A stretch of 64,000 nucleotides of DNA from a bacterium (lineage in GTDB: Bacteria > Zixibacteria > MSB-5A5 > WJJR01). The stretch spans positions 1 to 64,000 of the forward strand of contig JAKAKI010000081.1 in assembly GCA_021813505.1 (NCBI GenBank), in the 5' to 3' direction. The translations under genes and the position numbers were made by a program. Each line of letters opens with the position of its first letter. Position 1 is the first letter of the stretch. The notes below the pieces were generated by a model. The model saw only the letters and a list, made by a program, of their open reading frames with translations, was not told the DNA's origin and searched no databases. This document shows, in pieces, positions 1 through 64,000 of the stretch.

Positions 1-748
1 GTTGAAGCAGGGCTGCCAACTGGTCTAGTTCGGTTGCTCCGGCGACAGAGATTGCGCGGCCGCTTTCCCGCCCGATGATCTCGGCGGCGAGACTGCGTTC
101 GACATTTGATCCGGTCACAATCACAGAGAGATCATTCTCCAACAAAGTCTGGCACAGTAGACGATATCGTTCGGGTTTCCAGTTACGTGCCGATCCACCA
201 CAACCGGGGTGGATGACGACCGAGGCCCGTTGCTCGAAGTCAACACCAGCCTTCTCAATCATTATACGTACAGCATCCATCGAGTCTTGAGTGGGCGTGC
301 ACAGAGGATCGATCGTAGCCCAGGAGTTTTGTCGCAACCCTCGGAGAGACTCCAAGTTAAGATCGCGTTCGTGACGTCCGCTATTCGCGCGGGCGATGCG
401 AACCCGGCGATTGAAGCGGTAGGAGTACCAGCGACGGGATGTGCCGACCCGGAGCGGAATCTGCGCCCGTTTCAGAATGGCGGCAAGCTCAGGGCGAGGG
501 TAAAGGCAGAGCGCCGCATCGAACGCCCGCGCGCGTAAGGTCGATACCAAAGACCCAGTCTCACTGGTCCGCGGTACGGCAATACAGTCATCGATCCAGG
601 GGCAAAGTTTCACGACTGGGGCGACATACTCTGAAACCAGGAAGGTCACCTTGACTGCCGGGTCATGAACTTTGAGGGCGGCCGCCACCGGGAAAGACAG
701 GATTACATCCCCCAGTCGGTCGGTGCGGGTGACGAGGATGTTGTTCAT
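1..748 (-). CDS. Glycosyltransferase family 9 (heptosyltransferase-like), 3' end outside window
   Basis: The reverse strand stays open from an ATG at 748 to the window edge, giving 249 residues without a stop. The N-terminus MNNILVTRTDRLGDVILSFP is the classic GT9/ADP-heptose:LPS heptosyltransferase start. Around residue 180 the protein reads VVIHPGCGGSARNWKPERY, the start of the C-terminal nucleotide-sugar-binding Rossmann domain (usual form HPG...KRWP). GT9 enzymes add heptose or related sugars to the LPS inner core at the cytoplasmic face of the inner membrane. A second in-frame ATG lies two codons upstream (754), and neither start has a clear Shine-Dalgarno. It is the most downstream gene of the minus-strand LPS cluster. 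The acceptor cannot be deduced. Confidence 0.88.
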   Translation of the reverse strand, partial: MNNILVTRTDRLGDVILSFPVAAALKVHDPAVKVTFLVSEYVAPVVKLCPWIDDCIAVPRTSETGSLVSTLRARAFDAALCLYPRPELAAILKRAQIPLRVGTSRRWYSYRFNRRVRIARANSGRHERDLNLESLRGLRQNSWATIDPLCTPTQDSMDAVRIMIEKAGVDFEQRASVVIHPGCGGSARNWKPERYRLLCQTLLENDLSVIVTGSNVERSLAAEIIGRESGRAISVAGATELDQLAALLQ

Positions 749-865
749 GGGCATCCGCGGCGAAGGCCTTGGTACGGATACAATATACGGGAACCGAGGG
801 GGCCGACCAAGTGGTCCCGTCTCTTCTGGGCGTGTTGAGAAACCATCACCGTTGTGAATTCGAGG

Positions 866-892
866 GGCTGGACACTCCTGTCCGGCCTTTTT
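866..892 (+). terminator. Intrinsic-terminator-like hairpin on the plus strand
   Basis: GGCTGGACA (866-874), a CTCC loop and TGTCCGGCC (879-887), with one G-U pair, are followed by TTTTT (888-892). The T-run is on the plus strand, but no plus-strand gene precedes it; both neighbours are minus-strand glycosyltransferase genes. It may end an antisense transcript or be a decayed element. Confidence 0.4.
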
Positions 893-919
893 CAATACGC
901 TCACTACTGCCGGTTAGCT

Positions 920-1693
920 TTAGCGGTGGTTCAACTGCCGGAGTTTGGCATATTTGGTGAACACATACACGGCGGAAAACCAGGCGAGGACAAGTCCCTG
1001 CCAGCCATCGAGGAATCCGGCGCGCAGGAAGTACGCCTGGATGAATTTGAATGCCGGACGGACGGTCAGTGACCAAAGGCCGGCTCGCCGGGCGGCAGTG
1101 TCTAATGACTCGGCAGCGAGACTGGTGTACGTGTTCAGACGGTTGAGATACGCCTCAACGGTTTGGTCGCCCTCATGCCACAGCCAGCCATTGAGGATGG
1201 GCTTTGGACCTTCGGCGGCTACGGACTCATGCACCTGGTCGCTCGTGAAGTGGGCGGCATCGCGCCGGAAGAGCCGGACCACACGGTCGCGTCCCCAGTC
1301 ACCGTGGCGCATCCAACGTCCCAGGTACCGAGTGCGGCGGCGGATCGCGTACGCCGCGATGGGCGCATCGTTACGGGTGACCGCATCTTTGATTGAGGCA
1401 GCGAGTTCGGATGAGACTGTTTCATCTGAGTCGATTGAGAGGATCCAGGGGCCGGACGCCAGCGATGCGGCCTCCTGCTTGGCGGGACCGTAGCCACGCC
1501 ATGGACGAATCTCAACCCGGGTCGCGAGACGGCGGGCGATTGTCTCGGTGGCATCTTCTGAGTCATGATCGATTACGACAATGATCTCGGAGCAGAACTG
1601 AATCGACAGGAGTGCGGCCTCGATTGTGCCGGCGGCGTCCCTGGCGATCATGACGGCGGAGAGGCCCGGGACTTTGGGCGGCAGAGGGTTCAT
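920..1693 (-). CDS. Glycosyltransferase family 2, WaaE/KdtX-like
   Basis: A 257-residue protein starting MNPLPPKVPGLSAVMIARDA, a GT-A fold glycosyltransferase. SIDSDE near residue 90 corresponds to the metal- and UDP-sugar-binding DxD motif (usually LDADE). The pattern HGDWGRDRVVRLFRR followed by VHESV is characteristic of the WaaE/KdtX subfamily, which adds a sugar to the LPS inner core. The C-terminus has a hydrophobic stretch (LVLAWFSAVYVFTKYAK) likely to associate with the membrane. An upstream in-frame ATG (1747) exists but would add a segment encoded next to repeat DNA, so the ATG at 1693 is preferred. It lies between two other LPS-type glycosyltransferases. The exact donor and acceptor are unknown. 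Confidence 0.87.
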   Translation of the reverse strand: MNPLPPKVPGLSAVMIARDAAGTIEAALLSIQFCSEIIVVIDHDSEDATETIARRLATRVEIRPWRGYGPAKQEAASLASGPWILSIDSDETVSSELAASIKDAVTRNDAPIAAYAIRRRTRYLGRWMRHGDWGRDRVVRLFRRDAAHFTSDQVHESVAAEGPKPILNGWLWHEGDQTVEAYLNRLNTYTSLAAESLDTAARRAGLWSLTVRPAFKFIQAYFLRAGFLDGWQGLVLAWFSAVYVFTKYAKLRQLNHR

Positions 1694-1760
1694 GGTGTTG
1701 CGCCCTGTCGAGACAGTTCGACGGAGGGTACCAGTGACATGTGGCAAGTCGGGAGTGTGC

Positions 1761-1818
1761 CACTGACCTTGGTCAGTGAAGCTTCGATTGATGTGCCACT
1801 GACTAAAGTCAGTGGCAC
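1761..1818. repeat. Two palindromes of the GTGCCACTGAC type
   Basis: CACTGACC-TT-GGTCAGTG (1761-1778) is followed 14 bases later by a perfect 12-2-12 palindrome, GTGCCACTGACT-AA-AGTCAGTGGCAC (1793-1818). Both begin with the same GTGCCACTGAC word, so they are copies of one element. A fragment (TGCCACTGAC) recurs near 20840. They sit in the 334-base gene-free stretch 1694-2027, which otherwise holds only the inverted pair at 1844-1912. Confidence 0.8.
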
Positions 1819-1843
1819 ACGCCAGTGCCCATCACGATCTCCT

Positions 1844-1912
1844 GTCATTCCCGCGAAAGCGGGAATCCATTCGTCGGTGTGTCGCCTGGATTCCCGCTTT
1901 CGCGGGAATGAC
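1844..1912. repeat. REPIN-like inverted pair (copy 1)
   Basis: Two perfect 26-base inverted arms (1844-1869 and 1887-1912) are separated by a 17-base spacer. Each arm contains its own small palindrome, ATTCCCGC-GAAA-GCGGGAAT. This nested architecture matches REPINs, in which two REP sequences face each other. A diverged copy lies at 21167-21238. No RAYT transposase is in the window. Confidence 0.85.
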
Positions 1913-2027
1913 ATTCGAGGGAGGGATGTATCAGTGTTAAGAGTCGATTTGCCGTTCAGCGAGAGAGGGCGTATGCAGTACGCCCCTGCACACCGTCCAT
2001 ATGTGTTCAATTCGCGGGGAAGGTGCA

Positions 2028-3224
2028 TCATCCGACCTTCATTGGAGTGGGCTTGGGCGAGGGCTGGTCTTTCGTAGCGGATTGACCTAGTTCCTTTCTG
2101 GTCCGGTAGACGGTTTGCTCAAGAACGTTCTCCCAGTCGTCGACGCGCTGGCCCCAGGTGGCGTAATTGAGCACGTACTCGCGGGCACGGCGGCCCATCT
2201 CGCGTCTTGCGTCGGCGCTATCCAGAAGATCCGAGATACCGTCGGCCAGAGCTTTGGCGTTGTCAGGAGGCACCAGCCGGCCGAATTCACCCTGGCGCAT
2301 GACGTCGAAGACTCCGCCCACGTCGGTCGCGACTACAGGAATGCCGCTCTGCATGTACTCTAACAGAGAACGGGAGACAGATTCAGAACCGATTGAGGCG
2401 ACGACGCCGATGGCGCACTGCGAGAGGACGGCGAAGAGATCCGGGATCATCGTGTCGACAATCGTGATTTGTTTGGTCAAGTTGCCTTCGACAAACCAGC
2501 GCCGGAACATGCCAGCGTCGTATTCAGACGAGTATCCCAGCCAGAGGAAATGGACATTGGGATGGCGGCGGCGAATGTGCGGGATCGCGGAGAGCAGGAC
2601 CCGATGGCCTTTGACCGGTGAGAACCGTGCGAGCAACACAACGATCGGGCAATCGGTTGGCACTCCCAGGCCGGTCAGATGCTTCGGATCGGCCGGTTTT
2701 CCATCCCAAGCTCCGGGTTCGATGCCGGCGGAGATGATCTTGAGTTTCTCTGTGGGGATTCTAAGGCGCGTTCGATAGGCGGATGCCAGCCGTTCGTTGG
2801 ACGTAACGATCATGTCGGTGGCGCGGCGATGGAGCCAGCGCGAAAGCGGATGGCGACTGGGCAATTTGGGATCGAGGGAGCGCACGCGGATTAACACGGG
2901 CTTGCGCCGCGACAGGGACTTGGCTATTCCCCAGAGAGAATGATCCTCACCCCAATGCGCCAGTACGGCATCGGGCTGGAATTCGCGATTGAGCGCCAGC
3001 AGGCGCCGCAGGTTGCGATACATGCGGGAGGGTGATTTCTGCTCGAGATCAAGATCATCGATCACGCGCAGCCCAGCCTCGCGCGCCATCGTGATCGTGT
3101 GGCCATGCGGACGGGGGATGAAGAGGATCTCGTGCCCGCGTGCCTGAAGACGGCTGGCGGTGTTGATGGCGTACCAGGTACCGGCGTTGCGGCCATCGAG
3201 GGTGGCGGAGAAGATGAGCTTCAT
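2028..3224 (-). CDS. Glycosyltransferase family 4 (GT1-type fold)
   Basis: A 398-residue GT-B glycosyltransferase. The start MKLIFSATLDGRNAGTWYAI is preceded by AAGGTGG about 7 bases upstream, which favours it over an in-frame ATG 33 bases earlier. The C-terminal donor domain contains VVLLARFSPVKGH and the E-x7-E region SESVSRSLLEYMQSGIPVVA, typical of retaining GT4 enzymes. Neighbours are an MsbA-like exporter upstream and a WaaE-like GT2 downstream, so a role in LPS core or O-glycan synthesis is inferred. The tail (TKDQPSPKPTPMKVG) is proline- and lysine-rich. The specific sugar cannot be read from sequence. Confidence 0.87.
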   Translation of the reverse strand: MKLIFSATLDGRNAGTWYAINTASRLQARGHEILFIPRPHGHTITMAREAGLRVIDDLDLEQKSPSRMYRNLRRLLALNREFQPDAVLAHWGEDHSLWGIAKSLSRRKPVLIRVRSLDPKLPSRHPLSRWLHRRATDMIVTSNERLASAYRTRLRIPTEKLKIISAGIEPGAWDGKPADPKHLTGLGVPTDCPIVVLLARFSPVKGHRVLLSAIPHIRRRHPNVHFLWLGYSSEYDAGMFRRWFVEGNLTKQITIVDTMIPDLFAVLSQCAIGVVASIGSESVSRSLLEYMQSGIPVVATDVGGVFDVMRQGEFGRLVPPDNAKALADGISDLLDSADARREMGRRAREYVLNYATWGQRVDDWENVLEQTVYRTRKELGQSATKDQPSPKPTPMKVG

Positions 3225-3274
3225 TGGTCGGCCACCTTGGCGCTCTGGAATGTGCAATCAAGATCCATTAACTG

Positions 3275-5170
3275 TCACTCGACACTGACGAGACGAGTTT
3301 CGGCGAATTGAAGATCGTACAGCCGGCGATACAGGCCGCCACGGTCGAGCAGTTCATCGTGCGAACCGGAATCGACAATCTGCCCGTTGTCGACAACCAC
3401 GATCTTGTCGGCATTGCGAACGGTGGAGAGCCGATGCGCCACGATCAGGGCGGTCCGATCCTGCAGCAGATTCGCAATTGCCAGGCGCACGGCGGTCTCG
3501 GATTCGGTATCGAGAGCACTTGTCGCTTCATCGAAGATGAGGATGGGCGGATCGCGCAGGATGGCGCGGGCAATGGCAATACGCTGCCGTTGACCGCCGG
3601 AGAGTTTGACACCTCGAGTGCCAACGACCGTATCGAATCCTCGTGGGAGTTGCTCGATGAATTCCAGCGCGTTGGCGGTTTCGGCGGCGCGGCGCAAGCG
3701 CTCAGTACTGATGTCGGGCAGACCATAGGCGATGTTGTGCGCGACAGTATCGTTGAAGAGCACGATGTCCTGAGTCACGACGCCGAGCTGTGCACGAATG
3801 GAGTTCATGGTCAACTCACGCAGGTCGGCGCCATCAATGGCCACGCGGCCCTCATTGGGATCATAGAACCGCGCCAGAAGATCGCACAGAGTGGATTTCC
3901 CGCCGCCGGACGGCCCGACCAGGGCCACCGACTGGCCGCGCGGAATCGTGAGATTGATGTGCCGGAGAACCCAGGGACCGGTCTCGTAACGGAAGCTGAG
4001 GTCCTCATAGATGATCTTGTCCCGGAACGCTGTCATCGGGCGGGCGCCGGGAAGGTCGGCGATGTCGACGGGGGTATCGAGCGCTTCGAACACACGGTCG
4101 GCGGCGGCGCGTCCCTCCTGAATTTTCGCGAATATCTCCGCCAGCGACTTCACCGGCTGGATCATGGCAAATACGAGGATGATGAAATCGATGAAGGCTT
4201 CGGGGCTGAGGCCATTTCGGGTCAGAACAGCATTCCCACCAAACCAAAGGATGGTCACACCGGCAGCAGTCCCGAGGATTTCATTGACGGGCGAATTCAA
4301 TATCCGTACGCGCGACATCTTGAGCATGGCGCGGTAGAAGGATTCATTTGATTCCTGAAAACGGCCGATTTCGTAGCGCTGCATGCCAAACGCCTTGACG
4401 ACGCGAATTCCACCGACCGATTCCTCGACAATCGAATGCAGATCGGCGATGCGCTCCTGGGACCGTTGCGAGTACCGGCGCACAAAGCGACCAACCACGA
4501 TCATGACCGTGGCCGAGAGCGGCAACACCACGACGGTCACCAGAGCCAATTTCCAACTGATGATGAACAACATGGCGAGGAGCACAATGACGGTCAGCGG
4601 CTCCTTGACGAGGCGCGTGAAGCCGAGATCGAGCATGTCGTTGAGGACGCGCACGTCATTGGTGACGCGCGAGATGATCTGGCCGGTCCGGGTGCTGGCG
4701 AAGTAGGCCAGCGACAGGTCATGGTAATGGGTAAAGAGCTCGAGACGGATGGTGCGGATGAGGCGCTGCTGGACGACGGCAACCACGATATTCTGCAGAT
4801 ACAGCAGGATGTTCTTCGCTAAGGAAATCAACAGCATGGCAATGCACAGCCGCGCAAGTGTCACCGACTCCTCGGGGCGGATGATCAGCTCACTGAACAG
4901 TCGGATGGCACTGTTCTTCATTCGGTCGACCCATGCCCCCATACCGGTAGAGGCAATCGCGTCTGAAGCTGCTGTGGGATCGACGGGCGAATGGAGGAAG
5001 AGCGTCTTGACAAGCGGGCCGATCAACAGGAACAACAAGGCGGAGAGAACGACATAGAGAATCGTCGCCGTGACCGAGACCACCATGTGCATCCGGTAGG
5101 GGCGCACGTAGGCCAAGAATCGGCGCAGAGAATTCAACCGCTCGGGAGATTGGGGTTCGGCGGCGGTCAC
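3275..5170 (-). CDS. msbA: MsbA-like ABC exporter (lipid A flippase family)
   Basis: A 631-residue half-transporter: an N-terminal six-helix membrane domain (about residues 25-345) and a C-terminal ATPase. Visible motifs are Walker A GPSGGGKST (419-427), Q-loop TQD (466-468), signature LSGGQ (523-527), Walker B ILIFDE (543-548) and the switch histidine in AHRLST (about 579). Length and order match MsbA, which flips lipid A-core across the inner membrane using ATP. The start overlaps the upstream GT9 stop as ATGA, implying translational coupling. The LPS glycosyltransferase context supports MsbA over a drug exporter, but substrate specificity is inferred. The extracellular loop at 55-90 is somewhat long. 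Confidence 0.85.
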   Translation of the reverse strand: MTAAEPQSPERLNSLRRFLAYVRPYRMHMVVSVTATILYVVLSALLFLLIGPLVKTLFLHSPVDPTAASDAIASTGMGAWVDRMKNSAIRLFSELIIRPEESVTLARLCIAMLLISLAKNILLYLQNIVVAVVQQRLIRTIRLELFTHYHDLSLAYFASTRTGQIISRVTNDVRVLNDMLDLGFTRLVKEPLTVIVLLAMLFIISWKLALVTVVVLPLSATVMIVVGRFVRRYSQRSQERIADLHSIVEESVGGIRVVKAFGMQRYEIGRFQESNESFYRAMLKMSRVRILNSPVNEILGTAAGVTILWFGGNAVLTRNGLSPEAFIDFIILVFAMIQPVKSLAEIFAKIQEGRAAADRVFEALDTPVDIADLPGARPMTAFRDKIIYEDLSFRYETGPWVLRHINLTIPRGQSVALVGPSGGGKSTLCDLLARFYDPNEGRVAIDGADLRELTMNSIRAQLGVVTQDIVLFNDTVAHNIAYGLPDISTERLRRAAETANALEFIEQLPRGFDTVVGTRGVKLSGGQRQRIAIARAILRDPPILIFDEATSALDTESETAVRLAIANLLQDRTALIVAHRLSTVRNADKIVVVDNGQIVDSGSHDELLDRGGLYRRLYDLQFAETRLVSVE

Positions 5171-6339
5171 GGCGCATTCTCCGGCTGAGGTGTCTGGACG
5201 CCTTGAGGCACTGTCCGGCTCCGCGAGGACTGAATCATCCGAGCAACAGCGTCGGTGACAGAGTCGGGTGTCACGGCACTGTTCCGGGAGTCCAAGACGA
5301 CGTCCAGAGGTCCAATCGGCTTGTACTTGCCGGCATCGCTGACCAGAAAGATCGCCAGAACCGGAGTGCCGAGGGCGGAGGCAAAATGCATCGGGCCGCA
5401 GTCGCCGGAGAGAAACAGCGCCGAACGGCGCAGCAACGATGCCAGGTCGTTGAAAGATAGGACTCCGGCAGGGCTGACAGCGGTGATTGCAGATGCCATC
5501 ACCTCACGCGCGCATTCTTCATCATCCGGACCCCAGATCAACGCAATTTGGGCAATGCCCTGCTGGTGCAGCGAATTGGCAACGGCGGCGAACTGCGCTG
5601 CGGGCCAGCGCTTGTCCCCGCGACCACCGGGATGCAGAACGACCAGAGGCAACGTTGCCTTCAAGTTGTTCTCAGAGAAGAATCGATCACCGTAGCCGCT
5701 GTCTTCCTTCGGCGGTTTGAGGAGCGGGCGCGGAGTTGAGCGGAACGACGTGACGGCGCGCAGCAAATCAAGGTGCATATCGGCGGCATGCCGGGGGGTG
5801 TCGGGAACCGGGACGGGAATCTCGTAGAATTCCGCGGCCTCTCCCCTGTCATGGCCAACGCGAACCCGGCCGCCTGACAGCGCGGTTACAATCAGATGGT
5901 TGAACGAAACAGTCCGGTCATCCGAGGCATCGAAGACGAGGTCGAATTTCATCGCGCGAAGCTTGCGAATCAGCGAGCGGATGCGCAGAGGGTTTCTGGC
6001 CAGAGTCCTGCGATCAAATGGGATGAATTCGTCGGCGGATGGGACGAGACTGCGCAGTTCCCAATGGCGGCGCGCCAGCAGGCACACAACATGCGCTCGT
6101 GAGAACCTTCCTTTGAGTGCGACGAGGAGCGGCGTCACGAGAACCGCATTGCCGATACGATCATCGAGGCGGATGACCAGAATGCGCGAAATCTTCTGGA
6201 AGTCGCTGTCGTTCGGTCTCGGACCCCGTGGTGGGGCGGCGCGCCGGAGCCAGGCAAGCGCCATGCGGTGCAGGAGTTTGTCGGTGAAGGCTGCCATGGG
6301 GATATGGTTCCGGTCAATACGTACGTTTTGACCGGCCAT
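5167..6339 (-). CDS. Glycosyltransferase family 9 (heptosyltransferase-like)
   Basis: A 390-residue GT9 protein. ISRILVIRLDDRIGNAVLVT (about residue 50) is the N-terminal Rossmann start. LVVLHPGGRGDKRWPAAQFA (about 235) and LFLSGDCGPMHFASALGTP (about 308) are the donor-binding signatures of ADP-heptose transferases. The first 45 residues form a basic extension ahead of the usual start. An internal ATG at 6297 (MAAFTDKLL) is an alternative, and neither start has a clear ribosome-binding site. Its stop overlaps the msbA start. With the GT9 gene at the window edge this makes two heptosyltransferase-like genes in one LPS cluster. Confidence 0.87.
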   Translation of the reverse strand: MAGQNVRIDRNHIPMAAFTDKLLHRMALAWLRRAAPPRGPRPNDSDFQKISRILVIRLDDRIGNAVLVTPLLVALKGRFSRAHVVCLLARRHWELRSLVPSADEFIPFDRRTLARNPLRIRSLIRKLRAMKFDLVFDASDDRTVSFNHLIVTALSGGRVRVGHDRGEAAEFYEIPVPVPDTPRHAADMHLDLLRAVTSFRSTPRPLLKPPKEDSGYGDRFFSENNLKATLPLVVLHPGGRGDKRWPAAQFAAVANSLHQQGIAQIALIWGPDDEECAREVMASAITAVSPAGVLSFNDLASLLRRSALFLSGDCGPMHFASALGTPVLAIFLVSDAGKYKPIGPLDVVLDSRNSAVTPDSVTDAVARMIQSSRSRTVPQGVQTPQPENAP

Positions 6340-6448
6340 CCGGATTCAATAAACACTTGGGAAGCCATGCAAGTCAAAAGCCGAGCGGACCCTCCAGTAG
6401 CTCCACTTGGCTAAAGATAACGAAAAGACGCAGAGAATTGGTTCGATC

Positions 6449-6516
6449 GGGAGGGCGAGGCTCCTGCCGAGCCTCTTTCCGCGCGGAAAGAGGCTCGGCA
6501 GGAGCCTCGCCCTCCC
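6449..6516. repeat. Perfect 68-bp palindrome
   Basis: The 34 bases 6449-6482 are the exact reverse complement of 6483-6516 with no spacer, centred on TTTCCGC|GCGGAAA. The arm begins GGGAGGGCGAGGCTCCTG. It lies in the 251-base gap between coaD and the GT9 gene. There is no T-run, so it is not an intrinsic terminator. It resembles a dispersed palindromic repeat or MITE-like element. The rest of the gap shows no gene. Confidence 0.9.
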
Positions 6517-6590
6517 ACGCACATCCTGAATCCAAATTCGCCCCGGCAGGGAACTGAAAGACCGATCCCGGGACGCAGCCGCGAGGGAAC

Positions 6591-7124
6591 TTACCCCTGT
6601 ACGTTTCGAGTTTCGGCGTAGCGGCGCGCCAGACGTTCGACGACGATTGGTGGTACGAATTTGGTCACGTCGCCGCCATGCTGGGCGACGTTTTTGATGA
6701 TGGTTGAGGAGAGATAGGTGTATTTCGCGTTCGGCATCAGGAAGACCGCCTCGACCGAGGGCGCGAGGGCGCGATTGGTCAAGGCAATCTGGAATTCGAA
6801 TTCAAAGTCGGAAACGGCGCGCAGGCCGCGGAGAATTGCAGTGGCTCCGCGCTGGACGGCGAGTTGTGCCAGCAATCCGCTAAAAACGACGACCTCGACC
6901 CGGCGTTGGACGTCGTCCATCTCCAAGAGTGGGAGACATTCCAGGATCATGTCGCGGCGGTCCTCCGGTTTGAAGAGATGGATTTTGGCGGGGTTGATGG
7001 CAACGGCGACGATCAGGTGGTCGAACAGCGCCAAGGCGCGGTTGATCAGATCGAGGTGCCCATACGTGATGGGGTCAAATGTGCCCGGATAGATTCCGAT
7101 TCGGTTCTTGGTCGGTCCCGTCAT
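6591..7124 (-). CDS. coaD: Pantetheine-phosphate adenylyltransferase
   Basis: CoaD transfers AMP from ATP to 4'-phosphopantetheine, the penultimate step of coenzyme A synthesis, in the cytosol. The 177-residue protein has the nucleotidyltransferase motif IGIYPGTFDPITYGHLDLI (a T/H-x-G-H site) near the N-terminus and YTYLSSTIIKNVAQHGGDV, equivalent to the second ATP-binding motif. The ATG at 7124 has AGGAG 6 bases upstream, which decides it over the longer frame starting at 7196. The gene overlaps the end of rsmD by 50 bases, and coaD-rsmD adjacency is common in bacteria. Confidence 0.95.
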   Translation of the reverse strand: MTGPTKNRIGIYPGTFDPITYGHLDLINRALALFDHLIVAVAINPAKIHLFKPEDRRDMILECLPLLEMDDVQRRVEVVVFSGLLAQLAVQRGATAILRGLRAVSDFEFEFQIALTNRALAPSVEAVFLMPNAKYTYLSSTIIKNVAQHGGDVTKFVPPIVVERLARRYAETRNVQG

Positions 7125-7725
7125 CGTTGGCTCCTGTCGCTGGCGATTCTGCCGGGGAAGAGAGTCCGACCGGCAATGACCACTGCCAAATCGCAAACAT
7201 AGTATCGCCGAAACGGCGCTCGGTCCAGAGCGAAAAACCGGGTGGCGGATCGCCCGGAGGGTCTTTCTTGTGATACTCGATCACCAGAACACCGGTGGGT
7301 GCCAGGCATTCGGCTTCGGAGACCGCCCGCAGGGTCTTCGCCGGCCAGCCCAGGCCGTAGGGTGGGTCCGCCATTACAAGCGAATAGCGCCGGCCCTGGC
7401 GCGCCAGGACTCGCAGAGCGGGCAACGCCTCCATTGCCAGGAAATCTCCTTCGGCTTCCGCTCCGAGTGCGGTCAGATTTCGGTGGGCGCGATCGATTGA
7501 GCGACGGGACTTATCGACGAAGGTGACGTGGACTGCTCCCCGTGACAGCGCCTCCAGGCCCAGGCTGCCTGCGCCGCAGAACAAGTCCAGGACCTCGGCC
7601 TCTTCGGATACACCCACGATGATATTGAAGAGGGATTCTTTGACACGATCCGCCGTCGAGCGAACTGACTCACCGGGGACGGTGTGCAGAGTATGCCCCT
7701 TGAAGCGGCCGGCGATAATTCTCAT
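7075..7725 (-). CDS. rsmD: 16S rRNA (guanine-N2) methyltransferase RsmD
   Basis: RsmD methylates G966 of 16S rRNA using S-adenosylmethionine. The 216-residue protein begins MRIIAGRFKGHTLHTVPG and has the family sequence VRSTADRVKESLFNII. Motif I VLDLFCGAGSLGLEALSRGA binds SAM (about residue 45), and DPPYGLGW (about 120) is the catalytic motif IV, in the DPPY form usual for RsmD. Its start overlaps the stop of the ComEA-like gene (ATGA). The C-terminal 35 residues run beyond the conserved domain into the coaD start, an unusually long overlap. Confidence 0.93.
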   Translation of the reverse strand: MRIIAGRFKGHTLHTVPGESVRSTADRVKESLFNIIVGVSEEAEVLDLFCGAGSLGLEALSRGAVHVTFVDKSRRSIDRAHRNLTALGAEAEGDFLAMEALPALRVLARQGRRYSLVMADPPYGLGWPAKTLRAVSEAECLAPTGVLVIEYHKKDPPGDPPPGFSLWTERRFGDTMFAIWQWSLPVGLSSPAESPATGANDDGTDQEPNRNLSGHI

Positions 7726-8264
7726 TGGCGCTCACCTATAGAATCGAGCGGGGCGGATTCGCCTTGAGTAAATCTGACCCAGCCGGACAGCATGGCAGCG
7801 GTCTTGGGTCCGATGCCTCGGACCCTCTGGAAGTCCTGGAGATTGGCGAACGGGCCGCGCTGTTCACGGTCCGCGATGATGCGATCTGCCAGTGCCTCAC
7901 CGATACCGGGAAGACGGATCAGCTCGCGCCTGCCGGCAGAATTGACATCGATCAGAACATGACCTGGGTCGGTCAGATCGTCAGGACCTCGGGCACCCCT
8001 TGGTCGGGCACTCTCTCGATAAGTGACTGAGGCGGAAGAATCCTCTGTGCCGGGAGCAGATGTTGGCCCGATGTTGACATCTTCGATGACCCAGGCGGGG
8101 ACATCGTCATTAGCACGGCGATCATACCATTCGTAGAGGATCCATCCGCCGGCGATCAACCCGATGACGATAAGTGCGCGGAGCTCGTTGCGCGAGAAAC
8201 CGTAGGCCCCTGCCAAATGGGCCGGGGGGGCCTTTTGGCCATCGGCGAGCTTGTCAGTTGCCAT
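7722..8264 (-). CDS. ComEA-like helix-hairpin-helix protein
   Basis: A 180-residue protein with one predicted membrane segment (LRALIVIGLIAGGWILYEWY, about residues 28-48) and a C-terminal double helix-hairpin-helix domain (about 105-165): VNSAGRRELIRLPGIGEALA and FQRVRGIGPKTAAMLSGW. This is the layout of ComEA, the membrane-anchored DNA receptor for natural transformation. Similar HhH proteins are widespread and not all act in competence. No other competence gene is nearby, so a DNA-uptake role is only possible. It lies 3 bases after the M28 peptidase gene and overlaps rsmD by 4. Confidence 0.8.
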   Translation of the reverse strand: MATDKLADGQKAPPAHLAGAYGFSRNELRALIVIGLIAGGWILYEWYDRRANDDVPAWVIEDVNIGPTSAPGTEDSSASVTYRESARPRGARGPDDLTDPGHVLIDVNSAGRRELIRLPGIGEALADRIIADREQRGPFANLQDFQRVRGIGPKTAAMLSGWVRFTQGESAPLDSIGERQ

Positions 8265-8267
8265 TGT

Positions 8268-9167
8268 CTACTCTGAATAGATCAAATGCAACAGGACGCG
8301 ACCGACTGAGCCCAGCGACCTGGGAGAGCATTTGTCGGGGGAGTCGTGCGTTGTATGCCAATAGGGATAGCGCATGTCGATGATGTCGATAGCCGGGATA
8401 CCCTTCGCGAGGAGGGGCATGTGATCGTCGAAAATTTCATCCTCGTGTTCGGGACGGAAGGCGGTCTCCCCCAGCTCCGCTGCGACCTTCCAGACTTTAT
8501 CCACCAACGAGGGGGAATACTTGACAGAATACCCTTCCTTGAATATCTGCAGGGCACTGTCACCGACCATGTCGACGAGAATCGCCCACTTGTATTCGGC
8601 GGGAAGGTGATCGGCGAAGTAACGTGAACCCAGGCACCAGCCCGCTTCCTGGGAATACAGCCCAGCGTCTTCGCCATCGAAAAACGCGATATCAACCCCG
8701 ATCGAAGGCGCCTGTGCCCGCATGGCACGTGCGATTTCCAAGAGTAGCGCCACGCCGGAAGCGCCGTCATTGGCCCCGAGAACGGCCTGATGCCGGCCGG
8801 CAGAATCAGCGTTCATATCCGCGAAGGGCCGCGTGTCCCAGTGGGCACAGAGCAGAACGCGGCGCGAGCGGTTGGCACCGAAGCGGCCTGCGTAATTGAA
8901 CATCAGTACCGAGTCATTGAAGCCCGGGGGACGGCCACGAAACTGCTGTTCGATGAGTGTATCGGCGAGGACGCCCAATTGCACGCGCAGCCAGTCACGG
9001 CACTGTTCGTGACCACGCGTACCGGGCACCCGTGGGCCGAATTCGGTCTGCTTGACCAAATCGGCGAATGCCCTATCAGAATCGAAAGGAGGCACAGTTT
9101 TGGAGCAGCCGAGCAGCGCAACGGCAGCAAGAAAGCCGTAGAGCCAACGACGGTGGGTCAAATGCAT
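8268..9167 (-). CDS. M28 family zinc peptidase / glutaminyl cyclase-like lipoprotein
   Basis: A 299-residue protein beginning MHLTHRRWLYGFLAAVALLG followed by C21, a lipoprotein signal peptide with lipobox LLGC, so it should be lipid-anchored after processing. The M28 fold signatures are AHWDTRPFAD (metal-binding His and Asp), GANDGASGVALLLEIA, FFDGEDAG (catalytic and metal-binding Glu) and a late YWHTTHDSPDK histidine. The order and spacing resemble glutaminyl-peptide cyclotransferases as well as aminopeptidases, and sequence alone cannot separate them. Gene order suggests it leads a small operon with the ComEA-like gene, rsmD and coaD. Confidence 0.85.
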   Translation of the reverse strand: MHLTHRRWLYGFLAAVALLGCSKTVPPFDSDRAFADLVKQTEFGPRVPGTRGHEQCRDWLRVQLGVLADTLIEQQFRGRPPGFNDSVLMFNYAGRFGANRSRRVLLCAHWDTRPFADMNADSAGRHQAVLGANDGASGVALLLEIARAMRAQAPSIGVDIAFFDGEDAGLYSQEAGWCLGSRYFADHLPAEYKWAILVDMVGDSALQIFKEGYSVKYSPSLVDKVWKVAAELGETAFRPEHEDEIFDDHMPLLAKGIPAIDIIDMRYPYWHTTHDSPDKCSPRSLGSVGRVLLHLIYSE

Positions 9168-9393
9168 GGGGGAATGATAAGAGAGCCGACTCCGAATCGC
9201 CAGAGTGAACCTGATCAGGATTGGCACTGATTGTGAGGTTGAGTCCGGCCCGGCCACTATGGAGGGGGGCCGGAGAACTCCGCGGCCGAAGCCCACGAGT
9301 ATGGAGAAGAAGAGAATACTTCGTCACACCCTCCGCACGCGGGGGGGACGTTCCTCGCAGAGACCGCTGTCACTTCCGTTTCACGAAAACGGA

Positions 9394-12300
9394 TCAGAAT
9401 GTGAATTCGGCCCAGAGTGCCAACTGGCGGATGTGGGTTTTCGTATTGTCAGTTCGCGAGTCGCTCCACTGTGCGGAGAATCCGCCTTTGACCCGTGTGG
9501 AGAATGAGTAGTTGGCCTGGGGCGATACGCTGAATTCAGTACTGGCGGTTCCAGGGGTCAGAACGTTGCTTGAGTCTCCCATGTACGATTGGCTGGTCTT
9601 GCCCGAGATACGGACCGACATGGTCATTTGCGATGTGAGGCGAATTCCGCGAAGGAGCGGAATCGGGATTCCTTTGGGGGAACTGAAGGAGTAATCGAAG
9701 TTGGCATCCCACGAGTGCGTTTCGGTTCTGGTCGGCCGGGGCTGCTTCTGGTTGAGGACACCCCGCGTCGTGAGGTTGGCTATCGAGAAGCCGAATCGGA
9801 TGGTTTTGTGAATGGTGCCGCTCACACTGATCAACGGTGAGAATCCGCTGGACCATCCCTTGCTGGTCCAGGAATTCGGCGTGCGAGACTTGCCGGTGCC
9901 GCCTTCTTCAAACTTCTGGCTGTACGCACTCCGGACTGCCGCGCTGGTGAAGATCCAGCCGATCGGGGTAATGCGCTCGAGGCGATCAAGCGACGTGGAG
10001 AGGGAGGGGAACGCTTCACTCAGGGTGTAGGTGCTGCTCCCGCTTTGCTCGCGCCAGTTGAACGACCAGCCGTACGAATTACTCACGGTGAGTATACTTC
10101 CGAACTTGATGCTGTTCTTGATGTCGAGCCGGTCGCCGTTGGATCGCGTGGGGGGCGGGCGTCCGGGTGATGCCGTCGTTGTCAGGCTCGGCGGAAGGAC
10201 TTCATTGGCGGTGTTGAGGCCGAAGCGGAAGTCGAGGCCGGGGCGGCTTGAGAGATTGTTTTGGCTGACGGCGTCGTTGTGGCCGTAAGTGATCGACAGC
10301 GGTCCTATCGGCGTCGTGACCCAGTTGAATCCGCCCAATATGCCGCGCCAGATGGCTAGAGGGCCGAATCCACCGGAGCCGCCGGAAACGGTGCCGGCGG
10401 CACTGGCGACAACCGGTTTAGTCTCCTGAGTCTTCGTCGGAGTTGGCGGGCCTTGGACAAACGGATTCGGCGGACCCAGCGGTTCGGGGCTTTGATCCTG
10501 CTTGTTGGAGGGCTGGGGTTGCTCCTGCTGGCCATTCCGATTCTGGTTCTGGCCCTGATCCAGTTGCCGCTGGACTTCCCCTGGCGCCGGTGGCGCGTCA
10601 CCGCCAACGAAACCAGGCTCCTGGATCTCGATAGCGCCGGCCGGAGGGGATAGCTGTTTGTCCCCTGTCTGTTTCTTCCCACCAGTCTTCTTGATCGTCG
10701 AGCCGGGACGTGCCTTTGGATGTGTGTAGCCAAGGAAGCTCCACAGCTTTGCGATATCGAAGTTGGCATTCGCGTTCAAAGTGCGGCTCAACTGCACGTT
10801 GTGAGTCGGGATCTTGACCGGGCTGCCCCGTTCCCAGCCCGCCGGGTGATCTTCGGAGCCGTCGACCGTACCGCGGAATCGCGCGACGGTCAAGTTTTCA
10901 ATCTGGTCATTGAAGTCGGCCGAGTAATTGAACGTATGCGTAAAGAATGAAAAGATGAATGGCTTGTATTCTGCCGAAACCCTCTGGCGGAATGACTGTT
11001 CCGTCCCCAGACGGAATTCCTTGGGGTTGAGAACGAGATTCAGATCGCGCGGGCCGGACAAGCTGCGCAGCGTCGACATGTCATAGCTCAGGGACAGAGC
11101 GGGAATCGGAGCCATCCCCAGCTTCGCAGTGCCATTGAAACTCCGATTGTCCACCTTGGTCGTGTCCTGGCTGCTGTTCACACTCGTCTGCACGGAGCGC
11201 GAGTAGGTGCCGCTGGCGCTGAATGACGTCGGGATCACCGAGAGCTTGGTACCGTACAGACTGCGAGGGAATAGCAGGTAGCGCATCCAGCTCAGTGGCG
11301 AGAAGTAGCCACGTTCTTTAAACATTGGCATATAGGAAGCGCCGGCGTTGTAGTTTTCAACTCTGTTGACCGGCAGGCTGGGTGACGTTCCCCGCTGGCG
11401 GCTTGCCATGAACGTAGCGGCAAGCGCCCCGAAAGTATTCTTGAAATACCAGGGAGCCGACGGCGGGGAGAACTTGAAGCTGGTGGTTACACTCTGGGCT
11501 TCGTCCCGTGATTGCAGCGAATCCTGCATCTGGCGATCCAGAACCACATCGGAGCCAATCAGCAATTTGGGGGTTGCGACTCTACGGCTGTAGTTGATCG
11601 AGATCGGCAGACTCATGCCCCAGGAAATCGGGACGAATTTGTCCATCCGGATCGACCCATTGACAGACGCATTCGTCTGCCCGGTGGAATTGAGCACACT
11701 CCCGGATCGCCCCTCGTTCAGGGTCCGGAAGGCGTAGGTCCGGGTCTCCATGCTCGCGGTGAACCCCATGAGATCGGCCATCTGGGCCGTCAGGGAGCCC
11801 CTGGCGGCAGTTCCCTGATCCCGGCGGACGTCATCCAAACTCAATTCGTCGAACCAGATTTCGCCGGAGTCGGGCGGAGCAAGTTGGGGTCCATCGCGGG
11901 CGGCGCCGAGTTCCATAAAGGAGATTCGCGAGAGGCTGGGAGTACCGCGCACCCCGACGTGCAGGGTGGAGTCATAAACGTAAAGCGAATCGAAGCCTTG
12001 ATGGTTCACGATCAGCTTCTGGCGGGCTTCCTCTTTGACCTGGGTGATCTTGTCCAGATCGATGCTCATCATCTGCCAGCCGGGGTCAACACGATGGCTG
12101 TAGAAATAGTAGTTCTTGGCGTCGGCGCCGAACCGGAAGAAGAAGTTTGTATTGGTATCGGCATTGAATCCGCCATGCACCCACATCTTCAGAAGACGAT
12201 AACCGGTGAGGTCCTGCGCCGTCGCCGAGGCGAGCCGGGCGCGTCCGGAGTCACCCGCGTGGAAGTCCGAATACTTCAAAAGTAGCGATTGCTCTTTTTC

Positions 12301-15300
12301 TTTGACGCCATTGACATCGACAAAGCCCCCGACTCCCGGCGGGGAAACATAGTCGCGATTTTCCTCTGTATTCTTGACGGCAATCTCGATCCGGCCCCTT
12401 GGCGTCGTCTGGGTTGTCGTGTCGACCACCGTCTTCCATGTGCTTTGGACGAGATTCACGGCAGCGACGTAGATCCGTGTCCGTTCGGTCGTGCCATTGA
12501 TCCACAGCCGTGCGTATTCAATGTCATTCGAGTCGGGAGACCCGCCAACTTTGGACATGTAATCCCAGACCGGTATCCGGTACGTGACCCACACGAGAGT
12601 GTCCGTGTACCCAGTGACATCGCGCGACACCAGGCCCGAGGAATCCACCATGATTGATCCCGGATTGGCCAGGTCCAGATCGTAGGTAAAGTACTTGTTG
12701 GCAAAATCAAGATTGTGCTGGTTCTGACCGCCCAGATCTTCAGAGTCGGGGAAGCCATAGCGATCGGGATCATTGCCGTTGAGTTCGGTTCCATTGATGT
12801 GGTCGTACGTATAATACCCGCGCTCATCTCGTAACGGAGCGGCCCAGTCGTCGCCATTGGGATCGGGATTCGTTACCGGATCATAGCCCGCCTCAGAGGT
12901 ATCGGCTTCCATGTCCAACCCAACGTCTTCACCATCATCCAGGATTCCATTGGGACTGCGGGTCTTGTTGGCGAGGCCATCTTCTGAATCCAGAACGCGG
13001 TCAGCATTGACATCTTCGGATATCCGGCCGAGATCGATGTGCAGACGTCCTTTGCCAACGACCGCCATGCGGAGCTCGATGTACTCAGCACGGGACTGGT
13101 CATAGGCTCCCGTCGGGAGTGCGCACATAATGCCACCCCACGCCGAATCGCGAGGCTGCGAATCTCGCACCACGATCGGCGACCGGTCGGGGCGAAAATC
13201 CAGAATCAGGACGGTGGCATTGGTGGTCGTACCCTTACGAATATCGCGTCTGTAAATCGCGGTTTCCGGGAACGGAACATAAGGGTTGAACCAGTTCAGA
13301 CCGGCATCGAACAGGCCACGAGGGCGTAGATTCAATTCCGTGAGCGGATCGAGCGGCGGGCTGGCGATGGTCCATCGTCCGCGGCTCACGCTGAAACTGT
13401 ACGCGCGTTTGGCGCTTTCAAAATCGTCGACAAGCACATTGCCCTTGGTGTTGGGATTGGGCATGGATCGGGCGACCTCGGCGCTGGCGGTGAAGCTCGA
13501 TTGGGCGTTTGTCTCCACCAACGGCAGGGCATCGACCAGTTTCGTGACCACCGGCGTGTTCGCCCGCCAGTAGATGTCATAGTCCAGCACCATGTCGCGG
13601 AACGGTTCGGCTCCCAACTGCGCCGGGCGATCGGTCGATTTCGAGCCTTTGTAGAGATAAGTCGCGCCGGTGTGGAAGTTGGCCCCCGCCTTGTACTCAC
13701 CACGCATGCCGAACAAAGTCCGCTTATCGATGGACATGAAGGGCGCGTACTCGTAGTCGATGGTCAACTGGCTGTTGGGATCCAGCGCCTCCAGCTTCAT
13801 GAACGTCACCGTCCCGAGATCGTAGTCGATCGTGTAATCCGAACCACGATTCAACCGCTGGCCACCGAGGGTCACGACTTCCGATTCGGACATGATGTTG
13901 ACGCGGCCCAGCGAAATCGAGGCGGCCCGCCGGCGTGTGGTCAACTTGATGTAGTACTTGGATGCGTTGCCAACGGTGGTCATGTTGGCGTCTTTGTAGA
14001 TCTCCGGCACGCGTTCCCGCAAGGTTGAGTCCGGGTACTTGACCGATCTGATGGTATCCGAGAGCGGATCGAATGGCTGGCGATCGGGAAAAATCAGGAG
14101 TCCGTCCGCGAGATTCAGAATGGCGTTATTGTAGTCCACCTTGCCATCGGGAGCACCGGCTGAGTTCACGTCGACCCGATCCAATCCGAAGAGTTGCAAG
14201 TACGGCACACCGTTCTGATTATTCAGGTTGGCGGCATCGTCCGTCGTCTCTGTACCCGGGGGGCCCTTCTTGATGTCGAGCCCGGTCAATTCCTCGTACT
14301 TGATATTCCGGAAGCCAAGGTCGTAGACATTCTTCCACATCGACAGCCAGAGCGGATGATCAGCGGTCAGCCCGGTGGGTTTGAGCAATTGGAGCCGGTA
14401 CGGTGTGACTGTCGTGTCGCCGAACTCCACAAATTCGCCGTTGGCGCGTTTGACCCGCATGTAATACGCGACGGTCGAGTACTTGATGTCCTGCGACACG
14501 GTATTGTTCAGGTAGAGGTAATGCTGCTCCGGGGAGATGATGTATCCCTCGGTCCCCTGCACAACGCAGGAAATCGTCCCTGTAGAATCCGTGTAGCGGT
14601 TCGGGTGACGAACATCCATCAACCACGTGACTTTCGTGGCCAGCGGGTCCGAAACGCTCTTGAACAGGAGGAAGTTGACGATGGTGTCCCCAGGATGGAC
14701 ATAGACGCTGTCATCGCCAACGGCGCCAACGCGGCCGAGATCGAAGAAGCGGTTTTCGGCGTACCTATAATCGCGAAAGGTGACATCGTTCTGATTGGCG
14801 CCGGCGGTCACACGGCTGCGGACTGTGTTTCCCTTTTCTTGCGACGTAATCATGGTCAGATCGACCGGCCCGATGGTGGCGGCCGCCTTGAGACCAAAGA
14901 GGCCTTGAATGCGCTGGCTGTAACCGACAAACTGGGTGTTGGGGAGCGCGAGCGTCGTGTTGCCCGCTTCGACGCTCTGCACGATGTCGTCTTCATCGCC
15001 CTTGTAGCGAATCTGAATGCGATTCTCCAGGTCGGTCTGGCGCTTCGAATCCTGATCGACCTTCACGGAGACCTTGGAGCCGATGGTCCCCTCGACGGTG
15101 AAGCTGCTTTGCTGCTCCATGATCAGCGAGGGAAACTTGCTGGGGCGGAGCGACGAGACTTTGTTGCTGGCGTCGGACCACTGCGACCGGCCGGCAAAAG
15201 AAATTCGCTGGCGGCCGGAGACCTGGAGGCCGGCGCCGCCCTCACCCACGACACTGGCCACCACAGAGGGGAGTTCGACACCGATGCGAAGCGGACCGCT

Positions 15301-15729
15301 CTTTTCGCGGTCGGTTTTCTTCATCAGGGTCATGATGTCGCGATTCCAGGTCTTGACGACCTGGTCTTGACTCTGGAAGGCTCGGAACGTGCGCAGATTC
15401 AACGAGACCGTGTCGGGGCTGCAGGCGAGGGCCGAGGCCGGTGTGCCCAGGAGGGTCCCCAGTTCAATGCTGGGCGTAGCGGAAGAGAGCTGTTTCGGTG
15501 CCTCCGGGGGCTGAACCAACGAACCGAGTTCGAAAACGACTACCGAGTCGGGCTGTTTGTACGCGAGATCAATGCTGAATTCAGGTGCAGAATCGCTGGG
15601 CAGGGTTATGCCAACGGTGGCGTGCACGTGAACCGGCACGATCATCAGGCCCGCGAGGAGGATCATTGCGGTGGCCCGAATTTGCGTGCGCCAGGTCGAT
15701 ATTCGATTTTTCGTACTACCGTGCAACAA
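9394..15729 (-). CDS. sprA: SprA/Sov-type outer-membrane translocon of the type IX secretion system
   Basis: A 2111-residue protein; SprA/Sov proteins are usually 2300-2500. SprA forms the giant outer-membrane beta-barrel through which T9SS cargo leaves the cell. Family features seen are an N-terminal signal peptide (hydrophobic MILLAGLMIVPVHVHA after a basic stretch), LQVSGRQRISFAGRSQW near residue 165, LTIDYEYAPFM (about 655), VDDFESAKRAY (about 768) and a final aromatic residue (LWAEFTF) as in outer-membrane barrels. The start is TTG with GGGGAG five bases upstream; no in-frame ATG precedes it after the last stop. Residues about 1680-1780 form a Gln/Pro-rich insertion, probably a disordered loop. 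It is monocistronic here, with no other T9SS component nearby. Three candidate cargo genes lie elsewhere in the window. Confidence 0.88.
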   Translation of the reverse strand: MLHGSTKNRISTWRTQIRATAMILLAGLMIVPVHVHATVGITLPSDSAPEFSIDLAYKQPDSVVVFELGSLVQPPEAPKQLSSATPSIELGTLLGTPASALACSPDTVSLNLRTFRAFQSQDQVVKTWNRDIMTLMKKTDREKSGPLRIGVELPSVVASVVGEGGAGLQVSGRQRISFAGRSQWSDASNKVSSLRPSKFPSLIMEQQSSFTVEGTIGSKVSVKVDQDSKRQTDLENRIQIRYKGDEDDIVQSVEAGNTTLALPNTQFVGYSQRIQGLFGLKAAATIGPVDLTMITSQEKGNTVRSRVTAGANQNDVTFRDYRYAENRFFDLGRVGAVGDDSVYVHPGDTIVNFLLFKSVSDPLATKVTWLMDVRHPNRYTDSTGTISCVVQGTEGYIISPEQHYLYLNNTVSQDIKYSTVAYYMRVKRANGEFVEFGDTTVTPYRLQLLKPTGLTADHPLWLSMWKNVYDLGFRNIKYEELTGLDIKKGPPGTETTDDAANLNNQNGVPYLQLFGLDRVDVNSAGAPDGKVDYNNAILNLADGLLIFPDRQPFDPLSDTIRSVKYPDSTLRERVPEIYKDANMTTVGNASKYYIKLTTRRRAASISLGRVNIMSESEVVTLGGQRLNRGSDYTIDYDLGTVTFMKLEALDPNSQLTIDYEYAPFMSIDKRTLFGMRGEYKAGANFHTGATYLYKGSKSTDRPAQLGAEPFRDMVLDYDIYWRANTPVVTKLVDALPLVETNAQSSFTASAEVARSMPNPNTKGNVLVDDFESAKRAYSFSVSRGRWTIASPPLDPLTELNLRPRGLFDAGLNWFNPYVPFPETAIYRRDIRKGTTTNATVLILDFRPDRSPIVVRDSQPRDSAWGGIMCALPTGAYDQSRAEYIELRMAVVGKGRLHIDLGRISEDVNADRVLDSEDGLANKTRSPNGILDDGEDVGLDMEADTSEAGYDPVTNPDPNGDDWAAPLRDERGYYTYDHINGTELNGNDPDRYGFPDSEDLGGQNQHNLDFANKYFTYDLDLANPGSIMVDSSGLVSRDVTGYTDTLVWVTYRIPVWDYMSKVGGSPDSNDIEYARLWINGTTERTRIYVAAVNLVQSTWKTVVDTTTQTTPRGRIEIAVKNTEENRDYVSPPGVGGFVDVNGVKEKEQSLLLKYSDFHAGDSGRARLASATAQDLTGYRLLKMWVHGGFNADTNTNFFFRFGADAKNYYFYSHRVDPGWQMMSIDLDKITQVKEEARQKLIVNHQGFDSLYVYDSTLHVGVRGTPSLSRISFMELGAARDGPQLAPPDSGEIWFDELSLDDVRRDQGTAARGSLTAQMADLMGFTASMETRTYAFRTLNEGRSGSVLNSTGQTNASVNGSIRMDKFVPISWGMSLPISINYSRRVATPKLLIGSDVVLDRQMQDSLQSRDEAQSVTTSFKFSPPSAPWYFKNTFGALAATFMASRQRGTSPSLPVNRVENYNAGASYMPMFKERGYFSPLSWMRYLLFPRSLYGTKLSVIPTSFSASGTYSRSVQTSVNSSQDTTKVDNRSFNGTAKLGMAPIPALSLSYDMSTLRSLSGPRDLNLVLNPKEFRLGTEQSFRQRVSAEYKPFIFSFFTHTFNYSADFNDQIENLTVARFRGTVDGSEDHPAGWERGSPVKIPTHNVQLSRTLNANANFDIAKLWSFLGYTHPKARPGSTIKKTGGKKQTGDKQLSPPAGAIEIQEPGFVGGDAPPAPGEVQRQLDQGQNQNRNGQQEQPQPSNKQDQSPEPLGPPNPFVQGPPTPTKTQETKPVVASAAGTVSGGSGGFGPLAIWRGILGGFNWVTTPIGPLSITYGHNDAVSQNNLSSRPGLDFRFGLNTANEVLPPSLTTTASPGRPPPTRSNGDRLDIKNSIKFGSILTVSNSYGWSFNWREQSGSSTYTLSEAFPSLSTSLDRLERITPIGWIFTSAAVRSAYSQKFEEGGTGKSRTPNSWTSKGWSSGFSPLISVSGTIHKTIRFGFSIANLTTRGVLNQKQPRPTRTETHSWDANFDYSFSSPKGIPIPLLRGIRLTSQMTMSVRISGKTSQSYMGDSSNVLTPGTASTEFSVSPQANYSFSTRVKGGFSAQWSDSRTDNTKTHIRQLALWAEFTF

Positions 15730-15937
15730 CCGCGCTCCCCAATCGGGGTTTTCACTAATCCTTAGATGTTATCGATAGTTCCTCCTTGGTTTCATCGGCA
15801 ACTTTATGCCCGCCATACGGTCGGGCAGGTCCAGGTTACAAGATACTTGAAGTCGCGGTCGCTGGCAACGGCCAATCGCAATGCACAGGACAACCTGCGC
15901 CAGACCGCTGCTGCCTCGGGAGATGACGAGCCATCCG

Positions 15938-16885
15938 TCACACCCGTCTTACACTTTGCCGGTCAAGAGGTTCCCCCAGGAAGCGGACCTCGCTGCGAAG
16001 CTCGATGCCGTAGCGTTCGCGGACGGCGTCAGCCATTTGGCGTGCCAGGGCCAGGACATCGGCAGCGGTGGCTCCCCCCAAGTTGACAATCACATTGGCA
16101 TGGCGCTCATAGACCCCCGCACCACCAACACGCATTGATTTGGACCCGATCGCCTCCAATAGCTGGCCGGCGGGGATTTTGCCATGTTCGGCCTTGGGGT
16201 CCTCAATGTTCATGAAATACGAGCCGGCGGAAGGCAAATCGGCCGGGAGTTTGGTGGCGCGGATGGCGATGATCCGGTCGATTTCCGCACCAATTGCATC
16301 TTTGGATCCCGGCTGCAGAGCCACCTCTGACGACAGGATCACCCATCTTTTGCGACCACTCGCGGACAGCCGGTACGCGAATTCAAATTCCGACGGTGCT
16401 ACCGACCGTCGCTCACCGTCGGCGGTCAGAACCTCCGCGGCCGACAGGATATCGCTCATGGCGCGGCCATAGGCACCGGCGTTGCCAAAGACAGCCCCTC
16501 CCACAGTGCCATATATCCCGGAGGCGAACTCCAATCCCGCCAGCCCTTCTTGCCGGGAACGATTCACCAGATCGGACAGAAGTGCGCCGGACTCAGAAAA
16601 GAGATGATCACCCAGGCGTTCGATTCGACGAGCGCGATTGTGAACGACTAGCCCTTTGATGCCCAAATCGGAGATGAGGACGTTGGAGCCATCGCCGAGC
16701 AGGGTCACCGGAACTTCTGCGGCGCGTGCGGACTTGATGGCCAGAACGAGTTGATCTGCAGTTTGGGCCGCGAAATACCATTCGGCGGGGCCGCCGATTT
16801 TCAGGGTCGTGAGGGGAGCAAGGATGTGCCCGCGCTTCAAGCTTGGCGCGAGCTGGGACGTCCATGGGGGCCAGTTTGTGGTCAC
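15938..16885 (-). CDS. murB: UDP-N-acetylmuramate dehydrogenase
   Basis: MurB reduces UDP-GlcNAc-enolpyruvate to UDP-MurNAc with NADPH and FAD in the cytosol. The 315-residue protein shows TTLKIGGPAEWYF, VTLLGDGSNVLISD (FAD-binding) and GTVGGAVFGNAGAYG. It also has LPSAGSYFMN, matching the SAGS(F/Y)F active-site element of type II MurB, and late catalytic Glu region RSEVRFLGE. The start overlaps the DUF1844-like gene stop as ATGA. It lies outside the dcw cluster, 7.4 kb beyond ftsZ, so the murein precursor genes are split. The 208 bases between murB and sprA hold no recognisable gene. Confidence 0.93.
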   Translation of the reverse strand: MTTNWPPWTSQLAPSLKRGHILAPLTTLKIGGPAEWYFAAQTADQLVLAIKSARAAEVPVTLLGDGSNVLISDLGIKGLVVHNRARRIERLGDHLFSESGALLSDLVNRSRQEGLAGLEFASGIYGTVGGAVFGNAGAYGRAMSDILSAAEVLTADGERRSVAPSEFEFAYRLSASGRKRWVILSSEVALQPGSKDAIGAEIDRIIAIRATKLPADLPSAGSYFMNIEDPKAEHGKIPAGQLLEAIGSKSMRVGGAGVYERHANVIVNLGGATAADVLALARQMADAVRERYGIELRSEVRFLGEPLDRQSVRRV

Positions 16886-17214
16886 GGGGTGGACGGAGTG
16901 GACCCAGTGGACTCAGTGGACGAAGTGGACGTTGGCTCAGTTGAGGGGTGTTCGGTTTCGTCGACGAAGTTCATGCGGAGTTCGTAGAGCGTGTGGCTCA
17001 GGTATTGGCGCTCCGTTTCGCTGAGATTCCCAATTGTCTTGGTTTGCAGCATGGCGAGCAGGTCGATGGTGTTTTTGGCGAGCTCCATCTGGCGGTCGAC
17101 CTTGCCTGTGACGGGATTCATCACCTTCCCCATCTGCATGAGCGCCGCGGAGTAGAACGACGAGACCAACTGGAAGAACATGGGGTCGGAATTGTCGTGA
17201 GTGGAATGGGGCAT
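16882..17214 (-). CDS. DUF1844-family protein with repeat-encoded tail
   Basis: A 110-residue protein starting MPHSTHDNSDPMFFQLVSSF. The core (LMQMGKVMNPVTGKVDRQMELAKNTIDLLAMLQTKTIGNLSETE, positions about 25-70) resembles the small DUF1844 family of unknown function. The last 20 residues are an artificial-looking Ser/Thr/Pro tail (pattern STEPTSTSSTESTGSTPSTP) encoded by the 9-bp GTGGAC repeat at 16889-16933. The stop overlaps the murB start as ATGA, so the pair is probably cotranslated. A longer open frame upstream of 17214 runs into recG in another frame and is rejected. Confidence 0.75.
   Translation of the reverse strand: MPHSTHDNSDPMFFQLVSSFYSAALMQMGKVMNPVTGKVDRQMELAKNTIDLLAMLQTKTIGNLSETERQYLSHTLYELRMNFVDETEHPSTEPTSTSSTESTGSTPSTP
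16889..16933. repeat. 9-bp tandem repeat, GTGGAC type, five units
   Basis: Units begin at 16889, 16898, 16907, 16916 and 16925, each GTGGAC followed by three variable bases (GGA, CCA, TCA, GAA, GTT). The array lies within the 3' end of the DUF1844-like gene and is read in frame as Ser/Thr/Pro codons on the minus strand. The same family recurs at 26821-26865. Confidence 0.9.
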
Positions 17215-17282
17215 TGGTATGGTCCTCGTCTTGAAAGATAGCCGGGGCAGGCAAAGTGTCAACCGTGCAGTTGAAGCCGCAG

Positions 17283-17303
17283 GCATGGGCAGGATGCCCA
17301 TGC
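17283..17303. repeat. Short palindrome in the recG-DUF1844 gap
   Basis: GCATGGGCA-GGA-TGCCCATGC, a perfect 9-3-9 inverted repeat in the 103-base gap between recG and the next gene. It lacks a T-run on either strand, so it is probably a dispersed palindrome rather than a terminator. Confidence 0.6.
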
Positions 17304-17317
17304 TACCATTGCCGGCC

Positions 17318-19453
17318 TTAGCCGGCTTCCAGGAGCTCGGTGCGGGCGGAGTAGCGGCGCAGCCATTCCTCGCGAAGGAGCAGATGATCGGGGGCGGACA
17401 GTTTGGGGTCGGCTTTGAGGATTTCCCAAGCGGCCTTGCGAGCGGGTTCGACCAGAATGGAATCGCGGAGCAAGTCGGCAATCTGGAATTCGGGCAGGCC
17501 GTGCTGGCGGGTACCGAGGAATTCACCGGGGCCGCGCAGACGGAGGTCGGTTTCGGCGATCTCGAATCCATCGTTGGTGCGGCACATGACCTCGAGGCGC
17601 TCGCGGGCGATGACGCTGGGTTCGGCGCCGAGCATCAGCACACAGATTGATTCGCCGGGTCCGCGACCAATGCGCCCGCGGAGCTGGTGCAATTGGGAGA
17701 GGCCAAAGCGTTCGGCGTTTTCGATCACCATCAGCCGGGCCGCCGGGGCATCAACGCCGACTTCGATCACGGTTGTGGAGACGAGAATGTCGAGATCGCC
17801 GTGGTAGAAACGCTCCATCGTAGCGAGACGTTCCGTGGCTTTGATGCGGCCATGGACGATGCCGACGCGCCGATTGGGGAAGCGTGCACACAACGCTTCG
17901 TATCCCTCGGTGGCGGCCTTGAGGTCTGACTTCTCGGATTGCTCCACCAGAGGGTAGACGATGTAGGTGAGATCGCCGCGCGCACCGGCATCGTGAATGA
18001 AGTTGTACATCTTCTCGCGGGCATCCTCTCCCCTCCACACGGTGCGCACCCGCCCAAGCTGAGGCGGCTTCTCATTGAGGACCGAGACATCCAGGTCGCC
18101 GTACAAGGTCATCGCGAGGGTGCGCGGGATCGGTGTGGCGGTCATGATCAGCAGATCGGGGCGCCGGCCCTTGTCGACGAGTTTCTGGCGCTGGGCCACG
18201 CCGAAGCGGTGTTGTTCATCGATAACGACCATGCCCAGGTCGTGGAAGTCAACACCTTCGGAAAGGAGCGCGTGGGTACCGACGATGATGCGCGCTTCGC
18301 CTGAGGCAACAAGCTTCTGCCGGGACTTGCGTTCGGCCGCGGACACAGAACCGGTGAGGAGTACCGGAGTAATTCCGCAGGGCGCGAATAGCCGGGTCAG
18401 CGTGTGATGATGTTGCTCGGCCAGAATCTCCGTGGGCACGAGCAGGGCCGCCTGCGCACCGGCTTCCGCCCATTGCGCCATGGCGAGGGCGGCGACCACG
18501 GTCTTGCCGGAGCCGACGTCGCCTTGCAGGAGGCGGCGCATCGGGTGCTCCGAGCGCAAATCGGCGGTGATTTCGCTGGTGACGCGCTTCTGGGCGCCAG
18601 TCAGTGGCCAGGGGAGCGAATCGACGATTGTGCGCGCCCAGGTCGCTGTCGGCGGACAGGCGCGCCCGTCGCGGAGCCGGTCGATGGCACTGCGGCGGTT
18701 GGCCAGAGTCAGTTCGAGAAAGAAGAACTCATCAAAGGCGAGGCGGACGCGGGCTTTCTCGGCATCGTCGGCGGTCTCGGGGAAATGTGCATGAGCCACC
18801 GACCATGGCAGTGATGGCTGTGCCACCGTGTCACGAACGGCCTGCGGGAGGTAATCTTTGATCGTGGTCTCGGCGCTGTCGATTAGGGGCTTGATCACCC
18901 GGCGCAGGTTGCGGGACTCCAGACGCGCGATGCGCCAGGCCTCACCGGAAGGGTAAACTGGAATGACACGGCCGGTGTGCGTGAGATCGTCGGCGTCCCA
19001 ATCCTCGAGAATCTCCAGCTCCGGATGCAGGATTTGGAATCCGTGAAAGTAGGTGACGTTTCCTGAGACGGCGAGAATCACGCCCTTCTTGAGGCTATCT
19101 TGAAGGTACCGCCAGCCCGCGAACCACAGGAGAGAAAGCTGCCCGGTGCCGTCAACGATGGTCGCTTCAAAGCGGGTTTTGCCGCCTTTGATGACGCCGG
19201 TCATGGCGATTTTGCCCACGACAGTAACGGTCTGCCCTTCCAGCAGTGCGCCAATCTGAGCGATGTTGGAACGATCGAGGTAGCGTCGCGGCAGATTGAG
19301 CAGAAGGTCTGCGGCAGTTTCGATGCCAAGTTCGTGCAGAAGTTGGGCGCGTTTGGGGCCGATGCCCTTCACGAACTGGACCGGACGGGACCAGACGGGC
19401 TGGAGGGAGTCGGCGCGCGGCTTGATGCTCCCTGACTTGGACTTGGGGGCCAT
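17318..19453 (-). CDS. recG: ATP-dependent DNA helicase RecG
   Basis: RecG remodels stalled replication forks and branch-migrates Holliday junctions. The 711-residue protein has the N-terminal wedge/OB domain (VQFVKGIGPKRAQLLHELGI near 26-45; GGKTRFEATIVDGTGQLSLLWF near 90-111, the wedge fold). It also has helicase motif I GDVGSGKT (311-318), the DEQH box (412-415, in IDEQHRFGVAQR), motif III TATPIPRT and motif VI QLRGRIGRG. The C-terminal TRQHGLPEF element is diagnostic for RecG. The start is chosen at the ATG opening MAPKSKSGSIK. It is followed by the DUF1844-like gene and murB in the same direction. Confidence 0.96.
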   Translation of the reverse strand: MAPKSKSGSIKPRADSLQPVWSRPVQFVKGIGPKRAQLLHELGIETAADLLLNLPRRYLDRSNIAQIGALLEGQTVTVVGKIAMTGVIKGGKTRFEATIVDGTGQLSLLWFAGWRYLQDSLKKGVILAVSGNVTYFHGFQILHPELEILEDWDADDLTHTGRVIPVYPSGEAWRIARLESRNLRRVIKPLIDSAETTIKDYLPQAVRDTVAQPSLPWSVAHAHFPETADDAEKARVRLAFDEFFFLELTLANRRSAIDRLRDGRACPPTATWARTIVDSLPWPLTGAQKRVTSEITADLRSEHPMRRLLQGDVGSGKTVVAALAMAQWAEAGAQAALLVPTEILAEQHHHTLTRLFAPCGITPVLLTGSVSAAERKSRQKLVASGEARIIVGTHALLSEGVDFHDLGMVVIDEQHRFGVAQRQKLVDKGRRPDLLIMTATPIPRTLAMTLYGDLDVSVLNEKPPQLGRVRTVWRGEDAREKMYNFIHDAGARGDLTYIVYPLVEQSEKSDLKAATEGYEALCARFPNRRVGIVHGRIKATERLATMERFYHGDLDILVSTTVIEVGVDAPAARLMVIENAERFGLSQLHQLRGRIGRGPGESICVLMLGAEPSVIARERLEVMCRTNDGFEIAETDLRLRGPGEFLGTRQHGLPEFQIADLLRDSILVEPARKAAWEILKADPKLSAPDHLLLREEWLRRYSARTELLEAG

Positions 19454-19556
19454 GGGGGAGGAATATGAGGGTTGGGTGGAGGGATGGTATCAGTTTTCTG
19501 GGGGGCTACAGAGCACAAGCCACAGAGTCGCTTCGCCGTGGCACCGACTTCATCGA

Positions 19557-20792
19557 TCAGACTGATGTTCCCCTCCCGCCGAACTCGTGCTCGATCTCAA
19601 CTCGCGATACCATTGGCTCTCGACAACAGTCATCGTCGAGGATACTGCCAACGCGATCCGGACGACACACCAGGTCATGGTCCCCCTGTAGATACAGAAT
19701 GTGCGTGTAGAACTTCTCTGGCGGGAGTAGTACGTGGACGTCATCCCACGTCGCCTTGCATTTCGCCCAAACATTGATCTTTCCATCTGCTGCTTTTTGC
19801 GTCATCTCCATTGAGATTTCGTGTCCAGATTGGTCGCTGTATGCAGGTTGGGTCTTTATCCAGTCGAGGGCTTCCTTGCAGGGCCAATCACGCTCGACTA
19901 AAGCGGATTCCGAAAGTGATTTCTTCGCTCGCTCTCTTGCGAGCTCAACCTCTAGGGCAGCAATACGGATCTTCAGGTCTGCTCGCAGTAGTTTGAAGAG
20001 AAAGGCACCAATCCAGGACAACGCAGCGGCCGCGACGGCGCACTTGAACGCAAACCACATTTGAGCGCCGGTCATTATGCGCTCGGATGGATGTAGAAGG
20101 AGGGCAAACAGCATGATGAGTGCCGCAAAGATGGCGTTGGGCAAGACCTGACCTTTTGTGTGAGGCCAGGTGTCCTTGAAAGCCCTCCTCAGCGCTGCCA
20201 GGCCGGGAAGCAATCTTGCAAGAAACGACCGAACCTCTCGAACGCGCACAGAGAATTTCCGCGGCCACACTCTTCGCACGTTTCTACGAGAGTACATCAC
20301 CCTGTTGTATGGACCGTACTGGGCATCCGAGCCGGGATACCTCCATTTGAATTCCGGCTTAGACAATTCGTCTTCCGAAATGATTTCCCATGGCTGGTCG
20401 GAATCCTTTTGGCCCCAAATGAAGAGCCTGCCCCGCCTCGCAGCCTGATAAATCAGCGTCTCAAAGTCGGAGACAAGACACTTGCCTTTGCCCGCCCTTG
20501 TCTTGTCACCCCACTTTGTGTCGTCGCATAGATACTCAATCAGGCCAAAGTGCTCTAAATCCCGATCTGCATCAGAGGGTAACTGACCTCTGCTTGAAAT
20601 GCTATCCCACCAGTACGCAACCGCCGCGGCGACCAGCATCGGAGCAACCAACAGAAGCAGTCTCGGAGTCGGAGTGTCCGGCAAGAACTGTGTCACATAC
20701 TTCTGCAGAACAATTGTGATAATGATCCCCGCGAGAAAGATAACCCCGGTACGTATGCCGCCGACTCGCTTGTATGTGTCTTGACTTGCCAT
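19557..20792 (-). CDS. Unrecognised four-helix membrane protein
   Basis: A 411-residue protein matching no family I recognise. Two hydrophobic segments lie near the N-terminus (about 13-32 and 44-61) and two near the middle (about 222-240 and 250-270). A charged helical stretch follows (LKIRIAALEVELARERAKKS, possibly coiled coil). The soluble regions contain LFIWGQKDSDQPWEIISEDE and an acidic C-terminus with paired cysteines (DDDCCREP). Codon use is visibly more mixed and less GC3-rich than in recG or the dcw genes. It is flanked on its upstream side by a 600-base repeat-rich spacer. These signs suggest an acquired accessory gene. The gene is likely real given its length and membrane topology. 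Confidence 0.7.
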   Translation of the reverse strand: MASQDTYKRVGGIRTGVIFLAGIIITIVLQKYVTQFLPDTPTPRLLLLVAPMLVAAAVAYWWDSISSRGQLPSDADRDLEHFGLIEYLCDDTKWGDKTRAGKGKCLVSDFETLIYQAARRGRLFIWGQKDSDQPWEIISEDELSKPEFKWRYPGSDAQYGPYNRVMYSRRNVRRVWPRKFSVRVREVRSFLARLLPGLAALRRAFKDTWPHTKGQVLPNAIFAALIMLFALLLHPSERIMTGAQMWFAFKCAVAAAALSWIGAFLFKLLRADLKIRIAALEVELARERAKKSLSESALVERDWPCKEALDWIKTQPAYSDQSGHEISMEMTQKAADGKINVWAKCKATWDDVHVLLPPEKFYTHILYLQGDHDLVCRPDRVGSILDDDCCREPMVSRVEIEHEFGGRGTSV

Positions 20793-21166
20793 CCCAGGTA
20801 ATCTACCGGGCAGAAACGCTCCGGGTCAATGGGCCTGGGTGCCACTGACAAGAAGATTCCACGGCTCTTTGGAAAATCTACTCACACGTCTCACAATCCG
20901 AAGAAAGACACGGACAAGGAAGGCCGAGCATTAAGCCGCCCGGTCTTCCTTGTACGTGGCACCCGTGAATTCGAGGCTTCGCTGTCGGACAGTAGGGCGG
21001 CTGCCCTGAGGGTACGCAGTGCGGGGATCTCGTGCTGTGGGCAGCCGCCGTCTCCACCGGAAAGACGGCGGATGCCTTGCTTTGATCATCCTCTGACCGA
21101 CTCCAAGCTTACTCCTTTTGCCTGCATTTGGCCGGGGGGAACAAGGCATCCGTCCTACGGCCGCTC

Positions 21167-21238
21167 GTCACGCCCGCGAAGGCGGGGGTCCAGTTGTGTG
21201 TGCGGATGTGTCTGGTTTCCCGCTTTCGCGGGAGCGAC
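21167..21238. repeat. REPIN-like inverted pair (copy 2, diverged)
   Basis: The left arm GTCACGCCCGCGAAGGCGGG (from 21167) and right arm TTTCCCGCTTTCGCGGGAGC (to 21238) face each other across a short spacer. They match the element at 1844-1912 with several substitutions and a near-identical TGTGTGYGG-like spacer. Two copies 19 kb apart in opposite gene contexts support a dispersed family. Confidence 0.75.
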
Positions 21239-21332
21239 GACCAGCCGGTTATTCAAGGCACCCTTTGGTCACGGCTTCTCGAGACCGCCATGAAATGGGA
21301 GAATGCTCTGTTAAGCTCCCCGTCCTCAAACT

Positions 21333-21376
21333 CGGACGAGCGTCCGGAGCACTTGAAACCCGGACGAACGTCCGGG
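21333..21376. repeat. Two CGGACG-NN-CGTCCG palindromes in tandem
   Basis: CGGACG-AG-CGTCCG (21333-21346) and CCCGGACG-AA-CGTCCGGG (21359-21376) are both followed by GRGCAC. They lie 20 bases beyond the stop of the FG-GAP gene. They could fold into hairpins at the 3' end of that transcript, but no T-run follows on the minus strand. Confidence 0.75.
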
Positions 21377-21395
21377 GCACATGGTCGTACCCAGC

Positions 21396-23837
21396 CTACT
21401 TGAGCAAGACCAGCTTTCTGGTGGCGGAGTGACGGCCTATGGACAATCGGCAGAGATAGACGCCACTGCCGACGACTCTGCCGTGAGAATCGCGTCCGTC
21501 CCACGCCAGACCGGTAGTGCCCGGTTCCATCTCCCGGTCGGCGAGTCTGGCGACCTCGCGCCCGAGAATATCGTAAATGAGCACACGGACGTGTGAATAC
21601 TTGGGTAGATTGAAGCTAATCAGCGTCGATGAATTGAAGGGGTTTGGACGGTTCTGTGAGATCCAGAGTGGTTCAGTGTTGCCCAGTTCTTCAGGCCACT
21701 GCACATCCGTTGGAATGTCGCTGCAATTGAGCAACACCGCGATCTTGTCGCCGGCCACGGCCAGATCCTGATCTCCGTCCCCGTCCAGGTCGGCCGCAAA
21801 GACCGACGTGGGAAAACCGCCAACAGAGTAGCTGCCGAACGGGGTAAATGACCCATCCCCGTCCCCGATGTTCTTCAGCAGGAACACGCCGCCGCGATGA
21901 ACCACCGCGAGGTCTTTGTCCCCATCACCATCCAGATCCGTTGCGAAGATTGACCAGAGATAGCGGACCGCCTCGTGGTTGACTGCCGGGGCAAAAGTGC
22001 CATCTCCGTTGTTCTTCAGCACTGAAACGCCGCCGACGCCGTATTGATTGGCAACTGCCAGATCCTGATCGCCGTCACCGTCCAGATCGGCCGCGACGAC
22101 CGATGCCGGATGCGAGCCCACTGCGTAGTTGACCGGCTCGGAATATGTCCCGTCTCCAGTGTTTGTCAGAACAGCCACGGAGTTGCTGTCTTCAAGAGCC
22201 ACCGCCAGATCCAGACCCTTGCTCCCATCCAGATCGGCCGCGACGACCGACTGAGGACGAGGGCCAACGCTGTGCTGGACCGCTGGGGCAAACGTACCGA
22301 GTTCCTTGTTTTCCAGAATCGAAACACTGTTGCCCGTGGAGTTGGCAACTGCCAGATCCTGATCCTCATCCCCATCCAGATCAGCGGCAAAGACCGACAC
22401 CGGCTGCCACCCGACAGCATAGTCGACCGCCCCGGCATACACTCCGCTCCCCTTGTTCATCAGCACCGAAACAATATCACTCCCCTGGCAGGCCACCGCC
22501 AATTCTAGTTCCTTATCGCCGTTCAGATCGGCTGCGGATACCGACGCCGGACGGATGCCGACCTTGTAGTTGACCGGCGCGCCATAAGTGCCGCTCCCCT
22601 TGTTCTCCAGAACCGAGACGTTGTCGCTGTCCCAGTTGGCGACGGCCAAATCCTGATCTTTGTCACGGTCAAGATCGCCCGCAACGACCGAACGAGGACC
22701 GGAACCAGCCGCGTAGTTGGGCGCTGCGATAAACGTACCGTCCCCTTCGTTCTTCAGAATCGTGACATAGCCGCTGCCGTAATCGACCACCGCCACGTCT
22801 CTGTCCTTGTCCCCATCGAGATCGACCGCAACAACCGACCGAGGTTCATTACCGACCCCGTAGCTGACCGCCGGGGCATATGTCCCGTTTCCATTGTTAT
22901 TCAGTACTGATACTGCATTGCTGAGCCAATTGGCCACAACCAGATCCGGATACTTGTCTTCATTCAGATCGGCTGGAAAGACCGAAATGGGACTGTTGCC
23001 GGCTGAGTAGCTGACCAGCGGGAGAAATGTCCCGTTTCCCTTGTTGGTCAGAACTGTGACTAAGCCTACCGAGTTGGCCACTGCCAAATCCAGGTCCCCA
23101 TCTCCTTCCACGTCGGCAGCAGCGATTGATCGTGGACTGGAGCCGGCCGCATAGTTGGCCGGTGCGGCATACGTTCCGTCACCGTCATTCTTCAGGACTG
23201 AGAGGGTGTCGAGCCAATTGACCACCGCCAAATCCTGATCGCCATCCCCATCCAGATCGGCTGCACAGATCGAGGCTGAACCGGTAGCAAGCGCGTAGGT
23301 GGCCGGTGCGGCAAACGTCGCGTTCCCATTGTTCTTGAGGATCGAGATTCCACCCGCGGTAGTCACAGCCAGATCCTGATCCCCATCCCCATCCAGATCG
23401 GCCGCAGAAACCAGCCGGGCAGCAATGCCGGCTGGGTAATTGACCCTCGTCGCGAATGTCCCGCCTCCAAAGTTCTTCAACACCGAGATGATGTCGGCGG
23501 TCGAATACGCGACTGCGAGATCCTGATCCCCGTCTCCGTCCAAGTCGGCGGCAACGACGGACCGAGGCTCAGAGCCAACTTGGTAGCCGGCCGCCGCGGC
23601 GTAGGTCCCGTCGCCGTTGTTTCTCAGCACAGAGATGTCGCTGCCTCCCTCATTTGGCACTGCCAGATCCTGATCACCATCCCCATCAAGATCAGCAGCA
23701 ACGACCGCCATCGGGTCCACTCCGACCTCGAATGAACGGGCAGCCCTGAAACAGAAGTCCTGTGCGCTGGCAGTGAAGATCGGAAGAAGCACGGCGGTGA
23801 AGACCAAGACACCTGTCACAACTAATCGCGATTTCAT
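21396..23837 (-). CDS. FG-GAP/VCBS-repeat secreted protein with T9SS-type C-terminal domain
   Basis: An 813-residue protein. The start MKSRLVVTGVLVFTAVLLPI is a signal peptide, and GGAGGTGG 5 bases upstream fixes it. Residues about 40-700 are 14 repeats of roughly 47 residues, each with the calcium-binding-type core AADLDGDGDQDLAV and ISVLKNNGDGTF, consistent with one or two beta-propellers. Units 9-11 are the most diverged. The C-terminus contains NRPNPFNSSTLISFNLP, VRVLIYDILGREVARL and VYLCRLSIG...TRKLVLLK, a type-A T9SS sorting/FlgD-like domain. It is therefore predicted to be exported through the SprA channel to the cell surface. Ligand unknown. It has its own promoter (23918-23946) and appears monocistronic. 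Confidence 0.88.
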   Translation of the reverse strand: MKSRLVVTGVLVFTAVLLPIFTASAQDFCFRAARSFEVGVDPMAVVAADLDGDGDQDLAVPNEGGSDISVLRNNGDGTYAAAAGYQVGSEPRSVVAADLDGDGDQDLAVAYSTADIISVLKNFGGGTFATRVNYPAGIAARLVSAADLDGDGDQDLAVTTAGGISILKNNGNATFAAPATYALATGSASICAADLDGDGDQDLAVVNWLDTLSVLKNDGDGTYAAPANYAAGSSPRSIAAADVEGDGDLDLAVANSVGLVTVLTNKGNGTFLPLVSYSAGNSPISVFPADLNEDKYPDLVVANWLSNAVSVLNNNGNGTYAPAVSYGVGNEPRSVVAVDLDGDKDRDVAVVDYGSGYVTILKNEGDGTFIAAPNYAAGSGPRSVVAGDLDRDKDQDLAVANWDSDNVSVLENKGSGTYGAPVNYKVGIRPASVSAADLNGDKELELAVACQGSDIVSVLMNKGSGVYAGAVDYAVGWQPVSVFAADLDGDEDQDLAVANSTGNSVSILENKELGTFAPAVQHSVGPRPQSVVAADLDGSKGLDLAVALEDSNSVAVLTNTGDGTYSEPVNYAVGSHPASVVAADLDGDGDQDLAVANQYGVGGVSVLKNNGDGTFAPAVNHEAVRYLWSIFATDLDGDGDKDLAVVHRGGVFLLKNIGDGDGSFTPFGSYSVGGFPTSVFAADLDGDGDQDLAVAGDKIAVLLNCSDIPTDVQWPEELGNTEPLWISQNRPNPFNSSTLISFNLPKYSHVRVLIYDILGREVARLADREMEPGTTGLAWDGRDSHGRVVGSGVYLCRLSIGRHSATRKLVLLK

Positions 23838-23917
23838 TTTCCACCTCCGTACAGGCAGCTGTTTTTGGGTCCAAGGACGCAGGACAAGGCATCCCTGCGA
23901 GATGCACAATCTTGACA

Positions 23918-23946
23918 ATTATAACACCGATTTGTCGATTTGGCAA
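23918..23946 (-). promoter_or_regulatory. Near-consensus sigma-70-type promoter for the FG-GAP gene
   Basis: On the minus strand TTGCCA (23946-23941), a 17-base spacer and TATAAT (23923-23918). This leaves a leader of about 75 bases before the ATG at 23837. The rest of the 423-base gap between ftsZ and this gene holds the ftsZ terminator and no recognisable gene. Confidence 0.75.
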
Positions 23947-24198
23947 GTCCCTAATTCGCCCCACTACCACGCCGGGCGCGCACGCGTTCGAGTTCTCTTA
24001 ATCTCAGAAGCGTGGCCGTCCTGCCACTACGCCATGCGGGGACCCGGCGGACACACGGCATGAGTTGTGCGCCTGTCCGCTTTGGGCCAATCGGTCCGTC
24101 AGTGTCCGACCATCGTGGGTGGCCCCTGCCCGGTGTTACTTGTCAACTCCATGAAGGCGCGGGGCCGGAATCCACGGAGTTTCCGTGAGCCAGAGCGC

Positions 24199-24235
24199 AA
24201 AAAAGAGGAAGGGCGTCCCGAGTGCGGACGCCCTT
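24199..24235 (-). terminator. Intrinsic terminator of the dcw operon
   Basis: Read on the minus strand: AAGGGCGTCC, a 7-base loop, GGACGCCCTT, then CCTCTTTTTT. It starts 26 bases after the ftsZ stop and closes the cell-wall/division operon. Confidence 0.88.
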
Positions 24236-24260
24236 GGGTGTTCAGCCTGTGATATTGGTG

Positions 24261-25487
24261 TCAGGGCTCGAGGATGACGGGCGGGGCCACAGGTGCGCGT
24301 TTCAGGTGCTTACGTACGAAAGCTGGAACTTCAAGATTCTCAAGTTCATTGTCCGACATGACCGGCTGGGGCAGGATCGAGCTGTCGCCCATGGCGATGC
24401 CGGCAATGCGGTTGGCGGGTGCCACGACTCGATCGGGATTGAACAGGTCAATCGACGCGCCGGTGACCCTTGGGGTACGGATGGGCTGCATGATCTCCTC
24501 GCGCGCCGGCCGTGAACTGGACTGGCGCGGGCTGCCGAACCCGGTCGCGATCACTGTCACGCATATTTCGTCGCCCAGTCGGGGATCGATGACCGCGCCA
24601 AATATGATATTGGCGTCATCGCCCGCCGCCTCGTTGATGATCGACGTGGCTTCGTTCACATCGTGGAGCGCCAGGTCCGGGCCGCCGGTGACATTGACAA
24701 GGACACCGCGCGCACCGGAGATCGAGACATCTTCGAGCAGCGGCGAGTGGATGGCGGCATAGGCCGCATCCTTGGCCTTGCCGTCGCCGGAAGCACGCCC
24801 CGTTCCCATGATCGCATCGCCCATTTCGCGCATCACCGTCCGCACGTCGGCGAAGTCGCAGTTGATGAGGCCGGGAACCGTGATCAGGTCGGCAATGCCC
24901 TTGGTGGCCTGGTGAAGGACCTCATCACACAGGCAGAAGGCATCGGTCAGGCGGGTGGTCTTGTCGACGATGGACAACAGGCGCTGATTCGGAATGCAGA
25001 TCAGCGTGTCCACACGCTCCTTCAGTTCTTCCAATCCTTCGTCGGCGCGCGTGGACCGGCGTTTTCCCTCGAAGTCAAACGGCCGGGTCACAATGGCGAC
25101 GGTCAAAGCGCCCTGCTGGCGGGCGAGTTCGGCGATGACCGGAGCCGCACCAGTTCCGGTACCGCCGCCCATACCCGCGGTGACGAAGACCATGTCCGCG
25201 CCGGCCAGCGCCGCGCTGACCAGGTCGCGATCCTCATCGATGGCGCGACGGCCGACAGTCGGATCGGCACCCGCGCCCAGGCCGCGGGTCAGTTTGGTGC
25301 CGATTTGAATCCGGCAGGCCGCTTTGGATTGCTCCAGATCCTGGGAATCGGTGTTGACGGTTAAGAACTCGACTCCGGTCAGCCCGGCATCGATCATCCG
25401 GTTGACGGCGTTGCCGCCGGCGCCGCCTACGCCGACGACCTTGAGTTTGGCGGCGAGAACATCCTCCAGTGCGTATTCAAATGTCAT
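24261..25487 (-). CDS. ftsZ: Cell division protein FtsZ
   Basis: FtsZ is the tubulin-like GTPase that forms the cytokinetic ring. The 408-residue protein has [19 protein letters not shown], the GTP signature GGGTGTG (107-113) and NTDSQDL. It ends with the conserved C-terminal peptide [15 protein letters not shown], which binds FtsA and other partners, after a flexible linker. The start [10 protein letters not shown] has AGGGGAGG 6 bases upstream. An in-frame upstream ATG (25562) would add residues encoded by the 9-bp repeat (pattern SYRSYKSY) and is rejected. Last gene of the dcw operon, 52 bases after ftsA. Confidence 0.98.
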
Positions 25488-25515
25488 GTCAGCCTCCCCT
25501 TTTTCAAGACAATCA

Positions 25516-25551
25516 TAGGACTTATATGACCGATAGGACCTATAGAAACTC
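25516..25551. repeat. 9-bp tandem repeat, TAGGACCTA type, between ftsA and ftsZ
   Basis: Units TAGGACTTA, TATGACCGA, TAGGACCTA and a degenerate TAGAAACTC (25516-25551). On the minus strand the last unit supplies the TAG stop codon of ftsA, and the array ends about 20 bases before the ftsZ ribosome-binding site. Confidence 0.85.
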
Positions 25552-26766
25552 TGAGAGAACATTGCCGATGCGCGCCGTCAGTCGGCGGAAGACGCCTTGC
25601 GGCACCGGGGCCGCGGCTGATCCGGCGCTGGCACGGGTGATCAGGCCGACCGCAGTCGCGTTGGCGGCGCCGGTGGCCAGGCCCATCATGCCCAGCGAGT
25701 CCGAGGGGCGTCCGATGCGAACCGGCAGGTCGAAAATCCGTTCGGCCAGTTCGGCCGCTCCGCTGATCGCGGCGCCACCGCCCGCCAGGACCACTCCCGA
25801 TGCGAGCATGTCGGTGATCGGAGCCTTTTGAATCTCGGCCTTCGCCAGCAAGAAGAGTTCCTCGAGGCGTGGGCCGATGATGGAGGCGATCACGCGTTGC
25901 GAGACTTCACGTGGCGCCTGATCGCCCACTCCCGGGACCGACACGGTTTCGGGGGCGGTGACCGACTCCGAGAGAGCGGCACCGGCAGTGAGTTTGATTT
26001 GCTCCGCCGAGTCGATGGTGGTGCGCAGACCGATTGCCAGATCGTTGGTCACGTTGCGTCCACCGAGCGCGATAGTGGCGGTATGCCGAACGGCATCATC
26101 CAGGAACACGGCGACGTCAGTCAGGCCGGCGCCAACATCGACCAGCGCCACACCCATCTCGCGTTCGCGTTCGGAGAGAACCGCGTCAGCGGTCGCGAGA
26201 ATCGAGAGCGTGAGTGAATCGAGCGTGTACCCGGCCTGCTGAGTGCAATGGTGGATGTTGTTGACGGCGAGCGCCGCTGCGGTGACGATGTGGACCTCGA
26301 CTTCGAGACGCGATCCGACCATTCCGATCGGGTCTTTGATGCCGCCCTGATCATCGACGATGAACTCGCGCGGCAGGACATGGATGACCTCACGGTCGGG
26401 CGGAACGGGCACTGCACGGGCCGCCTGCATGACGCGATCGACGTCTTCCTCACCGATAGTGCCGCCGCGTTTCGAGACCGCAACCACGCCGCGTGAATTC
26501 ACGCTGCGGATGTGGTCGCCGGCGATATTGGCGTGAATCGATCCGGGAGGCACGCCGGCCATGAGTTCGGCATCCGCCAGGGCGCGGCGGATGGCCTCCG
26601 AGGTGCGGTCCAGGTGGACGATGACCCCGCGGCGCAAGCCCGGCGACGGGGCTTGACCGACACCGACGATCTTATAGGTCCCATCGGGGTCGACCTCGGC
26701 GGTGATCGCGGTCACCTGCGAAGTCCCGATGTCCAGACCAGTGATGGTTGAGAATGCGGCTGTCAT
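25540..26766 (-). CDS. ftsA: Cell division protein FtsA
   Basis: FtsA is the actin-like membrane tether of FtsZ. The 408-residue protein has phosphate-1 [14 protein letters not shown], the SHS2-like 1C subdomain ([23 protein letters not shown]), phosphate-2 [16 protein letters not shown] and the adenosine motif [17 protein letters not shown]. The C-terminus [16 protein letters not shown] can form the amphipathic membrane-targeting helix but stops abruptly where the 9-bp repeat begins, so its stop codon is repeat-derived. The start overlaps ftsQ as ATGA. Confidence 0.96.
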
Positions 26767-27848
26767 GCGCCCCCCTTGCGAGCGTGTTTGCGAGAGTGAG
26801 TTATCGGTTTTTTGGTCTTGGTGGACTTAGTGGACTTAATGGACGAAGTGGACTTCGTGGACACGGATGGACGTGAGATTGAACTCTTGCTCGGCGAATT
26901 GGGTCGGACTGGAGTCCGCAGCTTGGCCGAGGCAGGGACTGTACCCAGGGAGTCGCCGATCGCCAGCTTGACCGGACTGCCGAGCGTGGTTTTGGGTACG
27001 CCGGTTTCTGTGCGGGCTGCGACCGTGGCCTTGAGGTGCGCTGGGTTCGCCTTCCCGGAATCTTTCACCGCGGCGGAATCTTCGAGCATCGCCAGCCTGC
27101 TGACAATCAACTGGCCGTCGAAGCGCGCGTCGATGGCGCAGGGGCCGGCCAGGATCGTGTCGGGACGGGCCAGCAAAGCCGAGACGTAGCTCGCGTGCTC
27201 GCTCAGATCGCTCCAGCCGATGTTCATGCGGGTCCGGCCATCAGAGCCGACCATGGTCCATCCTGAGAGAGAATCACAACCCAATTCCGAGACGGCATTC
27301 GTGAACCGTCCGTCGGCATCGAGTATCTGCGACCACGCGCCGGCAGCGTGCCGGCTCTGACGGTTGAGCGCATCGCCGTATGTGCCCAAGGGTGCACGCC
27401 AGATCGGGGCGGGCCGTTCAATCGCGGGAGCAGTGAGAATGGAACCATCCACACCGACGCCCTGGCCTCCAACGGTCCAGAGAGTCAGCGGAGTCGGGGA
27501 AATCTGAATCACCAGTTTGTCGGGAAGGAGCAACTGCGCGTGGCAGTCGGCGAGACTGCCGAATTCGGCCTGCAAGCGGGTCTGCAATTCATCCATGTCC
27601 AGCGAGAATAAGTTCGAGTCCGATGGCAAGAAGACCAGAGAACGGGCCTTCGATTCCCATGCACTTGGCCCCTCAATCGCAATCTGGCGAATCTTGACGA
27701 GCGGCCATTTCCTCACAGCGAAGACTCCCGCCATCAGCAGGGCATCGATGACTATCACCCAGAGGCGCCAGGAGCGCCACCAGCGGCGGCGGCGAACGGT
27801 CGGCGTCAGACGGACGACACCGGGGATGGTGAGAGTGGCGCCCTTCAC
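26763..27848 (-). CDS. ftsQ: Cell division protein FtsQ (POTRA domain)
   Basis: FtsQ is a bitopic divisome protein that links early and late components with FtsL and FtsB. The 361-residue protein has a basic cytoplasmic N-terminus (TVRRRRWWRSWR), a transmembrane helix about 29-45 and a POTRA domain starting VKIRQIAIEGPSAW. After the beta domain comes a long Ser/Thr/Lys-rich tail (about 290-361), including STKSTSSIKSTKSTKTKK encoded by the GTGGAC repeat at 26821-26865. The start is GTG, overlapping the murC stop as GTGA. The family is weakly conserved; position between murC and ftsA supports the call. Confidence 0.88.
   Translation of the reverse strand: MKGATLTIPGVVRLTPTVRRRRWWRSWRLWVIVIDALLMAGVFAVRKWPLVKIRQIAIEGPSAWESKARSLVFLPSDSNLFSLDMDELQTRLQAEFGSLADCHAQLLLPDKLVIQISPTPLTLWTVGGQGVGVDGSILTAPAIERPAPIWRAPLGTYGDALNRQSRHAAGAWSQILDADGRFTNAVSELGCDSLSGWTMVGSDGRTRMNIGWSDLSEHASYVSALLARPDTILAGPCAIDARFDGQLIVSRLAMLEDSAAVKDSGKANPAHLKATVAARTETGVPKTTLGSPVKLAIGDSLGTVPASAKLRTPVRPNSPSKSSISRPSVSTKSTSSIKSTKSTKTKKPITHSRKHARKGGA
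26821..26865. repeat. 9-bp tandem repeat, GTGGAC type, in ftsQ
   Basis: Units GTGGACTTA, GTGGACTTA, ATGGACGAA, GTGGACTTC and GTGGACACG (26821-26865), followed by a partial ATGGACG. On the minus strand it is in frame and codes the Ser/Thr/Lys tail of FtsQ. Same family and period as 16889-16933. Confidence 0.9.
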
Positions 27849-29242
27849 GAGGCAACCCCCACCGTGTTCAGACCTGCGACGATCCTGGGCGCCATGCGGT
27901 AGATTGAGCCCGCACCAATAGTCATAATCAAATCACCGGGGTGCGCCATCTCGAGCGCAAGATTCACGACATCGTCCAATTGTCCGGCCAGATGGCTCCC
28001 GAGCGAAAGTCTGGCGGATTTCAATTGATCCGATATTAGAGCCGAGGTGACCCCGGGCATCGGTTGCTCACGCGCGGGGTAGATTGGCGCCAGGATCACA
28101 CCATCGGCACCAGACAGAACCTCGGCGAACTGGCGATAGAAGTCGCGGGTGCGTGAGAACAGATGCGGCTGGAAAATCGCGATTAGCTTCCCCTTGCCAT
28201 CCAGCCACAGACGACCGGCAGCAAGCGCGGCTTTGACTTCCGTAGGATGATGACCGTAGTCATCAACGACGGTGATTCCCGCTTTGGCGCCGATGAGTTC
28301 GAAACGGCGTCCGACTCCGGTGAAACTTCGCAAGGCATCGTGGATGGCGCCGAAGTCGATTTCCATTTCCAGGGCAGCCGCCGCGGCCGCGAGTGCGTTC
28401 TCGGCATTGTGCCGTCCGGGCAGCATGACTTCGACATCACCCACCCGCTTGCCATCGGCGTGCAACTCAAACCGGCCGGAGCGGGAGGTGAGATTCAAAC
28501 CGACCGCGCGGACATCGGCACCCTCGGAGAAACCGTAAGTGCGGTGGCGGCGGTTGATGCGAGCTTGAATCGCCGCGAGTGCGGGAGAGTCGATATTGGT
28601 CAGCACGGAACCGTAGAAGGGCACGCGCTGGAAGAACTGAACGAAGTTATCCTGCAAATCCGCCAGCCCGGAGTAACAGTCGAGGTGGTCCTCCTCGAGA
28701 TTGGTGGCGAGCGCGATAGTCGGGTGCAGGCAGAGGAAGGAATGATCGTATTCGTCGGCCTCGGCCACGAGATACTGGCTTTGGCCGACCTGCGCATTGG
28801 CATCGAGACTGATAACGCGTCCGCCAACAATCACGGTGGGATCGAGACCGGCGCGCATCAGGATGTGGCCGATCATTGACGTCGTCGTTGTCTTGCCATG
28901 GGTACCGGCGATGCCGACGGAGAATTTCAAGCGCATCAGCTCGCCGAGCATTTCGGCGCGGCGAATGACAGGGACACCAGTGCGTAGAGCCGCCGCCACT
29001 TCGGGATTGTCCGATTGCACCGCGGAGGAAATCACGACGACATCGGCGCCGGTTATGTGAGACGCTTCGTGGCTCAAGTGCACGGGGATGCCAAGGTGCT
29101 TGAGGCGGTCAACGGTCTCGGACTCGGCGATATCGGAACCGGTGATCGAAAATCCCATGGCGAGCAGAACTTCCGCCATGCCGGACATACCAGCACCGCC
29201 GATGCCGACGAAATGCAACCGTTTGACGCGACGCGCCCACAT
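27845..29242 (-). CDS. murC: UDP-N-acetylmuramate--L-alanine ligase
   Basis: MurC adds L-alanine to UDP-MurNAc, the first step of stem-peptide assembly. The 465-residue protein starts MWARRVKRLHFVGIGGAGMS with the N-terminal UDP-binding glycine motif. ATP-binding GTHGKTTTTSMIG lies near residue 110, and DYGHHPTEVKAAL is characteristic of MurC. The ATG at 29242 is 4 bases past the murG stop. An ATG-like start at 29341 would overlap murG by 95 bases and is not favoured. It overlaps ftsQ by 4. Confidence 0.96.
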   Translation of the reverse strand: MWARRVKRLHFVGIGGAGMSGMAEVLLAMGFSITGSDIAESETVDRLKHLGIPVHLSHEASHITGADVVVISSAVQSDNPEVAAALRTGVPVIRRAEMLGELMRLKFSVGIAGTHGKTTTTSMIGHILMRAGLDPTVIVGGRVISLDANAQVGQSQYLVAEADEYDHSFLCLHPTIALATNLEEDHLDCYSGLADLQDNFVQFFQRVPFYGSVLTNIDSPALAAIQARINRRHRTYGFSEGADVRAVGLNLTSRSGRFELHADGKRVGDVEVMLPGRHNAENALAAAAAALEMEIDFGAIHDALRSFTGVGRRFELIGAKAGITVVDDYGHHPTEVKAALAAGRLWLDGKGKLIAIFQPHLFSRTRDFYRQFAEVLSGADGVILAPIYPAREQPMPGVTSALISDQLKSARLSLGSHLAGQLDDVVNLALEMAHPGDLIMTIGAGSIYRMAPRIVAGLNTVGVAS

Positions 29243-29246
29243 ATGG

Positions 29247-30353
29247 CTAATTGTCCCCAAGAATCGTCCTTTCGGCAAGAGAAATGACGTGGGTTGCGAT
29301 GCGATCGGCAGCATCGGGACGTCCCAGGGCGCTGTTGGCACTACTCATGGCTTCCAAACGCGAAGTGTCACTGAGAAGGCCGACTGCCTGATCAAGCAAT
29401 GAAACGGTGGGAAGCTGGCGGTCTTCATACAGAATCGCCCCACCGGCCTCAACTAAGACACGGGCATTGTGGGTCTGATGGTCGGCGGTGGCGAACGGGA
29501 ACGGCACCAGAATGGCCGGGCGTCCAACAGCGGCGAGTTCGGAAATGGTCAGGGCACCGGCGCGGGCGATGATCACATCGGCGGCGACAAATGCCTCCGT
29601 CATGGCATCGGTGAATTCGAAGTCACGGACGACCCATCCAGCGGCCGGGGTATGATCCCAGTCGATGCTGTGGCGGCCTGTCTGCCAGAGCACGGTTATC
29701 GGCGGCTTCGGACAGACTTTCTTAAGGGCTGTGGCGACATTCTGATTGATCGAGCGGGCGCCACCGGAGCCGCCCGTGACCAGGATGACCCTCTCCGCTT
29801 CCGACAATCCCCAATTCTTGCGGGCGAGGTTGCGTGCCATTGTCGCAAGCCGGGGATCGACCGGGTTACCGACGAGCTCGATTGACTTCGCCTTGGGTAA
29901 TTTCGGGCGGGTTTGCTCGAACGCAATAAAGACGGTTTGTGCCTTGGAGGAGAGCCAGCGTGTCACCAGACCGGGGAGGCGGTTTTGCTCCTGGAGAACG
30001 TAGGGAATCTGGCGTGAGCGGGCAGCGCGGATCGGGAAGTACGATGCATACCCGCCACAGCCGACGGCGACATCGGGATGGAACTCGGCTACAACCGTAC
30101 GCGCCTGGCTGTTGGCGTGGACATTGCTCCAGAGAGCGCCGAAGTTGCGCCAGATGCGGCTGCGCATGAATCCGCGCGCCGGCAGACCGATGTAGCGATA
30201 TCCGCGTCCTGCGACCACTTTCGCTTCCAATCCCTTGTCACCACCGACGAACAAGAACTCTGCACGATTTTTTTGGCGGCTGATGGCCTCCGCAATGCGG
30301 ATGGCCGGAATCAAGTGCCCGCCGGTGCCACCCGCGGCCATCAGGACGCGCAT
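29247..30353 (-). CDS. murG: Lipid II synthase MurG
   Basis: MurG transfers GlcNAc from UDP-GlcNAc to lipid I on the inner face of the membrane. The 368-residue protein has the N-terminal glycine loop MAAGGTGGHLIPAIRIAEAI, the G-loop CGGYASYFPIRAA, VTGGSGGARSINQ and the donor-binding LTISELAAVGRPAILVPFPF followed by DHQTHNA. AGGAG lies just upstream of the ATG. It is 7 bases after ftsW. Confidence 0.97.
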   Translation of the reverse strand: MRVLMAAGGTGGHLIPAIRIAEAISRQKNRAEFLFVGGDKGLEAKVVAGRGYRYIGLPARGFMRSRIWRNFGALWSNVHANSQARTVVAEFHPDVAVGCGGYASYFPIRAARSRQIPYVLQEQNRLPGLVTRWLSSKAQTVFIAFEQTRPKLPKAKSIELVGNPVDPRLATMARNLARKNWGLSEAERVILVTGGSGGARSINQNVATALKKVCPKPPITVLWQTGRHSIDWDHTPAAGWVVRDFEFTDAMTEAFVAADVIIARAGALTISELAAVGRPAILVPFPFATADHQTHNARVLVEAGGAILYEDRQLPTVSLLDQAVGLLSDTSRLEAMSSANSALGRPDAADRIATHVISLAERTILGDN

Positions 30354-30360
30354 GCCACTC

Positions 30361-31518
30361 CTACCACGACGCCTCCCGGAACCGGGAAACGTTCAGTACG
30401 ACACCCCAGGCAACTGCCGTGCATAGGAGCGAGGACCCGCCATAACTGACAAATGGCAGAGGCAGGCCGGTCGCCGGTGAGATTCCGGTTACAACCGCCG
30501 CATTCAGGCCGGCATTCACCAGGAGTGATCCGCCGAATCCCATGACCAGGAGGTAACCAAATCGATCAGGAGCGCGCGAGGCCACTTTCCAGCCCCGGAA
30601 GACCAGAACTGCGAATGCCAGCAAGACTCCGGTCATGCCGGCCAGGCCAAGCTCCTCCCCCACCGTGGCGAGGATGAAATCGGTGTGTGGCTCGGGGAGA
30701 TACAGCATCTTCGCCCGGCCGTTTCCCAACCCTTTGCCAATCAAACCACCGGAACCGATCGCGATTTTGCTTTGCTGCACCTGATAGGAACCGCCGGTGC
30801 TGCTGAGTCCGTTTTCCCAATCGTCGACGCGGGCCTTCTTGTAACCAAGTCCAAAGACCAGGATCACTGCTGCCAGAACGCCAACAACGACTGCGGGCAT
30901 GAGATGCCGCCAGCGTGCGCCTGCCGCGATGAGCATGATCCCGATCGTGGCCCAGGTGGTCAGGACGCCGGAGAACTCCGGCTCGAGAAGCAGCAGACCG
31001 CTCGCGATAACGAGGACGACCATGAGCGGGATCCAGCGCTTGAGATTGGTGAGTTCATCGCCCCGTTTCGCGAGGAAGGCGGCGGCGTAGAGAATCAAAG
31101 TCAAGCGGAAGGCTTCGAATGGCTGGAGATTGAACCAGCCGAGTGGAATCCAGCGATGGGCGCCATTGACCGGGGGGGAGAACAGAACAATGATCAGCCC
31201 GGTCAAGCCGACGAGCAGTAGCGCCGGAGCCGACTTCCGCAGACGGCGGTAGTCGAGTCGCGAGAGGGCCAGCATGAGGAGCGCCGCCAGTGCCCACCAG
31301 ACTACCTGGCGTTTCCAGAAGAAGCCGGGGGCGCCGTAGCGCTTCTCGGCCAGCATCACCGATGCGGAGAGAACCATTACGGTCCCCAGCCCCATGAGCG
31401 CCATGGTGGCCATCCAAATCCACCGGTCGGCTTTGGGCATAGCCACTCGCGGAGTCGACGCGGCGGCGTCCTCGCCGACGGAAAACGGTGCGGTCCAAGT
31501 TGAGGGAATGGCGGACAT
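30361..31518 (-). CDS. ftsW: SEDS peptidoglycan glycosyltransferase FtsW
   Basis: FtsW polymerises lipid II at the septum together with FtsI. The 385-residue protein has about ten hydrophobic segments. SEDS landmarks include KRQVVWWALAALLM, PPVNGAHRWIPLG (the conserved NGAxRWI motif), PLMVVLVIASGLLLLEPEFS (PD/E-F-S region), GLIGKGLGNGRAKMLYLPEP followed by HTDFILATVGEELG, and PFVSYGGSSLL. The ATG overlaps the murD stop by one base (TGATG). The N-terminal 30 residues are hydrophilic and not conserved. Confidence 0.96.
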   Translation of the reverse strand: MSAIPSTWTAPFSVGEDAAASTPRVAMPKADRWIWMATMALMGLGTVMVLSASVMLAEKRYGAPGFFWKRQVVWWALAALLMLALSRLDYRRLRKSAPALLLVGLTGLIIVLFSPPVNGAHRWIPLGWFNLQPFEAFRLTLILYAAAFLAKRGDELTNLKRWIPLMVVLVIASGLLLLEPEFSGVLTTWATIGIMLIAAGARWRHLMPAVVVGVLAAVILVFGLGYKKARVDDWENGLSSTGGSYQVQQSKIAIGSGGLIGKGLGNGRAKMLYLPEPHTDFILATVGEELGLAGMTGVLLAFAVLVFRGWKVASRAPDRFGYLLVMGFGGSLLVNAGLNAAVVTGISPATGLPLPFVSYGGSSLLCTAVAWGVVLNVSRFREASW

Positions 31519-32957
31519 CAGGATTCCTGCGCCTCCCGCGCGAAGTCGAGTACGAGTTGCTTGAAGACACGTCCTCGGTGCTCGTAGTTATCAAACTGAT
31601 CGAAGCTGGCACAGCCGGGTGAGAGCAGGACGACATCGCCGGGCTGGGCGATCTCGGTGGCAGCGGCAAAGGCATCATCGAAGCGGGGAACGGTGCGATA
31701 CGGGATCTCCGTACCGAGTTCGACTTCGAGCTTGGGTGCTGCCTTTCCGGTGAAGACTAAAGCGCGTGCCCGCTTTTTCAATTCCGGGGCGAGGACACCG
31801 AAGTCGGTTCCCTTATCGAGTCCACCCATGAGGATTACCAGTGGCCGGTCAAACGAGATGATCGCTTTGGCAACGGCATCGGGATTGGTGGCCTTGGAAT
31901 CATTGACAAAGGCAATGTTGTTCACGTCCGCCACATGTTCGAGGCGATGCTCGACACCCCGGAAGGATTGAAGTCCGCTCGAGATTTCATCGGGCGTGAG
32001 GCCATCGGCCAGAGCCATCGCGACGGCGGCGGCCGCGTTCATGCGATTGTGCTCGCCGGGAGGGATCAATTTATTGGAGCCGGGAATTACGCCCGATGTC
32101 TTACCAGTGTCGAAGCGGAGAAGTGCGCCATCCAGCCAGACACCGGGAGAGACGCGACCGGTGGCGGAAAACCACCAGCGGCGCGCCCGTCCGGTGGGGC
32201 GGTCCTTGTCCCATTGGACGAGCGTCGGATCGTCGGCATTGAGAATGGCGGCATCAGCCGACGTCTGATTTTCGAACAGCCGAAATTTCAGGCGAATGTA
32301 TTCTTCGTAGGTGCCATGGCGGTCAAGATGATCGGGGGACAGGTTTAGAAGCGACGCCACGTGAGGACGGAAATCCTGGATGCACTCGAGTTGGAATGTC
32401 GAGACCTCGAGGATGGCACGGTCGGCGGCGGTGAGGTTCGCGGCGAATTCGGAAAATGCCCGGCCTATGTTTCCACCAACTTCGGAGGATTTGCCCGCGC
32501 CTTTGTAGATGGCACCGAGCCAGGCGGTGGTTGTGGTCTTACCATTGGAACCGGTGACGGACAGTACCGTACCGGCGGTCAGCCAGAAGGCGACCTCGAG
32601 TTCGGAGAAGACCGGAAGGCCTCTCTGACGGGCGGTGGCGACCAGTGGATTGGCAGACAGGACTCCGGGACTGACAACTACAAAATCGGCGTTTTCAAGC
32701 CCCCGCATCGTGTGTCCGCCTGTCTCAAAGGCGATACGGTTCTGCTCGAGGGAGGCGACCTGACCGGCCACGGCGGACCGGTCCTTGGCTTCCGACACGA
32801 AGACACGGGCCTTCGCGTCGCTGAGCATACGGGCGGCAGCCAGCCCGGAACGCGCCATGCCGATGATCAGCACGGACCGTCCCGCCACCCGATCCGCGAA
32901 GGGGCGGAGGTTGTCGGTGATGGTGCGGCGGTCATCCAGTGCGCTGGCGAAGATCAT
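31518..32957 (-). CDS. murD: UDP-N-acetylmuramoyl-L-alanine--D-glutamate ligase
   Basis: MurD adds D-glutamate to UDP-MurNAc-L-Ala. The 479-residue protein shows the N-terminal SVLIIGMARSGLAAARML, ATP motif VTGSNGKTTTTAWLGAI, LNLSPDHLDRHGTYEEYIRL, GVEHRLEHVADVNNIAFVND followed by SKATN, and ILMGGLDKG. It ends with LLSPGCASFDQFDNYEHRG, the C-terminal MurD signature. AGAGG sits 8 bases before the ATG. Length slightly above the usual 440-460. Confidence 0.97.
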   Translation of the reverse strand: MIFASALDDRRTITDNLRPFADRVAGRSVLIIGMARSGLAAARMLSDAKARVFVSEAKDRSAVAGQVASLEQNRIAFETGGHTMRGLENADFVVVSPGVLSANPLVATARQRGLPVFSELEVAFWLTAGTVLSVTGSNGKTTTTAWLGAIYKGAGKSSEVGGNIGRAFSEFAANLTAADRAILEVSTFQLECIQDFRPHVASLLNLSPDHLDRHGTYEEYIRLKFRLFENQTSADAAILNADDPTLVQWDKDRPTGRARRWWFSATGRVSPGVWLDGALLRFDTGKTSGVIPGSNKLIPPGEHNRMNAAAAVAMALADGLTPDEISSGLQSFRGVEHRLEHVADVNNIAFVNDSKATNPDAVAKAIISFDRPLVILMGGLDKGTDFGVLAPELKKRARALVFTGKAAPKLEVELGTEIPYRTVPRFDDAFAAATEIAQPGDVVLLSPGCASFDQFDNYEHRGRVFKQLVLDFAREAQES

Positions 32958-32984
32958 TTGTGATCCCTCTGCAGAGTGATACCC

Positions 32985-34070
32985 TCAGCGAATCTTCAGC
33001 GTCGACAACGTGATCAGGGCGAAGATCGCCCCCAGGATCCAGAATCTGACGACGACCTTTGGTTCAGGCCACCCCAGCAGTTCAAAGTGATGGTGGATGG
33101 GAGCCATCTTGAAGATGCGCTGCCCGGTCCACTTGAAATAGCCAACCTGAATGATTACCGAAAGCGCCTCGGCAACGAAGACACCGCCGAGGATGACCAG
33201 CAGCAATTCCTTCTTGGTGAGAACCGCCAGAGCGCCTATGGCGCCACCGAGCGCCAGGGAGCCGGTGTCGCCCATGAAGACCTCGGCCGGATGGGTATTG
33301 AACCACAGGAAACCCAGGGCGGCCCCGACCGCGGCGCCGCAGTAGATGGTCAATTCTCCGACTCCCGGCAGGAACGGAATCGACAGGTAGCGCGAAAAGT
33401 CGACACGGCCGGAGACGTAGGCGATTCCGGCGAAGGCTAAGAAGGCGATGGCCGAGAGCCCGATGGCCAGGCCATCGAGACCGTCGGTCAAATTGACTGC
33501 ATTCGAAGTCCCGGCAACGATCAGGAGCACGAAGGGGATGAAGAAGATGCCCAGCGGGAGCACCAGATTCTTGAAGAAAGGAACGTCTGTCTCGGTGGTG
33601 AATTGTGCGGTGGGCGGCCAGGCGTAGAGGATTATTCCGAGAGCCAGTCCCAGAATCAACTGGCCTGCCATTTTCTTCTTCGCGACGAGTCCTTTGGATT
33701 GGCGGCGAACGACCTTGAAGTAGTCATCGACCCAGCCGATCAAGCCCATGCCGGCGGTGACGCCAACGATGAGCTGGATGTAGCGGTTGGTCAGATCTGC
33801 CCAGAGCAAGGTCGGGACGAGAATGGACAGGATCACGATGAGGCCGCCCATCGTCGGGGTTCCCTCTTTGGCGTAATGCGTCTTGGGACCTTCACGACGG
33901 ATCGACTGATTGACTTGGTGGCGCTTGAGCGCCGCAATGATATAGGGACCCAGCCAGATCGAGATGACAAGGGCGGTGACGACGGCGTAGGCCGCGCGAA
34001 ATGTGATGTAGCGGAAGAGATTGAACACCGACACGGTGTCGTGCAGGGGATAAAGGAGGTGGTAGAGCAT
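32985..34070 (-). CDS. mraY: Phospho-N-acetylmuramoyl-pentapeptide-transferase
   Basis: MraY transfers phospho-MurNAc-pentapeptide to undecaprenyl phosphate, making lipid I. The 361-residue polytopic protein (E. coli 360) carries GPKTHYAKEGTPTMGGLIVI, the Mg-binding GWVDDYFKV, SNAVNLTDGLDGLAIG, NTHPAEVFMGDTGSLALGG and the PIHHHFELLGWPEPKVVVRF cytosolic loop. The ATG at 34070 (MLYHLLYPLH) has AGGAG about 10 bases upstream; the open frame extends upstream without support. Confidence 0.97.
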   Translation of the reverse strand: MLYHLLYPLHDTVSVFNLFRYITFRAAYAVVTALVISIWLGPYIIAALKRHQVNQSIRREGPKTHYAKEGTPTMGGLIVILSILVPTLLWADLTNRYIQLIVGVTAGMGLIGWVDDYFKVVRRQSKGLVAKKKMAGQLILGLALGIILYAWPPTAQFTTETDVPFFKNLVLPLGIFFIPFVLLIVAGTSNAVNLTDGLDGLAIGLSAIAFLAFAGIAYVSGRVDFSRYLSIPFLPGVGELTIYCGAAVGAALGFLWFNTHPAEVFMGDTGSLALGGAIGALAVLTKKELLLVILGGVFVAEALSVIIQVGYFKWTGQRIFKMAPIHHHFELLGWPEPKVVVRFWILGAIFALITLSTLKIR

Positions 34071-34129
34071 TGGTCGAGTTCTCCTGTCAGCGACAACAAG
34101 CCGGCCCGATCGGGCTGGCAAGCCAGATT

Positions 34130-35527
34130 CTACGGTCTCTTTTTCCCCGCCAGATACTCGTGAACACGAGCGACGATTTCTTCGAATTTCTCCGAGTGTG
34201 ACGCCTTGAACAGGATGACATCACCCGGCTGGACAAGCTTGTTGAGCGCGATCGCGGCGGCATCGCGATTCCGACATGTCACGATCCGCGCCCCTCCCCC
34301 GCTCGATTTCACCCTGGAGGTATACTCCTGCGCCAACTCGCCGACTGTGATGACGATGTCTGCGTGGCGCACGGCCTTCTGTCCGACACTGCGATGCCAC
34401 TTCTTCTCGGATGGGCCCAGTTCGCGCATCGCTCCGAGGACGGCGATCCGGCGCGCGGCATTGGGCCACACGGCGAGGGCCTCGAGCGCGGCGATGGTCG
34501 CGGTCGGACTGGCGTTGTAGCAATCCTCCAGAAGAGTCACGGCTTTGATGCGTGTGACGAGCGAACGCTGGCCCACTGGTTTCACTTTGCGGAGAGCCGC
34601 AGCAATCTCCTCGAAGGGAATCTTGAAGTGGCGGGCGACGGCGATTGCGGCGAGCGCATTGGCGGCATTGTGGCTTCCCGGCAATGGAAGCTCGAATTGG
34701 TGGCGGCCATTGACGGTGAAGGCGATGCCGCCGCGGGGAGAGACGGTGACGGGGCCACAGACGAAATCGGCATCGCGGCCGGTCGCATAGGTGATGGTCT
34801 GGCGGTCCCAACGATCCCGCCAGCGCCGTTGAAAAGGATCGTCGTTGTTTAAGAACGCAATAGTCGAGGGATCCGAGTGATCGAAGAGTTCGCGCTTGGC
34901 CTTGGCGATAGCAGCGAGCGAACGCATCTGCAACAGGTGCGAGGGGGCGATGCGCGTGAGGACTCCCCAAGCCGGCCGGACGATTTCCGTCAGGCGCGCG
35001 ATTTCACCGGGCGAGGACATGCCGAATTCCAGCACGCCGATGCTCTCGACGCTCTGAGCCCGCTGACTACGCGCCAGAAGCGTGAGCGGTATCCCGATCA
35101 GATTGTTGTAATTCCCGGGAGACTTGAAGACGCGGAATCGGGCCGTGAGGGCGGCGGCGATCAGTTCCTTGGTTGTGGTCTTGCCGACCGAACCGGTGAC
35201 GGCGACATAGCGTGTCGGGAACAGCCTGCGATATTCGGCGGCGAGATCCCCCATGGCGGTGAGGGGATCTTCGACCCCGATCACCGGAACCGGCCAGTTG
35301 CGCCAGCGTTTGGCACGAAGCCGGTCGGCGATCACCGCACCGGCGCCATTTTCGACGGCCTGGCGGGCGAAGCGATGTCCATCGACGTTTGCGCCCCGCA
35401 GGCAGACGAAGGCATTGCCGGGGCGGATGGCGCGCGAGTTGATCGAGACACCCCGGAGTTTGGCCCGGGGGCTCCTGGCTCCGACGATCTGCCCATTGGT
35501 AATCTGGCAGGCGTTCTCAACGGTCAT
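34130..35527 (-). CDS. murF: UDP-N-acetylmuramoyl-tripeptide--D-alanyl-D-alanine ligase
   Basis: MurF adds D-Ala-D-Ala to the UDP-MurNAc tripeptide. The 465-residue protein starts MTVENACQITNGQIVGAR, with an N-terminal domain showing INSRAIRPGNAFVCLRGANV, the ATP loop VTGSVGKTTTKELIAAAL, FKSPGNYNNLIGIPLTLL, and LEDCYNASPTATIAALEAL (the DCYNANPxS region). A GTG nine bases upstream (35536) is an alternative start. Neither start has a strong Shine-Dalgarno. It follows murE after 42 bases. No ddl gene is in this cluster to provide its D-Ala-D-Ala substrate. Confidence 0.96.
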   Translation of the reverse strand: MTVENACQITNGQIVGARSPRAKLRGVSINSRAIRPGNAFVCLRGANVDGHRFARQAVENGAGAVIADRLRAKRWRNWPVPVIGVEDPLTAMGDLAAEYRRLFPTRYVAVTGSVGKTTTKELIAAALTARFRVFKSPGNYNNLIGIPLTLLARSQRAQSVESIGVLEFGMSSPGEIARLTEIVRPAWGVLTRIAPSHLLQMRSLAAIAKAKRELFDHSDPSTIAFLNNDDPFQRRWRDRWDRQTITYATGRDADFVCGPVTVSPRGGIAFTVNGRHQFELPLPGSHNAANALAAIAVARHFKIPFEEIAAALRKVKPVGQRSLVTRIKAVTLLEDCYNASPTATIAALEALAVWPNAARRIAVLGAMRELGPSEKKWHRSVGQKAVRHADIVITVGELAQEYTSRVKSSGGGARIVTCRNRDAAAIALNKLVQPGDVILFKASHSEKFEEIVARVHEYLAGKKRP

Positions 35528-35569
35528 AGTGATCACAATAATATCGAAACGCGAAAACCGCGATTAAGA

Positions 35570-37120
35570 TCAAGATGGCGGCGGGTCCCCCCCTGGACCC
35601 ACCGCCGAACCGGGAGTAATCCCGCCCCGCTTCCCTTGCGGGTTGTGCGGCGGGTGCCCGCCCGCCGCAAGTATCCCTGCCGCCGTTTCCTGGTCGGAGA
35701 ACCGATGGAAGACACCGGCGATTTCTTGAGTCTGTTCGTGGCCTTTCCCGCACAGAAAAACCACATCACCGGGATTCGCATCGGTGACCGCCCGTTCGAT
35801 GGCACGGTACCGATCGGGGTCGCAGACAACCGGCGCCCCCTTTGTAAAGCCCGCTTTGACTTCCTCGATAATTGCCAGCGGATCCTCCGATCTGGGATTG
35901 TCGGAGGTGAGGTAGATTTGGTCAGCCCACTCTTCCACTGCGTGTGCCATTTCCGGGCGCTTGCCGCGATCACGATTGCCGCCGGCGCCGAATAGAACGC
36001 GCAGTTTGCCCCGCACCAACGGACGCGCCGCCGAGAGCACGGCATCGAGGGCATCCGGGGTGTGTGCATAATCAACAAAGACATCGAATGGCGCCGAACT
36101 GGGAATGCGTTCGAGCCGTCCCGAGATTCCAGGGAATGCGGCCAGCCCGGCCGCGACTTTCCCGCCGGGGAGTCCCGCTCCCCACGCGGCCGCGGCCATT
36201 GCCGCCAGATTGGCATGATTAAAGCGGCCCCACAGAGGAGAGAAGAACGGGTGCACTTCCCCGCCGAGCAAAAGCTGGCCGCGCGTGCCGTCGAAGTTGT
36301 GAGAGGTGATTTCCATCCCGACGTCAACGTCCTTGCGGCGCGCCGAGTAGCGAATCACCCGCGTGGAGCGGGAGGCGCGCACGAAGACGTCCGCCGACGC
36401 ATCGTCAACGTTGATGACGGCAAACGTGTCCGGGCCGGACAGATTTTCGAAAAACAAAGATTTGACGCGCCGGTATTCCTCAAACGTCTTGTGGAAGTCG
36501 AGATGGTCGCGGGTGACGTTGGTGAAGATCCCGGCGCGAAAGTGAATTCCCCAGGCACGGTCGAGGGCGATGGCGTGGGAGGAAACTTCACAGGCGACAT
36601 TCCGCACACCGTCGGCACGCATCCGCTCCAGCATAGAGACCAGATCGGGCGATTCGGGCGTCGTGCGCGGTGCGGGGATCGACTGGTTTCCCCAGCGGTA
36701 CGTGATCGTGCCAATCAGTCCGGCCGGGATGCCGGCGGCACTCCACAACGCTTCAAGGCCGGCCGCAATCGTCGACTTGCCATTGGTGCCGATGACACCG
36801 AAAAGGTCCATTCTCTGATCCGGATTCTCGTAGAAACGCAACGCCGCTTCGGCCATGGCGCGGCGCGCATTCGGAACGATGATCACCGGGATGTTGAGCG
36901 GCAACGCCCGTTCGGCCACCACCGCCACGGCACCATTGATCGCCGCCTGAGCGGCGAACTCGGCGCCATCGGCCTTGGCACCGGGGAGCGCGAAGAACAA
37001 ATCGCCGGGATGCACCTGCCGGGAATCATACGCGAGGCCCGACACACGCAATGCGCCCGTGGCGTCGGCGGGTATCTCTAGCACGCCCGCCAGGGTCCTG
37101 GTGTCAGCCATGCGGATCAT
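35570..37120 (-). CDS. murE: UDP-MurNAc-L-Ala-D-Glu--meso-DAP ligase
   Basis: MurE adds the third stem-peptide residue. The 516-residue protein has P-loop GTNGKST (111-117; Ser in place of the commoner Thr), CEVSSHAIALDRAWGIHF, GRLERIP, VDYAHTPDALDAVL and DNPR (407-410). DNPR is the motif of meso-diaminopimelate-adding enzymes. The ATG at 37120 overlaps the ftsI stop as ATGA, which favours it over the ATG at 37138. After the conserved end (FSDQETAAGIL) about 30 extra residues rich in Gly, Pro and His follow, encoded by REP-like palindromes at 35577-35668. Confidence 0.96.
   Translation of the reverse strand: MIRMADTRTLAGVLEIPADATGALRVSGLAYDSRQVHPGDLFFALPGAKADGAEFAAQAAINGAVAVVAERALPLNIPVIIVPNARRAMAEAALRFYENPDQRMDLFGVIGTNGKSTIAAGLEALWSAAGIPAGLIGTITYRWGNQSIPAPRTTPESPDLVSMLERMRADGVRNVACEVSSHAIALDRAWGIHFRAGIFTNVTRDHLDFHKTFEEYRRVKSLFFENLSGPDTFAVINVDDASADVFVRASRSTRVIRYSARRKDVDVGMEITSHNFDGTRGQLLLGGEVHPFFSPLWGRFNHANLAAMAAAAWGAGLPGGKVAAGLAAFPGISGRLERIPSSAPFDVFVDYAHTPDALDAVLSAARPLVRGKLRVLFGAGGNRDRGKRPEMAHAVEEWADQIYLTSDNPRSEDPLAIIEEVKAGFTKGAPVVCDPDRYRAIERAVTDANPGDVVFLCGKGHEQTQEIAGVFHRFSDQETAAGILAAGGHPPHNPQGKRGGITPGSAVGPGGDPPPS
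35577..35668. repeat. Palindrome cluster forming the 3' end of murE
   Basis: GGCGGCGGGTCC (35577-35588) pairs with GGACCCACCGCC (35595-35606) with one mismatch. GCGGCGGG (35647-35654) pairs with CCCGCCGC (35661-35668). Between them is CGGGAGTAATCCCG. The cluster lies inside murE, codes its Gly/Pro-rich tail and reaches to within 7 bases of the stop. Confidence 0.75.
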
Positions 37121-39219
37121 TGCAACGTTAACCGGCATGTACGGTCCTCAGTCATCGGGGTGCCTGCGGGCGGGTCCTGGGCGACAATGGTTCCGGCGCC
37201 GGAGACCTCCCACTTGGCCCCGAGATCACGCAAGGGCCCGAATGCGTCACGCAAGCTCTTGCCGGTGAGATCGGGCCAGGTTTCAACAAAGGGAACGGCG
37301 GTCTTCGACTTCACGGTGGCGGTTGGAACCAGACGGTTCCATCCAACCTCGAATCCCTGGGATTGGTCGGCAGCCGGGACGGCGTCAAGCTCGTCTTCCA
37401 TCTGGCTGGCAGAGGTCTCGGCGCGTGCTTCCATGAAGGAAGGAGCGACCACCGCCACCAATTGCCGTGCCCAGTCATCGCGCGCGTCGCGAATACTGTC
37501 GGTTGGGAGAAGGCCGGGATCAAACTGGTAATCCGGCATCAGATCGTTTTCGTCACCGGCGGCCCCACGGCGGACGGCGTTCAACAGAACCGGCGCAGCG
37601 GTATATCCGCCGTAGTGGATCGGCTTGGGTTCATCGAGAATTACCAAGCCGAGGACACGCGGCTTGTCGGCGGGATAGAAGCCGACGAATGTCGCCATGT
37701 ACTTGGATTTGTCGTAGCGATGTGTCTTCAGATCGGGCTTCTCGGCCGTGCCTGTCTTGCCGGCGATTGGATATGCCGGATCCCAAATGACCTTGGCGGT
37801 TCCCTCACGGACGACTCCGGTCATGATCTTCTGCATGAGGTGGACGACCTCGGGATCCAGCACACGTCTTCCCGACGTGCGTGAGGGGATGAACCGCCCG
37901 TCAGCGGTCCCGACCGCATCGAGCAGATGCGGGCGCACCAGATATCCGCCATTCGCCACCGCGGAATAGGCGGTCGCGAGCTGGAGCGGTGTCACGGCAA
38001 CGCCGTGGCCGATGGACATCGTCGCAATGTTGATCTCGGTGTGTTTCTGGCGGGCAATATGGCCGCGGGACTCGCCGGGCAGGTCGACGCCGGTGGAGTC
38101 GCCGAAGCCAAAACGGCGAATCCAATACTCGAGCCGTCCGGGCGGCATCAGATTCGCGATTCGGGCGGTGGCCACGTTCGAAGAAACGATGAATGCTTCG
38201 GCGGTCGTCACGATGCCGTGGCGCTTGTCGTCATGAAGCACACGCCCTGAAAAAGTTCCCTGGCCATTGCCGCCATCGAACCGCCGGTTCAAATCGACGA
38301 GCCCATCAGAGAGGGCGCCAGCGTAGGCGACGAGCTTGAATGTCGAGCCGGGCTCCATGACATCTGTGACGAGGCGATTCTTGCGGGCTTTGCGACCGAG
38401 ACCATCGGGATCGTAGTCCACCATTGCCAGGATAGCGCCGGTGTGCGGATCCATCAGAAGTGCCATGCCGGAGTTGGCCCGCCACTTCTGCACCGCGGCC
38501 ACGAGTTCCTCGGAAAGAATCGACTGGCTGCTCCAGTCCAACGTCAGGTGTAACCGCGCACCGGGCCGGACTGGCTTGACCGGGACGGGATCGAGGGAGA
38601 AACGGCGGCCAGACGCATCCCGGAGATAAACGCCTTCGCCATCGGCGCCGGACAACACGCGATCGTATGAGAGTTCCAACCCCGAGGCACCATCGATGGC
38701 ATCATTGACGAATCCGATGGGATCGGTGACGTCGGTTTGCACGCAGGGATAGACGCGGTCGTACTCGTGACTTGCCTGAATCCCTGGAAGCTTCCAGGAG
38801 CGGATCAGTTGGGCAGTTGGCTGGTCGCAACGGCGGGCGAGCGGGGTGAAGACGCCGCTGCGCTTCCCCCAAGCGGCCGCGAGGCTGGTCGCGGGCGAAC
38901 CGAGGATAGGAGAGAATTTGGCGGCCAGCAGTTGCGCCGAAGTTTCGCGATCCGGATAGGCCGCAAACGATTCCTTTTCGACACTGACGGCCAGCAGCCG
39001 GCCGCGGCGATCGACAATGTCACCGCGTGGCGCGGGGAGCCGGATCGTGCGGTCGCTCTGCTCCCCCGCCATATCCGCAAGGGGAGTTTGGTTGATGACT
39101 TGCAAGTAGAATGCGCGGGCCCAAATCGCCCCCCAGACGCACAAACCGGCTACCAGCAGAAGTCGCCGGCGGCGGGCGAATGTCGCTTCCAGTTGGCGTG
39201 TTCTTTGTCCCTGAACCAT
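37117..39219 (-). CDS. ftsI: Septal peptidoglycan transpeptidase FtsI (PBP3) with PASTA domain
   Basis: FtsI cross-links septal peptidoglycan as partner of FtsW. The 700-residue class B PBP has a basic cytoplasmic start, a membrane helix about 20-38, and the dimerisation domain RGDIVDRRGRLLAVSVEKES. Active-site motifs are STFK (Ser292, Lys295), SSN (346-348) and KTGTA (488-492). A C-terminal PASTA domain (about 632-700, PDLTGKSLRDAFGPLRDLGA) is present, which E. coli FtsI lacks but SpoVD/PBP2x-type proteins carry. It starts 59 bases after ftsL and overlaps murE. Confidence 0.96.
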   Translation of the reverse strand: MVQGQRTRQLEATFARRRRLLLVAGLCVWGAIWARAFYLQVINQTPLADMAGEQSDRTIRLPAPRGDIVDRRGRLLAVSVEKESFAAYPDRETSAQLLAAKFSPILGSPATSLAAAWGKRSGVFTPLARRCDQPTAQLIRSWKLPGIQASHEYDRVYPCVQTDVTDPIGFVNDAIDGASGLELSYDRVLSGADGEGVYLRDASGRRFSLDPVPVKPVRPGARLHLTLDWSSQSILSEELVAAVQKWRANSGMALLMDPHTGAILAMVDYDPDGLGRKARKNRLVTDVMEPGSTFKLVAYAGALSDGLVDLNRRFDGGNGQGTFSGRVLHDDKRHGIVTTAEAFIVSSNVATARIANLMPPGRLEYWIRRFGFGDSTGVDLPGESRGHIARQKHTEINIATMSIGHGVAVTPLQLATAYSAVANGGYLVRPHLLDAVGTADGRFIPSRTSGRRVLDPEVVHLMQKIMTGVVREGTAKVIWDPAYPIAGKTGTAEKPDLKTHRYDKSKYMATFVGFYPADKPRVLGLVILDEPKPIHYGGYTAAPVLLNAVRRGAAGDENDLMPDYQFDPGLLPTDSIRDARDDWARQLVAVVAPSFMEARAETSASQMEDELDAVPAADQSQGFEVGWNRLVPTATVKSKTAVPFVETWPDLTGKSLRDAFGPLRDLGAKWEVSGAGTIVAQDPPAGTPMTEDRTCRLTLQ

Positions 39220-39278
39220 ATGCCGTCCAATGGCTGTCCGTGCGCGTCCTGCGTTTGGGCCCGGCGCCTCTCTACTTT

Positions 39279-39674
39279 TCAGTAATTCCTTTGATCTGTC
39301 CCCGCTTGTGTCAGCCGCAACGATCCCGATTGGCCACTGCGCAACGATGGCAATTCATCGGCTGGATGCCCCGGAATCCCAGGCCGCGGCGCGCAGGCGA
39401 AGCGAACGCGCTGGCTTTCGGGAGTTGGGATCATCCCCAGATGATTGATAGCGATATCCTCGATGCGCGTTCGCGATGACAAGCGGGAGTTCTCCGCGAG
39501 CAAGGCGACCCGCACCCGGTCCATCTCGGTGATGTGTGTCTGGAGCCGGTCGATGCGATGTCCCAGTTGCACGACGGTGTATCTCTGCCAGACCCATAAA
39601 GTGGCAATGAGAAACGCGGTGAGCCACCAGCGGGGACCGAAGACCTCGAGCGCAGCGCGCAACCGGCCGGTCAT
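39279..39674 (-). CDS. ftsL: FtsL-like divisome protein
   Basis: A 131-residue bitopic protein between rsmH and ftsI, the standard place of ftsL. A transmembrane helix (WWLTAFLIATLWVWQRY, about 17-34) is followed by a coiled-coil heptad region (LGHRIDRLQTHITEMDRVRV) and ends IEDIAINHLGMIPTPESQRV, the typical FtsL/FtsB pattern before the tail. GGGGGA lies 5 bases before the ATG at 39674, which also overlaps the rsmH stop as ATGA. The final 30 residues are unconserved. Sequence similarity in this family is always weak; position and topology carry the call. Confidence 0.85.
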   Translation of the reverse strand: MTGRLRAALEVFGPRWWLTAFLIATLWVWQRYTVVQLGHRIDRLQTHITEMDRVRVALLAENSRLSSRTRIEDIAINHLGMIPTPESQRVRFACAPRPGIPGHPADELPSLRSGQSGSLRLTQAGTDQRNY

Positions 39675-40615
39675 TTTATCCCCCATGGTGACTCGGAGCC
39701 GTGCACTTCGAATACTCTCATTCGGGCTGCTTGCGCGCGCGGGTTGGCGGCGCATTCCGCCTCGGTGGGACGCAGCACGTGCTTATGAACGAGGTGGCCA
39801 CGCGGTTTGGCACCACAGCGGCATTGCCCGTAAATCCTGGGGCAGTCGCACTTGCGGGCGGCCTCGCGCATGATCGTCTTAACGATTCGGTCTTCGAGCG
39901 AGTGGTAGGCGATCACAACCAGCCGCGAACCTTCGGAGAGCAAGTTCAGCGCCGAGGTCAGCCCCATGGTGATGGCGTCGAGTTCGGAATTGCTGTGCAC
40001 ACGCAGGGCCTGGAAGACTCTGGCGGCGGTGCGTCCCCAGATTCGTCCGTTCGGACCCACGACCGCGATTATCAAATCCCGCAGTTGGGTGGTCGTCTGG
40101 ATGGGTTGCGTGGAGCGAAGCCTGATGATGCGCCGGGCAATGCGGCGTGCGCTGGGCTCTTCGCCGAATTTCTTGAAGACATCTGCGAGTTCTTCTTCGG
40201 ATGCTGAGTTCACCCAGTCCGACGTCGGTTCTCCGCGGGATGTGTCGAATCTCAAATCGAGCGGACCGTCGAGACGATAGGCAAATCCCCTGCGGGGATT
40301 GTCCAACTGAATCGACGAGAGCCCGAGGTCAAAAAGGGCACCGTTGATCTTTTCGATGCCGAGATCCTCGAAGATCTTCGCGAGTTCACGGTAGTCGGCG
40401 TGAACGACAATCGCACGGCTGCCGAATCCGGTGAGACGGCGCGCCGCGAGCGCCGCGGCTTCGGGATCGCTGTCCGTGCCCACGAGCTTCGCTTTGGGAC
40501 TCAATCGATTCATGATCAATTCCGCGTGACCGGCGTTGCCGATTGTCGCATCGAAGTAAATTCCATCGAGATCAGTGATCAGTTCACGAAGTACTTCATC
40601 TGCCATGACCGGCAA
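39671..40615 (-). CDS. rsmH: 16S rRNA (cytosine(1402)-N4)-methyltransferase RsmH
   Basis: RsmH (MraW) methylates C1402 of 16S rRNA. The 314-residue protein has PVMADEVLRELI, IYFDATIGNAGHAELIM (SAM motif I), ALFDLGLSSIQLDNPRRGFA and YRLDGPLDLRFDTSRG. SLEDRIVKTIMREAARKCDC lies near the C-terminus. The start is TTG at 40615: GGAGG lies 8 bases upstream, and no ATG or GTG exists between it and the mraZ stop. The conserved H of the usual HIPV start is the untranslated CAT codon just before the TTG. The first internal ATG (three codons on) would cut into the conserved motif. Confidence 0.95.
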   Translation of the reverse strand: MPVMADEVLRELITDLDGIYFDATIGNAGHAELIMNRLSPKAKLVGTDSDPEAAALAARRLTGFGSRAIVVHADYRELAKIFEDLGIEKINGALFDLGLSSIQLDNPRRGFAYRLDGPLDLRFDTSRGEPTSDWVNSASEEELADVFKKFGEEPSARRIARRIIRLRSTQPIQTTTQLRDLIIAVVGPNGRIWGRTAARVFQALRVHSNSELDAITMGLTSALNLLSEGSRLVVIAYHSLEDRIVKTIMREAARKCDCPRIYGQCRCGAKPRGHLVHKHVLRPTEAECAANPRAQAARMRVFEVHGSESPWGIK

Positions 40616-40656
40616 ATGGCCGCCCTCCAGCGGCGGTCGATCCGTACCGGCGGCCT

Positions 40657-41094
40657 TTATAGGAGTAATTGGGCCGCAACCTCCTCGTACGACTTCCCGA
40701 ATCCCTCAACGTACTGATCGAATTTTTCGGTGCCCCAGAACTCGATGCGGCGGATCATACCCAGGATCAGGACGTCCTTTTTGATACCGACTTTATCGGT
40801 GAGCGCTTGGGGGATGAGAATCCGCCCCTGCGTATCCGGCGCGACTTCGACGGTGTTGGCCATCAGGACGCGGAGGACATAGTTGGCTTCCGGGTGGGCG
40901 AAGTTGAAGTTCTCGAACTTGGCTTCGACTCGGCGCCATTCTTCGTGGGGAAACAGGTAAAGGCAGCCGCCCAACCCCAAGGTGAGGTAACACGTATTGA
41001 GATTAACGTCGGAGGACTGACGAAGCCGGCTGGGTATCTGAACCCGGTTCTTGGAATCCAGAGTACCAGTGAAATTTCCGAGGAAGCCAGACAT
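40657..41094 (-). CDS. mraZ: Transcriptional regulator MraZ
   Basis: MraZ is the AbrB-fold DNA-binding protein that opens and regulates dcw clusters. The 145-residue protein has two SpoVT-AbrB repeats, LDSKNRVQIPSRLRQ (about 12-27; DSKNR where DxKGR is usual) and VAPDTQGRILIPQALTDKVG (about 85-105). It ends with WGTEKFDQYVEGF. It is first in the operon, 41 bases before rsmH. The 10-bp-spaced GTGG boxes at 41247-41280 upstream are its probable autoregulatory operator. Confidence 0.96.
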   Translation of the reverse strand: MSGFLGNFTGTLDSKNRVQIPSRLRQSSDVNLNTCYLTLGLGGCLYLFPHEEWRRVEAKFENFNFAHPEANYVLRVLMANTVEVAPDTQGRILIPQALTDKVGIKKDVLILGMIRRIEFWGTEKFDQYVEGFGKSYEEVAAQLLL

Positions 41095-41205
41095 CGTGTC
41101 GGTTACACTTTCGTTTTGGGGCTATGCGATGCCACTAACCACCGCCACCAAGATGGATCTTGTTGTCAGACTGCCGGAGACTGACCCTCCCAAATGGGAG
41201 CTAAT

Positions 41206-41307
41206 AGTTTACAGTTCAATCACTTGAGTGAAAATCGGTGAAAATCCCACTTTCCACCACTAGTCGCCACTCGACACCACAGTAAGCTCAATCACAGTAC
41301 CGGTCAA
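41206..41307 (-). promoter_or_regulatory. Candidate dcw operon promoters
   Basis: Two candidates flank the MraZ boxes on the minus strand. P1 is TTGACC (41307-41302), 17 bases, TACTGT (41284-41279). P2 is TTTTCA (41234-41229), 17 bases, TAAACT (41211-41206). Neither is consensus. An inverted repeat CTCCCA-AA-TGGGAG (41187-41200) lies in the leader. Start sites are not determinable by eye. Confidence 0.45.
41247..41280 (-). promoter_or_regulatory. MraZ operator: four 10-bp-spaced GTGG boxes
   Basis: On the minus strand GTGG occurs at 41280-41277, 41270-41267, 41260-41257 and 41250-41247, exactly one helical turn apart, the last as GTGGGA. MraZ of E. coli is known to bind TGGG-type direct repeats with this 10-bp period upstream of mraZ. 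Two further direct repeats, GTGAAAATC at 41228-41236 and 41238-41246 on the plus strand, continue the same 10-bp phase. Confidence 0.8.
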
Positions 41308-41340
41308 GGAAATTTTGCGTTTCTCGCGCAGATTTTTTGG

Positions 41341-41399
41341 ACCGCTATTCCCTTAGAAGTCATTGGGAGTATTTGTGTTCACGGCAAGGGAATAGCGGT
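41341..41399. repeat. Perfect 14-base inverted repeat upstream of mraZ and the C25 gene
   Basis: ACCGCTATTCCCTT (41341-41354) and AAGGGAATAGCGGT (41386-41399) are exact reverse complements separated by 31 bases. It lies in the divergent region 41095-41604, which otherwise holds the dcw promoter/operator, a 9-bp repeat array and the C25 leader. Possible operator pair, hairpin or small mobile element end; no T-run follows directly. Confidence 0.7.
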
Positions 41400-41460
41400 T
41401 CGGGTGAGAGTTGACACGCGGCGCGGAGTCTTAAGTGAAAAACGAGGATCATCTAAGATA

Positions 41461-41487
41461 CAGGACCTATAGGACTTATACGACCTA
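41461..41487. repeat. 9-bp tandem repeat, TAGGACCTA type, in the C25 leader
   Basis: CAGGACCTA, TAGGACTTA and TACGACCTA, three units (41461-41487) ending 117 bases before the C25 start. Matches the ftsA-ftsZ array. Confidence 0.85.
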
Positions 41488-41604
41488 TCTAAAGAAACGC
41501 TGCATGTCCGGTGGGTGGGCAGTTCTGGCAGGACGTTTGCGTGAAGGTGCTCTGATCGCACCTGGATGCGAGCCAAAGGAATCCGTGTTGGCGGGGGTAA
41601 TGGA

Positions 41605-44055
41605 ATGTGGTTCAATCGATTACTGTTTTGTGGGGGACTATCCCTTCTATTGATGAGTTACCCCAGACTGGGGATGGCCAGCCATCAAGTCGTCGAGCTT
41701 CGATTCGACGGCCCGATCGGCTCGACAAATCCCCTGGCTGACCTGGCCGATCTCGCGGCAGGCGCCACCGTGGGACATGGGCGTCCCGGCGAACCCGACC
41801 TGCCTTGGATCAACGTGGTGATTCCGGACGTGAATGGAAGCGGGACCGTCAACTGGGAACTTTCAATCATCTTGGCCGATACGCTCGCATTGCGCGACAG
41901 CATTCCACCGATTCAACCGGACATCGTGAGCAGCGATACCAGTCAGCCAGTTGCGGCGACACCATCCGACACGGGCATTTACAACACCGATGCATGGTAT
42001 CCAGCAACAGGAGTGGTCGAAGTTCAGCGCGGCAGTATCGTAGGAACTTCGGCGTCGAGTCTGGTGTGGTGCCCTTTCCGGTACAATCCGGTTCGACAAG
42101 AATTGATCGTGATTCGTCGTGCGGCGATTGCGCCGTCGCACGGCGGCCAAATGTCTCCATCTCCTGTGGCAGCGGACACTGTGCCGGCACTTGACGACAT
42201 TAAACCGCTCGTGCTGTCGGCATTCCAGCGATCCGGGCCCGACGATGGATTGCGCTCACCGGCGATCTCAGGGGCTCCGTCGTGGACGTTGAGTCCCGCG
42301 CCGCCGTTGGGCATCAGCTATGTCGTCATTACAAGCCGTCAGTATGCCGAGACGATGCAGCCATTGGTTCTCTGGAAAGCACGCCGTGGTATTGCGGCGG
42401 GCCTGGCCACAGTTGAGGATATCGCGGCCCGGTATTCCGCCGTCGACACGGCAGAGGCAATCCGGGAATACCTGAAGGATGGCTATACCAGCGGGCTGAA
42501 GTGGGTTGTGTTGGCGGGAGACCAGACCGTGGTCCCGATTCGCTACGCGTTCGCGGGTTACCAGCCGGCACCGGCGGACCTGCACCAGTTCCAGATTTGC
42601 GATTTGTACTACGCCGATCTTGACGGCGACTGGGATGCCAACGGGAATGGCGTGTGGGGAGAGTATCGGGGCGACAGGCCGGACATGTATGCGGAGCTCT
42701 TTGTCGGACGGCTGCCATTCTCACAAGCGTCCGAGGCCCAGACGATTATTGGGAAGATTATCGCTTATGAAAGCGGGCCGGCTGAGCCCGCCTACCTGAC
42801 GCGTGAATTGAGCCTGGCTGCCGACCAGATGCGTGATTTCAGCGCGGGTACCGGGCAACAGAGTCTGGTCGCCCGCGTCATGCCGGAGGAGTGGACACAC
42901 GACGAGAACTCGATGCTGGAGCAACCATCCGGAATCGATCCTTCTCCCCTGACGCCGGATGCCCCGAATCTGGTCGGCCTGCTTGCGGGTGGGTTCGGGT
43001 GGGTGAACTACTATGTGCATGGACGGGCCGACGGATTCGTCGTGCGCTCACCGGGATATCTGAATTCGCCACGAGCCTATGTCTTTACGTTTGGATCGAG
43101 CGGTGATGGGAACGGGCACTTGAACGAACTGCCTGCCACCGGATTCGCGGGGATTCATGTGTCGAGCGCCTGCGACCAGGGGGCGTTCGATATGGATTCG
43201 CCATCATTCAATCCACCGATGCAAAGCTGTGTCGCGGAGAAGTTGTTGTTCATGCCTCAGGCCGGGGCGGTCGCGTTTATCGGGCAATCCCGCTGGGGAT
43301 GGGTGTCGAGCTCGTACAAGCTGATATCGAAGTTCTACCAGTACGTCGTCGATACATCGGTGCCGAATCATGTCGGCATGTATCAGGAAATGGCGAAGAT
43401 TGCGTACCCCGGCTATCGGGACCTGAATTACGGGAACAATCTCTACGGGGATCCGGAGATGCCGGTGTGGAAGGATGTCCCGAAAGAGTTGAGTGTGACG
43501 TCTCCTGAGACGCATGGACGGGGGAGTTTCAACTGGGAACTCCGCGTGAGCGATGCGTACGGGCCAGTGAGCGGCGCACTCGCCACGGTGGCGGTCGGGA
43601 ACTCAGTGTGGAGTATTGGCGAGACCGATGGCGAGGGCGAAGTGGAGACAGAACTTTCACTGCCATCGCAGACGGATGCGATTCTCACGATCTCGAAATC
43701 CGGGTATCGAATCATTGTCGATACGATCCCATCGGGAATCATCGCTGACGTCGGGGACGATGGCAGCGCCATGCCGAAGAAGTTTACATTCCTGACCAAT
43801 GCGCCGAATCCATTCAATCCGTCGACGGTGCTGGAATTCGGAATCGTGAAGCCGGGCCACGTCCTGATCACAGTGTTTGATATCCTGGGCCGCCCAGTAG
43901 CGACACTTCTCGATAAGGATCTGGACGCCGGTCCGCATCGGGTTGAATTCGCGGGGACCGACCGTTTGGGACACGAGTTGAGCAGCGGGGTGTACTTCGC
44001 GCGGCTTGTGACGGGCGGGCGCAGCGTGGTGCGGAAAATGGTGTTGCTGCGGTAG
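41605..44055 (+). CDS. Gingipain-like C25 cysteine peptidase with T9SS C-terminal domain
   Basis: An 816-residue secreted protein. The ATG at 41605 (MWFNRLLFCGGLSLLL) opens a signal peptide; an upstream in-frame ATG at 41566 would mask it. After a prodomain-like region of about 210 residues, the peptidase domain begins near GISYVVITSRQYAETMQPLV, the usual C25 entry. Further matches are WVVLAGDQTVVPI and DLYYADLDGDWDANGNG. The predicted dyad is His472 (NYYVHGRADG) and Cys523 (VSSACDQGAFD). Residues about 730-816 (NAPNPFNPSTVLEFGIVKPG; VFDILGRPVATLL; VYFARLVTGG) are a type-A T9SS sorting domain, so export through SprA is predicted. A TTGACA at 41411 may be part of its promoter, but no good -10 follows. 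The T9SS sortase PorU is also a C25 protein. Confidence 0.85.
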   Translation: MWFNRLLFCGGLSLLLMSYPRLGMASHQVVELRFDGPIGSTNPLADLADLAAGATVGHGRPGEPDLPWINVVIPDVNGSGTVNWELSIILADTLALRDSIPPIQPDIVSSDTSQPVAATPSDTGIYNTDAWYPATGVVEVQRGSIVGTSASSLVWCPFRYNPVRQELIVIRRAAIAPSHGGQMSPSPVAADTVPALDDIKPLVLSAFQRSGPDDGLRSPAISGAPSWTLSPAPPLGISYVVITSRQYAETMQPLVLWKARRGIAAGLATVEDIAARYSAVDTAEAIREYLKDGYTSGLKWVVLAGDQTVVPIRYAFAGYQPAPADLHQFQICDLYYADLDGDWDANGNGVWGEYRGDRPDMYAELFVGRLPFSQASEAQTIIGKIIAYESGPAEPAYLTRELSLAADQMRDFSAGTGQQSLVARVMPEEWTHDENSMLEQPSGIDPSPLTPDAPNLVGLLAGGFGWVNYYVHGRADGFVVRSPGYLNSPRAYVFTFGSSGDGNGHLNELPATGFAGIHVSSACDQGAFDMDSPSFNPPMQSCVAEKLLFMPQAGAVAFIGQSRWGWVSSSYKLISKFYQYVVDTSVPNHVGMYQEMAKIAYPGYRDLNYGNNLYGDPEMPVWKDVPKELSVTSPETHGRGSFNWELRVSDAYGPVSGALATVAVGNSVWSIGETDGEGEVETELSLPSQTDAILTISKSGYRIIVDTIPSGIIADVGDDGSAMPKKFTFLTNAPNPFNPSTVLEFGIVKPGHVLITVFDILGRPVATLLDKDLDAGPHRVEFAGTDRLGHELSSGVYFARLVTGGRSVVRKMVLLR

Positions 44056-44076
44056 AGAGATCCAGATCGGGTGCGG

Positions 44077-44099
44077 AAAAAAGGTGGGCAGAGCCCACC
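44077..44099 (-). terminator. Intrinsic terminator after the GT2 gene
   Basis: Read on the minus strand: GGTGGGC-TCT-GCCCACC followed by TTTTTT (44082-44077). It starts 5 bases after the stop of the minus-strand GT2 gene and 22 bases after the convergent C25 gene. Confidence 0.85.
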
Positions 44100-44103
44100 C
44101 TTG

Positions 44104-44982
44104 CTACCGTGATGGGATCAGAAGCCGTTTAAGAGTTCTCAGTATTGCCGCCAAGTACAAGAATGGAATGGTGGCCCAGAGGGCAATGCGGCCTGGCACA
44201 TTGCAGCACTCATAGAGTCGGAGATAGCGGTAGTACGCAAAGTGCGACATCCAGATCATCCTTAATTTGCGCTGACGAGTCGATGCCCCTCCCCTGTGGC
44301 GGGCGATGATATCCGGGGTGTAAGTGATTTTCCATCCCGCCTGATGCACGCGGTGGCACCAGTCGACGTCGTTGAAGAACATCGGGAATCGCTCGTCGAA
44401 AAGGCCGAGAGCGGTGAGGACCTCGCGCCGGACGAGCAGGCAACTGGCCATCGGTTGAAGGACATCCCGTTGGGTTCTCCCATCGAAGTACCCCATGCGC
44501 CATCGTCCGAATGTCCGGGAATGGGGGAATAGAAACGAGAGGCCCAGCAGATCGAACCAGAGAGTGTCAAGCCTGGGGAGTTCACGGAGCGACGCCTGCC
44601 GCCGGCCATCGACGCCTTGCAGCATGGGCGCCACTGCGGCATGGCCCGGGTGGCGGTCCAGCAACTGCACCATCGCGTCGATGCCACCGACCGGCAGCAC
44701 GACATCAGGATTGAGAAGCAGAACGAACGGGCGGAGCGCGTGCGGCAAACCCTGGTTATTGGCCGCGGCGTAGAAGCGGTTTTCGGAATTCCGTATCAAT
44801 GTGACGGTTGGATGGCTCTGCTCGATGAGTGCCGTTGTCTTGTCCACTGAGGCATTGTCTACGACAACGACGTGTACCGGAGATGATGAGGCAGTCTTAA
44901 CGGAGTCGAGACACGCCGAAATGTCGGCTTCGGAGTTGTAGGTCACGATCAGAACTCCGACTTTCGCCTCGCCAGTGTTCAT
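44104..44982 (-). CDS. Glycosyltransferase family 2 (rhamnosyltransferase-like)
   Basis: A 292-residue GT-A enzyme. VGVLIVTYNSEADISACLDS opens the nucleotide-sugar domain, VVVDNASVDKT follows, and LLNPDVVLP (about 90) is the DxD-type metal site. FNDVDWCHRVHQAGWKITYT carries the EDxD-like catalytic region of the WcaA/rhamnosyltransferase group. C-terminal residues 255-285 include a hydrophobic stretch that may contact the membrane. Last gene of a minus-strand glycan set, overlapping the upstream GT4 gene by 4 bases and followed at once by a terminator. Product (LPS O-antigen or exopolysaccharide) unknown. Confidence 0.88.
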   Translation of the reverse strand: MNTGEAKVGVLIVTYNSEADISACLDSVKTASSSPVHVVVVDNASVDKTTALIEQSHPTVTLIRNSENRFYAAANNQGLPHALRPFVLLLNPDVVLPVGGIDAMVQLLDRHPGHAAVAPMLQGVDGRRQASLRELPRLDTLWFDLLGLSFLFPHSRTFGRWRMGYFDGRTQRDVLQPMASCLLVRREVLTALGLFDERFPMFFNDVDWCHRVHQAGWKITYTPDIIARHRGGASTRQRKLRMIWMSHFAYYRYLRLYECCNVPGRIALWATIPFLYLAAILRTLKRLLIPSR

Positions 44983-46253
44983 CGTGCTACTCCACCGGAT
45001 GGCGCCGCCCTCAAACCATCGAGAATTGCCGCCAGTTGTCCGGTCTGCGCGCGGCGGTCAAACTGGCTGATGGCCGAGACCGATCGAGCTGGTTTGTATC
45101 GCGGAAGCGCAGCGATGGAGTCGAGAGCGGTGATACCTGCCTGCATGTCACCCGGCGGTACAATCCAACAGCCTTCAATCGATTTCAGCAGGCGCGCAGT
45201 CTCACATGCGGGATTGGCGAGAAGGAGAATTGGCCGCAAGGAGCGGAGAATCTCGAAGACCCGCCCGGGGAGAATGTCGGCGTATTCCGGCTGGCCGTTT
45301 TGCGGGAGGGCAATCAGATCAGCCGACTGGAGAGCTCGCACTGCCTCACAATGAGAGCGGTAGCCAAGGGAAGTGAATCGATCCTGTAAGTCGTGACGCG
45401 AGGCGATCTCCGGCAACTCGATCCCGACAGTCGCGCCCACGTGTTGTATGGAAAACTGCCGGTTCGGGTCTTGTCTCGCCCAATGCCCCAGGAGATTGAA
45501 GATCGGTTCGGGATCAGGGTTTTCGCCGAATGTCCCACAGAGAAGAATCGTGAAGGGCGACTGGCCTGACGGAAGTGCCTCTGTGGCCGAAAAATCGGAC
45601 TCGTCGTAGCCGTTGGTGATGACGGCGGGCGGGATGCTGGATGCGGACACCGACGCGGCGATAGCTTTGCTGGCGGCGATCACGCGGTCGGCAGACGATA
45701 TGATCTTGCTATGCAGGCTTTTGGAATAGCGCGCGTGCCATCGTGTCGGCCCCCAATCATTGAAGCGTGCAAACCATGGATCGCGGAAATCTGCGATCCA
45801 CGAAATCCCCAGTTCCCGCTTGAGGCGCAATCCAACCAAGTGAACCGAGGGAGGCGGCGAGGATGTCCAGACGGCATCGAAGGGACGCACCGCAGCCAAG
45901 CCAGAGGCCCGGCGTACGGCTGGGCCGACAAAGGCACGCTTGGAGTCGGGGAAGCGCAGCCAATTGCGAAGGAAAGCAGAATAGGACCTATGGGACCTAT
46001 GGAACCTATGGAACCTACTCTGCAGTCGGGAGGGATCCCACGCGCGAATCCGTTCAACTGCGACGGAGCCGGGCAACTCTGCGAGCAGGGACTCATCGGT
46101 GGCAGGGTAGGCGCCGGGCTCAGCAGTCAGCACGGTCACGTCCCAGCCGAATTCGGGCAGATAACGGGCAAACTTGAGCGGGCGTTGCACACCGCCCATC
46201 CCGAGCGGCGGGAAGTAATACGGGATCATCAGAAGGTGAGGGCGGCGGGACAT
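44979..46253 (-). CDS. Glycosyltransferase family 4 with in-frame repeat insert
   Basis: A 424-residue GT-B protein. LLMIPYYFPPLGMGGVQRPL is the N-terminal motif of GT4 enzymes acting on cell-surface glycans, and ISWIADFRDPWFARFNDW (about 155) is characteristic of one exopolysaccharide-related GT4 group. ITNGYDESDF and FTILLCGTFGENPDPEPIFN follow in the C-domain. Residues about 79-91 (RFHRFHRSHRSYS) are encoded by the 9-bp repeat at 45982-46017 and interrupt the N-terminal domain at a likely surface loop. Overlaps the downstream GT2 (ATGA) and follows the next GT4 by 5 bases. Confidence 0.86.
   Translation of the reverse strand: MSRRPHLLMIPYYFPPLGMGGVQRPLKFARYLPEFGWDVTVLTAEPGAYPATDESLLAELPGSVAVERIRAWDPSRLQSRFHRFHRSHRSYSAFLRNWLRFPDSKRAFVGPAVRRASGLAAVRPFDAVWTSSPPPSVHLVGLRLKRELGISWIADFRDPWFARFNDWGPTRWHARYSKSLHSKIISSADRVIAASKAIAASVSASSIPPAVITNGYDESDFSATEALPSGQSPFTILLCGTFGENPDPEPIFNLLGHWARQDPNRQFSIQHVGATVGIELPEIASRHDLQDRFTSLGYRSHCEAVRALQSADLIALPQNGQPEYADILPGRVFEILRSLRPILLLANPACETARLLKSIEGCWIVPPGDMQAGITALDSIAALPRYKPARSVSAISQFDRRAQTGQLAAILDGLRAAPSGGVAR
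45982..46017. repeat. 9-bp tandem repeat, TAGGACCTA type, inside a GT4 gene
   Basis: TAGGACCTA, TGGGACCTA, TGGAACCTA, TGGAACCTA (45982-46017). Being a multiple of three it keeps the reading frame and adds the Arg/His/Phe/Ser motif to the encoded glycosyltransferase. Confidence 0.9.
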
Positions 46254-46258
46254 CGCTA

Positions 46259-47371
46259 TCAGCCCTGGCCCTTCCTACCCGGTCCATGGGCTTCGATAAC
46301 GTTCAGCATAGCCTGCTCGACAGTGGCCATGTTGTCGCGCCAGCGTGCACGCTGGGAGATAATCTCGAGATTACGACGAACGACATCCTGTCGCCAAGAT
46401 GCATCGGCCGAGGCTTGCAGGATCATCTCGGCAAGTGTGCGATCGTCGCCTACAGGGAACAGGAGCCCGTTTATGCCATGATCTATCCACTCGCGATTGG
46501 CCGCCAGGTCGGTGACGATCGGCACGCAACCGGCAGCCATCGCTTCGAGCATGGAGACCGAAGTGCCATCCGACTCAGAACATGACACATAGAGGTCGGC
46601 AGCGGCCATACTGGATTCAAGTTGCCGCTGGTCGAGAAATCCTGTGAACTGGATCTTCCCCATTCCAAGTGATTGGGCCAACTGAATCAACCGGGGACGT
46701 TGCGAGCCATCGCCGACGACGACAAACTCGAAATCGCTTGCATGTCCCTTTCCCAAGCGAGCAGCGGCTTGAAGGAACGTGTCGACGCGGTAGAGCGGTT
46801 CGAGACGGCGGCAGGTCAGGATATTGAGCGGACGGTCGCTAGCGAAGATACGGCTGCCACCAATCTTCAGCCAGGAGTCTTCGACACCGAGCGGCGCGAT
46901 GGTGATGTGGTCTGGGTTCGCTCCGAGTTCACGCATGGCAACGCCGAGCAGTTCCGCATCCGCGAACAACCAATCGGCATCACGGAGGACCGACTCAATG
47001 CGTTTGCGGTGCCAGCGTGATGTATGCGGTGCAATCAGGACATCCGAACCCCAAGCGGACACGGCTAGCGGATGGCGGTTGACGAGCGTTGCGAGCCAGC
47101 CATAGTCGGGCAGGAACAAGGCACTCACAATATCGGGCTTGAATTCATTGGCGATGCGCCGCACGCGGCGGATATTCAGCATGATGTCAACGACGCGGCG
47201 GAGGCGCGATACGGAGAGCCGCTGCGCGCCAGAATCTGTTGGTATCGGTGGAAACGACAACCAGCGTACGGTCCATCCCCGAAAGCGGAAGTGGTCGGCC
47301 CAGCGGCGCGAGTGGACGACCGACGCCTCCGCGAGAATCAGGATCTTCAAAGGGCGTTCGATGATTGCCAC
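46259..47371 (-). CDS. Glycosyltransferase family 4
   Basis: A 370-residue GT-B enzyme. LKILILAEASVVHSRRWADH at the N-terminus and LAVSAWGSDVLIAP (about 105) match a GT4 subgroup found in capsule and O-antigen clusters. The donor domain has LNILTCRRLEPLYRVDTFLQ, FVVVGDGSQRPRLIQLA and the E-x7-E region SESDGTSVSMLEAMAAGCVP. The start is GTG (47371). It is the middle gene of the FemAB-like/GT4/GT4/GT2 set. Confidence 0.88.
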   Translation of the reverse strand: MAIIERPLKILILAEASVVHSRRWADHFRFRGWTVRWLSFPPIPTDSGAQRLSVSRLRRVVDIMLNIRRVRRIANEFKPDIVSALFLPDYGWLATLVNRHPLAVSAWGSDVLIAPHTSRWHRKRIESVLRDADWLFADAELLGVAMRELGANPDHITIAPLGVEDSWLKIGGSRIFASDRPLNILTCRRLEPLYRVDTFLQAAARLGKGHASDFEFVVVGDGSQRPRLIQLAQSLGMGKIQFTGFLDQRQLESSMAAADLYVSCSESDGTSVSMLEAMAAGCVPIVTDLAANREWIDHGINGLLFPVGDDRTLAEMILQASADASWRQDVVRRNLEIISQRARWRDNMATVEQAMLNVIEAHGPGRKGQG

Positions 47372-47456
47372 AAGGGGAGATTATGGGTGTGGGGACGGAT
47401 GGGAGCAAGGAATAAGGTCCGATGCGGCCGCGCTCCACTGAGCTGGTAAGGTCCAT

Positions 47457-48449
47457 TCATGGAAGCAGGCGACGCAGGCGATGATACGCCATACGGCGAT
47501 ACCGCATTTCGGCCCGAGGGACCGGCTTGGCGCCCCAACCCTGCTTGAACTGAGTGAGGCCAGCCGTGGAGTCGCCGGCCGGGCCGCCGCCGAAATCGAA
47601 GTAACGTACACCTTCATTGTGAAGCAATCGCAGCAAATGGGCGAAGAGCGCGTGGTTGACACCTGGCGCATCGGCCTGACGGTCGATGGCATTGTCGACG
47701 TTCACGGCGTGGTCTTTCAGGACTAGCCATGCCGTGGTTGCAACGGGACGATGATTGATGCGAGCAACGAGCCACCATAGGGCACCGGCTTTCGAAAACG
47801 CATGAGCGAGCAATGGGCCCAGAGAATGATTGAGGACCATCCTTGAAGGCGGCTTTGGCCGTGTAACCCACTCCCGTTGCAGTTTCTTGACAGAGTCGGC
47901 ATCGTGAAGACGCTCAAAGTGGGGATTGCGCTCGATTCCGTCGCGGATGTTGCGGCGGTGGGAATCGTCAAGATCGGCGAGTACGTCCGCCCGTCCGCCG
48001 CGCAAGTCGAGAATCCAGGTTGAGTAGTCCAACTGTTGCGAAACCCATTCCGTCTTCGGCGCGACGACACCCGGTGCCGGAAGTGTCATCTCTACGGTAC
48101 GAGCGGTGGTCACCGTGGGAAGGAACTGCTCCCATGTCGTTTCCATAAGGATCGGCCGGCCATCGGAATCGACTCCGGGACTGGCACCTACCAGCCCACC
48201 GGTTGATCCCCAAGGCTGCGAGAAGAGCCACTCCATCCCCAGCCGGTGGCGGCGCACCAGCGGTACGCCGCCGTCGGCGCGTTCGAGGTCACCGGCCAGC
48301 CAGATTTCGGCTCGACTCCCCGGCCAGACCTGCTCCCAAAACAGCGACCACTCTGGCAGCAAGTACGGCGAGGGATCGGACATCTGATCCAGCCAGTACA
48401 TCCACAACGTGCGATCAATCTTGGATGGATGGCGGCGTTGCCAGTTCAT
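47457..48449 (-). CDS. FemAB-like GNAT-fold protein
   Basis: A 330-residue protein with the double-GNAT layout of FemAB/peptidoglycan-bridge proteins and the acetyltransferase_6 domain. Segments include LADLDDSHRRNIRDGIERNP (about 160), where FemAB-related proteins carry a K/R-R-N-I-R motif, and WLVARINHRPVATTAWLVLK (about 227). YFDFGGGPAGDSTAGLTQFKQ (about 288, spanning DFGG...GLxxFKxxWG) is the family C-terminal signature. FemAB enzymes transfer amino acids from aminoacyl-tRNA, but relatives in glycan clusters, including the exosortase-associated type, have unproved roles. It heads a glycosyltransferase set, suggesting modification of a surface polysaccharide. An internal ATG at MSDPSPYLLP is an alternative start. 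Confidence 0.8.
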   Translation of the reverse strand: MNWQRRHPSKIDRTLWMYWLDQMSDPSPYLLPEWSLFWEQVWPGSRAEIWLAGDLERADGGVPLVRRHRLGMEWLFSQPWGSTGGLVGASPGVDSDGRPILMETTWEQFLPTVTTARTVEMTLPAPGVVAPKTEWVSQQLDYSTWILDLRGGRADVLADLDDSHRRNIRDGIERNPHFERLHDADSVKKLQREWVTRPKPPSRMVLNHSLGPLLAHAFSKAGALWWLVARINHRPVATTAWLVLKDHAVNVDNAIDRQADAPGVNHALFAHLLRLLHNEGVRYFDFGGGPAGDSTAGLTQFKQGWGAKPVPRAEMRYRRMAYHRLRRLLP

Positions 48450-48476
48450 CGGCGTAAGTGCGAGGACTTTGAAAAC

Positions 48477-50723
48477 CTACTGGCGGCGCAGGACGGCGAT
48501 CTTGCCCCGTCCTGTATTGCCGTCAGGGCCGTGAACGACGAAAAGGTACACGCCGGAGGCGACGGTGATTCCACCCTGATTGCGTCCATCCCATCCGGCA
48601 GCAGCATCAAATTCGACAACGGGCTCTCCAGCAACGGTAAAAATATAGATCCGGCTGCCGAATGGCGCATTGAACCGGACGAGATTGTGGATACCGGTTT
48701 CGAGGTCGAGGGGGTTGGGATATGCCAGAACATTGTCGAGAGATTCGGCCATCGGGACGCCCGCTGCGAGACGTGACAGGCCGCCGGCAGTGGCAATCCA
48801 CAATTCGCCGGTTCGCTCATTGACGGCAATCTGACGAACGTCACTTCCGGCAAGTCCGGAATTCTCCGGCGAAAAATAGAATGCCGTGTCCCGACTGGAC
48901 GGAATCATCACCAGCCCCCGGTCTGTTCCCACCCAAACGTTGTTGAGTGCGTCGGCGGCCAGCGTGTTGACGGAAAGGCCCGCTTCGGCGGGGAGCGGCA
49001 CTCTCAGGAAGAGCCGGATATCCGCCGCCCAACGGACCAGCCCAACATTGGTGCCGACCCAGAGCGAGTCGGCGCGGTCGACCAGCAAAGCGTGGATTTC
49101 ATTCGAGGGAAGACCGTTGTCGGTCGTCTTGAATGATAGGTGAATCGGCGGCGTAACCGGCTGGGAATTGGAGCAGAGCGCGCCGGAATAGGTCATGTCG
49201 ACGAGTCCATTGCCACCGAAGCCGACGACGACTTCCTGATCGAGCGCCAGGAGGACCGCGGGATTGTCCGAAGTGAATCCATCGGAAATCCCGAGGGCGC
49301 CCCAACACGCTCCGTCGGTGTCGAAGTAGGCGAGCACCTGGCCTGAGTCGGCGGCGGCGTTGGCGAACCACACGCGGCCCACCGAGTCGATCGCGATGTC
49401 GCGAACTACGATGTAGTCATTGACCCCCACGGGATCCCGCACCCACATCAGGGAACTGTTCGCGGTGTCGTAACGCAGCCAGTCGCTGAGCGGGTTTGCG
49501 GCATTCACTCTGTACGCTCCGCTCCCCCACGAGCCGAACCAAACGGCGCCGTTCGGTCCGATGGCCACGGACGTTGCCGGATTGCCCGGTCCCGCGTTCA
49601 CAAATGGGAGAGTGGTCCATCGGCCATTATCCAGGAAGTCGGCTCCGCGAGTCGGGTGCACGCACCAGACGCGGCCATTGGTGCCGATGGCGAGGTCGCC
49701 GAATTCCGCTCCCAACGGGCCATCGAACCGCAATGGCGTCCAGGTGTTGTTTCGAAATGCGAGAAGGCCGTTGCCGAGTTGACCTGTCCAGATAGTGCCA
49801 TCCGAAGTTCGCGCTATCGAGGTGAGCGCAACATTCGGGGAACCAAGTGCCGCCGGGGTGATGGCATGTCCATCAGTGTAGCAGGCGAGACCGGTGGAAG
49901 TCGCAACCCAGAGAGTGTCGTTGACAGTGAGTAGATCGCGGATCTGGAACTGATTGAAACCCACTTTGGCCCACGCTGTGTCGCCGGGGGCAGTCAGCGT
50001 ATCGATGAAGGCGTATAGGCCATCATCCCCACCAGCAAAAATGCGGCCTTGGAAGGCGGCGAGGGTTTTGAGGGATGGGAGGCCCATCCATGTTTTCCAG
50101 TGTTCGGGGACAAGCAGAAATTGATCGAAGACATCGCCGCGCGCCGCACCCGACGGTCCGGCCACCCACACGTCGCCGCCGGTTACGAGCACATCGTGAA
50201 CCGGATTGGAGGCCGGCCAGTCACCGAGACGCATGTAGCTTTCTTTGATCTCACCGCCGTTGCGGTTCATGTCGAACTTGTGCACGCCGATATCCGATGC
50301 GACCCAGAGAAATCCATTGGGGCCCGGCGAGGCGGCATGCAGCGGAATTCGCGCGTCCTCGATATCGAAGTTGTAGACGTTCCATGAGTGATCCGCGGCT
50401 CGCCGCGACAGCCGGCCACGCGAGCCACCTGTCCAAACCTGGCCGCCGGAATCCAATGCCACAAAACGGAGATCAATGTCGCCAAGGCCATCGACATTGG
50501 TGAATCGGGACTGGGAATCGGGGGCGTTCGCAGCGAATCTGACCAACCCACCAGTCGTAGCAACCCAAAGTGTGTCCCCCGAGGCCGCCAGACCCATCGC
50601 GTCGTTGACGAAGGTGTAGTTGGTCCAGGCGGAACGAGAAAACGGCAAGGATTGGGAGTTGACCGGGGGAACAAGACCCATGAGACAGATAAGACCTATT
50701 AGGATCAGGGTGCGCGCTCGCAT
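48477..50723 (-). CDS. Beta-propeller secreted protein with T9SS-type C-terminal domain
   Basis: A 748-residue protein starting MRARTLILIGLICLMGLVPP, a signal peptide. The body is a series of two-component-regulator-propeller-like blades of the form DTLWVATxxGLxRF (for example about 48, 278, 565 and 605), implying one or two seven-blade propellers. The C-terminus has AYPNPLDLETGIHNLVRFNA, IYIFTVAGEPVVEFD and VASGVYLFVVHG, a FlgD-like/T9SS type-A sorting domain. No kinase or DNA-binding domain follows, so it is not a hybrid sensor. Part of the signal peptide is encoded by the degenerate 9-bp repeat at 50672-50707. It follows lnt by 14 bases. Confidence 0.82.
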   Translation of the reverse strand: MRARTLILIGLICLMGLVPPVNSQSLPFSRSAWTNYTFVNDAMGLAASGDTLWVATTGGLVRFAANAPDSQSRFTNVDGLGDIDLRFVALDSGGQVWTGGSRGRLSRRAADHSWNVYNFDIEDARIPLHAASPGPNGFLWVASDIGVHKFDMNRNGGEIKESYMRLGDWPASNPVHDVLVTGGDVWVAGPSGAARGDVFDQFLLVPEHWKTWMGLPSLKTLAAFQGRIFAGGDDGLYAFIDTLTAPGDTAWAKVGFNQFQIRDLLTVNDTLWVATSTGLACYTDGHAITPAALGSPNVALTSIARTSDGTIWTGQLGNGLLAFRNNTWTPLRFDGPLGAEFGDLAIGTNGRVWCVHPTRGADFLDNGRWTTLPFVNAGPGNPATSVAIGPNGAVWFGSWGSGAYRVNAANPLSDWLRYDTANSSLMWVRDPVGVNDYIVVRDIAIDSVGRVWFANAAADSGQVLAYFDTDGACWGALGISDGFTSDNPAVLLALDQEVVVGFGGNGLVDMTYSGALCSNSQPVTPPIHLSFKTTDNGLPSNEIHALLVDRADSLWVGTNVGLVRWAADIRLFLRVPLPAEAGLSVNTLAADALNNVWVGTDRGLVMIPSSRDTAFYFSPENSGLAGSDVRQIAVNERTGELWIATAGGLSRLAAGVPMAESLDNVLAYPNPLDLETGIHNLVRFNAPFGSRIYIFTVAGEPVVEFDAAAGWDGRNQGGITVASGVYLFVVHGPDGNTGRGKIAVLRRQ
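50672..50707. repeat. Degenerate 9-bp tandem repeat in a signal-peptide region
   Basis: CAAGACCCA, TGAGACAGA, TAAGACCTA, TTAGGATCA (50672-50707), related to the TAGGACCTA family. It is read in frame on the minus strand as the hydrophobic core of the propeller protein signal peptide. Confidence 0.6.
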
Positions 50724-50737
50724 GGTGTGGGGATCCG

Positions 50738-52306
50738 TCATTTGGGAAGATGTTTGCGCCGGCGTAAATGGACAATTCCGCACAATCCGGCAAACAGGAT
50801 AGTGAGAATCAGCGACCAGTTGCCAACAAACATTCCATGTCGGACAAAGAAAGTCTCGCCATTGGGGTATCCCAGCGGGAGGTCGGCGAGCACAACGTCA
50901 GGAACATACTGGGCCGTCGGGTTGTGGAAACGTCCGGCGCAATCGATCAAAGTGGAGATCCCGGTGTTCGCCGAACGGGCAATGGGGCGGCGGGTCTCGA
51001 TCGCCCGGAACGTTGCGATGAGGGCATGCTGGAGCGGTCCTGATGAGAAGCCATACCATCCATCATTCGTGATATTCACAAAGAAATGGGCGCCGGCCAG
51101 CGCAAAGCCCCGAATGATTTCGGGAAAGACCGACTCGTAACAGATGGCCGCCGCAAACTCGCCGGCGGAGTGCGGAAAGAGCACGTACTTGGTGCCACGC
51201 GTAAAGTGAGCCCCGCCGACCTCAAGTCGGTCGAGCACTTTAATGCGATCGGAGAATGGGATCCATTCGCCCAACGGGACGAGGTGGAGCTTGGCGTGGT
51301 ATTCCGAATGATAGACGCCGGTATCGAGCATGATGGCCGCGTTGTATGAAAGATATCCGCCGCCCTTGACACTTTCGTACTCCAGCGTCCCGATGAGCAA
51401 CGGCACCTTCAGATCGGAGGAAAGTTCACGAAGCTCGCGATGGTAACGCGGCTCGGAACGGATGTAGACCGGTGCGGCAGTCTCGGGCCAAATGATGAGC
51501 TTCGCACCGCGGGCGGCGGCAGCACGTGACTGTGCTTCGTATATGGCGAACGACTGATCCACGTACGCCGAATCCCATTTGCGGTAAGAGTCGATGTCCC
51601 CTTGAAGCACGGCCACTCGGACAGACCGGCTGGAGTCCAAAGTTTCGATTGCCATGCGGCCATAGACATACGGGACGGCAAATGCGAGCGCCAAGCCAGC
51701 CCAGAGAAGGCCGACGACGACACGGCGACGATCTCGCCATGCCAGGATGATCTGGCAGACGAGCACTCCGATGAAGCCGACCCAGAGGCCGATGCCCAAA
51801 TCGCCTGTGGTGTCCGCGAACTGAATCAGTGGAGTGTACTGCACTTGGGACAGCGAGAGATTCGTCCACGGGAATGCGAGATCCCCGATGCCGCGGAGGT
51901 GCTCATGGGCAATCCAGACGAATGGGAACAGCCAGATGGCGACATCGCCGAGAACTCTTCGTATCCAGGCCCACAGCCAGAAGACAATGGAGACGTACAG
52001 GCCAAGGATGGCGACCATGACCACCATACCGGGGCCACTGACCCACGCCGTCCAATAGAGGGTGGCGAAGTGAAAGACAAATCCGAATATGTAGCCGCGA
52101 GCCGCCGCTTCGCGTGGCGTGCGATCATGCACGATTAGCAGCATCCATGCGATTGCCAGATACGCCAGGAATCCCAAGGGGAATGGCGGAAACGCCAGCG
52201 CCAGAAGTCCGCCGGCAAGAGCGGCGCCAATCAGATCTGGTGTCTGTGGTAGAATTCGTGCCGCCGAGTTATGCGATCCAACTTCACCATCAGGGTGTGG
52301 CATCAT
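50738..52306 (-). CDS. lnt: Apolipoprotein N-acyltransferase
   Basis: Lnt adds the third acyl chain to the N-terminal cysteine of lipoproteins at the periplasmic face of the inner membrane. The 522-residue protein has an N-terminal bundle of hydrophobic helices (about 22-215) and a nitrilase-like domain with the catalytic triad Glu275 (IIWPETAAP), Lys339 (HAKLHLVPLGEW) and Cys389 (AAICYESVFPE). A final helix lies at 495-513. Its presence means the cell makes triacylated lipoproteins, in keeping with the M28 lipoprotein in this window. It lies 31 bases after purM. Confidence 0.95.
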   Translation of the reverse strand: MMPHPDGEVGSHNSAARILPQTPDLIGAALAGGLLALAFPPFPLGFLAYLAIAWMLLIVHDRTPREAAARGYIFGFVFHFATLYWTAWVSGPGMVVMVAILGLYVSIVFWLWAWIRRVLGDVAIWLFPFVWIAHEHLRGIGDLAFPWTNLSLSQVQYTPLIQFADTTGDLGIGLWVGFIGVLVCQIILAWRDRRRVVVGLLWAGLALAFAVPYVYGRMAIETLDSSRSVRVAVLQGDIDSYRKWDSAYVDQSFAIYEAQSRAAAARGAKLIIWPETAAPVYIRSEPRYHRELRELSSDLKVPLLIGTLEYESVKGGGYLSYNAAIMLDTGVYHSEYHAKLHLVPLGEWIPFSDRIKVLDRLEVGGAHFTRGTKYVLFPHSAGEFAAAICYESVFPEIIRGFALAGAHFFVNITNDGWYGFSSGPLQHALIATFRAIETRRPIARSANTGISTLIDCAGRFHNPTAQYVPDVVLADLPLGYPNGETFFVRHGMFVGNWSLILTILFAGLCGIVHLRRRKHLPK

Positions 52307-52337
52307 GCCCGGAACTTACCGGCGAGGGACGCCGCCG

Positions 52338-53384
52338 TCAATCAGGAGTCACCAGGCGCACGCTTCTTGGCCCGGTTATGATGTGGCCGATGGTATGGGC
52401 TCGAATGTCGATTCGCTCGAGCAGTTCCACGGCGCGCATGGCCTGATCGTGATCGACGACCATGATGTAACCGATTCCCATGTTGAAGACGCGGAACATC
52501 TCCTCGGGATCGACACCGCCAACCCGCTGGAGAAAGGTGAAGATCGGCGGTTGGGGCCAGCGCGTGGTGTCGATGACGGCCTGGCAATCCTCGGGCAGCA
52601 CGCGGATCAGATTGCCTTCGATGCCGCCGCCGGTAATATGGGCCATCGCGGTGATGGACACTTCACCCATCAGTTGCTCGAACGCGGCACGGTAGGAACG
52701 ATGGACGGCCAGAATCGCCTCACCGATGGTCCGCCCCTCGAGCTCATCCGGAGCGTCATCGAGTTCGAACTGGTTCTGGTCGAAGAGAATCTTGCGAATC
52801 AGGGAATATCCGTTGGTGTGCGGACCGCTGGACTCCAGGCCGACCAGCATCTGGCCTGGGGCGATCTTGCTGCCATCAAGGATGGCGGAACGTTCGACCA
52901 TGCCGACAATGAATCCGGCGAGATCGTAATCGCCGATTTTGTAGATGCCGGGCATTTCCGCGGTTTCGCCGCCGATCAGTGAAATGCCATTTTCACGGCA
53001 CGCTGAGGCAACGCCGGTAATGACTTCTTCGACAACGACCGGCTCCAACCGGGCAACGGCGAGGTAGTCGAGGAACGCCATGGGCTTGGCACCGCAGGTG
53101 AGAATGTCGTTGACGCAGTGATTGACCAGGTCGGCACCGATGGTTTGATGATGGCCCCAGCGGATGGCGAGCTTCAGCTTGGTCCCGACACCATCGCAGC
53201 TCGACACCAGGACCGGTTCCCGATAGCCGGCGAGGTCGAGCCGGTAGAGCCCGGAGAATGGCCCCACTCCCGCCAGGACGGCATCGGTATAGGTCGTTTT
53301 GGCAAGCTGGCCAATGCGCGAGACGGCGTCATCGGCAGCCTGTAAATCCACTCCTGCAGTGCGATAGTCAGTTTTGCCCGGCAT
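52338..53384 (-). CDS. purM: Phosphoribosylformylglycinamidine cyclo-ligase
   Basis: PurM (AIR synthetase) closes the imidazole ring in purine synthesis using ATP. The 348-residue protein has TDYRTAGVDLQAADDAVSRI, VSSCDGVGTKLKLAIRWG (nucleotide-binding), HCVNDILTCGAKPMAFLDY, SLIGGETAEMPGIY and AHITGGGIEGNLIRVLP. AAGGA lies 7 bases before the ATG at 53384, deciding it over ATGs further upstream. Other pur genes are not adjacent. Confidence 0.97.
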   Translation of the reverse strand: MPGKTDYRTAGVDLQAADDAVSRIGQLAKTTYTDAVLAGVGPFSGLYRLDLAGYREPVLVSSCDGVGTKLKLAIRWGHHQTIGADLVNHCVNDILTCGAKPMAFLDYLAVARLEPVVVEEVITGVASACRENGISLIGGETAEMPGIYKIGDYDLAGFIVGMVERSAILDGSKIAPGQMLVGLESSGPHTNGYSLIRKILFDQNQFELDDAPDELEGRTIGEAILAVHRSYRAAFEQLMGEVSITAMAHITGGGIEGNLIRVLPEDCQAVIDTTRWPQPPIFTFLQRVGGVDPEEMFRVFNMGIGYIMVVDHDQAMRAVELLERIDIRAHTIGHIITGPRSVRLVTPD

Positions 53385-53511
53385 TCTGATGTCCTTCGTC
53401 ATGGCAGGTACAGTTGCGACCTGTGTCCGTCTCAAATATCCCGCTCGCGTTCGTTTTTCGCAATCATTCCTTGCCGGAACGTTGCGGGACGGTGCGAATT
53501 ATGATTCCCGC

Positions 53512-55992
53512 CTACCAGAAGTCAACAGGATCAACGTCGATTGTCAGTACAACCTTGGCACGTTGATGTGCCGCTTCATTTTGCTCTTGAAACTCGTTGA
53601 TGGCGGCGCGCGCCGGTTTCAGTGCGCGCACCTTAAGTAAGACATTAACAATATGGCTTCCGGCCCGGCGCGGTACGGCTGCCGGGGCTGGGCCGAGGAG
53701 CCGGCCCGCGGTCCCAGCGTTCAAACGCCAGTGCTCAGAAAACTTCGCGGCAGCGGTACGTGCCGACGACAACGCTGGTGAAGAAAAAGCCAGCAGAACC
53801 AGGTGGCAAAAAGGCGGGTAATCCAGAGCACGGCGCCGTGGGAGCTCCCTGGCGAAGAATGATGCAGCATCCTGGGCAGCCGCGAGTTCGATCAGCTCGT
53901 GATCGGGACGAAAAGTTTGGACCAGAACTTCCCCCGCTCCCAAGCGGGCCTCTCCCCTGCCGGCGCGGCCGGCCACCTGTGTGAGTAATTGAAACGTCTT
54001 TTCTTCGGCGCGGAAGTCGGGAAACGCCATTTGCTGATCCGCCCAAACGACACCGACCAGGCCGACATCGGCGATATCCAGACCCTTGGCGACCATCTGC
54101 GTGCCGACCAGAAGGTTGTATTCACTCCCGGCGAATCCCGCGAGAATCTGGGCGGCAGCGCCACGGCGGGCGGCGACGTCGGCATCGAGCCTGGCCATCT
54201 GAACTGATCCTTCGATGGTGGCCAGTGTCTCCTCGACTTTCTGGGTGCCGACGCCTCGGAAAGAGAATTCCGATGCGTGACATTTCGGGCAGGTGTCGTA
54301 CGCGGGAATGGCGTGCTCGCACAAGTGGCAGCGGAACTGGCGGGTCGCCGCATGGTAAGTCATCGTCAACTCGCACTGGGGACAAAGCTGGAAGTGGCCG
54401 CAGGACTTGCAGGCCACGACCGTTGAGTGGCCACGGCGATTGAGAAAGACGATGGCCTTGCGTCCGGCGCGAAGCGTCTCCTGGAGCGCTTGCCGCATCT
54501 CGGTGGTAATCCAGCCATCGGGACCGTTGAGCTGGCGTTTCGACAGGTCGACGAGCCGGACGAGGGGCATGCTTCGCCCCTGCACCCGCCGCGTGAGGCG
54601 CAGCAATTCGTACTTGCCGGTCTGGGCGTTCTCGAACGATTCACATGAGGGTGTGGCGGAACCCAAAAGGCACACGGCGTGATTCGTGCGGGCTCGAACC
54701 ACGGCCACGTCGCGTGCGTGGTATCGGGGCGCGGGATCGGATTGCTTGTACGAGTCACCGTGTTCCTCGTCAACGATGATCAGGCCTAGGTTGGGAATCG
54801 GGGCGAAGACGGCGGAGCGCGCCCCAACTACCAGGCGATACCTTCCCCGCGCAACGAGCCGGGACATCCAGTATCGCTGAGCGGGCGTGAGGCCGCTGTG
54901 CCAGATGCCGACGCTTTCCTGCAGTGTGGACTCCAGCCGATTGATCATCTGGCCGGCCAGGCCAATTTCAGGAACGAGGAAGAGCACGCTTCGCCCGAGC
55001 GACCAGGCATGCCGGATCGCCGCGCAGTAGACAGCCGTCTTGCCGGAACCGGTCGGGCCCCAGAGCAGCGCGGTGCCAAACCGTTTCGCATCGAGCAGAG
55101 ACTTGATCTTTCCGAGCGCGGAGCGTTGTTCCTCGTCGAAGCGCTCGGGGTCGGGTTCCGGTGGCGGATTGAAACTCAACTGAGTCAGGGATGAAGGTAC
55201 CGGCTCCCAGAGAATCGTACCATCGAGCATCAGGGCGCGTAGCGCGGCTTGGCCACCCGGGAATTTCTTGGCCGCGTTGGTCCAACATCTCTGATTCGAA
55301 TCACTCCCCAGTGAGGCGAGGAAATCCCGAATCTCCACGGGCATCCCGGCGTCGCGAGTGGGATTCAGTCCCGAGAGCACAGCTTCCTTGGGCAGTGGAG
55401 CGGGAACGGTCTTCCATTCGGCGCTGATGAGTTTGCGTGCGGTTAGTCTGGCGAGCGCCTCATTTAGTGCCGAACGCCGGGTCCCCAGGCGTGAGAGAGT
55501 TGTCAGGGAAGTCGGCTTTGCCGCGGACAAGTGCTGCAGAATGAGCCGTTCGGTGGGTGTTGTCTTCAAAGAATCCGACGACGAGCGATCTTCGAGCGAG
55601 CAGAGACGGTAATAGAGGCGTGCGACCGGGGCTTGTGATCCGGTGACAACTCCAAGAGCTTCTCCCCATCCGCAGAGATAGTACTCGGCAACCCAACGGG
55701 TCAAAGACAGGATCTCCCCCGGGATCGGCCAGTCGGGATCGGAGACCGCACTCAGGGACAGAAGCTTGCCGGGTGGTAGTGCGGTGCTGACGGGGCAGGC
55801 GACGACGACGCCGGATTGCTTGCGTCCACCGAGGACGGCTTCCACGCGGGTGCCGGGCTGAACGATACCTGCCCACTCTGTAGGCACGCGGTAAACAAAC
55901 TGGCGTCGCAGGGGAAGCGGAAACGCGACCTCAGCCAGCCGTTCGGCATCCTTGGAGGTCTTGTTCAGTGGTTTGTCGGCAGCCGTTCGCAT
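53512..55992 (-). CDS. priA: Primosomal replication-restart helicase PriA
   Basis: PriA reloads the replisome at stalled forks. The 826-residue protein has an N-terminal DNA-binding domain (EVAFPLPLRRQFVYRVPTEW), Walker A LLWGPTGSGKTAVY (about 312-322) and DEEH (about 405-409). Eight zinc-binding cysteines fall in CKSCGHFQLCPQC and CHLCEHAIPAYDTCPKC (about 520-570). The C-terminal helicase motifs VGTQMVAKGLDIADVGLVGV and QVAGRAGRGE follow. AGGTTGG 7 bases before the ATG at 55992 favours it over the ATG at 56031. Confidence 0.96.
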   Translation of the reverse strand: MRTAADKPLNKTSKDAERLAEVAFPLPLRRQFVYRVPTEWAGIVQPGTRVEAVLGGRKQSGVVVACPVSTALPPGKLLSLSAVSDPDWPIPGEILSLTRWVAEYYLCGWGEALGVVTGSQAPVARLYYRLCSLEDRSSSDSLKTTPTERLILQHLSAAKPTSLTTLSRLGTRRSALNEALARLTARKLISAEWKTVPAPLPKEAVLSGLNPTRDAGMPVEIRDFLASLGSDSNQRCWTNAAKKFPGGQAALRALMLDGTILWEPVPSSLTQLSFNPPPEPDPERFDEEQRSALGKIKSLLDAKRFGTALLWGPTGSGKTAVYCAAIRHAWSLGRSVLFLVPEIGLAGQMINRLESTLQESVGIWHSGLTPAQRYWMSRLVARGRYRLVVGARSAVFAPIPNLGLIIVDEEHGDSYKQSDPAPRYHARDVAVVRARTNHAVCLLGSATPSCESFENAQTGKYELLRLTRRVQGRSMPLVRLVDLSKRQLNGPDGWITTEMRQALQETLRAGRKAIVFLNRRGHSTVVACKSCGHFQLCPQCELTMTYHAATRQFRCHLCEHAIPAYDTCPKCHASEFSFRGVGTQKVEETLATIEGSVQMARLDADVAARRGAAAQILAGFAGSEYNLLVGTQMVAKGLDIADVGLVGVVWADQQMAFPDFRAEEKTFQLLTQVAGRAGRGEARLGAGEVLVQTFRPDHELIELAAAQDAASFFARELPRRRALDYPPFCHLVLLAFSSPALSSARTAAAKFSEHWRLNAGTAGRLLGPAPAAVPRRAGSHIVNVLLKVRALKPARAAINEFQEQNEAAHQRAKVVLTIDVDPVDFW

Positions 55993-56065
55993 CACGTACC
56001 AACCTAGCGTGAAAGCGGGTGGGAGTGGCATCGCTTTCTGCGATTGATGATGAGCAACGCTCGAT

Positions 56066-56099
56066 AAGAAAGGCGGTTCCGCATTGGTGCGGAACCGCC
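56066..56099 (-). terminator. Intrinsic terminator after the TPR gene
   Basis: On the minus strand: GGCGGTTCCGCA, a CCAA loop, TGCGGAACCGCC, then TTTCTT. A perfect 12-base stem 26 bases past the TPR-protein stop, separating that gene from priA. Confidence 0.9.
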
Positions 56100-56125
56100 C
56101 GATGGTCAGTTTGGATCGCTCCGCA

Positions 56126-57496
56126 TCAAGGACACTTGGCCGACCAGGCTTTCAGGTCTTCGGTTCTGCCCAATTGGGCCAGCGTCACCTTCATCATCTG
56201 GCAGAGGTTCTTGTCGTTGGGAAAATACGCCGTCACCTTTTCCAGTGTCGGGTAGGCTTCGCTCCATTTTTCCATCGAATATTGGCAGATGGCCAGAAGG
56301 CGCCAGCTATCCTGATCTTTGGGATCGATTTCGACGACCTTGGCGAAGCGCGGAATCGCTTTTTCGAAGCTGTCATGCCGTTTGGCGGTGTACGATTTCT
56401 CCATGGAGCTGGCGGCGGTATCGTCGGGTGATTTCCTGACTTCGCGATCGTATTTCTCCACGGAATCCTGAAGCCTAACCGCCGCATTGTAGTAGAAGAT
56501 GCCCATGTTGTACCAGGTGTCTTTGGAGCCGGGGTCACGGCTGACGACAGCTTCCTGCCACTTGAATGCTTCGGGTTCGTTGCCGATGCGCGAGAAGATA
56601 TCGGCAAGTGTGACGATGGCGTTGATGTCGTTGGGGTCGATGCCATGCATACGGCGATTCAAGCTGATCGTCTTTTCCCACATCTGCTTGTCGTAGTAGC
56701 ATGCGGCCAGAGACAGCATCAAATTGCGGTAGCGGTTGCGCTTCTCCTCGGAGAGCTTCTTGTACTTCTTGTCGTACTCCTCGAAGGCCGGTGTGGGTTT
56801 GCCTTCGGGACCGGAGAAGAATGCGGTCGTGTCGTACCAATTGGTCGTCGAATCTCCAAGTTCGCCGCGATGGAACAGGTCCTCGGCTTTGACGAGGTCG
56901 GCAAGGCTGCTGTCGACCATGCCCTGACGCTGGTAAATCAGGCCGCGGGTGGAGAAGGCGCGGAAATCGGAGGGCTTTAGCAGGGTGCATTGGCGCAGCG
57001 CTTCTTTGGCCATACCGCGAATCTGAGTCGCCACTGACTTCAGGCTATCGGCATTCACGTGGGCATCGGATCTTGAAGCCTGTTCCTCGGTGGAATCGGA
57101 TTGATTCACAAGGCTGACCGCGCGATTGAACCGTTCGACCCACTTGCTGTCCTTGATCTTGTCGATACTCTTCTCTTCTTTTTCCCATTCTTTGGCCGGC
57201 GCGTACTTCCTGGCGAGATCATATTCCACGATCATGCTGTCGATTTCGTCTTTGTCGGCCCACACGGAACCCAGGAGAAAATGAACCTGGGAGTTCTCGG
57301 GATAGTGATCACGGGCGGTGTGCAGATTGCGGAGCGCCCGGTCGTATTCCGGGGGATTGGTTGCCAGGGCAATCTTGGCCGAGCGAATATAGACATCCAG
57401 CGGCTGCACGACATCGGCCCCCGTCTTCACCTGCGCCGCAAGCTGTGACGCCGTCAGAAGCAGCAGCGCCGCCAGCAAGAACATCGACTTCTTCAT
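56126..57496 (-). CDS. Secreted TPR-repeat protein
   Basis: A 456-residue protein with signal peptide MKKSMFLLAALLLLTASQLA and cleavage probably after AAQ. Tetratricopeptide-type helices are visible: residues about 50-95 (ALRNLHTARDHYPENSQVHF; LLGSVWADKDEIDSMIVEYD), about 165-205 (AKEALRQCTLLKPSDFRAFS) and about 285-440 (LACYYDKQMWEKTISLNRRM; YNMGIFYYNAAVRLQD; LLAICQYSMEKWSEAYPTLE). A periplasmic scaffold or assembly role is possible, with no specific partner evident. It is a single transcription unit with its own promoter (57554-57581) and terminator (56066-56099). GGGAGG precedes the ATG by about 9 bases. Confidence 0.82.
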   Translation of the reverse strand: MKKSMFLLAALLLLTASQLAAQVKTGADVVQPLDVYIRSAKIALATNPPEYDRALRNLHTARDHYPENSQVHFLLGSVWADKDEIDSMIVEYDLARKYAPAKEWEKEEKSIDKIKDSKWVERFNRAVSLVNQSDSTEEQASRSDAHVNADSLKSVATQIRGMAKEALRQCTLLKPSDFRAFSTRGLIYQRQGMVDSSLADLVKAEDLFHRGELGDSTTNWYDTTAFFSGPEGKPTPAFEEYDKKYKKLSEEKRNRYRNLMLSLAACYYDKQMWEKTISLNRRMHGIDPNDINAIVTLADIFSRIGNEPEAFKWQEAVVSRDPGSKDTWYNMGIFYYNAAVRLQDSVEKYDREVRKSPDDTAASSMEKSYTAKRHDSFEKAIPRFAKVVEIDPKDQDSWRLLAICQYSMEKWSEAYPTLEKVTAYFPNDKNLCQMMKVTLAQLGRTEDLKAWSAKCP

Positions 57497-57553
57497 CAGG
57501 AATTCCCTCCCGTTCGACTTACCCGGCTGCGGATCGTACTCATAAGGTCAGCC

Positions 57554-57581
57554 ATTATACTCATCATTCCACAAACTTCAA
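57554..57581 (-). promoter_or_regulatory. Promoter for the TPR gene
   Basis: On the minus strand TTGAAG (57581-57576), 16-base spacer, TATAAT (57559-57554). The leader is about 50 bases to the ATG at 57496. Confidence 0.7.
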
Positions 57582-57632
57582 GTGCAATCTGGACATTTTG
57601 CCGTTCCGCTACCGTGTTCACAGCGACTCCGG

Positions 57633-58976
57633 CTACTGGACCTGCCGAACCGTGTATAGGAGTTTCAATTCCCCGTCTTTGGGTACTGAAACCGTCCATT
57701 CCGCCGTCCGCGCGTCTTTCTTGACATAATCCGAGGAGGTCTGGGTGATTGTCCAGTCGCCCCAGAAGTGTTCAACCACCAGAACTGTTACCGGGGTTTC
57801 CTTGTGGTTGCGAAGCGTGATCTCCACATCGTCCTCGGACGTATTGCGGCTGATCTGGCGATGCTCTTTGGAGTTGCGTTCGCCGACAACGTCGAAGGCG
57901 TTGCCCAGAGTCACCCGGACTTTTTCGTCCTTGGGCGTATGGTCGATGACATCCTCGCCGATGAACTCCAGCGATCCGTCGGTGTCGGCTTTCATTACAC
58001 GGATCTTGCCGGCAGGAAGCGGGATGCCCAGTCCCGCCGCTGCGGAATTCTGAAACTCCATCAGGACCCGCACCTTGGCGCCGTAAGCGCCGCCATCATA
58101 GGTGAGCGATTTCTTCGCGGTCACGCGAGCCGGCTCAAAGAGGGCAATCTGCTTGATTTCATTGTCACGCAAGGTCGCAGGGCGTTCCAGAGTGTACAGA
58201 TGGTACTCGAAGAATTGCTTCTCACTAAAACCGGCCTCAAGGTCCGCGGCCATGCCCTTGGCCATCATCATTGGCGGACGGGGTTGATCGACGCGATGAA
58301 CGTCGCCGGCGATCAGCTTGACGGTGGCGTCGTTGTAAGCGGCACCGGAGCGATTGTCGATGGAGACCCAGCCACCCAAATCGAGGTAATCATCGCTGGG
58401 CGAAACAGTGGCAACGTATTCGGCGTGCCAGCCGATCTGCCCGGTCAGATATCGGACTTCCGCAGGTACCGAGCCTGAGATATCGGAGATGAGTTTCCAA
58501 ACCAGAGTTGGCCGGGTGATTAGTCCCTCGGGCAGATCGCCCAACGAGAGGTCGGCAATCTGATCACGATTGATGATCCGGAGACCGCTGGACGGCGTCT
58601 TTAATGTAAGCGTGTTGGGATCGAAGGCCAGAAGTGCGCCCTCGAGCATCTTGTCCTGCCTCGTGAGCACCTGGATGGAGCGGTCGAGGTACTTCTGCAG
58701 AACCTTCTCTGACGAGACAAGATCGTACCGGTAGTTCTGCTCAAGGAGCGTTACCGATTTGGCCTGGCCAGGGACGGTGAACGCGACCGACGTTGGATCG
58801 ATGGCTGAGGCCACATCGGTGAAGGACAATTCGAATTTGCCCTTCTTGAACTCCAAGGCCCGGTTATCTTTGACGAGAGCCAGATCAGTATTGTAGATGC
58901 TGATCTGCACTCCGGCCTGCGCCACGTTCCACGAGGCCGCGACGGCCACTACCAGGAGGGTTAAGAGTCTTCGCAT
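57633..58976 (-). CDS. DUF4139-family secreted protein
   Basis: A 447-residue protein with signal peptide MRRLLTLLVVAVAASWNVAQ (start fixed by GGGGTGG 5 bases upstream). It matches the DUF4139 family by VQISIYNTDLALVKDNRALE near the N-terminus, ISGSVPAEVRYLTGQIGWHA followed by EYV (about 190), and WVSIDNRSGAAYNDATVKLI (about 220). IPLPAGKIRVMKADTDGSLE and VEITLRNHKETPVTVLVVEH lie near the C-terminus. The predicted fold is beta-rich and extracytoplasmic; the function is not established. Lies between valS and the TPR gene, 104 bases after valS. Confidence 0.8.
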   Translation of the reverse strand: MRRLLTLLVVAVAASWNVAQAGVQISIYNTDLALVKDNRALEFKKGKFELSFTDVASAIDPTSVAFTVPGQAKSVTLLEQNYRYDLVSSEKVLQKYLDRSIQVLTRQDKMLEGALLAFDPNTLTLKTPSSGLRIINRDQIADLSLGDLPEGLITRPTLVWKLISDISGSVPAEVRYLTGQIGWHAEYVATVSPSDDYLDLGGWVSIDNRSGAAYNDATVKLIAGDVHRVDQPRPPMMMAKGMAADLEAGFSEKQFFEYHLYTLERPATLRDNEIKQIALFEPARVTAKKSLTYDGGAYGAKVRVLMEFQNSAAAGLGIPLPAGKIRVMKADTDGSLEFIGEDVIDHTPKDEKVRVTLGNAFDVVGERNSKEHRQISRNTSEDDVEITLRNHKETPVTVLVVEHFWGDWTITQTSSDYVKKDARTAEWTVSVPKDGELKLLYTVRQVQ

Positions 58977-59080
58977 GGAAGCCACCCCTTTCCTGCTTTC
59001 TCCGGCGTTGATGAGCATGGAGTGTGGCAGCACTCCATCCAATTGATTGTACACTTCAGTCATCGAAGCGATGACACCAA

Positions 59081-61738
59081 TCACCAGCCAACGAGCTGTT
59101 CCAGGTTCGCGTTGATACGCGCGACGATCATTTGAAAGTTCTCGCGCTTGGCGCGTTCTTTTGCGACAACATCCGGCGGGGCGTTTTCCAGGAAGTCGGG
59201 ATTGTCGAGCTTGCGGCTGATCTTCTCAAGCTGCAGGGTGTTATGCTCCAGTTCCTTCTGCAGCCGCTTGCGTTCCGCATCGAGGTCGATGACACCTTCC
59301 AGCGGGATGAAAATCTCGGCATCGCGAATGACCGCTGAGGCCGACGGGACCGGTTTCTTGACATCGGCGGCAATAGTCAGACTGTCAATTTTCCCGAGAA
59401 TGCGGATGTTATCCGTGTATGCCTGGAGATTGCGCAACAGGCGGGGGCGGTCGACGCGGATCAGGCAGTTGATCGCCTTGGCGGGCGGGACCTTCATTTC
59501 CGAGCGCACGGTGCGAATTGCGGCGATCACGTCGAAGACCTGCTGCATGGCCGCTTCAAGGTCCTCGTCCATCCACTCTTTGGTGGCCACCGGCCACGGG
59601 GCGAGGGTCACGTGGCTCTTGGGGACGCCCGGCAGGCGGTCCGAGAAGTGCGACCAGAGTTCCTCGGTCACGAACGGTGCCAGCGGATGGAGCAGTCGGA
59701 CGATGGTCCCCAGAACTTCCAATGCCACCTGCTGCGCAGCGCGGCGCTGGAACGAGTCGTCTTTCAAATAGAAACGTGGTTTGGCCAGTTCCAGATACCA
59801 ATCGCAGAAATCGCTCCAGATGAAGTCATACAGACTCTTCGCGGCGGTGTTGAATCGGAAAGAGTCGAGCTGGTCGGTGACATTTTGGATCGTGTGATGC
59901 ATCCGGCTTTCGATCCAGCGGTCGGCGAGTTCGAGTTGGGCTTTGGATTTGAGCAGGTCGATCGGCGTCTCCGGCGGAGTCTCCGATTGATTGGCCAGGA
60001 CCAGCCGGGCGGCATTCCAGAGTTTGTTGGCGAAGTTTCGGCCTTGTTCAAACGTATTCTCCGAAATGAGCGGGTCCTGCCCTTCGGGTGCCGCGAGAAC
60101 GAGTGAAAGCCGCAGGGAGTCGGCGCCATGTTGGGCGATGACTTCGAGTGGATCGATTCCGTTGCCGAGCGACTTGGACATCCGCCGGCCGATCGCATCG
60201 CGCACCGTACCATGGATGTAGACATCGGAGAACGGAATTTCTCCCATGAACTCGCATCCGGCCATGACCATGCGCGCCACCCAGAGGAAGATGATTTCGG
60301 AGGCGGTGAAGAGCGAGGCGGTCGGATAGAACGCTTCGAGCTCGGGCGTCTTCTCCGGCCAGCCGAAAGTGGAGAATGGCCAAAGCCACGAGGAGAACCA
60401 GGTGTCGAGGACATCTTCGTCCTGCCGGTATCCGTTGCCGGGAGGTGTTTTCGACACGATGAGTTCGCCGGTTGTTTCACTCTTGTAAACCGGGATACGA
60501 TGCCCCCACCAGAGCTGCCGCGAAATACACCAGTCGTGAATGTTTTCCATCCAGTGGAGGTACACCTTGGACCAGTGGGGCGGATGGAAGCGAATCCGTC
60601 CGCTCCTGACTGCCTGGATCGCCGGGGGTGCGAGCTCCGACATCTTGACGAACCACTGTTCCGATAAGAACGGCTCGATCACGGTGTTGCAGCGGTAACA
60701 GACGGCAGCACCGAGTCGATACGGTTCGATCTTCTCGAGCAAGCCTTGCTCTTTCAGATCGGCAACGATTCGGGCACGGGCCTCGTCACGGTCTAAACCG
60801 GCATAGGGGCCGCCGGCTTTGGTGATGAGGCCGCGGTCGTCGATGGCAATGATCGACTCGAGGTTGTGGCGCCGGCCGATTTCAAAATCGTTGGCATCAT
60901 GCGCGGGTGTGACTTTCAACACGCCGGTGCCGAATTCAGCATCGATGTAGGAATCGGCGATGACCGGCAGGGTGCGGCCAACCAGCGGCAAAATGACATT
61001 CTTGCCCACGAAGGATTTGAAGCGATTGTCCTTGGGATTCACTGCGAGTGCGGTATCGCCCAGCATCGTTTCGGGCCGGGTGGTCGCGACGACGAGATGG
61101 CCGCCGCCGTCCGCGAGCGGATAGCGGACATACCAGAGTGATCCGTCCTTCTCTTCGCGTTCGAGTTCGTCATCGGACAGAGTCGTATGGCAGCGCGGGC
61201 ACCAATTGACGATGTAGACACCTTTGTAGATGAATCCCTTCTCGTAGAGACGGACAAAGACTTCCTTGACCGCCTCGGAGAGGCCGGGGTCCATCGTAAA
61301 GCGGGTGCGATCCCAATCGCAGGAGCAGCCCATCTTCTTGAGCTGGTTGAGAATGATGTCGCCGTTCTTCTGCTTCCATTCCCAGACACGCTTGAGGAAT
61401 TCCTCGCGGCCGACACCTTCGCGCGTCTCGCCTTTGGCAATGAGTTGCTTTTCGACCACGACTTGGGTTGCGATGCCCGCGTGATCGATACCGGGAAGCC
61501 ACTCGACTTCGTGGCCGGTCATGCGCTTGTAGCGCAGCATGATATCCTGCATCGTGTTATTGAGGGCATGCCCCAGATGCAAGACGCCGGTGACATTGGG
61601 CGGAGGGATGACAATCGAGTACTTGGGACGATTGGCCACAGGGTCGGCGTGGAAGTACGCCTTGTCCTGCCACACGCTCCACCAGCGGGCCTCAGCATCA
61701 TGGGGATCGTAGTTCTTCGCGAGTTGAAAGTCGGTCAT
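59081..61738 (-). CDS. valS: Valyl-tRNA synthetase
   Basis: ValS charges tRNA-Val. The 885-residue class I synthetase has PPPNVTGVLHLGHALN with HLGH at 54-57, the editing (CP1) domain including VVATTRPETMLGDTALAVNP, and WFSSWLWPFSTFGWP. The KMSKS loop appears as RMSKS (519-523). A C-terminal coiled-coil arm (LDAERKRLQKELEHNTLQLE) is typical of ValS. The ATG at 61738 (MTDFQLAKNY) is chosen; the frame continues upstream to 61798 across the probable promoter. It is divergent from mazG. Confidence 0.97.
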   Translation of the reverse strand: MTDFQLAKNYDPHDAEARWWSVWQDKAYFHADPVANRPKYSIVIPPPNVTGVLHLGHALNNTMQDIMLRYKRMTGHEVEWLPGIDHAGIATQVVVEKQLIAKGETREGVGREEFLKRVWEWKQKNGDIILNQLKKMGCSCDWDRTRFTMDPGLSEAVKEVFVRLYEKGFIYKGVYIVNWCPRCHTTLSDDELEREEKDGSLWYVRYPLADGGGHLVVATTRPETMLGDTALAVNPKDNRFKSFVGKNVILPLVGRTLPVIADSYIDAEFGTGVLKVTPAHDANDFEIGRRHNLESIIAIDDRGLITKAGGPYAGLDRDEARARIVADLKEQGLLEKIEPYRLGAAVCYRCNTVIEPFLSEQWFVKMSELAPPAIQAVRSGRIRFHPPHWSKVYLHWMENIHDWCISRQLWWGHRIPVYKSETTGELIVSKTPPGNGYRQDEDVLDTWFSSWLWPFSTFGWPEKTPELEAFYPTASLFTASEIIFLWVARMVMAGCEFMGEIPFSDVYIHGTVRDAIGRRMSKSLGNGIDPLEVIAQHGADSLRLSLVLAAPEGQDPLISENTFEQGRNFANKLWNAARLVLANQSETPPETPIDLLKSKAQLELADRWIESRMHHTIQNVTDQLDSFRFNTAAKSLYDFIWSDFCDWYLELAKPRFYLKDDSFQRRAAQQVALEVLGTIVRLLHPLAPFVTEELWSHFSDRLPGVPKSHVTLAPWPVATKEWMDEDLEAAMQQVFDVIAAIRTVRSEMKVPPAKAINCLIRVDRPRLLRNLQAYTDNIRILGKIDSLTIAADVKKPVPSASAVIRDAEIFIPLEGVIDLDAERKRLQKELEHNTLQLEKISRKLDNPDFLENAPPDVVAKERAKRENFQMIVARINANLEQLVGW

Positions 61739-61773
61739 CGTCTGCGCCTTTGCTTTAGGAATACAGAAACCTG

Positions 61774-61803
61774 ATTTTACCATACTTCTTTTCGGCAAGT
61801 CAA
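61774..61803 (-). promoter_or_regulatory. Promoter for valS
   Basis: On the minus strand TTGACT (61803-61798), 18-base spacer, TAAAAT (61779-61774), 36 bases before the valS ATG. No T-box-like antiterminator fits in this short leader. Confidence 0.6.
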
Positions 61804-61837
61804 GGAGTCATCGCGGGTTGAGAGCTGGGCGGGCGGA

Positions 61838-61855
61838 ATGGGAGGCATGGGAGGT
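61838..61855. repeat. 9-bp tandem repeat, ATGGGAGGY type, in the mazG leader
   Basis: ATGGGAGGC, ATGGGAGGT and a partial ATGGCGCTG. It creates apparent start codons and purine-rich GGAGG words upstream of mazG. Confidence 0.6.
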
Positions 61856-61910
61856 ATGGCGCTGGGGGCCGACAGGCGGCATATTCCGCGACCAGGAAAT
61901 GGAGACACGG

Positions 61911-62717
61911 ATGAGAGCGAAGAAGAGTTCGGAAGCCCAGTACACATTTGCCGACCTGGTTGGGATCATGCGGAAATTGCGCGGACCGGGCGGTTGTCCC
62001 TGGGACCGGAAACAGAATCACCGGTCGCTTCTCCCCTATTTGCTTGAAGAGAGCTACGAAGTGATCGACTCGGTGGATCGCCGGGACATGAAGGCGTTGC
62101 GCGAAGAGTTGGGCGATTTGCTGCTCCAGGTGATCTTTCACGCCCAGTTGGCGGCGGAACGGGAGCGATTCACGATCGATGACGTAATTGACCGGATTTG
62201 CCGCAAACTGGTGGCGCGGCATCCGCATGTGTTCTCCAAGAAACGGCGCCTATCTGCCGGGCAGGTGCTGGGGAACTGGGAGCGCATCAAACTGGCTGAA
62301 CCAAACGGGAAGGCGAAGAAGCGGGGTGTTTTGGATGGAGTCCCTCGATCACTTCCCGCCCTGCTGCGGGCTTATCGTGTCCAGGAAAAGACGGCGCGGT
62401 TCGGATTCGACTGGGATGACGTGCGCGGGGTGCTCGACAAGATCGACGAGGAAGTTGGTGAACTGCGGCGCTCCATGCGAAGGCGGCGCAAAGACGAGAT
62501 TGCGCATGAGCTGGGTGACGTCTTTTTCGCCCTGGTGAATTTGAGCCGCCATCTGGGAATCGATCCCGAGACAGCGTTGTCGCGAACCAATCGGCGGTTC
62601 ATCCAACGGTTCCAGTACATCGAGGAGCATCTGCCCAAGACCGGCAAACATCTCGGCGAGGCGAGCCTGGCGGAGATGGATGTTCTCTGGGAGAAGGCCA
62701 AGAAAGTTGTGGGATGA
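61911..62717 (+). CDS. mazG: Nucleoside triphosphate pyrophosphohydrolase MazG
   Basis: MazG hydrolyses (d)NTPs to NMP and pyrophosphate and may lower ppGpp under starvation. The 268-residue protein has two MazG domains. The first has RGPGGCPWDRKQNHRSLLPY and the metal-binding EESYE (46-50) with EELGD (65-69). The second has EEVGEL (180-185) and HELGD (199-203). It ends MDVLWEKAKK. GGAG six bases before the ATG at 61911 supports this start; ATG 61899 and an ATG at 61818 are in-frame alternatives but the extra residues are unconserved and repeat-derived. Confidence 0.95.
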   Translation: MRAKKSSEAQYTFADLVGIMRKLRGPGGCPWDRKQNHRSLLPYLLEESYEVIDSVDRRDMKALREELGDLLLQVIFHAQLAAERERFTIDDVIDRICRKLVARHPHVFSKKRRLSAGQVLGNWERIKLAEPNGKAKKRGVLDGVPRSLPALLRAYRVQEKTARFGFDWDDVRGVLDKIDEEVGELRRSMRRRRKDEIAHELGDVFFALVNLSRHLGIDPETALSRTNRRFIQRFQYIEEHLPKTGKHLGEASLAEMDVLWEKAKKVVG

Positions 62718-62752
62718 GACGCGGTCGTGGTGAGTGTTGTGGCCCTCTCGGA

Positions 62753-62780
62753 ACTTTGTGAATCCGTATTCACAAAGTTG
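62753..62780. promoter_or_regulatory. Perfect 12-4-12 palindrome, possible operator
   Basis: AACTTTGTGAAT-CCGT-ATTCACAAAGTT. It is AT-rich, has no following T-run, and lies 36 bases after mazG and about 310 bases before the tetraheme cytochrome gene. The half-site TTGTGAA resembles those bound by Rex and CRP/FNR-type regulators, but the half-site spacing (6) fits neither exactly. The rest of the 376-base gap 62718-63093 holds no gene that I can support. Confidence 0.5.
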
Positions 62781-63093
62781 ATATGGTCTTCCGGAACGCC
62801 ACAACAATCATCCCCAATGTAGATAATCGGACCCTGAGGTCGTTGGCGTTCAACAGGCAGCAAGCGCTGGGAGCAATTGACACCAAAATGGTTATATTCC
62901 CATGCCGAAAAAGGGCTTGACGAGGATGGTGCGGGGATGTTTAATGGCGCGACTTGGCTGTCAAATGATGGCCAGGAATGGTGATTTTTTTCACGCGTTA
63001 CGTGTATACCGATCGGGAGCCTGGACACCGATCGGTTGGAAAGAAAACGAAAACACTGGCTCAGAAAACTAAGGTTCGGAAAGGAGAGTTCGG

Positions 63094-63609
63094 ATGAAGC
63101 GGATCGGAATTGTGCTGGCAATCGCGGCCTGTGTGGCGCTGGTCACCGGACCGGCATGGGGACAGGATTCGGCAAAGGCCGCGCCTGCCAAAGCGGCGGC
63201 GAAGCATCAGTATGTCGGCGAGACGAAGTGCAAGATGTGCCACAAGGCCGAGTACGAATCGTGGATGACCACGAAGCACGCGAAGGCCTGGGCCTCGTTG
63301 AAGCCGGAAGAGCAGAAGAAGGCCGAGTGCAACGAGTGCCATATGACCGGCAAGACCGCATCCGACTCGATTTTGGTCAATGTTGGATGTGAATCCTGCC
63401 ACGGACCGGGCTCCGATTACAAGGCGATGAACACGATGAAGAACGCGAAGCTGGCCGCCGAGGCAGGATTGATGCCGATCACCGAGGCGACTTGCACACG
63501 TTGCCATAACAAGAAGAGCCCGAACTTCAAGGAATTCGACCTCACCAAAGCCAAGGATCCGGCAGCGGGCGGAGTCCACAAGCATAGTCCCAAGGCCACC
63601 AAGGGCTAA
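63094..63609 (+). CDS. Tetraheme c-type cytochrome (cytochrome c554-like)
   Basis: A 171-residue exported protein with signal peptide MKRIGIVLAIAACVALVTGP and cleavage probably after AWG. Four CxxCH haem sites occur: CKMCH (46-50), CNECH (79-83), CESCH (99-103) and CTRCH (134-138). YVGETKCKMCHKAEYESW and VGCESCHGPGSDY match the cytochrome c554/multihaem family, usually a periplasmic electron carrier. AAGGAGA lies 6 bases before the ATG. It is followed after one base by a Rieske gene, so it probably takes electrons from a quinol-oxidising Rieske/cytochrome b complex or is a subunit of it. Confidence 0.9.
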   Translation: MKRIGIVLAIAACVALVTGPAWGQDSAKAAPAKAAAKHQYVGETKCKMCHKAEYESWMTTKHAKAWASLKPEEQKKAECNECHMTGKTASDSILVNVGCESCHGPGSDYKAMNTMKNAKLAAEAGLMPITEATCTRCHNKKSPNFKEFDLTKAKDPAAGGVHKHSPKATKG

Positions 63610-63610
63610 G

Positions 63611-64000
63611 ATGAGTCAAAGGCAGGACATAACCCCCGGCGGTTCGCCCATGAACCGCCGGGGATTTTTCGATATCTTCCTGGGGGGTGGAATCGCCGCT
63701 CTCGGCGCCGCGGTCCTCTACCCGCTTGTCCGTTTCGTGATTCCTCCGGAACAGCCGGAAGCAACCGTCTCACAGGTGGTGGCTGCGAAAGTGGGCGAAC
63801 TGGCCCCGAATTCGGGGAAGATATTCCGATTTGGCAAGGACCCGGCGATTCTGGTAATGACACCGAACGGACAGTACCGGGCGTTTACCGCCATCTGCAC
63901 CCACTTGGACTGCACCGTCCAGTACAGTTCGGAGATGCAGCAAATCTGGTGTGCCTGTCACAACGGGCATTACGATCTTAATGGCAACAACATCTCCGGC
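63611..64000 (+). CDS. Rieske iron-sulfur protein, 3' end outside window
   Basis: An open frame of 130 residues to the window end. Twin-arginine-type start NRRGFFDIFLGGGIAALGAA (15-34) is a signal-anchor. The cluster-binding boxes are CTHLDC (96-101; Cys96 and His98 as ligands) and CACHNGHYD (114-122; Cys114 and His117 as ligands, with Cys101 and Cys116 as the usual disulfide pair). This is the Rieske subunit of a cytochrome bc- or b6f-like quinol oxidase. The start may be 63611 (one base after the cytochrome stop) or the ATG at 63650. The cytochrome b subunit would be expected just beyond the window. Confidence 0.9.
   Translation, partial: MSQRQDITPGGSPMNRRGFFDIFLGGGIAALGAAVLYPLVRFVIPPEQPEATVSQVVAAKVGELAPNSGKIFRFGKDPAILVMTPNGQYRAFTAICTHLDCTVQYSSEMQQIWCACHNGHYDLNGNNISG
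63634..63669 (+). terminator. Terminator/attenuator-like hairpin within the Rieske gene start
   Basis: CCCCGGCGGTTC (63634-63645), hexaloop GCCCAT, GAACCGCCGGGG (63652-63663), then ATTTTT (63664-63669). A perfect 12-base GC-rich stem with a T-tract, 24 bases after the cytochrome stop. It lies inside the first codons of the Rieske frame and covers the internal ATG at 63650. Confidence 0.7.

Follow-up and report, generated by a model that had tools for sequence, protein, structure and literature searches.

Eraso et al. reportedly worked on the mraZ promoter of E. coli in 2014, and Fisunov et al. are said to have described the MraZ site of the Mollicutes in 2016. In Burkholderia cenocepacia, the accessible part of PMC7761207 describes a MraZ site formed by four 7-nt repeats with 3-nt spacers, which lies past the -10 element and overlaps the dcw transcription start; binding of MraZ to the promoter fragment was shown, and an octamer was proposed. 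In the Mollicutes the site is given as (AAAGTGKN3)3 in the excerpt of PMC5282649. According to the available text of PMC8475190, which also cites work on MraZ autorepression in E. coli, the other cluster genes of M. genitalium go up when MraZ is lost. A literature search for a structure of MraZ with promoter recognition found no MraZ paper among those listed, and no mention of the repeats was found in the accessible sections of PMC5089854.

Here we describe four exact GTGG boxes in 10-bp phase (41247-41280) on the minus strand, which is the mraZ strand, in a 64-kb window (the whole stretch of DNA that was analysed) from Candidatus Zixiibacteriota. The original prediction of four such boxes, one helical turn apart before mraZ, therefore holds in exact phase, and the ladder very probably serves MraZ as operator for the dcw genes. 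As far as the partial text on B. cenocepacia goes, both sites have four GTG-motif repeats at 10-nt spacing; they differ in that box 1 of the window appears to overlap the -10 itself, and in the leader of about 150 nt that separates the window's boxes from mraZ. The Mollicutes site, in the excerpts of PMC5282649 and PMC8475190, shares the unit length and the GTG core, and its consensus agrees with the class unit AAAGTGGNNN, whereas its repeat number is given as three instead of the four of the window.

The mraZ promoter of E. coli K-12 (NC_000913.3, outside the training set) scores 34.0 with the model trained on the class of the window, its units being TCAGTGGGAA, ATTGTGGGGC and AAAGTGGGAA plus a weaker in-phase TAAGGGGTGA. 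There too, GTGG(G) boxes with a 10-bp period follow a TTGACA element, and the distance from TTGAC to one of the perfect GTGG boxes, the third in E. coli and the fourth in the window, is 57 nt in both. However, E. coli has three perfect GTGGG boxes with a weaker fourth (GGGG core) at the downstream end, while the extra perfect box of the window is at the promoter end, and the E. coli boxes are about 45 nt from the start codon compared to about 186 in the window. The E. coli boxes had been set apart earlier as TGGG-type; since they read GTGGG, this contrast is one of notation only. Given these GTGGG boxes and the four-repeat site in the available description of B. cenocepacia, neither the box type nor the box number is special. 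Four boxes are not new, and the window site is a clean example of a known control element.

The ladder, its proposed promoter and the operon behind it

Read on the minus strand from 41310, the region runs TCC TTGACC GGTACTGTGATTGAGCT TACTGT GGTGTCGA GTGGCGACTA GTGGTGGAAA GTGGGATTTT CACCGATTTT CACTCA (Table 1). The direct repeats with GTG(G) core at 10-bp spacing are on the coding strand, upstream of mraZ and the dcw genes and after a promoter whose -10 we infer. The -35 and -10 are separated by a spacer of 17 nt. TACTGT agrees with the -10 consensus at 3/6 positions and is thus weak on its own. A consensus promoter scan did not list the proposed mraZ promoter, because TTGACC/TACTGT reaches 8/12 consensus matches and 9 were required; the sole promoter-like site listed was at 41208-41235 on the plus strand.

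Table 1. Coordinates of the probable mraZ operator region in the window. Minus-strand boxes start at their higher coordinate (41280, 41270, 41260 and 41250).
Feature	Positions	Strand	Basis
Proposed -35, TTGACC	41302..41307	-	sequence; TTGAC position in class ladders
Proposed -10, TACTGT, overlapping the first two bases of box 1	41279..41284	-	sequence and spacing only
MraZ box 1, GTGG, unit GTGGTGTCGA	41277..41280	-	sequence and class model
MraZ box 2, GTGG, unit GTGGCGACTA	41267..41270	-	sequence and class model
MraZ box 3, GTGG, unit GTGGTGGAAA	41257..41260	-	sequence and class model
MraZ box 4, AAAGTGGGA, best fit to class unit AAAGTGGNNN, 10.9 bits	41247..41250	-	sequence and class model
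Two GTGAAAATC copies, 10 bp apart; rejected as operator part	41228..41246	+	motif survey, class model, offset counts
Leader, about 150 nt, boxes to mraZ	41095..41246	-	no structure beyond chance in shuffles
mraZ, presumed regulator at the boxes; two PF02381 matches	40657..41094	-	Pfam and alignment
dcw operon, mraZ to ftsZ, 16.8 kb	24261..41094	-	gene order and Pfam

The genome has one MraZ locus. The encoded protein carries D13xxxR17 and D87xxxR91, and D13, R17, D87 and R91 are invariant in nine aligned MraZ sequences; the two DxxxR halves are what we take to be the motif of an intact MraZ. The sequence matches four distinct solved MraZ sequences (e.g., 1n0e, 9qlr, 9sx6, 9qlg), and the MraZ of a Candidatus Zixiibacteriota MAG, a close relative, shows 98% identity over 94 residues. 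Behind mraZ the order is rsmH, an ftsL-like gene (its match to Pfam DivIC is weak and does not reach the cut-off), an ftsI-like penicillin-binding protein with a PASTA domain, murE, murF, mraY, murD, ftsW, murG, murC, an unassigned gene in the place of ftsQ, ftsA and ftsZ, with gaps of at most 59 nt and many genes overlapping. The operon length of 17 kb given originally fits that of Table 1.

In the genome sequence (3,892,948 bases, 97% complete), the pattern of four TGG every 10 bp has one match, the mraZ site, while the reversed control has two, both elsewhere. For the exact three-box pattern there are three matches, of which two fall in the mraZ ladder and one elsewhere, and its reversed control also has three. 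A wider MraZ regulon was discarded, the sole extra three-box place being C28:12229-12252 and the total being no higher than that of the control. Within the 64-kb window, the ladder scores 28.2 with a box model whose training set excluded the order of the window (82 genomes, families f1 and f2 left out); the next unrelated score is 3.1, shifted registers of the same ladder being set aside.

Other elements surround the operator. Upstream of the -35 there is a perfect 14-nt inverted repeat (ACCGCTATTCCCTT at 41341-41354 and AAGGGAATAGCGGT at 41386-41399) with 31 nt between its arms, which looks unconstrained as a stem because its right arm is changed in the congener G001 without matching changes. 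A direct repeat (AGTTCAATCAC at 41213-41223 and AGCTCAATCAC at 41285-41295, 72 bp apart) flanks the operator. The intergenic region is shared with a divergent neighbour on the plus strand (41566-44055), which encodes a C25-family (gingipain-like) peptidase with a propeptide domain (PF01364, PF08126).

Boxes in the congener and across the class

Between window and congener, 0/16 positions are changed in the box cores, 2/24 in the spacers, 3/39 in the promoter, 2/21 in the GTGAAAATC repeat region, 10/125 in the leader and 28/175 further upstream. Since no more than 6 to 16% of the flanking positions are changed, unchanged boxes are weak evidence by themselves; the numbers agree with constraint on the boxes and are too small to show it.

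A broader comparison is provided by 98 genomes from genus to class level, in 92 of which MraZ was found. One of these (G053, match to 61 residues only) was left out throughout, and the congener entered by a 5' partial match. The shuffle, period and congener tests covered 89 upstream regions, to which G005 and G027 were added to give 91 for the position models. The class model used for the unit, the TTGAC and CAC offsets and the E. coli score was trained on all 91, window included, and gave the class unit cited above; for box counts, each family was left out in turn.

By the three- or four-box test (400 shuffles each), a ladder is present at p ≤ 0.01 in 69/89 regions, and eight (G003, G007, G009, G025, G026, G089, G093, G061) fail both tests at 0.05. 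Strict sums at period 10 are passed by 41/89 regions with three boxes and 36/89 with four, compared to 0 to 2 of 89 at periods 6-9 and 11-15; on the opposite strand none of the 89 passes at any of the ten periods. With position models from other families, 80/91 regions score above the 99th percentile of the controls (910 block-shuffled sequences) and 88/91 above the 95th. This 10-bp series in the relatives supports the claim that a MraZ-type ladder is conserved in the lineage. Three or four boxes are found in 72/91 regions (three in 39, four in 33), two in 10, five in 6, and six, one and none in one each, while three or more occur in 44/910 controls.

The distance to the promoter was followed in the 83 of 91 ladders with a four-box score of at least 8.3. 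In 78/83, TTGAC occurs at most 75 nt upstream of the last box, with a peak of offsets at -56 to -60 (46 of the hits) and a mode at -59/-60; the window has -57. The distance to the start codon is more varied: several f1 and f2 relatives resemble the window in this respect, and in 36/83 ladders the last box is at most 40 nt from the start codon and has a Shine-Dalgarno-like core. Such a last box is often at the same time the Shine-Dalgarno sequence in families f8 and f18 (e.g., L066, L043), AAAGTGGAGGA standing just before the start codon, so that MraZ (on DNA) and the ribosome (on RNA) would share the same bases.

Some relatives depart from the common layout. G003 (L098/L006) is from the family of the window, is complete and keeps the common order of mraZ and rsmH, yet a GTGG ladder was sought in the 300-400 nt upstream of its mraZ and not found; its operator may have been lost or moved. 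With the full model, G002 (L005, about 809-868) and G021 (L093) each have six in-phase units above threshold, i.e., ladders longer than that of the window. Four GTGG boxes at 11, 10 and 11 bp in G027 (L097) are missed by the strict 10-bp model. GTGA was considered as a new box type for family f12 and dropped: the ladders read TTGGTGAAAA, which keeps the TGG core in phase. A second five-step ladder in G021 (C390:1634-1676) is probably due to chance; no gene of at least 80 aa reads on from it in the stretch examined. Far from mraZ, 10-bp series of TGGGTTATTATGGGTTTTC type occur in G029 (contigs C156, C168, C204) and in G045; Tandem Repeats Finder did not identify one such stretch (L103) as a tandem array.

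Other readings of the region

Past the last box there are two GTGAAAATC copies (41228-41236 and 41238-41246). They read on the plus strand and the GTGG boxes on the minus strand, a difference that the original prediction did not mention. The original prediction that two such repeats follow in phase is right as to the repeats and their phase, and finds no support as to their being operator parts. Their CAC/GTG cores (41228 and 41238) continue the exact phase of the four boxes, and both cores are kept in the nearest relative. One could imagine a six-step ladder of four GTGG and two facing GTG, on which MraZ assemblies would meet head-on over the start, or, less boldly, a direct competition with RNA polymerase at the promoter-end box, which would reach into the -10, whereas the E. 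coli boxes lie downstream; we regard this as very unlikely. We think it very unlikely that the extra boxes and the in-phase pair form a longer operator that would serve a larger MraZ ring or a graded control, even if five- or six-unit ladders exist in 9/91 regions with the full model and 7/91 with the own family left out. The strand of the pair speaks against it, and the motif GATTT(T/A)CAC is found in only 2/89 upstream regions, both of the window's genus: twice in the window and once in the congener, whose second copy has two changes; the pair is eroding. Conserved in-phase units beyond box 4 were not found among the 83 ladders, an in-phase CAC past the last box (2/83 at +10, 2/83 at +20) being no commoner than at other offsets (0 to 4, with 4 at +9), and the class model gives at most one modest unit (5.2) on the GTGAAAATC strand. 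The repeats were rejected as boxes on the grounds of strand, restriction to the genus and lack of CAC excess. Moreover, four is a normal number of boxes for this class and is described, in the part of PMC7761207 at hand, for B. cenocepacia with a proposed octamer, so that a larger ring is not needed, and no evidence for one was found. The number of boxes might possibly allow the operon to be controlled in a graded way.

That the region works as RNA, with a hairpin of box 3 and GATTTTCACC followed by a T-rich stretch as a leader attenuator, seems highly improbable to us. A terminator-like site is present at 41259-41236 on the minus strand (two such sites found vs 0.6 expected), and fold prediction for the first 58 nt yields this hairpin. 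However, its energy is ordinary (z -1.30, 22/200 shuffles as good), as is that of the whole leader (z -0.83, 41/200), and the GATTTTCAC partner is found only in the window's genus. At gathering thresholds, nothing in the window matched Rfam. With folds no better than shuffles, the attenuator was set aside.

That the GTGG run is a functionless accident of G-rich DNA can practically be dismissed: although GTGG is common locally (7 copies within 300 nt upstream of mraZ) and GTGG-N6-GTGG pairs are near chance over the 64-kb window (6 found vs 2.7 expected, not significant), none of 20000 dinucleotide shuffles of those 300 nt reached four perfect boxes, the class-wide ladder is confined to one period and strand, and its distance from the promoter is fixed. 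The significance rests on the run of four, not on two-box pairs.

Proposed mechanism and meaning for the lineage

We infer binding, repression and the exact start, and we are highly confident that the four-box site is the operator by which MraZ would repress its own operon. What is observed is the boxes, their phase and conservation, their fixed place after TTGAC, and the presence of just one MraZ gene, whose two halves are both intact. The literature on B. cenocepacia, the Mollicutes, M. genitalium and E. coli, as far as the partial sources reach, fixes the most likely mechanism. MraZ subunits would bind the same face of the DNA at the four GTGG boxes, one helical turn apart. As the boxes would begin at the -10 and extend about 30 bp downstream, bound MraZ would cover both the -10 and the transcription start. 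RNA polymerase would then be kept off or stopped, and mraZ would be lowered together with the division and cell-wall genes behind it.

The site extends the known MraZ ladder to a largely uncultured lineage, Candidatus Zixiibacteriota, with the same unit, period and promoter distance across 19 families of the class and in E. coli. The finding is a confirmation of a conserved mechanism and reveals none that is new. In the window the extra box is at the promoter end and in E. coli at the downstream end, a difference that could be compared by experiment.
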